NCBI GenBank assembly: GCA_015075175.1
Contig: JABTUV010000022.1
Span: 1-42,135, forward strand
Source of the DNA: a bacterium
Lineage (GTDB): Bacteria > Hinthialibacterota > Hinthialibacteria > H5-UNCL2
DNA: 42,135 nucleotides
Direction: 5' to 3'
Each line of letters opens with the position of its first letter. Position 1 is the stretch's first letter. Below are positions 1 to 42,135 of the stretch, piece after piece. The notes below the pieces were generated by a model. That model was given only the letters and a program-made list of their open reading frames with translations. It ran no database searches and had not been told where the DNA came from. Position numbers and translations under genes: made by a program.

Positions 1-2
1 AG

Positions 3-1892
3 GGACGCGGGACTCCGCCGCCGGAGGTGGACGAGTTCTGCGCGCAGATCAAGGAGGTGCTGGGGGCGCGGGCGGTCTATTTCCCGGCCGCAGGACCGCC
101 GGAAGGCGAGGACGCGCCCGCCTGCCTGGCGCGCTGCCTGGCAGGCGGCGATGCAGCCTTTGCGGGCGAAGTCTGCGAGTGCGGGGGACGCGCTTGGGAA
201 GCCATCATCCCCGACCTGCCCGCGGCCTGCCGGCGCATCCTCTTCTGCGGCCTGCCCGTGCACACCTCGGACCGCCTTCTGGCTTTCTGCCGACAGTCGC
301 TGGCGCGCTGGGGAGAGAACCTGGCCCTGCACCGCCAGGCCGCCCGCGACCACCAGCTCTGGAACCGCTTCGCCGGGCAAACCCACTTCAACCAGCTGGC
401 GGAAGAAGTCTTCGCCGCGCTGGGCGAGCGGCTGGCCGTGCGCGAGGCCGCCTTCCTCGTGGAAGACGACGAGGGCCGGCTGGTCCCCGCCGCCGGCCAT
501 CGCATTCGCTGGAGCCCCTCGCAGGCCGCCGCCCTGCGCCTCTCAAGCCATCGCTACCGCGAGCGTCTCGCCCATCCTCGGCCACTTTTCACCCCCGAGC
601 CGGGCGATCCCCTGGCCGAGTGGTGGATGCGCCTCTATCTGACCCGCCACGACCAGGGTCTGGTGCGCGCCTCCGACTGCCGCTGCCTGCCCATTCTTCA
701 CCAAGACCGCCTGATCGGGATCATCATCGCCACCCTGGCGCCTCAAGGCCCACTCCCCGATCCCGACGAGCTGGCGGTACTGGAGAAGGCCATCGCCGCC
801 GGCCTGCAGAACTCCATCGTCTTCCAGTCGATGCAGAAGTTCACGACCGCCTTGGCGACCATTCATACCATCCATCGCCTCATGCGCACGGCCGAGAATC
901 CGGAGTTCCTCGTGCGCTCGATTGCAGGCCTGGCGTGCGAGATCCTGCCCGCGCGCAAGTGCGCGGTGATGCTGGTCTCCGAGGACGGTTCCCAGCTCCT
1001 GCCGGCGGCCGAAATCGGCCTCTCGCAAGGAGAGATCGGCACGTTCCCCCTGCATCGCTCCGACGGAATCCCCGGCTGGATCTGGGTCAACCGCGAGTCG
1101 CTCCTGATCGACAATTTGGCGGAAGACCATCGCTTTCAGGATGAGCCTGCCACGCGTTATCCGGAGCCGTACTACCTGGGCCTTCCGCTGGTGGAAGAGG
1201 ACGTGCTGGGCGTGATTCTGGTCTCGGGCAAGGATCGGCCCTTCCGCGCGGCGGAACGGGACCTTCTGGGAGTGTTGGCCGAGCAGACGGCCATCGCGCT
1301 GTCCAACGCCCTGCTGATCGAGCGGCAGCGGCGGACCATCCGGCGCACACTGATCGCCATGACGGAAGTGTTGGAGGGGCCCAACGAGGAACTGAAGGGA
1401 ATCACGCAACAAGTGGTGGAGTGGGCGTGCCGGCTGCGGGATCGCGGCGCGGCGGAAGAGGTGGACCGGGAGAACCTGGTGTATGCGTGTCTGTTGCGGG
1501 ACGCGGGGCGGCTGCGCGCGCCCGAGAGCGCGCCGCCGCCATCACGGCAGGCCTTCGCCGCCGAGGATCGCAGCCATCCCGAGATCGCGCTGCGTATCAT
1601 CCGCGAGATGGGCCTGCCCGAGGAGGTTTCGCGGTACGTGCTCTCGCATCACGAGGCCTGGGACGGCAGCGGCTATCCGCAGGGTCTGGCGGGCGAGGCC
1701 ATCCCGCTGGGGGCGCGCCTGCTGGCGGTCGCGGAGGCGTTTGTGATTCTCACCCACGGTCGGCCGGGCCGACCGCCCATGTCCGCGCGCGACACATTGC
1801 GCCTGATGCGGCGGCTGGCGGGCCGGATGTTCGATCCGCGCTTGGTCGGCCTTCTGTCGCGACTGGCGGACGGCGAAGGGGACCGTGCTTGA
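3..1892 (+). CDS. GAF-GAF sensor with degenerate HD-GYP domain (5' partial)
   Basis: The reading frame is open to the left edge, so the gene almost certainly begins outside the window. A GTG at 27 is possible, but the GGAGG sequence overlaps it instead of preceding it. Numbering from that GTG, the protein has a poorly conserved N-terminal part (1-120) and two GAF-like ligand-sensing domains (about 125-262 and 292-430, the second with a clear GIPGWIWVNRESLLIDN segment). A C-terminal HD-GYP-like region covers about 445-610. The DGSGYP signature with preceding HH is intact (541-551). The HD pair that normally binds metal is RDAG (491-494), and the usual late Asp is replaced in VAEAF (568-572). 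Family knowledge: HD-GYP domains hydrolyse cyclic-di-GMP using a di- or tri-iron centre. This one may be inactive and serve as a sensor or output module. No membrane segment is visible, so it is probably cytoplasmic. The stop lies 99 bases before yebC. Confidence 0.8.
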   Translation, partial: GRGTPPPEVDEFCAQIKEVLGARAVYFPAAGPPEGEDAPACLARCLAGGDAAFAGEVCECGGRAWEAIIPDLPAACRRILFCGLPVHTSDRLLAFCRQSLARWGENLALHRQAARDHQLWNRFAGQTHFNQLAEEVFAALGERLAVREAAFLVEDDEGRLVPAAGHRIRWSPSQAAALRLSSHRYRERLAHPRPLFTPEPGDPLAEWWMRLYLTRHDQGLVRASDCRCLPILHQDRLIGIIIATLAPQGPLPDPDELAVLEKAIAAGLQNSIVFQSMQKFTTALATIHTIHRLMRTAENPEFLVRSIAGLACEILPARKCAVMLVSEDGSQLLPAAEIGLSQGEIGTFPLHRSDGIPGWIWVNRESLLIDNLAEDHRFQDEPATRYPEPYYLGLPLVEEDVLGVILVSGKDRPFRAAERDLLGVLAEQTAIALSNALLIERQRRTIRRTLIAMTEVLEGPNEELKGITQQVVEWACRLRDRGAAEEVDRENLVYACLLRDAGRLRAPESAPPPSRQAFAAEDRSHPEIALRIIREMGLPEEVSRYVLSHHEAWDGSGYPQGLAGEAIPLGARLLAVAEAFVILTHGRPGRPPMSARDTLRLMRRLAGRMFDPRLVGLLSRLADGEGDRA

Positions 1893-1899
1893 AGTTACC

Positions 1900-1926
1900 T
1901 TGCCAGGGGCGCGGTTTCATGATAAA
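1900..1926 (+). promoter_or_regulatory. Weak candidate promoter for yebC-ruv operon
   Basis: TTGCCA (1900-1905) and GATAAA (1921-1926) are separated by 15 bases, upstream of yebC and just after the preceding stop codon. The spacing is shorter than ideal, so this is only a suggestion. Confidence 0.25.
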
Positions 1927-1991
1927 GTCATGCCGGTCCGTAGGAGACGATAAACGGTGCGCGCGGCGCGCTTTGTGGGGGATTGTTCGCC

Positions 1992-2732
1992 ATGTCCGGC
2001 CATTCCAAGTGGAGTACCATCAAGCACAAGAAGGCGGCCCAGGATGCCAAGCGCGGCAAGGCCTTCGACCGGCTCAATAAGGAGATCATGGTGGCGGCGC
2101 GCGTGGGGGGGGCCGATCCCGACTCCAACCCGCGCCTGCGCACCGCCATCGCCAAGGCGCGCCAGCTCAACATGCCCTCCGACAACATCAAGCGCGCCAT
2201 CCAGAAGGGCCTGGGCGAACTACCCGGTCAGCAGATCGAGGAAGTCACCTACGAGGGTTACGGGCCCGCCGGCGTGGCCGTGTTCGTGGAGGCCATGACC
2301 GACAACAAAAACCGTACCGTGGGTGAAATCCGCCACGTGTTCTCCAAGCACGGCGGCAACCTGGCGGCCTCCGGCAGCGTCTCGTATCTCTTCCGCCGCC
2401 GCGGTATGTTCGTGATCGAGCAGGGCGACGAGGAGGCCATTTTGGCCGCGACGCTGGACGCGGGCGTTGAGGACGTGTACAGCGAGGACGGCAACGTGGT
2501 CGTGCTCTGCGACGTCTCCAGTTTCTCCGACGTCGAGGACGCCCTCGCCAAGGCCAATATCAAGACGACCGTGGCTGAACTTTCCATGATCCCCACCACC
2601 AAGGTGGAGCTGGAGGAAAGCGACGCGCGCAAGGTCCTGCGCCTGATCGAGGCCCTGGAGGAGAACGAGGACGTGCAGAACGTCTACGCCAACTTCGAGA
2701 TGTCGGACGCGGTGCTGGCGGCGGTGGGCTGA
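1992..2732 (+). CDS. yebC: YebC/PmpR family DUF28 protein (TACO1-like)
   Basis: A 246-residue protein starting MSGHSKWSTIKHKKAAQDAK, the family signature, and of normal family length. ATG 1992 is chosen because the family begins exactly at MSGHSKW and a GGGGGA ribosome site lies 9 bases upstream. An in-frame TTG nine bases earlier is rejected. Homologues act as cytoplasmic transcriptional regulators (PmpR) or, as shown more recently for the bacterial and mitochondrial members, help ribosomes through difficult proline-containing stretches. The second role fits a genome rich in Pro-Thr linkers, but that link is my inference. yebC upstream of ruvC-ruvA-ruvB is a widespread arrangement. No frameshift is seen. 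Confidence 0.96.
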   Translation: MSGHSKWSTIKHKKAAQDAKRGKAFDRLNKEIMVAARVGGADPDSNPRLRTAIAKARQLNMPSDNIKRAIQKGLGELPGQQIEEVTYEGYGPAGVAVFVEAMTDNKNRTVGEIRHVFSKHGGNLAASGSVSYLFRRRGMFVIEQGDEEAILAATLDAGVEDVYSEDGNVVVLCDVSSFSDVEDALAKANIKTTVAELSMIPTTKVELEESDARKVLRLIEALEENEDVQNVYANFEMSDAVLAAVG

Positions 2733-2752
2733 TGAGAACGCCAGCCGTAGGA

Positions 2753-2825
2753 CCTATGGACGCACTACACCGTAAATCTAAACCAAGCCGGGATTGTGTT
2801 TCGTTCGTCCCATGGGGTCCATAGG
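2753..2825. repeat. Short inverted repeat in the yebC-ruvC gap
   Basis: CCTATGGAC (2753-2761) pairs with GTCCATAGG (2817-2825) across a 55-base spacer in the 230-base gap between yebC and ruvC. It could be a transcript structure or a remnant of a dispersed repeat. There is no T-tract. Confidence 0.4.
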
Positions 2826-2893
2826 GTTCATTGTCCAAGCCGCCTGCTGCGCCCCCGGCACGCTGCGCCACTACGCCTTGCTGCATCTTCATT

Positions 2894-2920
2894 TTGGCCT
2901 CGGCCTGTGCTACACATAAT
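2894..2920 (+). promoter_or_regulatory. Candidate promoter upstream of ruvC
   Basis: TTGGCC (2894-2899) and CATAAT (2915-2920) lie 15 bases apart and end 42 bases before the ruvC ATG. The -10 is fair but the spacing is short. It may give ruvC-ruvA their own start. Confidence 0.25.
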
Positions 2921-2962
2921 CGGACGCACAGCCGCCCACCCGACCTTGCTGGGAGATCCCGC

Positions 2963-3472
2963 ATGACGCGCATTCTCGGCTTCGATCCCGGCTTGTCCGC
3001 CTGCGGACTGGGCGTGATCCAAGCTGAAAGTGGAGAGCTGCGGCTGCAGGAGTGCGCGGAACTCAAGACGCGAAGCGACGCCCGCCTGGAGGAGCGCCTG
3101 GCGATCATTTACGCGGCGGTAACCGACTGGATCGCCCGCTGGCGGCCGGACGCGGTCGCCGTCGAGCAGCAGATTCAGGTCAAGAACGTAGGAACCGCCA
3201 TAACGCTGGGCCAGGTGCAGGGCGTGGCCATGCTGGCGGCCGCGCACGCCGGCATTGCCGCTTACGCTTACACGCCGCGCGACGTCAAGAAGGCCGTGGC
3301 GGGAACCGGCAAAGCGGAAAAACAGCAGGTCGACCGGATGGTTGCCGTGCTCTTGGGTTGCGGCGAGAGAAAAATCCGCGAGCACGAGGGCGACGCCTTG
3401 GCCGTCGCCATCTGTCATCTTCACGCAGAAAAACTGCAGCGCCTCTTGAAGGAAGGATACCGTCAGGCATGA
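2963..3472 (+). CDS. ruvC: Holliday junction resolvase RuvC
   Basis: A 169-residue protein of normal length that cuts Holliday junctions as a dimer after RuvAB branch migration. The start at 2963 gives MTRILGFDPGLSACGLG, the canonical N-terminus; longer in-frame starts would add a non-family extension. Likely acidic and metal-site residues are Asp8 (GFDPG), Glu68 (AVEQQ) and, in REHEGDALAVAIC, His141 and Asp144. E. coli has Asp at the third position; His there matches the Thermus thermophilus enzyme, so it should be functional. The stop overlaps the ruvA start in ATGA (3469-3472), which indicates translational coupling. Confidence 0.96.
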   Translation: MTRILGFDPGLSACGLGVIQAESGELRLQECAELKTRSDARLEERLAIIYAAVTDWIARWRPDAVAVEQQIQVKNVGTAITLGQVQGVAMLAAAHAGIAAYAYTPRDVKKAVAGTGKAEKQQVDRMVAVLLGCGERKIREHEGDALAVAICHLHAEKLQRLLKEGYRQA

Positions 3473-4053
3473 TCGCGCAAATCCGGGGGACCGTGCTTGG
3501 CTTGGACTCCGACCATGCCGTGCTGGAGGCGGCGGGCGTCGGTTACGCCGTTTACGCGCCCCGGAGCGTCCTGGCGTCGTTGCGCGTGGGCCAGGAGGCC
3601 GTGCTTTACACCGTGTACCAGTTCCGCGAGGACGACGTGAAACTGTTCGGCTTTGCTTCGCGCGCGGAACGCAACCTGTTTCAGACGCTGCGGCTGGTAA
3701 AAGGCATCGGCGGCAAGACGGCGCTGGACCTCCTCTCCACGCTGCCCGCCGAGCGCATCTGCCACGCGGTCGCCACGGGCAACCTGGCGCTCCTGTGTAC
3801 GGCGCCGGGGGTGGGCAAGAAGACGGCGGAGCGGATCGTCTTCGAGTTGCGCGACAAGGTGAAAGGGGAAGCGGGAGTCGCCGCCCCCACCGCTGCCGGC
3901 GCGGGCGCCTTGGGCGATGACGCGGTAGCGGGAATGATGTATTTTGGTTATCCGCCTGCCGTCGCGGCGGCGGCCGTGGCCGCCGCGCGCCGCAGCCTGG
4001 GTCCTGCCGCCGATACGGAAAGTCTGATTCGGGAGGCTTTGAAACATGTGTAA
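3469..4053 (+). CDS. ruvA: Holliday junction branch migration protein RuvA
   Basis: A 194-residue protein that forms the tetrameric DNA-binding platform loading RuvB onto four-way junctions. Domain I (OB fold) spans about 1-62, beginning MIAQIRGTV. Two helix-hairpin-helix motifs follow, KGIGGKTAL (78-86) and APGVGKKTAERI (112-123). A flexible Ala/Gly linker (about 133-150) leads to the C-terminal RuvB-contacting domain III (to 194, ending LIREALKHV). The start overlaps the ruvC stop by four bases and the end overlaps the next gene by eight, so it lies within one operon. Confidence 0.96.
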   Translation: MIAQIRGTVLGLDSDHAVLEAAGVGYAVYAPRSVLASLRVGQEAVLYTVYQFREDDVKLFGFASRAERNLFQTLRLVKGIGGKTALDLLSTLPAERICHAVATGNLALLCTAPGVGKKTAERIVFELRDKVKGEAGVAAPTAAGAGALGDDAVAGMMYFGYPPAVAAAAVAAARRSLGPAADTESLIREALKHV

Positions 4054-4903
4054 TGTCCTGCGCCGGAGCGCATTGTTGATTCTCTTTTTCGTGCTCGTAC
4101 TGCCCGCCGGTTGGGGCCAACGCCGTCCCACGCCCACCCCCACGCCCATCCCGGAAGGAATCGTGCAGCAGGTGGAACGCGCCAATCAGATGTTCCGGCA
4201 AGGCCAGCGCGAGGAGGCCATCGCCCTCTATCGCGTGGCCCTTCAACAGGCGCCGACTTACGTGGAGGGCCATTACCGGCTGGGGGTGGCGCTGGCGGAG
4301 GCCGGCCGGTATCTGGAGGCCGAGCGCGCCTTCCAGGCGGTCCTCGAACTGGAGTCGGACCACACGCCGGCCAGGAACATGCTGGAGAAGTACGCGCAGG
4401 AGATCGCCGATGCCAAGCGACCGACACCTACGCCCACGCCCACGCCGACGGCCATGCCCCGAGCCGCGACCGGATTCGTCCCGCCCGCGACCGGTCAGCC
4501 CAAACTCACCGACAAGGAACAGGCATTGGTAGCCCAATTGCGGAACTTGCCGGACCCATCACGGCAAACCATGTTGTGGGTTCTGCGCGTCGGGTTCTGG
4601 ATCGGATGGGCCGTTGTATTGGCCGTGTCCTTGGCAATCGGCGCCGTATTGGGCCTGCTCTTCTGGCTGATCGGCAAGAACCGCGGGCACACCTACCCAT
4701 GGTGCTGGATGTACGGGACCTTCTGCGCCTGTTTCGGCATCGTGCTGGTATTCCTGCCAACCAAGGTCTCGCACATCATCGTGGGCATCATGGTGCTTTG
4801 CGCGTTGGCGTCGATGTTCTTCAGCTGGACGGAGTTCGCCGCCATCGACGTGGACCTGATCCAGCGGGCGCTGAATGACGCCGCCGCGGGGGCCGGCTCC
4901 TGA
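4046..4903 (+). CDS. TPR-containing membrane protein with Pro-Thr linkers
   Basis: A 285-residue protein with an N-terminal signal or anchor (about 5-24, ending AGWGQ) and a short PTPTPTP tract. A tetratricopeptide region follows at about 38-105, with the pattern [13 protein letters not shown] and [19 protein letters not shown] second [10 protein letters not shown] tract (127-135) leads to two or three hydrophobic segments (about 178-210, 222-238 and 243-262). TPRs mediate protein-protein contacts, probably outside the cytoplasmic membrane here. The gene overlaps the ruvA end by eight bases and stops three bases before ruvB, so it is co-transcribed with recombination genes although nothing in it suggests DNA repair. 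I do not recognise a specific function. Confidence 0.85.
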
Positions 4904-4906
4904 GCC

Positions 4907-5922
4907 ATGACCGACCGCTTGACCGATCCCATCCCGCGCGGCGAGGACCAGGAGCTGGAAGTCTCGCTGCGGCCGCGCTCGTTCGGCGAATTCGCGGGCC
5001 AGGAGAGCGTCAAGGAGCAGCTGGGCATCGCCATCGCCGCCGCCCGCCGGCGCGGAGAGTCGCTGGACCACGTCATGCTCGCCGGTCCGCCCGGTCTGGG
5101 CAAGACGACCCTCGCTTACATTATCGCCGAGGAGATGGGGGTCGCCATTCGCACCACGTCAGGCCCGGTGCTGGAGAAAAAGGGCGACCTGGCCGCGCTG
5201 CTCACGGACCTGCCGGAGCGCGCCATTCTCTTCATCGACGAAATCCATCGCCTGCAGCGTGTGGTGGAAGAGTGTCTTTACCCGGCGATGGAAGACGGCG
5301 TGATCGACGTGATCGTGGGCGAGGGTCCGCACGCGCGCACCTTCAAGATTCCACTCAAGCCGTTCACGCTGATCGGGGCGACCACGCGCGAGGGCCTGAT
5401 CACGGGGCCTTTGCGCGACCGCTTTGGACTGCATCTGCGGCTGCGTTTTTACAGCGACGGGGAGATGAAGGAGATCGTGGCCCGCAGCGGGCGGTTGCTG
5501 GGGACGCGGATCACCGGGGACGGCATCGAGGAGATCGCCCTGCGCAGCCGGCGCACGCCGCGCATCGCCAATCGGCTCTTGCGGCGCGTGCGCGACTACG
5601 CCGAAGTGCGCGCCGACGGGGTGATCGACCGGCGCGTCGCCGCCGAGGCGCTGAAGATTCTGGAAGTCGATCAGATGGGCCTGGACTTTCAGGATCGGGA
5701 AATCCTGCGCATCATCATCGATCTGCACAAGGGCGGCCGGTCGGCCTCAAGTCCATCGCGGCGGCCATGGGGGAGGATGCCGGGACGCTGGAGGAGGTCT
5801 ACGAGCCGTTCCTGATCCAGACCGGTCTCCTGTCGCGCACGCCTGCCGGTCGAGTAGCGACCGACCGCGCCTATCAACATCTGGGAAGGACGCCTCCGCC
5901 CGCGGATGCGCGTCTTTTTTGA
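4907..5922 (+). pseudogene. ruvB: RuvB helicase, one-base frameshift near 5737 (possibly a sequencing error)
   Basis: RuvB is the AAA+ motor that drives branch migration on RuvA-bound junctions. Visible motifs are Walker [12 protein letters not shown] (60-70), Walker B FIDEIHR (109-115), sensor GATTREG and the arginine-finger segment GPLRDRFG. The frame is good to DLHKGG at about 5735. The family then continues [15 protein letters not shown], but that text is in the +1 frame, because GGCGGCCGG appears to have lost one C around 5737. Read across the shift, the protein continues through [18 protein letters not shown] and [12 protein letters not shown] to TGA 5920-5922, a normal length of about 338 residues. 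If real, the shift removes the DNA-binding winged helix. Since ruvA and ruvC are intact and the loss is in a CCC run, an assembly indel is more likely. Confidence 0.93.
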
Positions 5923-5931
5923 AGGAAGATC

Positions 5932-6954
5932 ATGCTGTTCTGGAAGAAGAAAAAGGACGACGAGCCGGAAGCGGCGTCACAGCCCGAGGTGGAGGCGGCC
6001 CGGCCGCTTGAGGAGCCGGCGCCGCCGCGCAAGGGGCTGTTGGCCAAGCTGCGCGAGCGCCTGGCCCAGACGCACGCCTCCCTCTGGGACCGCGCCGCCG
6101 CGCTCTTCCGCGGCGGCCTTAAACTTGATGACGAGAGTCTGGAGCAACTGGAGGAAATCCTCCTCGCCGCCGACGTCGGCATGATGACGACCCAGCATCT
6201 CGTGGCAGGCTTGCGCGAGCGCGCCCGTCGCTTTCGCGACAAGGACGTCCCCGCCGACTGGGCCATGAACACGCTGAAGGAGCTCATCCTGGACGAACTG
6301 CAGCACGAGACGAGCGCCCCGGCGCTAGCCGAGAATCCACCTACCATCGTGCTGGTCGTGGGCGTGAACGGCGTCGGCAAGACGACCGCCATCGGCAAGC
6401 TGGCGGCGCGTTACGTGAGAGAGGGCATGACGGTCCTCCTGATCGCGGGGGACACCTTCCGCGCGGCGGCTGCGGAGCAACTGGCCATCTGGGCGGAGCG
6501 CGCGGGCTGCGAGATTCACTCGGCCCAGGAGGGCGCCGATCCCGCCTCCGTCGTCTATGACGGTCTCGCCCACGCCCGACGCCTCGGCGCGCACATGGTC
6601 ATCATCGACACCGCGGGCCGCCTGCATACCAAGACGCACCTGATGGCGGAGTTGTCCAAGATTCGCCGCGTGATCGAGCGCGACAGTCCCGGCGCGCCCC
6701 ACGAGACGCTGCTCGTCCAGGACGCTTCGACCGGACAGACCGGCCTCGTGCAGGCGAGGGTGTTCACCGAGGCGACCCAGGTAACCGGCGTGGTGTTGAC
6801 GAAACTGGACGGAACGGCCAAGGGCGGCGTCACGATCGCCATCCGCCGCGAACTGGGGCTGCCCGTCAAGTGGATGGGCGTGGGTGAGAAGCTCGACGAC
6901 TTGGAGCTCTTCGATCCCGAAGCGTTCGCCGCGGCGATCTTCAACTCTCCCTGA
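5932..6954 (+). CDS. ftsY: Signal recognition particle receptor FtsY
   Basis: A 340-residue SRP GTPase receptor that brings ribosomes making membrane proteins to the translocon. A short charged N-terminus (MLFWKKKKDD, acidic to about 35) precedes the helical N domain (about 40-125). The G domain follows: P-loop GVNGVGKTT (144-152), DTFRAAAAEQL (174-184), G3 DTAGR (226-230) and G4 TKLDGTAKGG (290-299). It ends with the usual GVGEKLDDLELFDPEAFA. A GAAGGAAG ribosome site precedes ATG 5932, nine bases after the ruvB stop. The stop codon TGA (6952-6954) is the exact loop of a repeat hairpin. Confidence 0.97.
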   Translation: MLFWKKKKDDEPEAASQPEVEAARPLEEPAPPRKGLLAKLRERLAQTHASLWDRAAALFRGGLKLDDESLEQLEEILLAADVGMMTTQHLVAGLRERARRFRDKDVPADWAMNTLKELILDELQHETSAPALAENPPTIVLVVGVNGVGKTTAIGKLAARYVREGMTVLLIAGDTFRAAAAEQLAIWAERAGCEIHSAQEGADPASVVYDGLAHARRLGAHMVIIDTAGRLHTKTHLMAELSKIRRVIERDSPGAPHETLLVQDASTGQTGLVQARVFTEATQVTGVVLTKLDGTAKGGVTIAIRRELGLPVKWMGVGEKLDDLELFDPEAFAAAIFNSP

Positions 6955-7375
6955 GGGAGAGGTCGAAGCACTCTTCACCTCTCCCTCGGGGAGAGGTCGG
7001 CGCGGAGCGCCGGGTGAGGGGGAACCTCAGCGCAGCCACGCCCCCTCACCCTAACCCTCTCCCCACGGGAGGGGGGAGTTCACCTCTCCGAGGGAGAGGG
7101 GACTTCACCGCTCCCTGAGGAGAGGTCGGCGCGGAGCGCCGGGTGAGGAACCTCAGCGCAGCGCGCCCTCACCTAACCCTCTCCCCACGGGAGGGACTTC
7201 CCTCCGAGGGAGGGATCACCTCCTCCGGGAGGGTCGGCGCGCCGCCGGGTGAGGGGAACCTCAGCGCGGCCGCCCCTCACCTAACCCTCTCCCACGGGAG
7301 GGATTTCACTCTCCGAGGAGAGGGACTTCACCCTCCCTGAGGGAGAGGTCGGCGCACAGCGCCGGGTGAGGAACC
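6945..7375. repeat. About four degenerate copies of a CCCTCACCCTAACCCTCTCC palindromic repeat
   Basis: The 460-base gap after ftsY holds about four imperfect tandem units of 100-115 bases. Each has a CTCTCCC/GGGAGAG hairpin, then GGTCGGCGCGGAGCGCCGGGTGAGG, AACCTCAGCGC and CCCTCACCCTAACCCTCTCC or shortened forms. Later copies differ from the first mainly by loss of bases inside runs of C or G. A single partial copy lies at 12705-12740. No coding potential is seen. Confidence 0.85.
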
Positions 7376-7416
7376 CGCTTTAGCAGTAATTCCCCGCAGA
7401 GCAGGGAGGTCTTTCC

Positions 7417-8510
7417 ATGTCGCGCTTCCTTATCACACCCACAGCGGCCATTACTATGACAATGTCAGCTTTCGCCCAGCGCTGGTCTGAAGATGAGGCC
7501 GGCGCCTGGTACGCGCAGCAGCCTTGGCTGATCGGCGCCAACTTCACCCCTTCGACCGCCATAAACCAGCTCGAGATGTGGCAGGCGGAGACGTTTGACC
7601 CGGCGACCATCGACCGCGAACTGGGCTGGGCGGCGGCGCTGGGGATGAACACCATGCGCGTCTTCCTGCACGATCTCCTCTGGCAGCAGGACGCTGAGGG
7701 CTTCAAACGACGCCTGGGCGAGTTCTTGAAAATCGCCGACAAGCACAAGATCAAAATCATGTTTGTGTTGTTTGATTCCGTGTGGGATCCCAACCCGCAA
7801 CTCGGCAGGCAGCGCGCGCCCAAGCCCGGCGTCCACAATTCGGGGTGGGTCCAGAGTCCCGGAAGAGCGGATTGACCGAAAAGAGTCAGTATCCGCGCCT
7901 GAGGCTTATGTCACGGGCGTCGTCGCCGCGTTCGCCGACGATGCGCGCGTTTTGTGCTGGGACGTGGAACGAACCCGACAATATGAACGGCAGCAGTTAC
8001 AGGCAGCAGGAGCCGCCCGATAAAGTCGCCCTGTCAATGCGCTCTTGCCCCGGGTCTTCGCCTGGGCGCGCGCAGCCAGCCTGACGCAACCTCTCACGTG
8101 CGGCGTCTGGAACGGCGACTGGTCGTCGGACGCGGCGCTCAACCCCACTGAGAGGATTCAGATCGAGCAATCGGACATAGTTTCATTCCACAATTACGCC
8201 GGCCTGACGATTTCAGAAATCGCGTCCTGCACCTGCAGCGCTACAGCGCCCCTTGATCTGCACGGAGTACATGGCGCGCGGCAACGGCAGCACGTTTTCG
8301 GCTCGCTGCCCATCGCCAAGGAACACAGAGTCGCCATGTAATTGGGGACTCGTCAGGGCAAGACTCAGACGCATCTGCCCTGGGACAGGCTGGCAGAAAC
8401 CCTACGTGGACCGCGAGCCGGAAGTTTGGTTTCACGAGATCTTTCATCCCGATGGGAAGGCGTACAGGGCGGAGGAAGTTGCGTTCATCAAGCAGTTGAT
8501 CGGCAAGTAG
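7417..8510 (+). pseudogene. Glycoside hydrolase, cellulase-like TIM barrel, many frameshifts
   Basis: A GGGAGGT ribosome site sits 6 bases before ATG 7417. An N-terminal segment with a secretion-like stretch leads into WLIGANFTPSTAINQLEMWQ and LGMNTMRVFLHDLLW, typical of clan-A (GH5-like) barrels that attack plant or microbial polysaccharides. The rest is spread over all three frames: EAYVTGVVAAFADDARVL, then WNEPDN (acid/base Glu), FAWARAASLTQPLTCGVWNG, SFHNYAG, ICTEYMARGNGSTF (probable nucleophile Glu), KTQTHLPWD and QKPYVDREPEVWFHEIF to the stop at 8510. At least eight frame changes are needed, plus an in-frame TAA near 8340 in one reading. Either the gene has decayed or this stretch is badly sequenced, since the neighbouring repeats show similar base losses. 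The order of conserved segments is complete. Confidence 0.8.
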
Positions 8511-8590
8511 GGCGTGCCTCCCGCGCGCCAAGCCTTTTCCGCAAGGCCGCAACTCGCGCGTGGAGGTCGGCGCGTTGATTGGAGGTCGTC

Positions 8591-11293
8591 GTGCGCAATA
8601 TCGCTGTTGCCCTCGCTCTCTTGTCAGGATGGGTTTCCGCGGCAGGCCAGACCCAGCGCGTGATCGCTCCTGCTTCAACGCCCCAAGTGCTGCATGCCGC
8701 GGAGCTGCTCGCGGCGGCGACCGAGCTTGCCGGAGCAACTGTGACGCTTGCGGTCGCCGAGCCTCAGCGTTGGAGCATCAGCGGCGTTCCCTGTCCCGTT
8801 TCGCCAGAAAGCGTCGGGCTCCTGCAACGCGACGCGGCGCACATCGAGGTCTACGGCGCGGATGCCGCCGGAGTGCTGTACGGCGCGCTCGCGTTGCTTG
8901 AGAGGGCGCGGGAGCCTGCGCGCCGTCGAAGGTCCGGAACCGCGCCGGTGCTATTGCCCGAGCCGGTGCAAGAGACGCCGGCGTTTCGCCTGCGCGGGCA
9001 CGCCATGGCCGTCGTCTCGGCGACCAGCTACGATCAACCCATCACGCGCGCAACCGCTCCGTGGTTTTATGACATGAACTATTGGTTGAGAGAGCTGGAC
9101 CTCTGTCGCGACTGTCGTTTCAACGCGCTCTATATCTGGTCCAAGCACCCGTTCCCGTATTTTCTCCGGTTGCCCAGTTTTCCCGAGTCGCAGGACCTCT
9201 CCGATGCGCAACTGGACGAGAACATCGCCATGTTCAAGTGGATCACGACGGAAGCGGAAAAGCGCAACGTGACCATCATGTTCGTGATTTACAACATTTT
9301 CGTATCTCATAGTTTCGCAGAGGCCCATGAAATCCCCGTCGCCAACGCCTTCTGGTCGCCGCTGCTCGTCGATTACACGCAAGAGTGCGTGTCGCAGTTC
9401 GTCGCCCAGTATCCCAACGTGTCCCTAGTGATCTGCGCGGGGGAGGCGCTGGCGGAGCGCAAACCGCAGTGGGTGAGCGAGGTCATCCTGCCCGCCGTGA
9501 TGCGCACGGGGAAGCGGCCGCCCATCGTGGTGCGGGGATGGCAGATGTCGGCGCGCGACGTGGCCGAGGTCATTCTTCCGGTCTACGACAATCTTTACAC
9601 CGAGAGCAAGTACAACGGAGAACTCCTCACTTCGCCGCGCTACATGGAACCCGCCAACGAGGTTTACATCGCGCATTCGCCGCTGCACATTGTGAACATG
9701 CACCTCGTGTCCAACCTGAATCCGTTCCGGTGGTTTGATCCTTACTTTATCCGCGAGTGCATGAAGTTCTGCCATGACAAGGGCGCGCGCGGTTTGGAGG
9801 TTTTCCCCCTGGAGTTCTGGGCTTGGCCGCACACGATGGACCGGTGCGAACCGGGGCTCGTGAGCCTTGAGCGCGACCGTCTCTGGTACGAGGCGTGGGG
9901 ACGCTACAGTTGGAATCCCGACCGCGAGCTGAACGTGGAGGATGTGTACTGGTGGGAGCGGCTGGGCGGGGATTTCGGCCTGACGAGAGACGACGCCAGC
10001 AAGCTCCTCTCCGCGATGCGGCATTACAGCGCCGTGATGCCGGCCAACAATCGCTTCTTTTCGGCGCACGGCGGCAACGGCGCCGCGCACACGCTGGGGC
10101 AGACGCTGCCGCAGCTGATGCATCAGTCGGCGCGGCACTTCACGCCGGAGCGGGGCGAGACGGTGCGCAGCTTCGTCGCCAGAGTCGCCCACGGCACGCC
10201 TACCGTGGGAGAGGGTCCCAAGGAGGGCGCACGGTTCATGGCAGCCGAAAGCGCGGCGGCGGTGCGACTTTTTGACGAGATTATGCCGCGGGCGAGGGCG
10301 AATCGCGACGAGCTGGAACGCTGGCGCAATGACGCTCGGGCCATCCACGCCTTCGCCCTGCATACCTACGCCAAAGTGGAGGCGGCGATGGAGACGCTGA
10401 TGTATCGAGAGAGTGGGCGGCTGCTCCATCTGCGAGAGGCCGAAGCGGCGCTGACGCGCTCGGTCGAGGCGTACCGCGACCTTTGCCGCCTGACCGAACC
10501 GGCGTATCTGGCGGCAACGGGACTCCGCTGGTATCGGCATAAGCCCTACAGCACCGTGCTCTCGGTCGATCACTGGACGGACGTATTGCCGCGCTTCGAG
10601 CGGGAGCTGGCCGACTTTCGCGCCAACCTGGCCGTGCTTGAGAATGTGAATGCCGATCCATATGAGAGAAGTGTGATTGCTTGGCGTCCAGAGACGCCGT
10701 CACGGCTGCTTCTTTATGATAAAGATGCGCTGTTGCCTGACGGACTATTGGAGCATGGGCCGTGGCTCATGTTCGAGCTGGGTTTCGAGCAGGAGTCGCA
10801 GGGCTACTGGTGGGCGGACGGGATCAACCTGGCGGCGGAAGTGATCTGCGACGGCAGCCGCGAGCGGGCCTATCAAGAGTCGATCCAGACGATTGAGTGG
10901 ACGCCGCGGCTGGTGTCGCTTTCACGCTGGGCGGGCAGGCGGATTGCGCTTCGATTGATCGTTGAGCCGCGCGGAAGTCACGAGAGTGAGCACATCCTGT
11001 GGGGAAGCGCGCGAGTCCTGTCGGGGCAACTGCCGCGACGCCTGAGCATGGTTGCGCCCCCGCCGACGATGGAGGTCGTGGCAGACCTTGTGCGTTGCGT
11101 GGACCAAAGGCGCTACCGGCGGGGCCTCGTCTCTCCTAATGGACAGATGAAACCGTGGGGCGGCTGGGCGCGCGTGCACGCCGGCACGCAATGGGGCGGG
11201 AGCGACGCGCGGCCGGCCATATTCATGAGTACGCCCTACCAGCCGCAGGTGTTGGGTCACGCCGCCTTCCTGGAGTTTGATATCCAACTTTGA
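8591..11293 (+). CDS. Secreted glycoside hydrolase-like protein (GH67/GH20-type architecture)
   Basis: A 900-residue protein. GTG 8591 is chosen because GGAGGT lies four bases upstream and the start gives a clean signal peptide (VRNIAVALALLSGWVSAAGQ); an in-frame TTG at 8579 would put the ribosome site inside the gene. After the signal there is a small alpha/beta domain ending GVLYGALALLERARE, resembling the N-terminal domain of GH20/GH67 enzymes. A TIM-barrel-like region follows (RLRGHAMAV, CRDCRFNALYIWSKHPFPYF, NVTIMFVIYNIF, VSLVICAGEAL, PPIVVRGWQ, GARGLEVFPLEFWAWP). The C-terminal part includes a helical segment and a beta-rich end. This layout suggests a uronidase- or hexosaminidase-like exo-enzyme on a polysaccharide, but I cannot assign the family or substrate. 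It is intact, unlike the hydrolase just upstream. Confidence 0.85.
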   Translation: MRNIAVALALLSGWVSAAGQTQRVIAPASTPQVLHAAELLAAATELAGATVTLAVAEPQRWSISGVPCPVSPESVGLLQRDAAHIEVYGADAAGVLYGALALLERAREPARRRRSGTAPVLLPEPVQETPAFRLRGHAMAVVSATSYDQPITRATAPWFYDMNYWLRELDLCRDCRFNALYIWSKHPFPYFLRLPSFPESQDLSDAQLDENIAMFKWITTEAEKRNVTIMFVIYNIFVSHSFAEAHEIPVANAFWSPLLVDYTQECVSQFVAQYPNVSLVICAGEALAERKPQWVSEVILPAVMRTGKRPPIVVRGWQMSARDVAEVILPVYDNLYTESKYNGELLTSPRYMEPANEVYIAHSPLHIVNMHLVSNLNPFRWFDPYFIRECMKFCHDKGARGLEVFPLEFWAWPHTMDRCEPGLVSLERDRLWYEAWGRYSWNPDRELNVEDVYWWERLGGDFGLTRDDASKLLSAMRHYSAVMPANNRFFSAHGGNGAAHTLGQTLPQLMHQSARHFTPERGETVRSFVARVAHGTPTVGEGPKEGARFMAAESAAAVRLFDEIMPRARANRDELERWRNDARAIHAFALHTYAKVEAAMETLMYRESGRLLHLREAEAALTRSVEAYRDLCRLTEPAYLAATGLRWYRHKPYSTVLSVDHWTDVLPRFERELADFRANLAVLENVNADPYERSVIAWRPETPSRLLLYDKDALLPDGLLEHGPWLMFELGFEQESQGYWWADGINLAAEVICDGSRERAYQESIQTIEWTPRLVSLSRWAGRRIALRLIVEPRGSHESEHILWGSARVLSGQLPRRLSMVAPPPTMEVVADLVRCVDQRRYRRGLVSPNGQMKPWGGWARVHAGTQWGGSDARPAIFMSTPYQPQVLGHAAFLEFDIQL

Positions 11294-11297
11294 ACAC

Positions 11298-11631
11298 GTA
11301 GGGTGCGCACCGCGCACCGACGCCCGGCATGGAGGAACGGTGCGCCGTGCGCACCCTACAGTCCACCATCCAGGAACGGTGCGCCGTGCGCACCCCACAG
11401 TCCACCCTCCACGAACGGTGCGCCGTGCGCACCCCACAATCCACCCTCCACGAACGGTGCGCCGTGCGCACCCCACAGTCCACCATCCAGGAACGGTGCG
11501 CCGTGCGCACCTACAGTCCACCATCCAGGAACGGTGCGCCGTGCGCACCCTACAGTCCACCCTCCACGAACGGTGCGCCGTGCGCACCCCACAGTCCACC
11601 CTCCACGAACGGTGCGCGGTGCGCACCCTAC
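11298..11631. repeat. Array of eight 39-nt palindromic repeats plus one inverted copy
   Basis: Core GGTGCGCNGTGCGCACC (7-base arms, 3-base loop) begins at 11339, 11378, 11417, 11456, 11495, 11533, 11572 and 11611, a period of 39 (once 38). The linker is CTACAGTCCACC followed by A/C, TCCA, C/G, GAAC. An inverted copy of the terminal form, ending in GTAGGG, lies at 11298-11318, so the array is bounded by oppositely oriented copies. It fills the whole gap between two convergent genes, starting 5 bases after one stop and supplying the stop of the other. The linkers do not vary like CRISPR spacers. Confidence 0.95.
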
Positions 11632-12623
11632 AGGGGAATGAAGCGGCGCTCGGCGGCGCTCTGGTAGGCGGCCTCGATGACGCGCGTCGCGATCGTGCCG
11701 GCCTCGCCCGGACAGATGGGTTCGCGTTCGAACAGGATCGCCTCGACGAAGTCGGCGACGAGGGGCGCGTGCACGTTGTTCGGGAAGTCCACCTTGTGCC
11801 GCTCCTCCCTTCCCTGCCGCGAGACGAGATAAGCGTCGCCGTTGAGGGGATCACAGCGCACCGCGCCCTGGCTGGCGTCGATCTGGAAGAGGTCGCGCGG
11901 AGCCGAGGCGTTCCAGGCGGCCTCCACTACGCCGCGCACACCACCGGGCAGGCGCAGGAGTACGGTCGCCGCCTCTTCGACCGGCCAGCCGGCGCTGGAG
12001 GGCGTGAGCGCGGCTCCGACGCGCTCGGGCGCGCCGAAGAGATACGCGAGCAGGTCGAGGCGGTGGCTGCCGATGTCCGGCAAAGGTCCACCCCCGCTCT
12101 CCGACGGATCGAGGCGCCAGTCGCCCGCCCGTCCCTCAAAAGGCGAGGCCACCGACGCCCGCACGACCAGCGGCTTGCCCAATTTTCCCGATTCCAAGAG
12201 CGAGCGTATCGCCTGCACCTGGGGGTAACAGCGTCGATAGTAAGCCACGCCGAGCGTCACGCGGGCGGCGCGGCAGGCCTCGATCATGCGCCGGCATTCG
12301 TCACTGGTGAGCGCCATCGGCTTCTCGCACAGGACGTGCTTGCCTTCCGCCGCCGCCGCCAACGTCAATTCGCAGTGGGAACCCGGCGGCGTGGCGATGT
12401 AGACGGCGTCGATGTCGGGATCGGTAAAGAGCGTCTCGGGGCGCGTTGTACTCCAGACGGCGCGGTGCTTTTGGGCGAAGTAGCCGGCGCGGTCGCTGTC
12501 CCGGCACATGACGAGCGAGAGTTCGCTGCCCGGATGGGCGGAAATGGCGGGGGCCACGCGGCGGTCGGCGATCTCGCCGCAGCCGATCAGCGCCCAGCGG
12601 AGGATGCGTCCCTTGTCTGCCAT
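11628..12623 (-). CDS. Gfo/Idh/MocA family oxidoreductase
   Basis: A 331-residue NAD(P)-dependent sugar or polyol dehydrogenase-like protein. It has an N-terminal Rossmann fold with ALIGCGEIAD (11-20, G-x-G-x-x-A), the family EKP motif (CEKPMAL, 99-105) and a C-terminal alpha/beta dimerisation domain containing GGGPLPDIGSHRLDLLAYLF. The expected catalytic Lys is that of EKP, and DIGSH supplies the typical His. The substrate is unknown; the nearby hydrolases suggest sugar metabolism. The last codons FIPL are followed by TAG (11628-11630), which is formed by the CCCTAC end of the last palindromic repeat. The gene is intact. Confidence 0.93.
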   Translation of the reverse strand: MADKGRILRWALIGCGEIADRRVAPAISAHPGSELSLVMCRDSDRAGYFAQKHRAVWSTTRPETLFTDPDIDAVYIATPPGSHCELTLAAAAEGKHVLCEKPMALTSDECRRMIEACRAARVTLGVAYYRRCYPQVQAIRSLLESGKLGKPLVVRASVASPFEGRAGDWRLDPSESGGGPLPDIGSHRLDLLAYLFGAPERVGAALTPSSAGWPVEEAATVLLRLPGGVRGVVEAAWNASAPRDLFQIDASQGAVRCDPLNGDAYLVSRQGREERHKVDFPNNVHAPLVADFVEAILFEREPICPGEAGTIATRVIEAAYQSAAERRFIPL

Positions 12624-12704
12624 CGGCGCGCCTTTACGAGAGATGAGCGACGATAGTATGAATGGGGGGAGGTTTCAACGCTGGAGGATGGAGCGATGGG
12701 CGCC

Positions 12705-12740
12705 CCCCTCACCCTAACCCTCTCCCCAAGTGAGAGGGGA
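12705..12740. repeat. Solo copy of the CCCTCACCCTAACCCTCTCC repeat
   Basis: CCCCTCACCCTAACCCTCTC followed by CCCAAGTGAGAGGGG gives a hairpin (CCCTCTC/GAGAGGG). It matches the family after ftsY and ends three bases from the stop of the small gene at 12743. The rest of 12624-12742 shows nothing else. Confidence 0.75.
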
Positions 12741-12742
12741 CT

Positions 12743-12991
12743 TTACTGCTCCTCCCACTCGACGTGCGGCTGGTCCGGCTGCGGCTGGTCCGGCAGGGGG
12801 GTATAGGCGATGCAACGGCGCGCGAAGGGCCGCTCGGGCAGGCGGCAGCGTTCCTCCGCCTCCTCCAGGCAGTGGAAGCAGAGGTAATCGTCGCCGGCCT
12901 CCTCCTCTTGCCGGCGTTTCCGCCGCGTCCACCAGACGGCGACGACGAGGGAGAGAAACAGCGCAAAAACACGACCCAGCCTGCCGGCCAT
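12743..12991 (-). CDS. Small membrane protein with CxxC motif
   Basis: An 82-residue protein: an N-terminal hydrophobic segment (about 5-20, GRVFALFLSLVVAVWW), then a basic stretch RRKRR and an acidic stretch. CFHC and a later Cys could bind metal or form a disulfide. A proline/glutamine-rich acidic tail ends HVEWEEQ. Its ATG begins two bases after the end of the isochorismatase-like frame, which suggests a shared transcript and supports it being real. I do not recognise a family. Confidence 0.55.
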   Translation of the reverse strand: MAGRLGRVFALFLSLVVAVWWTRRKRRQEEEAGDDYLCFHCLEEAEERCRLPERPFARRCIAYTPLPDQPQPDQPHVEWEEQ

Positions 12992-12993
12992 GT

Positions 12994-13551
12994 CACTTCA
13001 CCAGCTGCAGGATGGCCTTGAAAAGGGCGTACCGGCGCGTTCAGGATTCAAGACGGCCATTTCGGGCTGCCGACGCAGCCCGCAGCGGCCATGCAAGGCC
13101 AGGCCGGCCTTGTCGTCACGCCGGCGCGAGCCGGCGCAATCCTCGATCACGTGCACCGCCAGCCCCATCTCGCGGGCCTGCAGCGCGGTCTGCAGCACGC
13201 ATACGTGGGTTTCTGATGCCGCAGAGGGCAGCGTTTTCCGGCCCGTGGCCTGGCGCGGACAGGAAGGCCTCATCGCCAGGCAGCCGAACGCCGTCTTGAC
13301 CAGAATGGGAACCCGTCCACGGCGCTTCTCAACTCGGGAACGGTCGGCCCCAGGCCCTTGGGATATTGCTCACTGACCAGGAGGGGCACGCCCAGCGTCT
13401 TCATGGCGGTGGTAAAGGCGACGGTGCGCGCCAGGAGCGCCTCGTGGTCGGCAATGGCGGGCAGAAGCTTCTCCTGCACGTCGATGATCACGGCGAGAGC
13501 GTCGTCGCGGCGCAGGAGAAGTTGCGTGGAGTTGGAAGCGGTGCCTTTCAT
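12994..13551 (-). pseudogene. Isochorismatase-like cysteine hydrolase, frameshifted
   Basis: The N-terminal part reads DDALAVIIDVQEKLLPAI (catalytic Asp in IIDVQ), then VAFTTAMKTLGVPLLVSEQY and PKGLGPTVPELRSAVDGFP. The frame then changes. ILVKTAFGCLA (catalytic Lys) and ETHVCVLQTALQAREMGL (nucleophile Cys) follow in another frame, and the end YALFKAILQLVK with TGA 12994-12996 lies in a third. The full catalytic triad of the family can be recovered, and the length (about 185 residues) is normal. Members hydrolyse amides or related bonds; the substrate here is unknown. At least three indels are needed. The start at 13551 (MKGTASNSTQ) is the best ATG, but its ribosome site is weak. Confidence 0.8.
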
Positions 13552-13604
13552 GCGCTCATGGTAGTCAAACTCGCGCGCCGGCGCAATGGGGGAGCGCAAC
13601 GAAC

Positions 13605-13671
13605 GTAGCGCCGGCACGATGCCGGCGCTACAACACGCAGAAACAAGACCGCCGGGGCAAGCCCGGCGGTC
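13605..13671. repeat. Two adjacent GC-rich hairpins in the 13572-13712 gap
   Basis: GTAGCGCCGGCA and TGCCGGCGCTAC form a perfect 12-base stem with loop CGA (13605-13631). GACCGCCGGG and CCCGGCGGTC form a 10-base stem with loop GCAAG (13647-13671). The second lies about 40 bases downstream of the pal stop on the minus strand and could terminate the Tol-Pal transcript, although no T-tract follows. The first resembles the hairpins at 23079-23168. Confidence 0.8.
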
Positions 13672-13712
13672 CTGGTGCGAAGCGACAGTGTGTTGTTCTA
13701 CGGCGTGCGCGC

Positions 13713-14249
13713 TCAGCGGGCGCGCGGCAGCCACGCTTTGAAGACGCCGCGGCGGTTCTTGGCCCACGCCTCTTCATTGTGGCGAGGATCCTCCGGCTGG
13801 CTCTCACCCAGGGACACCGTCACCAAGCGGTCGGCGGAAATCCCGTTTTGCACCAGCCAGCCGCGCACCGCGTTGGCGCGCTTCTCGCCCAGCACCTGGT
13901 TGTACTGCTCGGAGCCGCGCTCGTCGCAGTGGCCCTCGATGGTGACGGTCTTGTCCGGGTTGGCCCGCAACCACACCAGGTTGTTGCGCAAAACCGCCAG
14001 GGCGTCCGGCCGCAGGTCGTACTTGTCGTAATCGAAGTACACCCGCTGCATTTCGGGAATCTCGATCGGCTCCACGCCCGCGGGCTGGGACGGCCGCACC
14101 GGCGGCGGCGCAGTCACCTCCCCGGGACCACCCGCCGGCGGTTGTACCACAGGCGGCTCCTTCTTGGCCTTGCAGCCTTCGCAACCCACTAGTGTGACCG
14201 CTAACACGAGCGCCATCACTACATAACGATACTTCCAGAGCGTGCGCAT
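13713..14249 (-). CDS. pal: Pal-type peptidoglycan-associated lipoprotein (OmpA family), copy 1
   Basis: A 178-residue lipoprotein: signal peptide with lipobox LVGC (acylated Cys23), a Pro-rich linker (about 30-62), and an OmpA/Pal domain (about 65-175). Key segments are VYFDYDKYDLRPDA, TVTIEGHCDERGSEQYNQ (the Asp/Arg pair that binds diaminopimelate of peptidoglycan) and GEKRANAVRGWLVQNG. It anchors the outer membrane to the wall and is a TolB partner. A GGAGG lies about 12 bases upstream of the ATG. It is the last gene of the Tol-Pal block, 150 bases after a second pal copy. Confidence 0.95.
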   Translation of the reverse strand: MRTLWKYRYVVMALVLAVTLVGCEGCKAKKEPPVVQPPAGGPGEVTAPPPVRPSQPAGVEPIEIPEMQRVYFDYDKYDLRPDALAVLRNNLVWLRANPDKTVTIEGHCDERGSEQYNQVLGEKRANAVRGWLVQNGISADRLVTVSLGESQPEDPRHNEEAWAKNRRGVFKAWLPRAR

Positions 14250-14399
14250 AATACTTGATCCTCCGAATGTTTACCGTCTTTACGGTTATTGACCTGAAGT
14301 TAAGATTAACTTAACTCGTGATACTGACGCAATGACAGACCCTAGCAAAGCGCAACCGATTGCGCAAGAAGAAACAAAACCGTGCCGTTCGATTTTGGG
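14250..14399 (-). promoter_or_regulatory. AT-rich gap between the two pal genes with an inverted repeat
   Basis: On the minus strand GTTAAG-TTAAT-CTTAAC forms a short inverted repeat, unusually AT-rich for this genome. TTGCGT and TTAATC are 17 bases apart and could be a promoter for the second pal, so the two copies may be separately controlled. This is a weak prediction. Confidence 0.3.
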
Positions 14400-14969
14400 C
14401 TATTGCCAGGCCTTGAATTCCCCCCTTCGGTTGTAGCGCCAGGCCGACTCGTCGTGGCCGACCTCCACGGGCCGGGACTCACCGAAGGAAATGGTGACCA
14501 GGCTGTCGGCGTTGGCGCCGCGGGTGACGAGGTAGTTGCGGATGGCGGTCGCGCGCTTGTCGCCCAGCGCAAGGTTGTATTCCTCGCTGCCGCGTTCATC
14601 GCAATGACCCTCGATGCGGACCATGACGTTGGGCCGGGCCAGAATCCAAGCCAGGTTGGACTCCAGCGTGGCGACGGCGTCCTCGGTCAGGTTGAAGCGA
14701 TTGTACTCGAAGTAAACGGTACGCAGTTCGGGCACGGGCGAAGGCTCGCCGGCGGGAATGCGAGAACGGTCGGCGGGAGGGATGTCCAAATCGACGATAC
14801 CCTCCGAGATGCCGCCTTCCGCGCCCGCCCGCTCGGGGGTGGAATACTCGCCCGCGCCGGGCCCCTTGGCCCGGTCCTTCGTCCCGCGGCGGCCGCACCC
14901 TCCAGAAACCAGCAACAGCAACACGAGCATTCCCAAGAGTACGAATTGTACAGACTTCGAGCGATTCAT
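14400..14969 (-). CDS. pal: Pal-type peptidoglycan-associated lipoprotein, copy 2
   Basis: A 189-residue lipoprotein. ATG 14969 is chosen because AAGGAG lies 8 bases upstream and it gives a standard signal peptide with lipobox SGGC (Cys25). A linker of about 65 residues precedes the OmpA/Pal domain: TVYFEYNRFNLTEDAV, MVRIEGHCDERGSEEYNLAL and GDKRATAIRNYLVTRG, with the peptidoglycan-binding Asp/Arg retained. It lies 36 bases downstream of tolB, the normal position for pal. It is clearly paralogous to the next gene, but the linkers differ, so this is not a recent perfect duplication. Confidence 0.95.
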   Translation of the reverse strand: MNRSKSVQFVLLGMLVLLLLVSGGCGRRGTKDRAKGPGAGEYSTPERAGAEGGISEGIVDLDIPPADRSRIPAGEPSPVPELRTVYFEYNRFNLTEDAVATLESNLAWILARPNVMVRIEGHCDERGSEEYNLALGDKRATAIRNYLVTRGANADSLVTISFGESRPVEVGHDESAWRYNRRGEFKAWQ

Positions 14970-15005
14970 GTCGTCACTCCTTCGTCCCAAGCGGGACTGA
15001 TGTTG

Positions 15006-16355
15006 TCAACGGAGATAGGGGGACCACGCCGGCATGAGGGCCTCGCCCTGCAGGTAGGTGATCCGCCGCGTCTCGGTTCCATCGGCGCGCATAACGTAGA
15101 TGTTGTACCGTCCCAACTGATTGCCGGCGTAACAGATGAACTCGCCGTCGGGCGACCAGCTGGGGCTTTCCTTGTTGCCGCCGCCCTGCGTCAGCTGGGT
15201 CACGTCCGAGCCGTCCGGACTGATGGTGTATATATTGAAACTGCCTCCGGCGGAAGAGGCGAATACAATCTTTTTTCCGTCGGGGGAAAACTCCCCCATG
15301 TCGTTGTAGCCGGCCATGCGGGTCAGTCGTACCGGCTCCTTGGGGTCAGCCAGGTTGAGCAGATGCAGGTGGGGCCGGCCCGTCCCGTCCGACGAATAGG
15401 CACCGACTTGCCGTCGGGCGAGAAACTGGGGCTGTTTTCCACCGCCAGAGTGTAGGTTAGCCGCTTCAAGGCCCCGGTGCGCAGATGATACGTGAACACT
15501 TCAGGATTGCCCGTTTTGGAGGATCAACACCAATTCCTGGCCGTCGGGAGAGTACTCAGCCTGGGTATTGATGCCCGGGAAGGCCACCAGCTTGTCGACC
15601 TGGCCGGAAGCCAGATTGAGCCGGTACACGTCCCAGTAGCCGCCGCGCAGGGAGGAAAAGACGATGTAGCGGCCGTCCGGCGACCAGGCCGGCGCGACCA
15701 CCTGGCTGTTGTCGAAGGTCTTTTGCAGAACGCCCTTGCCGTCGTAGTCCATCACGCACAGTTCGCTGCCCTTGGCGGTGCGTTGCACGAAGGCGATGCG
15801 GGTGGAGCAGATGCCCTTGCGGCGCGAGAAGTACTCGTACACGTCGTCGGAGAAGCGATGCGCCAGTTGGCGCAGGAGTTCCGGGTTGCCGGTATAGCGC
15901 CGCGCCAGCAGTTCGCGCGCCTGGTTGGGATCGACCAGAGAGAAGGTAAGGGTGAGGCGGCCGCCCTCGGCGGGTTCCGCCTTGGTCTTGATGAGCAGCT
16001 GCGCCAGCGCCCGCCACTCGGAGTACTGAAGGGCGCCGGCTTCCTGGTCGGCCTTGTGGATGGCCTCGATGAAGCCGCGGTTGGCCACGGGAGCGAACCA
16101 GCCGGTAAAGGCCAGGTCACCTTCCAGGACCTCGACCACTTCGGCGGCGACGGCGGGGCCGTTGCGCAGGTTGGCGTCGGCGTCCACGGGGGCGACGGCC
16201 ACGCTGAACTTCTGGCCGCCCCGCTGCACCACTTCGGCGGTCTCGGTGGAGGGTTGAGCGACGACCGACGGCGCGGCCAGAAGGACCGCGCCCAAAGAAA
16301 GAGCCACGAGTAATAATCGCACCGGATGAACCTCCCTGGGTTTGAACGTTGTCAT
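15006..16355 (-). pseudogene. tolB: TolB periplasmic beta-propeller, two frameshifts (possibly sequencing errors)
   Basis: TolB is the periplasmic Tol-Pal component that binds Pal. The gene begins at ATG 16355, overlapping the preceding stop (ATGA). It has a signal peptide (about 12-34, ending VVAQ), the TolB N-terminal domain (FSVAVAPVDADANLRNGPAV, ELLRQLAHRFSDDVYEYF) and then propeller repeats with the PAWSPDGRYIVF type of signature. Frame 1 ends at about 15501 (LVLILQNGQS). The next piece, NPEVFTYHLRTGALKRLTY to NSPSFSPDGKSV, is in a second frame. From about 15400, GRPHLHLLNLADPKEPVRLT onward continues in a third, ending ALMPAWSPYLR at 15006. The total of about 450 residues is normal and no propeller unit is missing, so base losses near 15505 and 15405 are the simplest explanation. 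Confidence 0.92.
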
Positions 16356-17077
16356 TGGGTTGCCGACCTGGCCGTCTCCACGCGGAAAGGCGTGGTGACC
16401 AGGAGGGGCGTATTGCCGAACTCGGGCGGCAGCGGATCAAAGGGCGAGATGTTTCGCACCGCGGCCATGGCCGCCTGGTCATAAGCGTCCGAGCCGCTGC
16501 TGCGCGCCACCGCCACGTTGGAGATTGCGCCGTCCGGGTTGATAACATAACTAATGATGGCGACCCTTTGGGCGAGAATATCGGCAGGCTCGGGAGGCGC
16601 GTGCCACTGACTTTGCAGCGCGGCGACCAGAAGGTCCAGATAGGTTGCGTACTTGCTGGGATCCACGTCGGTGAAGACGGTGGTTTTCTGGTCGGAGACG
16701 TTCTGGGTGCGCGGCAGCTGGGGCTGGGGCAGCGGGGTCGGCGCGGGCGGCTCCTCGCGCTCCAGATTGATCTCCTCGACTTTGGGCTTCGGTTGGTTCT
16801 CGCGCCGGATTTTGAAGCGGTCGGGGTCGGGCGTGGGACGCGGGGGCGTCTTGACCGGCTTGGGCGTGGGCTTGGGAGTGGCCACGGTAGTAGGCTTGGG
16901 GGTAGGGCGCGGGGTCGCCACGGGCGCGGCAGTCGGCTGCGCCTTCTGGGGTGGCCCCACCAACCGCACCGAGACGCTCTGCGGACGCTTGGGCAGCGGC
17001 GCGGTGTGCGCTCCCAGCACGAACGCCAACAGGATCAAGGCGTGCAGCGTCAACGAGATGGCCAATCCCAGCTTCAT
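16352..17077 (-). CDS. tolA: TolA/TonB-like energy transducer
   Basis: A 241-residue protein with one N-terminal transmembrane helix (about 4-24, including SLTLHALILL, where the His is typical of TonB/TolA anchors). A long Pro-, Thr- and Lys-rich periplasmic spacer (about 45-110) leads to a TonB-type C-terminal domain (about 145-235, YVINPDGAISNVAVARSSG). It transmits proton-motive energy from TolQ-TolR to Pal/TolB at the outer membrane. Its start overlaps the tolR stop (17074-17077) and its stop overlaps the tolB start (16352-16355), each by four bases. By position it is the TolA of this system, although the C-terminal fold is TonB-like. Confidence 0.9.
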   Translation of the reverse strand: MKLGLAISLTLHALILLAFVLGAHTAPLPKRPQSVSVRLVGPPQKAQPTAAPVATPRPTPKPTTVATPKPTPKPVKTPPRPTPDPDRFKIRRENQPKPKVEEINLEREEPPAPTPLPQPQLPRTQNVSDQKTTVFTDVDPSKYATYLDLLVAALQSQWHAPPEPADILAQRVAIISYVINPDGAISNVAVARSSGSDAYDQAAMAAVRNISPFDPLPPEFGNTPLLVTTPFRVETARSATQ

Positions 17078-18315
17078 CGTGCTCCGGCGGCTGCCTTCTT
17101 CTCCTCGTCGGTTCCGGGCAGATTCTCCGTCACCAGCCCGTAATTGGTGATGCCCTGCGCGTACAGGTAGCCCAAAAGCTCGACGACTTTGCCGTAGGCG
17201 ACGCGCGTATCACCCTCCACCAGGACGACCGAGCGGGGGTCCTTGGCCTTTTGCACTTGGGCGCGGCGCGCGATGCCCTCCCTATCTACCGTTTGACCGC
17301 CGATATAGTAACTCCCGTCCTGCGTAACCCGGATGGTGAGGCTGTCCTCCTCGCGGATGAGCGGGTTGTGGTCCTCGGTCTCGGGCAGTTTGATTTCGAT
17401 GCCGCCCTGGTTGAGGATGGGGGTGACGAGAATGTAAATGATGAGAATGGCCATGATGACATCCACGAGGTTGGTGATGTTGGCCTCGTGCAGGGTCGTT
17501 ACACGGCGGATGACTCCTCGCACGACGGATGCCCCTTTCCGGCTCAGCGCTCGGCCAAAGCTCGCCAGGCGCGCGGGCGCGGTGCGTTCGCCGGACATGT
17601 TGCGTTCCAGAATGGAGAGGTTCTTGCCGGAGAATTCGTCCATCTCCAAAATGACCTCGTTGATGCGGTTCTGAAAGGCGTTGTAGGCGACCACGGCGGG
17701 GACGGCGGCCACGAGGCCGAAGACGGTCGTGACGAGGGCCTCGGCGATGCCCGGGGCGACCACGGCCAGGTCGCCCCGGCCCGCCGCGCCCATCGCCCAG
17801 AACGAGTCCAAAAGGCCCCACACCGTGCCCAAAAGCCCCAGGAAGGGGCATACCGTGACCGTCGTCGCCAGGATGATCATGTGGCTCTCCAGGTTGAGAA
17901 TCTGCCGTGCGATCACCTGCTCATAGGTGCGCTGAATGGAGGAGAGCATCTCGCGCTTGACGACCACGCTGCCGTCGCGTTGCACCGGCGCCAGCGCGCG
18001 CAGCTCGAGATAGCCGGCGGCGAAGATATTGGCGCAGGGACTGTCGGGATAGCCCTGGGCGGCCTCGTAGATGCGTGTGAACTTGCCGCCCTGCTGCTCG
18101 AAGTGGCGCTTGAAGGCGCGATCCTGGCGCTTGACGCGGAGGAACTGAAGCGTCTTGGCAAAGACCACCGCCCAACCCGCAACGGAAAAGAATATGATGA
18201 GCAGGACCACGCCCCAGGTCACCGCGTCGAAGTGCGCGAAGGCGCGGGTGATGTTGCTCAACATGGTGCGGCCGGTGGCGGCCACGAGAACCTGGGAGAA
18301 TAGGTAAGGGCACAT
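17074..18315 (-). CDS. tolQ-tolR: TolQ and TolR in a single open frame (fusion or hidden indel)
   Basis: A 413-residue frame. Residues 1-240 are TolQ/ExbB: helices at about 33-57, 147-170 (PFLGLLGTVWGLLDSFW) and 190-213. Residues 265-413 are TolR/ExbD: helix 278-300 with the proton-relay Asp285 (NLVDVIMAILIIYI), then the periplasmic domain. Together they form the proton-driven stator of Tol-Pal. These are normally two genes. At the junction a GTG (17523) has GGAAAGGGG 8 bases upstream and would start a normal 149-residue TolR, and a TGA (17544-17546) lies just before it in another frame. The fusion may therefore come from a lost base near the end of tolQ. The start at 18315 lies one base after the previous stop. 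Confidence 0.9.
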   Translation of the reverse strand: MCPYLFSQVLVAATGRTMLSNITRAFAHFDAVTWGVVLLIIFFSVAGWAVVFAKTLQFLRVKRQDRAFKRHFEQQGGKFTRIYEAAQGYPDSPCANIFAAGYLELRALAPVQRDGSVVVKREMLSSIQRTYEQVIARQILNLESHMIILATTVTVCPFLGLLGTVWGLLDSFWAMGAAGRGDLAVVAPGIAEALVTTVFGLVAAVPAVVAYNAFQNRINEVILEMDEFSGKNLSILERNMSGERTAPARLASFGRALSRKGASVVRGVIRRVTTLHEANITNLVDVIMAILIIYILVTPILNQGGIEIKLPETEDHNPLIREEDSLTIRVTQDGSYYIGGQTVDREGIARRAQVQKAKDPRSVVLVEGDTRVAYGKVVELLGYLYAQGITNYGLVTENLPGTDEEKKAAAGAR

Positions 18316-18316
18316 G

Positions 18317-19036
18317 TCAGGGTATCTTCAACTCCCGTCCGGCTTGCAGGACTGAGCCTGGGGTCATGCCGTTAACCTCGCGCAGCGCCTCGACGGTGAC
18401 GCCGTGATCGCGGGCGATGCCGGAGAGCGTGTCCCCGGGCTGCACGGTGTAAGTCTTGCCTCCCGAGGCGGCGGGAGCGGAAGCGCCGCCGCCGACTGCT
18501 CTCTCCAACATTTTCGGCACTTCCGTGTAAACCTTTTCGATTTCCCGGTCGAAACGCTGCAAGTCCTTCTGCATCGCCTCCAGGCGTTTGTTGAGTTGAC
18601 CGACCAGCGCCTCCTGGTTGGCGCTGAGGCGCTGTACGTCGGCGGAGAGCGCGCGCAGGTCGCTCTCGCTCTGGGTGCGGGCTTCCACAAAGCTCTTGTC
18701 CAGCGACTCTTTCATTTGCGCCTGCGAAGACTTGAGGTTCTCACGCACCGTGACTTCGACCTGGCCCAGGCGCTCAAGGAGGCGTGCCTGGTCTTTGCGC
18801 TGCGCATCCAGGTTCGATTCCAGCGCGGAGAGGCGCTGGCCCAGCTCCTCCAGGCGCGCCTCCATTTGCGCCTTGTCGCGATCCAGCTGCGCCAGCCTGG
18901 CCTGCGTTTTCGACAAATCGCTGTCCAAGCTCTCCTGATTATGTTGAATGAGCATCATGCGGTCGCTGGAAGTGCAGGCGGAGAGGACACACAAAGCCAA
19001 TACGAGGGCCGCAAGCGGCCAATGATTCCCCTTCAC
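18317..19036 (-). CDS. Coiled-coil LysM lipoprotein, first gene of the Tol-Pal block
   Basis: A 239-residue lipoprotein. GTG 19036 is chosen over an upstream start because GGGGAAG lies 5 bases upstream and it gives a standard signal peptide with lipobox LSAC (Cys21). Residues about 30-190 are a long coiled coil with heptad spacing (QARLAQLDRDKAQMEARLEE and following). Residues 194-239 are a LysM peptidoglycan-binding domain (YTVQPGDTLSGIARDHGV). It probably spans from membrane to wall. Its place at the head of the operon recalls CpoB/YbgF, which also has a coiled coil but usually TPRs instead of LysM. It is preceded by a good promoter. Confidence 0.9.
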   Translation of the reverse strand: MKGNHWPLAALVLALCVLSACTSSDRMMLIQHNQESLDSDLSKTQARLAQLDRDKAQMEARLEELGQRLSALESNLDAQRKDQARLLERLGQVEVTVRENLKSSQAQMKESLDKSFVEARTQSESDLRALSADVQRLSANQEALVGQLNKRLEAMQKDLQRFDREIEKVYTEVPKMLERAVGGGASAPAASGGKTYTVQPGDTLSGIARDHGVTVEALREVNGMTPGSVLQAGRELKIP

Positions 19037-19081
19037 GATTCTTCCCCCCAAGGCCGGATGGACGGCTATAAATCGAGTGAG

Positions 19082-19110
19082 TATATAACACCTAAATCGC
19101 CTAGCATCAA
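19082..19110 (-). promoter_or_regulatory. Promoter of the Tol-Pal operon
   Basis: On the minus strand, TTGATG (19110-19105) and TATATA (19087-19082) are separated by 17 bases. This gives a leader of about 40 bases before GTG 19036. It is an AT-rich island in a GC-rich window and close to the sigma-70 consensus. Confidence 0.6.
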
Positions 19111-19205
19111 GCATTTTTGATAGTCATGGCGGATGGTGCAGAATTGTGGTAATAATTAACCGGAAGGGAGTGTCTCCCTCCGCTGGGGCGGGCGAGAAGC
19201 CAGCC

Positions 19206-19399
19206 GGTGCGCGGTGCGCACCCTACCGCCCCTGGGGCTACGGGTAGCCGGTGCGCGGTGCGCACCCTACCGCCCCGGGGCTACGGGTAGCCGGTGCGCG
19301 GTGCGCACCCTACCGCCCCGGGGCTACGGGTAGCTGGTGCGCGGTGCGCACCCTACCGCCCTGGGGCCACGGGTAGCCGGTGCGCGGTGCGCACCCTAC
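19206..19399. repeat. Second array: five 43-nt palindromic repeats with the same core
   Basis: Core GGTGCGCGGTGCGCACC, followed by CTAC, begins at 19206, 19250, 19293, 19336 and 19379 (period 43, once 44). The 22-base linker CGCCCCGGGGCTACGGGTAGCC (written here as CGCCCCGGGGC then TACGGGTAGCC) is itself made of two palindromes, GCCCCGGGGC and GGCTA-CGGG-TAGCC. The array lies in the divergent gap between the Tol-Pal operon and fapA, ending 37 bases before the fapA ATG. The core is shared with the array at 11298-11631, but the linkers are unrelated. Confidence 0.95.
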
Positions 19400-19436
19400 C
19401 GCCCCCCAACGACCGCTGCCTGGACGAGGCCGCCGC

Positions 19437-20894
19437 ATGGAGCCACGAATCCCCGCTGTCCGCGCTTCCTCCCAGACGTATAACGTGGACCTGGCCCGCG
19501 AGGTCCTGCTGGAGAAGGACGGCATCCAGGTTTCGGCCACCCGCGACCGCCTGGGAGCGTTCGTGCGGATCGAGGCGGACGCCGGTCCACTTGTGTCGCT
19601 CGAGGACCTCCTGGAGGCGCTCAAAGAGGCCGGAATTACGACCGGCGTACGGCCGGACAAGGTCAAGGCGGCGCTGGACCCGAGCCGGTTGGGCAGCGAG
19701 CAGCTGGTCGCCTGGGGCAAACAGCCGCGGCCGGGCGAAGATGGCCGGCTGGAATACGTGGTAGGCGGCGAGAAGGTTGCCACCCCCGCCGACGGCGAAG
19801 ACCTGGGGCGCATCGACTATCGGGCCCAGAGCCAAACCATCAGCGTCAAGAAGGGAACGCTGCTGGTGCGGCGCATCCCCCCGACCGCGGGCGCGGAGGG
19901 GGTCAACGTGCACGGACAGACCGTGGCTCCCCCCGTCTCCCGCGACGTCAAGCTGCCCAAAGGAAAGAACACTGAAATCGACGCGGAGGGACTCAACCTG
20001 TACGCCGAAATCGACGGCCTCGTGTCTCAGGCAGGCGGCCTCGTCTCCGTCTCGCCCGTCATGGACGTGCGCGGCGACGTGGACTTCTCGGTCGGCAACA
20101 TCGACTTTCACGGTTCAGTCAACATCGGCGGAACGGTACTGGTGGACTTCGAGGTCAAGGCGCAGGACGACATCACCATCGGCGGGGTGGTCGAGGGGGC
20201 GCGGATCATGGCCGGCGGCAACCTCAAGATCAACCGCGGGGTGCAGGGCGGGGGCAAGGCCCGACTGCAGGCGGGCGGTTGCCTGTCCGCCAGTTTCCTC
20301 AACAACGCCGTGGCGGCCGCCGAGGATGTCGTCATCAACGGTCCCATCCTGCACAGCCGGGTGCACGCCAATAACAGCGTGACCACAACGGGCGGCAAAG
20401 GCGTGATCGCGGGCGGCAAGGTGTCGGCGCGGTTTCTAATCGACTGCACGGCGCTGGGAACCGAGCTGGGCGCGCGCACCGAAGTCGAAGTCGGCCAGGC
20501 GCCCGAGCTGCGCGAGAAGATCAACGCCGTCCAACAGCAGATGAAGAAAATGGAGGGCCAGCTGGCGCGCATCCTGCCGGCCTTCGAGCAGCTGCGCAAG
20601 GCGCGCGAGGAGTTGGGCGAGAATTTTCCCGAGGAGCATCGCGCATCGCTGGAGAACGCGGAGCACACCGTCGAGGTATGGCAGAAACAAATGGCGGCGC
20701 TGGAGGAGCAGCGATCCGCCCTCCTGGAGGAGGATGAGAAACACCGGCGCGCCGAGGTGTTGGTGCGCGGCGAAGTGTATCCCGGCGTCACGGTGAGAAT
20801 CTACGACGCGGTCCTGTCGGTTCAGAACGCCATCAAGTTCGTGCGCTTCTGCCGCGATTCCGAGGGGGCCGTCACGGCTCTGCCGCTCGGTTAA
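19437..20894 (+). CDS. FapA/DUF342 family polymer-scaffold protein
   Basis: A 485-residue protein. An N-terminal FapA domain spans about 10-160, including GTLLVRRIPPTAGAEGVNVH, typically followed by the PPVSRDVKLPKGKN segment. A right-handed beta-helix follows (about 180-350, repeated DVRGDVDFSVGNIDFHGSV and GGTVLVDFEVKAQDDITIGG patterns rich in Gly and Asn), then a coiled coil (about 375-455) and a short beta-rich tail. Family members are cytoplasmic or membrane-associated, and some affect septum placement or cell shape. The precise role is unknown. ATG 19437 is the best start after the array, but its ribosome site is weak (GAGG). The 3' end overlaps the convergent next gene by 23 bases. Confidence 0.88.
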   Translation: MEPRIPAVRASSQTYNVDLAREVLLEKDGIQVSATRDRLGAFVRIEADAGPLVSLEDLLEALKEAGITTGVRPDKVKAALDPSRLGSEQLVAWGKQPRPGEDGRLEYVVGGEKVATPADGEDLGRIDYRAQSQTISVKKGTLLVRRIPPTAGAEGVNVHGQTVAPPVSRDVKLPKGKNTEIDAEGLNLYAEIDGLVSQAGGLVSVSPVMDVRGDVDFSVGNIDFHGSVNIGGTVLVDFEVKAQDDITIGGVVEGARIMAGGNLKINRGVQGGGKARLQAGGCLSASFLNNAVAAAEDVVINGPILHSRVHANNSVTTTGGKGVIAGGKVSARFLIDCTALGTELGARTEVEVGQAPELREKINAVQQQMKKMEGQLARILPAFEQLRKAREELGENFPEEHRASLENAEHTVEVWQKQMAALEEQRSALLEEDEKHRRAEVLVRGEVYPGVTVRIYDAVLSVQNAIKFVRFCRDSEGAVTALPLG

Positions 20895-23020
20895 CGGAGA
20901 GGAGCGGCCGGCCTTCCATCGTATCGGGGATGGGCAGCCCCAGGAGCGAAAGAACCGTGGGCGCCACATCGATGCTCTGCGGTTGCGCTTCGGTTTTGCG
21001 ATTGCAGAAGAAAACGCCGGGCAGGCGGTGGGGTTCCATGCCGGCAAAGTCGCCGCTCCAGCGGTCGCGATTGGGCGAAAGCCAGGCATCTCCCACGCCG
21101 CCCAACATGCTGGGCCACGCCATGCGGTAACCAGGACGGAATTCGACCAGGAGATCGGGGCCACGCCCTTCTGCAGTAGCCGTCTCCAGGCGTGCGCCCA
21201 ACACGACGCGCGCCACCACGGGATCGCCGGCTTCCGGGTCGCGCAAGGCGGCCAGTTCGCCGGCCAGGCGCGAGCGCAAGAGCTCGGCCTGCGCGCCCGG
21301 CGGGACCGTCCCTGCCGGTTCCCTTCCCTTCAGATTGAGATAGACGGACCCGGCTCCCAGCGCGTAGGCGTCCGTCTGGCTCCAGTCGATGCCACTGGCC
21401 TGGCCCATGCCGGCCTGGCGCTGCAAGTACCCGTGCAGTTGGGTGGGCCGGCTGGTGGAATCGGCGGACAGGCGCATATAGCCGACGTCGACCAGCCAGC
21501 GGTTGAGATCGACCGCCTTGCGAAAGCCGGTGTATCCATGCGCTGACAGCACGAGGACTACCGTATCAGGATCGGCATGGGTACGCAGAAGCCCGCCGAT
21601 CCAGTCGTCGATGCGGCGATAAGCGCGCAGGATGGCATCGCGCTGCGCGGCGGAGAGTTGGGCCTCGCCCGCGCGTTGCTCCGGTTCCAGGAAGCGCCAG
21701 AACATGCGCTGGGTGTCGGCGGGATCGGAGAAAGCGCAGCAGAAGAGGCCCCAATCGCGTTCCAGCGCGGTTTTGGCGGCGGCGGTGCGCTCCTTCCAGG
21801 TCGCCTCCAGATCGGAGAGGAAGGCCGCTTCCGGCAGCCGCCCCGCGGCCAGTCCGGCCCACTCGGAGGGCGCCCCGCGCGTCTTCAGAAGCCCGCCCGC
21901 CTCGACCATCCGCCTGGCAAACGACACGGGATAGGCCAAGGCTGCCTCGTCCGTCGGCGACAAGTCGAGGGGAGACAGGTAAAGGCGGATTTCCGGCTCC
22001 AACGCGATGAGATGGAAGCGACACACGCCGGAAAGGGACAGGAGGGCGTTGATCTTCATGGTGATGGCGAGGGGACTCCATTGTCCGACGGCGACGGTCG
22101 TTTCATCCCGAAATGGACTTCCAGGCGCCGCCCCAAGTTGCGTAGTCGGATGGGGAGTGGTAGGGCAGGTTATCGGCGAGGCGGGCGCGGCGGGCCAGCA
22201 GCGACTTGCGGCGCAACTCGAGCGCCCCGCGCTCGCTCGTGAGGTGCTCAGTTGTCGGTCGATCCCGCCATGCGCTGTCGCACCGTGGGCGAGATGGGGC
22301 CAGGCACGGTCCCCGTGATCCAGATGCCCTCGCGCGTCAAGCGTACGACCGGTCCCGAGAAAAAATCGGTCGCTGCAACGGTCTCTCCCTCGGCGGTCGT
22401 GGGGTAGGTGAAAGGCCCGGCCACCAGCGCATCCGGCGCCTCCGGGCAGCCAGAATGAGCAGAAGGCCGAGCGGGGAACCGGATAAGCGCCCGGCATCCA
22501 GAGGACGGTGGTGGGAACGCGCTGGCGGGCTGCCAGATCCCAGAAGGCAGGCGCCTGTCGTAGACTGACGAGCTCCGCGCCGTGGCGCGGCAGGAAGTCC
22601 CAGAGGAACGCAGCCTCGCGCTGCACGCGCCAACTGGCGAGGGCGCGGGCGCGTAGGGAAGGCGCGCGTGCTGCACCGGCGCGTCCCAGATGCCGTGTTT
22701 TTCCGGCGTCGTCCCGGTGGTGAGGGACGCCCAGGCGGAGGGAGAGGTCAAGGGCGCGGTCGGCCTCAGGGGATGGAAGGAGCCGGTCTCTGCGAGGCGC
22801 GCCAGGTTGGGGAGTCGGCCCTCGTCCATCCAGCGCCGGGTGAGCGCGTAGTCCGCGCCGTCCAGGGCGACCACGGTACGCGCCGGGAGGGAATGCGGGG
22901 CGGTTCCGGGCGCAAGCCCCACCCGGCTGCGCCGCCGAATGCGATCAACACGCCGGAAACCACCCGCGCCCGGCGCGGCCGCCGGGAAGGCTCCTCGATG
23001 GGACGGCGGAAGATGGGCAT
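20872..23020 (-). pseudogene. Alkaline-phosphatase-superfamily phosphodiesterase-like protein, frameshifted
   Basis: The start at 23020 gives MPIFRRPIEEPSRRPRRAR and a hydrophobic anchor (VVSGVLIAFGGAAGW). The frame then shifts to TVVALDGADYALTRRWMDEG (first metal Asp), RLPNLARLAETGSF, APLTSPSAWASLTTGTTPEK (nucleophile Thr/Ser region) and HGIWD. A middle part (FWDLAARQRVPTTVLWMPGA, DALVAGPFTYPTTAEGE) alternates between frames. From about 22060 the frame is continuous to TGA 20872-20874, with VLVLSAHGYTGFRKAVDLNR, GDAWLSPNRDRWSGDFAG, HRLPGVFFC and SIDVAPTVLSLLGLPIPDTM. Such proteins are membrane-anchored or secreted phosphodi- or monoesterases or phosphotransferases. The usual SDHG metal motif is SAHG here, through a GCG codon that a simple indel does not explain. 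At least three frame changes are required. Confidence 0.82.
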
Positions 23021-23059
23021 GAGGGACTATAAGCAGCCGTGCGGCAGGTCGGGAAGGGG

Positions 23060-23215
23060 GAATCGCAGTCGGTAGCTCCGGCATCTTGCCGGCTCGCGCG
23101 GAGGGCGTCCGCCCCCGCGCTTCGGGTAGCGGGGAGATGTCGAAGCGTGTCGGCAAGATGCCGACACGCAAGCCGGCGGGACGCCGACGCTACCGGCGGC
23201 GGGATGCGGCGCTAC
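23060..23215. repeat. Cluster of GC-rich hairpin repeats
   Basis: The gap between two minus-strand genes holds CCGGCA-TCT-TGCCGG (23079-23093), and CGTGTCGGCA-AGA-TGCCGACACG (23146-23168) whose core recurs at 31214-31234. GACGCCGACGCTACCGGCGG and GGATGCGGCGCTACCGGCAG also occur, as near-duplicates. The end of this cluster encodes the last residues and TAG stop (23212-23214) of the sugar dehydrogenase. Confidence 0.75.
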
Positions 23216-24846
23216 CGGCAGCGGGACGCCGCCGGGGCCGGCGACCCGAGGTCGCCGTTACGGACGCCGGCATCCCAATGGAGGGCGAAGCGCAGAACGT
23301 CCTCGTGGTCCACCCGCCCGTCGCCGGACAGGTCGATCGCCTCGTCCTGCAAGCCCCAGGCCTCCAGAAGGCGCAAGAGGTCCAGGCCGTCCACCACGCC
23401 GTTGCCGTCGTAGTCGGGAATCTTCGGCGTGGGCGTGGCGGTCGGGCTCGGTGTCGCCGTTACGGTCGGCGTGACGGTAGCCGTCAGGCTCGGCGTCGTC
23501 GTGGCGGTCCACGTGTCCGTGGGGCTGGGCGTGGGCGTAACCGTCGCGGTCGGGGTGTCCGTAAGCGTCGGCGTGGGGGTAACCGTCGCGGTCGGGGTGG
23601 GCGTAAACGTCGGCGTGGGCGTGGGAGTGGGCGTGCCCGTGGGGGTGGGCGTGGGGGTGGGTGTGGGCGGCGTCACATAATCCAGTCTGTAAATGCGGCC
23701 CGTGTTCAGGGACGTGAAGTAGAGTTCATCGTCAACGTCCACGCCGAACGAGGAGATGGTAAACGGCGCGTCGGCGAGGAGCACGTTACCCCGCACCCAG
23801 GTTCCGTCATACTCCAGCGCCCAGATGCGCCCCTGCACGTAATCGGCGTAGACGTACAGCCCGAAAAGCTCGGGCAGTCGGCTGCCGCGATACACGTATC
23901 CGCCGGTGACCGACTGGCCCTGGGTGCGGTCGTATTCCCAGACGGGGAACGTTAGGCCGGCGGAGTTGCAGAGGCTGCCCGGCGGATAGCAGTGGGAGGC
24001 CTCCATGATGTTCCAGCCGTAGTTCCCGCCCGGCTCGATGATGTCGATCTCCTCGTAGGCGCCCTGGCCCACGTCTCCCGCCCACAAGACGCCGGTCAGA
24101 GAGTCGAACGAAAAGCGCCAGGGGTTGCGCAGGCCGTAGGCCCAGATTTCCCCGCGCGCGTTGGGTGTGGCCAGAAAGGGATTGTCCTCGGGGATGTGAT
24201 ACGCCAGGCCGGTGTCGGCGGAGTTGACGTCGATGCGCAGGATGGAACCCAGCAGGGTAGCGAGATTCTGGCCGTTGGCGTAGGTATCGCCGGATCCGCC
24301 GCCGTCGCCGAGCGCCACGTAAAGATAACCGTCCGGACCGAACGCGAGACAGCCGCCGTTGTGATTGCTAGCCGGTTGATTGACGGTCAGGAGAACGTGC
24401 TCGCTACCCGCGTCCGCCTCCTCAGACCCCTCGGGAAGATGGAACCTGGAGAGGACCGACTTGCGGAAATAGACCGGACCCGACTCGGGCGCGGTGTAAT
24501 AGACGTAGAAGAAGCCGTTGACGGCGAAATCCGGATGGAAGGCCAGGCCGAGAAAGCCCTCTTCGTTGCCCAGACCGGAGTGCATGCGGCTCTTGAGGTC
24601 CAGGACCGTCCGGGTGGACGACACGGTCGCGTAATCGTCGAAAACTTTGAGCAGGCCGCTGTATTGCTCGACCACGAAGAGGCGGTTGCCGCCGTCGCCG
24701 GCGTGGCCGATGTAAACGGGCCGGTTGAAAGCGGGCAGGTTGGGGAAGGCGTCCACGATGCGCAGCGGCGGCAGCGCCAGGGCGTGGGCCAGCAGCAGGC
24801 CCGTCAACGCCGCGATTGCAGTTGCCACGCGCGCACGCAAGGTCAT
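23212..24846 (-). CDS. Secreted glucose/sorbosone-type PQQ dehydrogenase with Pro-Thr linker and dockerin-like tail
   Basis: A 544-residue secreted protein with a signal peptide (about 1-25). A six-bladed propeller of the glucose/sorbosone dehydrogenase (YliI/Asd) type covers 29-390: [40 protein letters not shown] (His162 is the likely catalytic base), [34 protein letters not shown] and GGNYGWN. A low-complexity Thr/Pro/Val linker (393-475) leads to two EF-hand-like calcium loops, [12 protein letters not shown] (478-489) and [12 protein letters not shown] (505-516), arranged as in a type I dockerin. It probably oxidises aldose sugars outside the cell with PQQ. No cohesin partner or PQQ synthesis gene lies in the window. 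The C-terminus from about 533 is encoded by repeat DNA. Confidence 0.92.
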
Positions 24847-24940
24847 CGGTCTTCATCCTGCTTGCGGAAATCCCGTCCAGACAGACTGAAGGTTAACCCG
24901 CATGGGCGCCCTTGGGAAGCTGTGATTTCGCCCACGCGAT

Positions 24941-25034
24941 GCTGTCATTTCGACCGAAGGGAGAAATCTTTCCACCGGTTTCCCGTCCGCCCGGTGCAGG
25001 GCGCAAGATTTCTCCCTTCGGTCGAAATGACAGC
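24941..25034. repeat. Perfect 30-bp inverted repeat, ATTTCGACCGAAGGGAGAAA type
   Basis: Arms 24941-24970 and 25005-25034 are exact reverse complements with a 34-base loop. They contain TCATTTCGACCGAAGGGAGA, a dispersed repeat seen in many assembled genomes. It lies downstream of phhB and upstream of the dehydrogenase. The bases 24847-24940 show nothing else. Confidence 0.9.
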
Positions 25035-25088
25035 TGGGTCGAAATGACAGCTGGGTCGAAATGACAGCTGGGTCGAAATGACAGCTGG
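25021..25088. repeat. Four tandem copies of a 17-nt unit
   Basis: GTCGAAATGACAGCTGG is repeated exactly at 25021, 25038, 25055 and 25072. The first copy is part of the right arm of the inverted repeat, so the tandem looks like an expansion of the palindrome end. The number of copies may vary between strains. Confidence 0.95.
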
Positions 25089-25136
25089 GAGGGGGCAGGA
25101 AAGGGCGAAGCCGGCGCCGGCCGGCCCGCCAGCGCG

Positions 25137-25463
25137 TCACAAGGCGTCGATTTTGGCCGCCAGGATGAAGTCGCTCTCGGTCAAGCCGTCGATCTTGTGC
25201 GTGTAGAGGGTAATCCCCACGCGCCCCCATGAAAGCTGGATGTCGGGATGATGTCCCTCCTCCTCCGCCAGCGCGCCGACGCGGTTGGTGAAGGCCAGGG
25301 CCGCCTTGAAGTCGGGAAACTTCCACTCCTTTTCCAGGTGGTGTCCGTTCACGACTCTCCAGTCACCACCTAGTCGGCGCGCCAAGCCGGCCAGTTCCTC
25401 GCCCGCCAAGGGCGGCACGCCACCCCGACAGGGGATGCAATGTCTCTGCGCCAATTCGCTCAT
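25137..25463 (-). CDS. phhB: 4a-hydroxytetrahydrobiopterin dehydratase (pterin-4a-carbinolamine dehydratase)
   Basis: A 108-residue cytoplasmic enzyme that dehydrates pterin-4a-carbinolamine, recycling the cofactor of aromatic amino-acid hydroxylases or acting on related pterins. The active-site motif is HHPDIQLSWGRVGITLYTH (His71-His72-Pro73, His89) with Asp92. ATG 25463 is chosen because GGAGG lies 7 bases upstream; a GTG 12 bases earlier overlaps that site. CIPCRGG at the N-terminus is usual in this family. It lies 77 bases after lpd on the same strand; no aromatic hydroxylase gene is in the window. Confidence 0.95.
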   Translation of the reverse strand: MSELAQRHCIPCRGGVPPLAGEELAGLARRLGGDWRVVNGHHLEKEWKFPDFKAALAFTNRVGALAEEEGHHPDIQLSWGRVGITLYTHKIDGLTESDFILAAKIDAL

Positions 25464-25540
25464 GGCAACCTCCACACGGTCTCGTTCTTCGGCGGTTGAG
25501 TTTAGCCGACGGCCGCCTGGAACAAAAGGGAGAATCGACG

Positions 25541-26961
25541 CTACCGGCGGGGGCGGGCCATGTGCACGGAGGCGCCGAAGAAGTTCTCCGCCGCTTCCAT
25601 CACCGTCTCCGAGAGCGTGGGATGGGGATGGATGGTCTCGCCCACGTCGCGGGCCAGGGCCGCCATTTCGACGGCCAGGGCGCCCTCGCTGATGAGGTCG
25701 CCCGCATTTACGCCTACGATCCCCACGCCCAAAAGCCGCTCCGTCGCGGGATCAAAGACCAGCTTGGTGAGGCCCTCGGTACGACCCAGGGTCATGGCGC
25801 GGCCCAAGGCCGTCCACGGGAAGCGCGCCGTCTTGTAGGCAACCCCCTTGGCCTTGGCCTCGGTTTCCGTCAACCCGCACCAGGCGATTTCGGGATCGGT
25901 GAAGACCACGGCGGGAATGGCCCGCACGTCCCAGGCCGCCTCCTCACCGGAGATCACCTCGACGGCGATCTTGGCTTCATGCGATGCCTTGTGGGCCAGC
26001 ATGGGCTCGCCGGCGATGTCGCCGATGGCGTAGATGTGCTCGTCGGCGGTGCGGCGGTGGTCGTCGACCTCGACGAAGCCGCGCTCGATCACCCGGACCC
26101 GGGTGTTCTCCCGCCCGATGTTTCCGCTGTTGGGGGTCCGGCCGACGGAGATCAGCACACGGTCGAAGCGGTGCTCGCCGGCAGCGTCCTTACCTTCGAA
26201 GGTCACCGCGACCGCGTCGCCGGTGTCCTCCATCTTCACGACCTTGGTGGACAGATAGATATTCTTGAAAGTGGTCTTGAGCCGGTTGTGCAGCACGCGG
26301 ACCAGGTCGCGGTCGGCCCCGGCCAGCAGCCCGTCGGTCATTTCGACCACGGTGACCTCGCTGCCCAGGGCGGCATAGACGGTGCCCATTTCCAGCCCGA
26401 TGTAGCCGCCGCCGACCACCAGCAGCGACTTGGGCACGTCGGGCAGCTCCAGCGCCGAGGTGGAGTCCATGACCCGATTGCTGCCGATCTGGCCAGGGAC
26501 GGGACCACGGGCCGGGAGCCGCTGGCCAGGATGCAGCGCTCGAACGACAGCGTGGCGGGCACGTCCCGGGCGCCGTCGGAAGGGGTAAGCGCCAGGGTAT
26601 GGCTGTCAGCAAAACGGGCGCGGGCCGAGAGCACGCGCACCTTGCGCGCCTTGGCCAATTGCGCGATGCCGTCGGTCAGGCGCGTGGTGATGCCCGTCTT
26701 CCAAGCGCGCAGCCTGTCGAGGTCGATCTTGGGTTCCTGGAAAGCAACTCCCCACTCGGCGCTCTCGCGGCTCTCGTGGATGAGGCGGGCGACGTGCAGG
26801 AGCGCCTTGCTGGGGATGCAGCCGCGCAGCAGGCAGACGCCGCCGAGCCGCGGTTCCTCGCTGATGAGCGTGACGGAGAGTCCCTCGTCGGCGGCGGCGA
26901 AGGCGGCGACGTAGCCGCCCGGACCCGCCCCGATCACGACCACTTGAGCCGGTTCAGTCAT
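25541..26961 (-). pseudogene. lpdA: Dihydrolipoamide dehydrogenase (E3), one-base frameshift near 26490
   Basis: E3 reoxidises the lipoyl groups of pyruvate dehydrogenase, passing electrons through FAD to NAD. The N-terminal half has the FAD motif VVVIGAGPGGYVAAFAAADE (8-27) and redox disulfide GVCLLRGCIPSK (Cys43, Cys48), and reaches [13 protein letters not shown]. The next part should read [18 protein letters not shown] but is in another frame. The total span is 1421 bases, two more than a multiple of three, consistent with one lost base. The second half has the NAD motif [23 protein letters not shown] and the catalytic [19 protein letters not shown]. Its start is 15 bases after the aceF stop. 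The rest of the operon is intact, so a sequencing indel is the likely cause. Confidence 0.94.
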
Positions 26962-26976
26962 GGTATGCGTTTCCTT

Positions 26977-28299
26977 TCAGGCGTAGAGGAGAAGTTCATA
27001 CGGATCGGCCAACATGCGCGCCAGGTCGGACAGGAACCGCGCGCCGTCCGCGCCGTCGATCACGCGATGGTCGTAGCCGAGGCAGAGCGGCAAGATGAGG
27101 CGCGGCGCGGGCTGGCCGTCCACGAGCACCAGCTCCTGTCCGGCGCGCGCCACGCCCAGGATGGCGACCTCGGGATAATTGATGATGGGCGCGAACGCCG
27201 TGCCCCCGATGCCGCCCAGGTTGGAGATGGTGAAGGTCCCGCCGCGCATCTCGTCGGGGGCGATCCTGCCTTCACGGGCACGACGCGCCAGTTCGTCCAA
27301 TTCGCGCGAAATCTGAACGACCGTCTTCTTGTCGGCGTCGCGCAGCACGGGCACGAGCAGCCCGCGCTCGGTATCCACGGCCACACCGATGTGATAGTAC
27401 TGCTTATAGATCAGCTCGGAGCCGTCGGCGGAGAGGCTGGAATTGAACTGGGGGTACTTCTTGAGGGCGGCGGCGGCGACTTTGATGAGGAACGCCGTCG
27501 CCGTCAGCTTGACGCCCGCGCTCCTGCCTTCGCCCTCGTTGTAACGTTTGCGGAGCTCCTCCAGGCCGGTGATGTCGGCCCGGTCGAACTGGTGCACGTG
27601 GGGGATGGCGGCCCAGGCGTAGGTGAGGCGCTGGGCGATGAGGCGGCGGATTTTGCTGGTGGGCCTCTTTTCAATGGGGCCGTACTTGGAGAAGTCGGGC
27701 AGGGCTTCGGGGGACGCGGCGGGCGCGCCGGCGGGAGCGGCCTGCGCGCGCGCGCGGGCAAAGGCCTTCACGTCCTCCGCACTGATGCGACCGCCCGGCC
27801 CCGTGCCCGTGACCTGGGCGATCTCCACGCCGATCTCGCGCGCCAGCCGGCGCACGGCAGGCGACGCGGGCGCACCGGATGGCATGGACATTCCTGCTTG
27901 TGAGACCGCCGGCATTGCCGGCTGCGCCCCGGACTGGACTGCCCGCTCCGGCTCCGGCTTCGCCTCCACCGGCGGCTGGGGCTTGGGCGCGGGTTGCGCC
28001 GCCGGCGTTTTCGGTTTCTTCTCTTCGACTTCTTCGACCGTTGCAGGCCCAGCAGTCCCTTCCGCCGGCTCCAGGGTGAGCAAGGGGGCGCCGACCGCCG
28101 CCTCCTCGCCCGCTTTCACGTGCACTTTGACAACCCGGCCCGCGACCGTGCTCGGCACTTCCAGGGCGGCCTTGTCGGTTTCGATCTCGACGACCGGCTG
28201 ATCTTTGGCGATCACGTCGCCGGGATTGACCAGCACGCGGACCACGCCCGCTTTGGTGATGTTTTCGCCCAGCTCGGGCAGTTTGAAGTCGACCGTCAT
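26977..28299 (-). CDS. aceF: Pyruvate dehydrogenase dihydrolipoamide acetyltransferase (E2)
   Basis: A 440-residue core of the PDH complex that transfers acetyl groups from lipoamide to CoA. A single lipoyl domain spans 1-80, with the lipoylated Lys43 in EIETDKAALEVPS. An Ala/Pro/Lys linker precedes the peripheral-subunit-binding domain (145-180, SPAVRRLAREIGVEI and GTGPGGRISAEDVKAF), followed by a second linker and the catalytic domain with DHRVIDGADG (His411). E. coli E2 has three lipoyl domains; one is common elsewhere. The start is 15 bases after the aceE stop. Confidence 0.96.
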   Translation of the reverse strand: MTVDFKLPELGENITKAGVVRVLVNPGDVIAKDQPVVEIETDKAALEVPSTVAGRVVKVHVKAGEEAAVGAPLLTLEPAEGTAGPATVEEVEEKKPKTPAAQPAPKPQPPVEAKPEPERAVQSGAQPAMPAVSQAGMSMPSGAPASPAVRRLAREIGVEIAQVTGTGPGGRISAEDVKAFARARAQAAPAGAPAASPEALPDFSKYGPIEKRPTSKIRRLIAQRLTYAWAAIPHVHQFDRADITGLEELRKRYNEGEGRSAGVKLTATAFLIKVAAAALKKYPQFNSSLSADGSELIYKQYYHIGVAVDTERGLLVPVLRDADKKTVVQISRELDELARRAREGRIAPDEMRGGTFTISNLGGIGGTAFAPIINYPEVAILGVARAGQELVLVDGQPAPRLILPLCLGYDHRVIDGADGARFLSDLARMLADPYELLLYA

Positions 28300-28314
28300 G
28301 CGTATGCTCCCCGC

Positions 28315-31005
<2,691 letters not shown>

Positions 31006-31087
31006 GAAAAAACCGTCCTTCTGCGACTCGCTCGAAGTCCCACGTACACCGCGCGAGGGGGCGGCGCGCATCGGAAAATGATTTCGC

Positions 31088-31116
31088 AGGCTAGCATCCA
31101 GTCCGAACGCTGTCAA
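31088..31116 (-). promoter_or_regulatory. Promoter of the pyruvate dehydrogenase operon
   Basis: On the minus strand, a perfect TTGACA (31116-31111) and TAGCCT (31093-31088) are separated by 17 bases. The expected leader is about 75 bases to ATG 31005. It is the best sigma-70 -35 element found in the window. Confidence 0.7.
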
Positions 31117-31213
31117 CGGCGCGCTCTTGTAACTTGTGCAACAAGAGGCAGTTTGGCGCGCGGACGCGACTGAGTCCAGGTGTGCGGGAGCGCGGGCCTT
31201 GGTCCCATGGGAT

Positions 31214-31234
31214 GTGTCGGCAAGATGCCGACAC
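31214..31234. repeat. Hairpin repeat in the aceE/double-cubane divergent gap
   Basis: GTGTCGGCA-AGA-TGCCGACAC has a perfect 9-base stem and is identical to the core at 23147-23167. It lies in the 341-base divergent gap 31006-31346, which otherwise holds the aceE promoter. A TTGACG (about 31298) near the next gene is only a faint promoter candidate. Confidence 0.85.
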
Positions 31235-31346
31235 GATCCTTCGCCAAGCTCACGACGACAGGGTGTCGCCGTTACCGCGTCGCTGCTGCGGTTGCATTTG
31301 ACGGGACAGAAAGATAGATTTGAATCTGCGGGGCCGCAGGATTCCC

Positions 31347-32548
31347 ATGCGGCCGGGAAAGGCGGTCGCCGTGAGCGCGTGCGGCAGTGGTTCTCTTCCC
31401 AACCGGAGCGACGGTTGCCCGGCGCTGGCGCACTTCCAGCGCATGATCGGCGCCTGCCTGGCTTACGCGCGCGACAGGAAGGCCGAGGGCCGGCCCATCG
31501 TGGGCATCATGTGCGAGTTTACTCCCCGCGAGATCATCCTGGCCGCGGGCGGCGTGCCGGTCTGTCTTTGCGGCGGCTCCGCCTCCACCATCCCCGCCGC
31601 CGAGACCCAGCTGCCCGCCAATCTCTGCCCGCTCATCAAGTCCACCTTCGGCTATCACGTGGAGGGTTCCAACCCGCTTCTGGAGATGGCCGATCTGCTC
31701 GTCGCCGAAACGACCTGTGACGGCAAGAAGAAGATGTACGAGCTGCTGGCCGAGTCGCGGCCCATGTACGTGCTGGAGCTGCCGCAGAAGCAGAACGATC
31801 CCGACGGCCTCGCGGCCTGGACGCGGGAGTTGCGCAAGTTCAAGACCATGCTGGAGGAGCGTTTCAACGTCGTCATCAGCGATGACGATGTGCGCGCCGC
31901 CATCGGCGACATGAACCGCGAGCGTTCGCTGCGACGGCGGATCGCGGAGCTTATGGCCGCCGAGGCGCCTCCGCTGACCGGCCGGCAGGTCCTGCACTTC
32001 AAGAGCAGCATCTCGGCCATCCCGGAGGACCTGGCGCACTACGAAGCCGCGCTGGACTACTATCGGGCAGCCGCGCCGCTTGCGGACGCGCGGCAGCGCG
32101 TGCGCGTGCTTTTGACCGGCGTCCCCATGGTTCACGGCGCCGAGCGGGTGCTATCGATCATCGAGGAGCACGGCGGCCTCGTGGTCGCGCAGGAAAATTG
32201 CACCGGCCTCAAGCCAATCCTGGAGGACGTGGACGCGGAGGCCGACGATCCGCTCCGGGCGCTGGCGGAGAAGTACTATCATCTCCCCTGCTCGGTGATG
32301 ACGAAAAATGACGCGCGGCTGGAGCTTCTGGACGAGCTGGCGCGGCAGTATCGCGCGCAGTGCGTGATCGGCTGGTCTGGCGAGCATGCCTCACCTATGA
32401 CGTGGAGTCGTACCGCGTGCGGCGGCTGTGCGAGTCGGAGCTGGGCGCCTCTATCTGCGCATCGGACGGACTACTCGCCGGCGGACTCGACGCGCATCGC
32501 GGTGCGGTGGAGGCGCTGTTTGAGACGGTGCGAGCGGCGGGCGGGTAG
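31347..32548 (+). pseudogene. YjiM-like double-cubane / 2-hydroxyacyl-CoA dehydratase subunit, frameshifted near its 3' end
   Basis: Relatives include E. coli YjiM and the double-cubane cluster proteins, which hold iron-sulfur clusters and are energised by an ATP-dependent activator. Matching segments are GIMCEFTPREIILAAGGVPV (Cys56), CLCGG (73, 75), NLCPLIKSTFGYH (Cys94), ETTCDGKKKMYELL (Cys124), ENCTGLKPILEDVD (Cys285), PCSV (Cys315) and AQCVIG (Cys339). After about 32370 the frame shifts to WRACLTYDVESYRVRRLCES, then to HRTDYSPADSTRIAVR, then back to VEALFETVRAAGG at 32548; this is the family's normal C-terminus. Two or three indels are implied. ATG 31347 is preceded by a weak AGGAT. The gene leads a four-gene cluster ending in the activator at 35339. 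Substrate unknown. Confidence 0.85.
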
Positions 32549-32623
32549 CTCGCATCGGGCAGATTGCGCGTACAGCCGCCCTTCGACAGGCGGCCCGAGC
32601 GGGATGGTCCGCTTGGATGATAG

Positions 32624-33645
32624 AATGAGTCGGGCCGCTGCTCAGGGACTCGGGTTTCGCTTTCCGTGGGATTTCCTGACAACGTATGGAAGATTGAAAT
32701 GGAAGTAGTTCTTCACCTCTTCCTTCGTTCCCGGCAGTGGGTGGCGGCGCATGGACTTGTTCGAGGCGCGTCATTCCCACGCCGCAGGCCAGACGGCGAT
32801 GGGGCTGTGCCCGTTCGCAGCGGGCTTCATGCACACGGCGCTACGGTACGCCGCCGCCGGCATCATCGTGACCACGGAATGCGACCAGATGCGGCGCGTG
32901 CGAGCGGTTTCTGGAGCATCATCCCGTGCCGCACTTTCTCGGCACGTGCCCGCCACGTGGGAGACGCCCGCGTCCCATCGGCTCTATCGCGACGAACTGG
33001 CGCGGCTCAGTCGCTTTCTCGCCTCCATCGGCGGAACTGCTCCCTGCAAAACGACGTTGATCGAGATTATGAATGACTATGAGCAAAGGCGGAGGGCCTT
33101 TCATAGTATCGTTGCACTTCTTCCCGCACGGGATTACGTGCGGGCGCGTGTCGCCTTCACGAGGAGGGCGCAATTTGCCGCGACCGGCTACGCCTGTCCG
33201 ACCGACAGGCAAACCGCTGGCGCTGGTGGGCGGGCCGCTCCTGTTTGAGCATCTGGCGCTATTTGAGCAGATCGAAGCGGCGGGCGGCCGCGTCGTGCTG
33301 GAGGCGACGGCGGAGGGGGAGCGCGGGATGCCCGCGCCCTTCGACCGACGCAAACTGGCCGAGGACCCCCTGGGATGCCTGGCGGACGCCTACTTCGGCG
33401 CCATCCTCGACGCCTTCCGCCGGCCCAACGACGCGCTCTATTCATGGCTGGGGCGGCGCCTGCCGGAAAGCGGCGCGGCCGGTATCGCCTTCGTACATTA
33501 CGTCTGGTGCGACCTCTGGCACGCCGAGGCGGAGCGATTGCGCCAGTGGACCGCCCTGCCCGTGCTCGCGCTCGACCTGGCGGAGGACGGCCTTACGGGA
33601 CCTGTGCGCACGCGGCTGGAGGCGTTCGTGGAGATGCTGCCGTGA
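32624..33645 (+). pseudogene. Second 2-hydroxyacyl-CoA dehydratase-family subunit, frameshifted
   Basis: The start is uncertain; ATG 32624 gives MSRAAAQGLGFRFPWDFLTT. From 32751 a frame reads DLFEARHSHAAGQTAMGLCP, FAAGFMHTALRYAAAGIIVT and TECDQMRR, then HVPATWETPASHRLYRDELA and RLSRFLASIGG. A short out-of-frame patch near 32900-32945 encodes ERFLEHHPVPHFLG in another frame. From about 33210 a third frame carries GKPLALVGGPLLFEHLALFE, EQIEAAGGRVVLE, FVHYVWCDLWHAEAERLRQW and TRLEAFVEMLP to TGA 33643-33645. Cys in GLCPF, TECDQM and VWCDLW occupy the positions of cluster ligands in this family. Its stop overlaps the next start (GTGA). About 340 residues when joined. Indels or decay cannot be separated here. 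Confidence 0.7.
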
Positions 33646-35024
33646 GGCCGCCGCGCCGCCTCTCGCTGGCCGAGTGGGACGCGCGCCATGACGAGTTGCG
33701 GGACGCCGGACTGGTGGAACCCGCATACGGCGGACGGCTCTCGCGCCACCTGGCGGACGGCGACTTGCGCCTCCTGCGTCTCTCTTTCGATGGCTCGCCC
33801 GCCGCCCTGCGCCTGTGGAACTTCCTTCTGACCGAAGAAGATCGCCTGGCGGAGGCGCGCGGCCAAGGCAAGAAGCTCGTCGGCGCCATGAAGGACCTAG
33901 GGACCGTGCCCGTGCTGGCCTACAGCCTGCCCAACCTCGCCGCCTTCTATCCTGACGGCGCGTGGTGGATTCCATGCATGATGGAGATGAGCGCGGGCGT
34001 CCTGGAGATCGCCGACCGCCTGGGCGTGCCCGAATCCTTCTGTCCCGTGCGGGCCATGCTGGGCGCGTTCGTAACAAGGGCGCACTTCCCCATCCCGGAT
34101 CTGCTCGTGTGCAGCGTGGGCGCGGTATGCGACGACTTTTCGGCCATCGCGCAACGCCTCAGTAGCATGGGCCATCCCCTCCTGTGGTGGGAGATGCCGC
34201 ATCGGCGCGCGCCGGAGCCGGGAGAAGAAGGCGTCACGCTGCCGGGAGGTTTCACGGCGCCCCGGTCGCTCGTCGAGTTCGTCGCCGGCGAGCTGGCGCG
34301 CGTAAGAGCGGCCCTGGAGCAGCTGGCCGGCGCTCCGCTGACGGACGCCTTGCTCGGCGAAGGCATCCGCATGGCCAATCGCGTGCGCGCAACGTTGTCC
34401 AAGTTACGGCGATGGGCCTACACGGCCGACCCCTGCCCCATGCCGGCCCTGGAGATGCTCATCTGTGAGATGCTGGCCATCCACTACTGCTCGGATCGAG
34501 CCGAGGCGCTGACGGTCCTCTCCGAGATGCTCGGTGAAGTGGAGCGGCGCATGGCGGCGGGCGTGGGAGTCTCCCCGCGGGACGCCGCGCGCATTTACTG
34601 GGTCAATCCGGTCGCCGACCTGCGGGTGATGAACCTGCTGGAGGCCTGCGGCGCGCGGCTGGCGGGTACGGAGTACCTCTTCTCCCATGCGCTGGACGCA
34701 ATTCCGGAAGACCTTCCGCCGATGGAGGCGCTGGCGCGCGTGGCGCTCTCCGATCCCATGGTCGGACCGGCGCGCGACCGAGCGGAGCGCATCGCGCGTG
34801 AGATGGCGGCCTTCGGCGCGGAGGCGCTCCTCGTCTCGCGCATTCCGGGCGCCAGCCATTGCGCGCTGGAGGGAGAAGTCATCGCGGATTACGTGCGCGA
34901 ACGACTGGGCGTTCCCGTCCAGGAAATTGAAGTCCCTCCCGTCGCGGATGCGCTGGCGCCGGCGCTGCGAACGCGTTTCGAGGCGCTGATCGAGGCGATT
35001 GGCGAACGGCGGCGTTTGGGGTAG
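33642..35024 (+). CDS. Large, divergent 2-hydroxyacyl-CoA dehydratase-like subunit
   Basis: A 460-residue protein. GTG 33642 is chosen because it overlaps the preceding stop (GTGA). The fold appears to follow the dehydratase plan. There are a Rossmann-like part with AWWIPCMMEMSAGVLEIADR (Cys112), ESFCPVRAMLGAF (Cys134, resembling the CPLIK site) and DLLVCSVGAVCDDFSAIAQR (Cys157, Cys163). A helical middle with Cys265, Cys275 and Cys283 follows, then a second part with RIYWVNPVADLRVMNLLEAC (Cys336) and SRIPGASHCALEGEVIADYV (Cys407). It is 60-80 residues longer than usual subunits. Cys112, 134, 157 and 407 are the best cluster-ligand candidates. It is intact and in operon with two related subunits. 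I do not recognise a named member; function and substrate are unknown. Confidence 0.75.
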   Translation: MRPPRRLSLAEWDARHDELRDAGLVEPAYGGRLSRHLADGDLRLLRLSFDGSPAALRLWNFLLTEEDRLAEARGQGKKLVGAMKDLGTVPVLAYSLPNLAAFYPDGAWWIPCMMEMSAGVLEIADRLGVPESFCPVRAMLGAFVTRAHFPIPDLLVCSVGAVCDDFSAIAQRLSSMGHPLLWWEMPHRRAPEPGEEGVTLPGGFTAPRSLVEFVAGELARVRAALEQLAGAPLTDALLGEGIRMANRVRATLSKLRRWAYTADPCPMPALEMLICEMLAIHYCSDRAEALTVLSEMLGEVERRMAAGVGVSPRDAARIYWVNPVADLRVMNLLEACGARLAGTEYLFSHALDAIPEDLPPMEALARVALSDPMVGPARDRAERIAREMAAFGAEALLVSRIPGASHCALEGEVIADYVRERLGVPVQEIEVPPVADALAPALRTRFEALIEAIGERRRLG

Positions 35025-35039
35025 ACTTCGCTTGCCACC

Positions 35040-35338
35040 GGCCTGAGCCGCGGCAAGAACCGGAACCGACAGGGCTGAGCAGCGACATAAACCCACACCG
35101 AAAGCCCTGAGCGCAGGCCGAAGGCCGAAGTCGAAGGGCGGCTTGCCTGCTGAGGACTATCCTAATGCGGCCATCCGCTCCCCCCTTAATAAGGGGGGCT
35201 GGGGGGGATAAGGAGCAAGAGCAGCCATCCCGCGCTCAAGGCCGCCCTTCGACTTCGCGCTTCGCGCTTCACTCAGGGCTGTCGGGGAGGTAATCAGGCT
35301 TCGCTCAGGGTTGTCGGGGAAGTTATTGGGGATGAAGC
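35040..35338. repeat. Repeat-rich gap before the activator gene
   Basis: This 314-base gap (35025-35338) holds GTCGAAGGGCGGC (from about 35131) and its reverse complement GCCGCCCTTCGAC (about 35241-35253). TTCGACTTCGCGCTTCGCGC and CAGGGCTGTCGGGGA repeats follow. Between the arms is a hairpin CCCCCCTTAATAAGGGGGG (35180-35198, 8-base stem, loop AAT). The hairpin could pause or terminate transcription between the subunits and the activator. No gene is seen. Confidence 0.75.
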
Positions 35339-36109
35339 ATGATTTACGCGGGTATTGACGCGGGGTCGCGGGCCATCAAGGTCGCCGTTTACGACGCGCA
35401 GGATGGGCGCGTGCTGGCGACGGGCGTGGCCGACCAAGGGGTACGGCAGGCGGAACTGGCGCGCGAACTATACCGCGAGACGCTGGCGCGCGCCAACGGG
35501 CGCGCCGCCGAGGTCCGCCGCAGCGTGGCCACGGGCTACGGCCGCAACTTGGTCGATTTCGCCGATACCACCATCACCGAGATCACCTGCCACGCGGCGG
35601 GCGTGCGTTTCTGGCAACCGGAGGCGCGGACCGTCATCGAGATCGGCGGCCAGGACAGCAAGCTGATCCGGCTCAACGCGCGCGGGGGGGTGCAGGATTT
35701 CGCCATGAACGACCGCTGCGCGGCGGGGACGGGCCGGTTCCTGGAAGTGATCGCCGCGCGGTTGGCTTTGCCGCTCTCCGCCGTCGGCGAGATGTGCGCC
35801 AGAAGCAAGCAACCGGCGACTATCTCCAGCATGTGCGTGGTGTTCGCGGAGACGGAGATCATCGGCCTCTTGGCGACGGGCGCGCCGCCCGAGGACATCC
35901 TGGCGGGGGTGTGCAGGTCGCTGGCGACGCGCATGGCGGCGATGGCGGGACGCAGGCTGGACGCGCCCATCTTTTTCACCGGCGGCGTGGCCATGATTCC
36001 CGGCATGGCGGAAGCGATGGCGTCCGCGCTCGGCCATCCGGTCGAGGTCTGCCCCCAGCCGCAGATGACGGGCGCGGTCGGCGCCGCCCTCCTGGCCGCG
36101 CAGTCCTGA
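35339..36109 (+). CDS. HgdC/YjiL-type 2-hydroxyacyl-CoA dehydratase activator (ASKHA ATPase)
   Basis: A 256-residue ATP-dependent archerase: a homodimer with one shared [4Fe-4S] cluster that hydrolyses ATP while passing one low-potential electron to its partner. ASKHA motifs are IDAGSRAIKVAVYD (6-19), VIEIGGQDSKLIRL (99-112) and FFTGGVAMIPGMAEAM. Cluster ligands are Cys127 in NDRCAAGTGRFLE and Cys166 in SMCVVFAETEI, the same positions as in Acidaminococcus fermentans HgdC. The gene is intact and of family length. ATG 35339 follows GGGGA. It lies 314 bases after the third subunit, on the same strand, and ends three bases before a hairpin repeat. No CoA transferase or hydroxyacid dehydrogenase lies nearby, so the substrate cannot be inferred. 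Confidence 0.95.
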   Translation: MIYAGIDAGSRAIKVAVYDAQDGRVLATGVADQGVRQAELARELYRETLARANGRAAEVRRSVATGYGRNLVDFADTTITEITCHAAGVRFWQPEARTVIEIGGQDSKLIRLNARGGVQDFAMNDRCAAGTGRFLEVIAARLALPLSAVGEMCARSKQPATISSMCVVFAETEIIGLLATGAPPEDILAGVCRSLATRMAAMAGRRLDAPIFFTGGVAMIPGMAEAMASALGHPVEVCPQPQMTGAVGAALLAAQS

Positions 36110-36111
36110 TG

Positions 36112-36223
36112 TGGAGTGCGGCAGCTTGCCGCCGCGTGCTATGGAATGCGGGAGCCTGCTCCCGGCGCGGCAGCAAGCGGCCGCACTCCACACACATTCG
36201 CGGCAGCAAGCGGCCGCACTCCA
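36112..36223. repeat. Inverted GGAGTGCGGC repeats
   Basis: TGGAGTGCGGCAGCTTGCCG (from 36112) faces two copies of CGGCAGCAAGCGGCCGCACTCCA (written in part: GCAGCAAGCGGCCGCACTCC) at about 36165-36190 and 36199-36223. A further GGGAGC-CT-GCTCCC hairpin lies between. The block occupies the whole gap between the activator and the large minus-strand gene and could terminate both. Confidence 0.85.
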
Positions 36224-36228
36224 GAAAA

Positions 36229-39200
36229 TTACTCGAAGTAAACGCGGACGGTTCCCGGGCGCAATCGCAGCATGGCGCCGCGCGCGGCCATTTTCTGCCG
36301 GTCGGTCGCGGTCGCGCGGAACTCCTCCCACGGAATCAGTTCCCCGCCCTCGACCTTGACGATTTTCATCCCGCTGGTGTGAATCTGAGCCGTGTAGGCC
36401 ATGTCGCCCGGCAGCGGCCCCTCCCACCAGTGCGGCGCGCGGCCCACAAGTTGCAGTACTTTCTCCGCTTCATCCCACGTGGCGGATGCAAGGTCCAGAA
36501 ACGTGCGCGCCAGGCTGGGCGCAGGCTGGCCGGTCTTTTCCACTTCCACCACGTAGTGGCCGGGACGATTGGGCAGGAACACCAGCGAGCCGTCGAAATA
36601 CCGCCACGGCCGCCCATTGACGCGCACGCGGTCGAAAGGCTCCTTCCACTCGAGGCGCGGCGCAAACACGAACGGACCGGTCTTGACCACGTCCACCTCG
36701 CAGCGGCCGGGCCGGACGCCGTCGCGGATGGCCAACATGTACTGGCAGCCGTAACCCGGCTTGACCACGCCCTCGATGAAGCCGTAGGGCGCCAGGCGGG
36801 CGTTGCCGCCAGCCTGCAAGTAGACGCGCACGAGGTCGCGCCGGCCATTGTCCTGCGCGCCCCGCACCAGCCACGACGCGCGGCCGTCGGCGCCCGTCTC
36901 CAGCACGTGATAGGGGCCCTTGCCCGCAGGCTCGACGCCCAGCACTTCCACGCGCGGGATGGAGAGCTCGTTCTTGACCGTCGCGGGCCGACTGCCCGGC
37001 CTGACTGTGCGCAGGGGCGCCAACAACGCCTGCCGCACGGCCGGCAGTTCGGACTCGGCATACAGTCCGTCATCCACCAGGATTCCCAGCGTGAACGCCG
37101 ACTGCTCGCGCGTGGGCGACACAATCACGACGTCGTCGCCGCGCCGTTCCAGTCTTTCCGCGCCGTCGCCGGCAAGCGCGATCACCAGCGCGGGCCGGTC
37201 CGCGATAAGACTGGGCAGCCGCCACGTGCGTTCCGCGCCCGGCACGGGCGCGAGGCCGCCGTAGCGCGCAAGCGACAGCCGCGTCTCCCATGCGCACGCC
37301 TGCGGCGCCCGGTTTTCGATCTCGACCGTGAACATGGGCGAGTCCGCTGTCACGCGATAACGCCGCGTCTGACAGTACTCTCCCGCCGCATCCGCGAGGA
37401 GCCGCTCCTCCAGCACCGCCAGGTGTCCCACTTTGACCGGGATGTCGTGCACCACGCACTGCGCTGCGGTCCGTCGAACGACCAGCGCATCGAAGGCGTG
37501 GGCGAAGCCGGGGCGGCCGTCGCGGCGCCGCTCGCCTACCTCCGCCTTCTGCACGCGCAAGAGCAGTTCATGCCGTCCCGACGAACCCAGGCTGAACGGC
37601 AGCCGGTGCACCGTACCACCTGCCGGCGCGGGGAAATAGACGCCGATATGGCGGCCGTCCACGTCCACTTCCATGGTACAGGGATACTCGACGGGCAGGG
37701 TATGCACTTCCAGTTCGCAGCGGCCCGCCCCGGCCTCGAACTGCACGACGATCTCCTGCGGGCGATCCGGCCAGGACTCGTAGCAGATTTCCGCTGGAAA
37801 CTGCGATGCATCCGCGCTGCACATATAACGTTTGTCATAGCCTCCGGCGGCCTTGAATTCGTCGCTCCCGCCGTCTACGCGCCCGATGGAAAAAATGGGG
37901 TCAGCGCCCAATTTTCCTGAGGAGCTTCCAAACTCCGCGGAACGTGCTGGAAAATCAGGCGCTGACCCCAATTTTTCCGCAGAGAGAAAGTGGTCCGACA
38001 GCTCCAGCGCCGGCTGCGGGCGGTCGGTTTCGTGATAGTACGCCAGCCGCAACGGATCATACTGCAGAATCCCGCGATCCTCGCCCGCCAGGCGCAGGAG
38101 GCGGAAATAGTTGTTCTGTACGAACGCCGTGTCCTGCGGATAAGGCTCGTCGCAGACGTAGTTCTCGGGCACGCCGGGGACGGTCTCGCGCGCCTTCTTG
38201 CGATAGCCGTCGGAGCCGACCGCGCGCAGCGTAGCGGCGACCGCGCAGCGCATGGGATCCATCGAGATGCCGTACACGTAGACGCGGTCCTCTTCCCGCA
38301 GGGTTGACGAAGGTTCTCCCAACCACCAGATGGAGCTGTCCAGATAGAGACGGTCGCGGCAGAAGTCGTTGACCTGGCGCAAGAGCCAGTCGGGAGTCGA
38401 GCCGCCGCCGTAGTTGGCCCAGCCGCCCCACTCGCGCGAACTCGGCTTCATGCTGCGGCAGTCGGCCTGGTAGGAGAGATAGAGCGGCGGATGATATACG
38501 TACCGCCACAGGTCGCCGTAGCCGCAGGCGTTGATGCCGCCGGTGCGGCCGAAGGCGCACATCCACGTGCCCGCGAAGTACGGACCCGTCTTGTCCAGAA
38601 TCGCCGTACTGTAGCGATAGCTGCCGGGATGGTACATCCAGATCTTGCGCATGTAGCGGCCCGAAGCGTCCGCCGGCCACCACTCGGAGCCGACCCCGTC
38701 GTGGGACGAACGCCAGCCGAAGAGGAGACCGTTCTGCATCTCGCGCGCCTGCAGTTCAGCGAAGTCCTCGTAGGCGGCGGCCAGGGCGGCGGAGTCGGGA
38801 CTGCCGCCGCGCTCCGCAGTGATGGGATTGGGATGATAGAAGAGTTGCACCAGCATGTCGCGCTCGTGGGCCAGCTGGTAGAGTCTGCGCGCGTTCTCCC
38901 AGCTCCAGAGCGGATCCCAGGAGCTGCCCCAGTAGCGCAGGGGCGAGCGGGGCGGGGCGATGGGGTCGTCGCTCTTCCAGTCGAAGGGATAGCCGCGGCC
39001 CTCGTGCGTGCCGGGAGTATAGAACTCCAGCAGGTGGGCGCCCCAGCGATGCGGCTCGTCGATCATGCGCGTCCTGTAGTACTCAAGGCCCACCGACTCC
39101 TTCGCCGCGCGCTGATAGGTGATCTGGCCGTGCCAGCCCCAGTGCGCGATGAAGGGCAGGCCGGGATGCCGGCGCAGGAAACTATGAGGCTGCGGTTGGG

Positions 39201-40033
39201 CGAATGCAGGCGGAGACATATACTCGTCATACTCGAGCCGAGTGGGAGTCTCCGGCAGGGCGGCGATGCGCGGATTGGCCTTGCCGGTGAGGACCTGCGC
39301 CACGTTGCGTAGAAATCGGTGAAAATTGCCCTCCGCCTGATTGAACCAGAACTGCTCCAGGAAAAGGTTGTGGCCGTAGCCGAGCACGCGACCCCGGCCG
39401 AGCGTCCATTCCACGAGCATCACGTCGCGCGGGGCGATGAAGTCGCCGTCATAGTTGCGGCGGATGTAATGCGCGAGGGGCCGGCCCGCGCGCGGCTGGC
39501 TCCACGCCAATGGCAGATTTCCAGATTCATGCTGTGATTGGAGGAAGAAAGCGTCGGGATGTTCGGAATCAGGAAAGTCCGATAAAGAGGGGGCTCGTTT
39601 CCAGGGGTCGCAGCCCGACCTGGAAGGCTCCCTTCACGGGCGTCTGGTCGCCGTAGCCGACGCGAAAATGCTCCATGCGTCCGGGGCGCTCCTGCTCCAG
39701 GCCCAGTTCCACCGTCCAGGCGGGGGCAAAGCCGACCAGGAAGAGCGCACCACCGTTCGACAGGAAACGCCGCACGTTGGCGACGACCGCCGGATCACTC
39801 GCCTCCCGGGGCAGGGACCGGCTGTGGCACGCCCATACGATGAGATCGACGCGGGCGGGTACGCGAGCCGCCAGGTTGTCGAACGTGATGGGCCGGGCGA
39901 AGTAGAAGCCCGCCAGGCTCTCGCGTGTGGGATAGCTATCGGCCATGCTGGGCGTCACGGCGTCCTCCTGGGCGTGAATTGAGATTACGAGAGCACACAG
40001 CAGGGCGGGGAGCAAGCTGGGACGGGCGGACAT
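36229..40033 (-). pseudogene. Very large secreted protein of unknown function, one frameshift near 39580
   Basis: The start at 40033 has GGAGGT 8 bases upstream and a signal peptide (SARPSLLPALLCALVISIHA). An N-terminal alpha/beta domain (VDLIVWACHSRSLPRE, NVRRFLSNGGALFLVGFAPA) resembles the glutamine-amidotransferase-like domains fused to carbohydrate enzymes. At about 39580 the frame ends at PLFIGLS and continues in another frame with DFPDSEHPDAFFLQSQHESG, then runs intact for over 1090 codons to 36229. That part includes FIAHWGWHGQITYQRA, YWGSSWDPLWSWENARRLYQ and LAHERDMLVQLFYHPN (barrel-like), a beta-sandwich carbohydrate-binding-like region (VQFEAGAGRCELEVHTLPVE) and a beta-rich C-terminus. 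About 1267 residues in total. I do not recognise the family; a glycoside-hydrolase-like secreted enzyme is the best guess. It contains an inserted palindrome at 37889-37979. Confidence 0.8.
37889..37979. repeat. Imperfect 30-bp inverted repeat inside a coding region
   Basis: Arms 37889-37918 and 37950-37979 pair at 27 of 30 positions with a 31-base loop, sharing GGGGTCAGCGCC and AATTTTCC. The insertion reads in frame and adds about 30 residues (EKLGSAPDFPARSAEFGSSS then GKLGADPIF) whose two ends resemble each other. It looks like a mobile palindromic repeat that landed in the gene. Confidence 0.85.
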
Positions 40034-40220
40034 GGCGAGAGACCTCCGGTCAATGTTAACGTTGAGATACCACGCCCGCCGCGGTCGGTCAAGCCCCCAA
40101 CGGCAGCCGCAACGCGAGGCGACCGGGCCGCATCCGCGGCGGAACCCACAGCCTTTCCGGTATTCTCCCGCTTGCTTCCCTTGCACTTGACGAGGTGGCA
40201 GGTTGGTCTCAAACTCAGGC
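40034..40220. promoter_or_regulatory. Divergent gap with no clear signal
   Basis: The 187 bases between the large secreted protein (minus) and the cyclase-kinase (plus) hold the GGAGGT ribosome site of the former (about 40042-40047). I see no strong promoter and no repeat, though two divergent promoters would be expected here. Confidence 0.3.
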
Positions 40221-42135
40221 ATGGACCCAAACAATTCCGAACAACTGCGCCTGTGTCTCAGCGACGACCATCGCCGTCGCGTGGAAGAGTTTCGCCAGCG
40301 GCATCGCACCGGCGTGTTGTCGCTGGTGTTCACCGACATGGTCGGCTCGACCGGCCTCAAGCAGCGTCTTGGCGACGCGGCGGGAACCGCTCTGATCGAG
40401 GAGCAGCAGCACCTGGTGCGCGCCGTGCTGGGCGAGTTTCGCGAAGCCGAAGAGATCAGCACGGCGGGCGACTCGTTTTTCGTCGTGTTCATACGGCCGT
40501 CGGACGCGGTGCGATTCGCGCTGCGGCTGCTGGCGCGTCTGCGCGCGCGGGGGGACCAGCCGGCGCCCATTCTGGTACGCGTGGGTCTGCACATGGGCGA
40601 AGTCTTCATCCAGGCCGGCCAAGACGAGAGCTGGCGCGACATCCTGGGCATCCAGGTGGATACGGCCAGCCGCGTCATGTCGCTGGCGGCGGGCGGCCAG
40701 ATACTTCTGACCCGGGCGGTGTTTGACAACGCGCGGGCGGTATTGCGCGGCGAGGAGTTGGCCGGCGTGGGACCGCTCACCTGGCTCGACCACGGGCCTT
40801 ACGAGATCAAAGGCGTGGAGGAGCCGCTCTCGATCTGCGAAGTGGGCGAGACGGGTCACGCTCCGCTTTCGCCGCCCGCCGATTCCGCCAAGGCCCATCG
40901 CTGCTGTACGCCCGACCAGGAACCCGTGCTGGGCTGGCGTCCCTCGCTGGACCAGGTGGTGCCCGGCACGCAATGGGTGCTGGACGAGAAGCTGGGCGAA
41001 GGCGGCTTCGGCGAGGTCTGGCGCGCCTATCACAAGTCCCTGCGCCGGCATCGCGTGTTCAAGTTCTGCTTCAAACCCGATCGGGTGCGGTCGCTCAAGC
41101 GCGAGGTCACGCTGTTTCGCCTTCTGGCCGAACGCAGCGGTGACCATCCGCACATCGTGCGCCTGTTTGACGTCTACTTTGACGAGCCGCCCTTCTACAT
41201 CGTGATGGAATACGTGCCCGGCAAGGACCTGGTGGAGTGGTGCCGGGCGCGGGGCGGCGCGGCGGAGGCGCCGCTGGCCGCGCGGCTGGAAATCGTGGCG
41301 CAGATGGCCGACGCGCTGCAGACCGCCCACGAGGCCGGCATCATCCACCGCGACATCAAGCCCGCCAACATCCTGCTGGAAAAGGACGGCGGCGCGGGCG
41401 CGCCGCACGCCAAGCTGACCGACATCGGCATCGGCCAGGTGGTCTCGCGCGGCGTGCTGGAGGGACGCACCGGCGAGGGATTCACCGAGACGCTGGTGGC
41501 CACCAGCCATTCCTCGCGCTCGGGCACGCAGATCTACATGGCGCCGGAGGTTCTGGCGGGACAGATCTCCTCCACGCGTTCGGACATCTATTCGCTGGGC
41601 GTCGTGCTGTACCAACTTCTGATCGGCGACTTCAAGTGCCCCCTGACGACAGACTGGGAAAAGCACGTGCCGGATCCGTTGTTGGTGGAGGACCTGCGGA
41701 GGTGCTTTGCGGGCAATCCGTGCGAACGCTTCAGCAGCGCGGCGGAGTTGCGGGACAACCTGCGCAGCCTGGAGGACCGGAGGCGGAGGCGGGAGGAGGC
41801 GGAGGCGGTGGCGCGGCAGATGGCGCGGCGCCAGCGCACCCTGCGCATCCTGTGGCCGGCCGTGGTGGCCTTCCTGGCCCTGGCGATTCTGGCCAGCCTC
41901 GGCATGGAGCGGGCGCACCGCCTGCAGCGCGCCGCGGAGGCGGCCCGAGCCGCGCTGGAACAGGAACAGGCGCGCACCGCGGCCGCCTTGGCCGCCGCGC
42001 AACTCGCCCGCGACCAGGCCCATCGCGCCCTCTATGACTCCAGCCTGCTCAACGAGGTGTTGCGCAGCGCCAGTAGCGAAGTCGAGCCGCTCCTGGAGCG
42101 TTTTCGAGTCCTGCTCATGGAGCCCATCCGCCGCC
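40221..42135 (+). CDS. Adenylate cyclase / Ser-Thr protein kinase membrane fusion (3' partial)
   Basis: The frame is open from ATG 40221 through the right edge (638 codons, no stop). Residues about 30-205 are a class III nucleotide cyclase domain: LVFTDMVGST (metal Asp39), TAGDSFFVVF (Asp84), VGLHMGEVFI and VDTASRV (Arg151; the usual Asn is Asp147). Residues about 250-515 are a Hanks-type kinase: LGEGGFGEVWRA (258-269), the likely ATP-binding Lys in VFKFCFK, HRDIKPANIL (376-385), TDIGIG (400-405, DIG instead of DFG), YMAPE (439-443) and SDIYSLGVVLYQLL. A basic, coiled stretch leads to a transmembrane helix (about 542-561), then an Ala-rich coiled coil that runs off the window. Such fusions occur in acidobacteria, myxobacteria and planctomycetes. 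It probably senses an outside signal and phosphorylates proteins. The ribosome site is weak. Confidence 0.93.
   Translation, partial: MDPNNSEQLRLCLSDDHRRRVEEFRQRHRTGVLSLVFTDMVGSTGLKQRLGDAAGTALIEEQQHLVRAVLGEFREAEEISTAGDSFFVVFIRPSDAVRFALRLLARLRARGDQPAPILVRVGLHMGEVFIQAGQDESWRDILGIQVDTASRVMSLAAGGQILLTRAVFDNARAVLRGEELAGVGPLTWLDHGPYEIKGVEEPLSICEVGETGHAPLSPPADSAKAHRCCTPDQEPVLGWRPSLDQVVPGTQWVLDEKLGEGGFGEVWRAYHKSLRRHRVFKFCFKPDRVRSLKREVTLFRLLAERSGDHPHIVRLFDVYFDEPPFYIVMEYVPGKDLVEWCRARGGAAEAPLAARLEIVAQMADALQTAHEAGIIHRDIKPANILLEKDGGAGAPHAKLTDIGIGQVVSRGVLEGRTGEGFTETLVATSHSSRSGTQIYMAPEVLAGQISSTRSDIYSLGVVLYQLLIGDFKCPLTTDWEKHVPDPLLVEDLRRCFAGNPCERFSSAAELRDNLRSLEDRRRRREEAEAVARQMARRQRTLRILWPAVVAFLALAILASLGMERAHRLQRAAEAARAALEQEQARTAAALAAAQLARDQAHRALYDSSLLNEVLRSASSEVEPLLERFRVLLMEPIRR

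Follow-up and report, generated by a model that had tools for sequence, protein, structure and literature searches.

A five-gene module with a double-cubane protein is tied to selenocysteine genes and points to an energy-expensive step in bacterial selenium metabolism

The gene cluster described here is part of a conserved five-gene module, composed of a cysteine-rich SAM methyltransferase (mt), three dehydratase-family genes (g1, g2 and g3) and an activator (act), which is tied both physically and phyletically to selenocysteine genes. Since this set travels with the genes for selenocysteine (Sec) insertion, it points to a step of bacterial selenium metabolism that consumes much energy and has so far gone unrecognised. 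That the module works there as an ATP-driven low-potential reductase, in the Sec-decoding Planctomycetota-Verrucomicrobiota group, is a proposal to which we give about an even chance.

The window, by which we mean the whole 42,135-nucleotide stretch of DNA that was analysed, carries four of the five genes between positions 31347 and 36109. A Pfam search assigned three of them to PF06050 (HGD-D) and the fourth to the activases:

31347..32548, + strand: g1, putative double-cubane protein (DCCP, YjiM-like); start ATG at 31347 (N-terminus uncertain), stop TAG at 32546-32548
32699..33645, + strand: g2, short dehydratase-family subunit; three invariant cysteines, length of the relatives about 319 aa
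33642..35024, + strand: g3, larger dehydratase-family subunit; about 460 aa, probable GTG start at the TGA of g2, frame intact
35339..36109, + strand: activator, ASKHA-type ATPase (HgdC/DCCP-R-like) with Cys127 and Cys166

An earlier note, made from the sequence alone, had proposed this composition of three dehydratase-family genes and one activator on a single strand, and the database searches bear it out, with PF06050 matching g1 to g3 and BcrAD_BadFG and TIGR00241 matching the activator. No further PF06050 genes were found in the assembly. The note had also claimed that at least two of the genes overlap. This stands for g2 and g3, which likely share 4 bases (GTGA, 33642-33645); a 4-base overlap is also seen in relatives, L036 and L040 among them. 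The much larger overlap of the listed open reading frames (33375 vs 33645) arises from taking the longest ORF and is artefactual.

Judged by its sequence, g1 is a double-cubane protein of the YjiM type, as had been suggested, with all seven aligned DCCP cysteines kept and the cluster itself predicted. It scores 270.5 bits against PF06050 and, truncated by frameshifts, 342.2 bits against NF040772, whose curated cut-off of 350 is passed by the intact g1 of relative L036 (407.9 bits) and in 13 of the 38 genomes searched. A profile of the g1 family matched the DCCP of Carboxydothermus hydrogenoformans (7yyl/6eno; E 2e-78), and in the profile alignment C51, C70, C89, C119, C280, C310 and C343 (L036 numbering) all pair with cysteines of 6eno/7yyl. 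Six of these are invariant among ten g1 sequences and C343 is nearly so, being absent only from the frame-cut window copy. Frameshift-aware alignment places the window g1 at 64% identity to that of L031.

Predicted structures suggest that g2 and g3 are diverged relatives sharing the DCCP/HadBC/BzdNO fold. The two pieces of g2 in the window score 34.3 and 50.5 bits against PF06050, and the intact L036 gene 128.8 bits; the model of the latter (pLDDT 88.8) has a DCCP as its top match (Z 32.9 over 313 residues) and reaches Z 31.9 to BzdN and 30.3 to HadC. The g3 protein (PF06050, 124.2 bits) is 53-69% identical to 13 relatives, and its model (pLDDT 86.0) matches BzdN, HadC and DCCP at Z 36.8, 35.9 and 35.8, respectively. 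The three cysteines retained by g2 would be enough for one cluster, and g2 and g3 presumably act as a pair. The activator scores 187.5 bits against BcrAD_BadFG and 250.1 bits against TIGR00241 (cut-off 125.4), and is 58-63% identical to nine relatives. Its Cys127 and Cys166 are invariant among ten aligned sequences, in agreement with the earlier description of a complete HgdC activator.

Two of the genes are broken in the window. Alignment to intact relatives with a frameshift-aware method, applied to selected stretches of the genome, placed single-base shifts in g1 near 32371, 32451, 32465 and 32509, with a doubtful extra one near 31412, and in g2 near 32734, 32786 and 33171, the ORFs at 32751-33248 and 33073-33645 being halves of the single gene g2. 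So many shifts, at least four in g1 and three in g2, might suggest a non-functional remnant, in which both genes have decayed in this genome. We consider this most improbable: g3 and the activator contain no frameshifts, the translation flanking each shift stays well conserved on both sides, and mt, selA and selB, which lie on other contigs of this genome, were found to carry similar indels. Because other genes of this genome (mt, selA, selB and lpd) are broken too, an assembly error seems the likelier cause. Selenocysteine encoded by an in-frame TGA was rejected as an explanation of the breaks, as the in-frame stop near 32706 is a TAG, the shifts alter the frame, and almost all relatives have uninterrupted module genes, with stop flags only in the activators of L042 and L101 and in g1 of L106.

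That these genes never occur together elsewhere can be set aside. The module recurs in Planctomycetota, Verrucomicrobiota and Lentisphaerae, on the same strand in many genomes, and its arrangement is therefore not a matter of chance. Its constant fifth partner, mt, was present in 24 of the 28 loci examined first, and in the window genome lies on a separate contig from the four-gene cluster. Among 288 Verrucomicrobiota genomes, g3 and mt occur in exactly the same 8. The nearest NCBIfam matches of mt, below cut-off, include arsenite-methyltransferase-type selenoprotein families, and the first cysteine of its SAM motif is invariant among 12 aligned sequences. Scanning the window and the mt-bearing locus with Rfam returned nothing at gathering thresholds.

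The phyletic tie to selenium genes is strongest in the Verrucomicrobiota. Here selA was found in 17 of 288 genomes, all 8 carriers of g3 and mt among them (8/8 carriers vs 9/280 others; Fisher p = 2.3e-11, with shared ancestry ignored), and the DCCP (NF040772) in 10 of 17 selA-positive vs 0 of 17 selA-negative genomes tested (p = 3e-4, likewise ignoring shared ancestry). In the Planctomycetota, where selA is common (192/294), its presence in 15/17 module carriers vs 177/277 others was not significant (p = 0.06), and we rejected co-occurrence alone as grounds for a link in this phylum. Two planctomycetotal carriers, G160 and G399, had no detected selA, perhaps due to incompleteness.

The link is physical as well: of the 36 carriers, at least 13 have module genes no more than about 10 kb away from selA, selB or selD, and in some cases the genes form a single run. 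Such runs include act-g1-g3-g2-mt-selD-selA-selB-fd (L102), act-g1-g3-g2-mt-selD-selA (L103), selD-act-g3-g2-g1-mt-selA-selB (L094) and g1-mt-g2-g3-act-selA-selB-selD-fd (L040). In G570 and G582, g1 stands apart from g2 and g3 and adjoins selA and tRNA-Sec, and two module carriers (G249 and G393) possess a separate DCCP-activator pair next to selB or selD. The window genome has tRNA-Sec, selA, selD, selB and fd together in one place, but the module, mt and the sel genes are on three different contigs of the assembly, which counts against the link. DCCPs have been provisionally linked to Se (PMC10418091), and in Slackia dehydratase subunits and an activase are among the Se-gene neighbours (PMC5322559, Table 1). 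In our literature search on dehydratases with selenocysteine or selenium, Lin 2015 and the mlp preprint were the sole relevant papers, and that on dehydratases with Verrucomicrobia and selA found no paper.

The known systems resemble the module only in part. With the DCCP/DCCP-R of C. hydrogenoformans (6eno, 7yyl, 7yzm; YjiM/YjiL type) it shares the g1 cysteines and a one-gene ASKHA activator, but known DCCP systems pair one DCCP with one activator, whereas the module adds two diverged subunits, mt and sel neighbours. Class I benzoyl-CoA reductases are heteromeric, with one double-cubane and one [4Fe-4S] subunit (PMC11971306), and BzdNO(PQ) and MbdON(PQ) are, like the module, composed of different members of one fold; unlike the window cluster with its single activator, they have two activator subunits, and aromatic pathway genes are lacking here. 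HadBC-HadI and HgdAB-HgdC likewise combine an HGD-D subunit pair with one homodimer-type activator, and the fold matches reach Z 30-36 to 3o3n_B, but the module has a third, double-cubane subunit and no CoA-transferase. Type 1 mlp gene clusters, which serve corrinoid methyl-Se/methyl-S transfer (PMC10418091), share the association with Se genes and have DCCP members, but they are marked by several Mlp (URO-D) proteins together with a corrinoid protein and a RACE-type activase, and Mlp genes were not found in the module loci except in two divergent relatives. These, L100 and L101, contain MtaA/CmuA-like URO-D genes, and the L101 URO-D protein used as query matched only these two among the module loci. 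A corrinoid (URO-D) step was thus rejected as a constant part of the module.

The shared superfamily and fold could still mean that g2 and g3 form an ordinary 2-hydroxyacyl-CoA dehydratase or a class I benzoyl-CoA reductase, serving the breakdown of amino acids or aromatic compounds and accompanied by an extra DCCP. This we hold to be very unlikely, given the single activator and the results with the NCBIfam equivalog models: BzdN, BzdQ, BcrA, BcrC and BcrD all remained far below cut-off, as did HadC (NF052456), against which g1 scored 54-61 bits (cut-off 700) and g2 and g3 had no listed match. The surroundings argue in the same direction. As the earlier note had remarked, no CoA-transferase or acyl-CoA dehydrogenase gene was found adjoining the window cluster, nor was a ligase or aromatic gene; its divergent neighbours encode PDH E1, E2 and E3, and downstream on the opposite strand lies a 1092-aa ORF with no Pfam match. 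CoA-transferase or ligase, acyl-CoA pathway and aromatic genes were not found to recur across the 28 relative loci either, which supports the view that this need not be a fermentation pathway. The lpd gene within the window shows as two overlapping ORFs.

ATP-driven low-potential electron transfer is established for activator/dehydratase-type families. An ATP-driven reductase, as put forward earlier in general terms, follows from these families, and we infer the reductase activity itself. Its difficult substrate was then left unnamed; the tie between the module and selenocysteine genes allows the choice to be narrowed in the direction of selenium metabolism. In the working that we propose, the activator would take an electron from a ferredoxin-type donor, hydrolyse ATP and pass the electron on at very low potential; the acceptor would be the g1 double-cubane cluster, the [4Fe-4S] clusters of g2 and g3, or both. 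Reductive cleavage of an inert selenium compound, which might be methylated or some other organic form, would take place there, and the selenide released would be handed to SelD, with mt putting a methyl group on, or taking one off, the substrate or product. The substrate would be a selenium compound, and the direction acquisition, not use or detoxification.

The tie to selenium could also run in reverse, with the module making or detoxifying a selenium compound (as in selenide methylation and volatilisation, or the synthesis of a selenium-containing metabolite) or reactivating a selenoprotein. This would agree equally well with the position of module genes close to sel genes, and mt, with its invariant cysteine and its below-cut-off matches, would suit a methylating role; however, on general chemical grounds ATP-driven electrons of low potential should not be required for detoxification, and direct contiguity with selD, selA and tRNA-Sec favours supply, so that we see this as unlikely, if deserving of weight. 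The sel link could likewise mean a selenoprotein partner instead of a selenium substrate. An anaerobic low-potential reductase acting on a non-selenium substrate, which shares its genomes with Sec genes through strict anaerobiosis or a selenoprotein electron donor, would agree with the weak selA co-occurrence in Planctomycetota, but shared ecology leaves the adjacency to selA, selB, selD or tRNA-Sec unexplained, and we judge it improbable.

The biological function of DCCPs was stated to be unknown in a recent structural paper (PMC11971306), and the in-vivo form of selenium used by SelD, together with its donor system, is incompletely understood according to a 2026 review (PMC13188914). The module brings these questions together and opens each of them to testing, as it names five constantly associated genes and the organisms that carry them in one run with selA, selB and selD. 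More tentatively than the role in selenium metabolism as such, we suggest that DCCPs serve that metabolism, and that the DCCP, the derived dehydratase pair and mt might liberate selenide for SelD in an ATP-driven manner, as the missing in-vivo donor. If true, these largely uncultured bacteria would have an additional, nitrogenase-like and ATP-costly step in their selenium metabolism. Two further features of these loci concern redox functions: a NapH-like polyferredoxin gene adjoins the sel genes in several genomes, and the SelD of module loci carries an extra AhpD/CMD redox domain.

Searches with Pfam and NCBIfam profiles found three HGD-D-family genes (PF06050; g1, g2 and g3) and one activase at 31347-36109 (+). 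The activase scores 250.1 bits against TIGR00241, twice the cut-off of 125.4. These matches bear out the cluster of three dehydratase-family genes and one activator described in the earlier note, an observation that was right and of more interest than was stated there. In the assembly (4.98 Mb, ~84% complete), no PF06050 genes were found beyond these three. The features concerned are as follows.

25541-26961 (-): lpd (dihydrolipoamide dehydrogenase), split across two overlapping ORFs
Upstream of the cluster, divergent: pyruvate dehydrogenase operon
31347-32548 (+): gene 1, frame shifts near 32371, 32451, 32465 and 32509
32699-33645 (+): gene 2, frame shifts near 32734, 32786 and 33171
36229-39510 (-): 1092-aa ORF with no Pfam match, directly following the activator and oppositely oriented

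Frame breaks were located by alignment to intact relatives with frame shifts permitted, and such alignment placed none in gene 3 or the activator. Because the gene 2 frame is interrupted, the ORFs at 32751-33248 and 33073-33645 are two halves of one broken gene; the GTGA at 33642-33645 is probably the true g2/g3 overlap, and the g2/g3 overlaps of relatives likewise span 4 bases. On other contigs of the same genome, shifts occur in the SAM methyltransferase gene mt (four), selA (one) and selB (one), and the split lpd is a further sign of assembly indel errors. Since all four genes show the same fault, assembly error appears more likely than decay as the cause of the g1 and g2 breaks.

The frame-cut g1 scores 342.2 bits and that of an intact relative 407.9 bits against an NF040772 cut-off of 350, and a profile of ten g1 sequences aligns to the double-cubane cluster protein (DCCP) of C. 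hydrogenoformans (E 2e-78) with seven common cysteine positions; by family assignment, g1 encodes a double-cubane protein. The product of gene 2 is a short and diverged member of the family; the model of an intact relative matches DCCP over its full length (Z 32.9, 313 residues). Only three g2 cysteines are invariant (C40, C64 and C274, numbered as in the intact relative L036), and because these lie opposite the NLC, TTCD and QFC cysteines of DCCP in profile alignments, g2 would hold at most one [4Fe-4S] cluster. Gene 3 (~460 aa) has six invariant cysteines (C106, C128, C151, C157, C277, C401), and its predicted structure matches BzdN, HadC and DCCP at Z 35-37. Curated models for ordinary dehydratases and benzoyl-CoA reductases gave no membership in either. 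In the activator, Cys127 and Cys166 are invariant across ten aligned sequences. A member of this fold can unite a double-cubane subunit with an active-site [4Fe-4S] subunit, as in BzdNO (PMC11971306, which also describes DCCPs as having no known function).

A g3 search retrieved 13 loci (52-68% identity) in metagenome-assembled genomes of Planctomycetota, Verrucomicrobiota and Lentisphaerae, and additionally one genome from the organism's own class. The order g1-g2-g3-activator, whose recurrence elsewhere the earlier note had proposed as a check, was found again in these relatives. The mt gene was present in 24 of the 28 loci first examined, usually either directly preceding g1 or flanked by g1 and g2; in the genome studied here it lies on a separate contig (C12:204326-205094). 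Among 288 Verrucomicrobiota, 8 genomes have g3 and the very same 8 have mt, which therefore behaves as an obligate partner. In the mt product (~267 aa), the SAM site carries CCC or a similar motif, whose first cysteine is invariant. NCBIfam offers no named family for this protein: its best match reaches 50 bits where the cut-off is 155, and other weak matches include arsenite-methyltransferase-type selenoproteins. No account of the five-gene module (mt, g1, g2, g3, activator) turned up in the literature searched, a limited open-access collection.

Some of these loci adjoin genes for selenocysteine synthesis and insertion (fd, NapH-like polyferredoxin gene):

L102: act-g1-g3-g2-mt-selD-selA-selB-fd
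L103: act-g1-g3-g2-mt-selD-selA
L094: selD-act-g3-g2-g1-mt-selA-selB
L040: g1-mt-g2-g3-act-selA-selB-selD-fd

Within ~10 kb of the module lie selA/selB in L036, L042 and L031/L107, and selD in L032, L041 and L090; in two genomes (G570, G582) g1 is separate from g2/g3, yet adjoins tRNA-Sec and selA. Among 36 carrier genomes, a count by hand gives at least 13 with linkage to sel genes, a result with a probability of ~1e-13 or less if chance is assumed at 1-2% per genome. In the genome studied here, tRNA-Sec, the NapH-like ferredoxin gene, selA, selD and selB form one stretch on contig C1. The neighbouring SelD has an extra AhpD/CMD domain; the variant in module-bearing genomes combines a Cys-rich N-terminal extension (CIC...CPCD...CPCAGE) with a C-terminal CMD/AhpD domain (L040:13965-15551; also L032, L041, L090, L094, L102, L108). 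Separate minimal DCCP-activator pairs, independent of g2/g3 and mt, stand directly before selD in G393 (L090, G393:C32:5000-15984, 874-4433) and directly after selB in G249 (L117, G249:C493). Their DCCPs are ~35% identical to module g1, and the DCCP-selenium linkage may thus be wider than the module.

Of the carriers examined first, 14/15 have selA. In Verrucomicrobiota selA is rare (17/288), yet present in 8/8 carriers (Fisher p 2.3e-11, kinship ignored), and DCCPs in general occur in 10/17 selA+ versus 0/17 selA- genomes (p 3e-4, kinship ignored). In Planctomycetota, where selA is common (192/294), 15/17 carriers have it, a weak enrichment (p 0.06, kinship ignored).

The module is a new form among the DCCP/dehydratase family systems; its selenium link is strong and testable, its function putative. 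The earlier suggestion of an ATP-driven reductase for a difficult substrate holds as far as the families imply an ATP-driven electron injector (the activator) with low-potential iron-sulfur acceptors (g1; g2/g3), and the gene neighbourhood implies selenium. In the simplest combination of this evidence, the activator would use ATP to inject electrons into g1 and g2/g3 at low potential, a stable selenium compound would be cleaved reductively to yield selenide for SelD, and mt would handle a methyl group. Alternatively, the module might act in the opposite direction, in selenium use or detoxification, or it might be a selenoprotein-dependent reductase acting on another substrate. We consider it likely that the module is an ATP-driven reductase that has a constant methyltransferase partner and is linked to selenium genes; selenide supply from an inert compound is a tentative reading, plausible rather than probable.

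DCCP genes were provisionally tied to selenium metabolism in a preprint on mlp clusters, which noted sel genes in them (PMC10418091). In Slackia, 2-hydroxyglutaryl-CoA dehydratase subunits and activase were among the top selenium-gene partners, but were not picked as candidates (Lin et al. 2015, PMC5322559). A 2026 review describes the in-vivo selenium form and donor of SelD as unclear (PMC13188914).

The loci L097-L103 form a divergent subfamily built from the same types of gene, most often arranged mt-g2-g3-g1-activator. Two of its loci, L100 and L101, contain MtaA/CmuA-like URO-D methyltransferase genes (L101:3575-5185, ~9280-10197), reminiscent of the type 1 mlp clusters, for which a role in methyl-selenide metabolism has been proposed. 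A DUF3034 outer-membrane-type protein adjoins mt in four loci (L036:4785-5783, L030:1233-2243, L048:8076-8903, L099:10780-11784); in L036 and L030 the region behind its signal peptide is rich in Cys and His. One genome (L030:7223-11767) encodes, downstream of the module, a TAT-exported ferredoxin, NrfD and a molybdopterin oxidoreductase of the polysulfide/DMSO-reductase superfamily.
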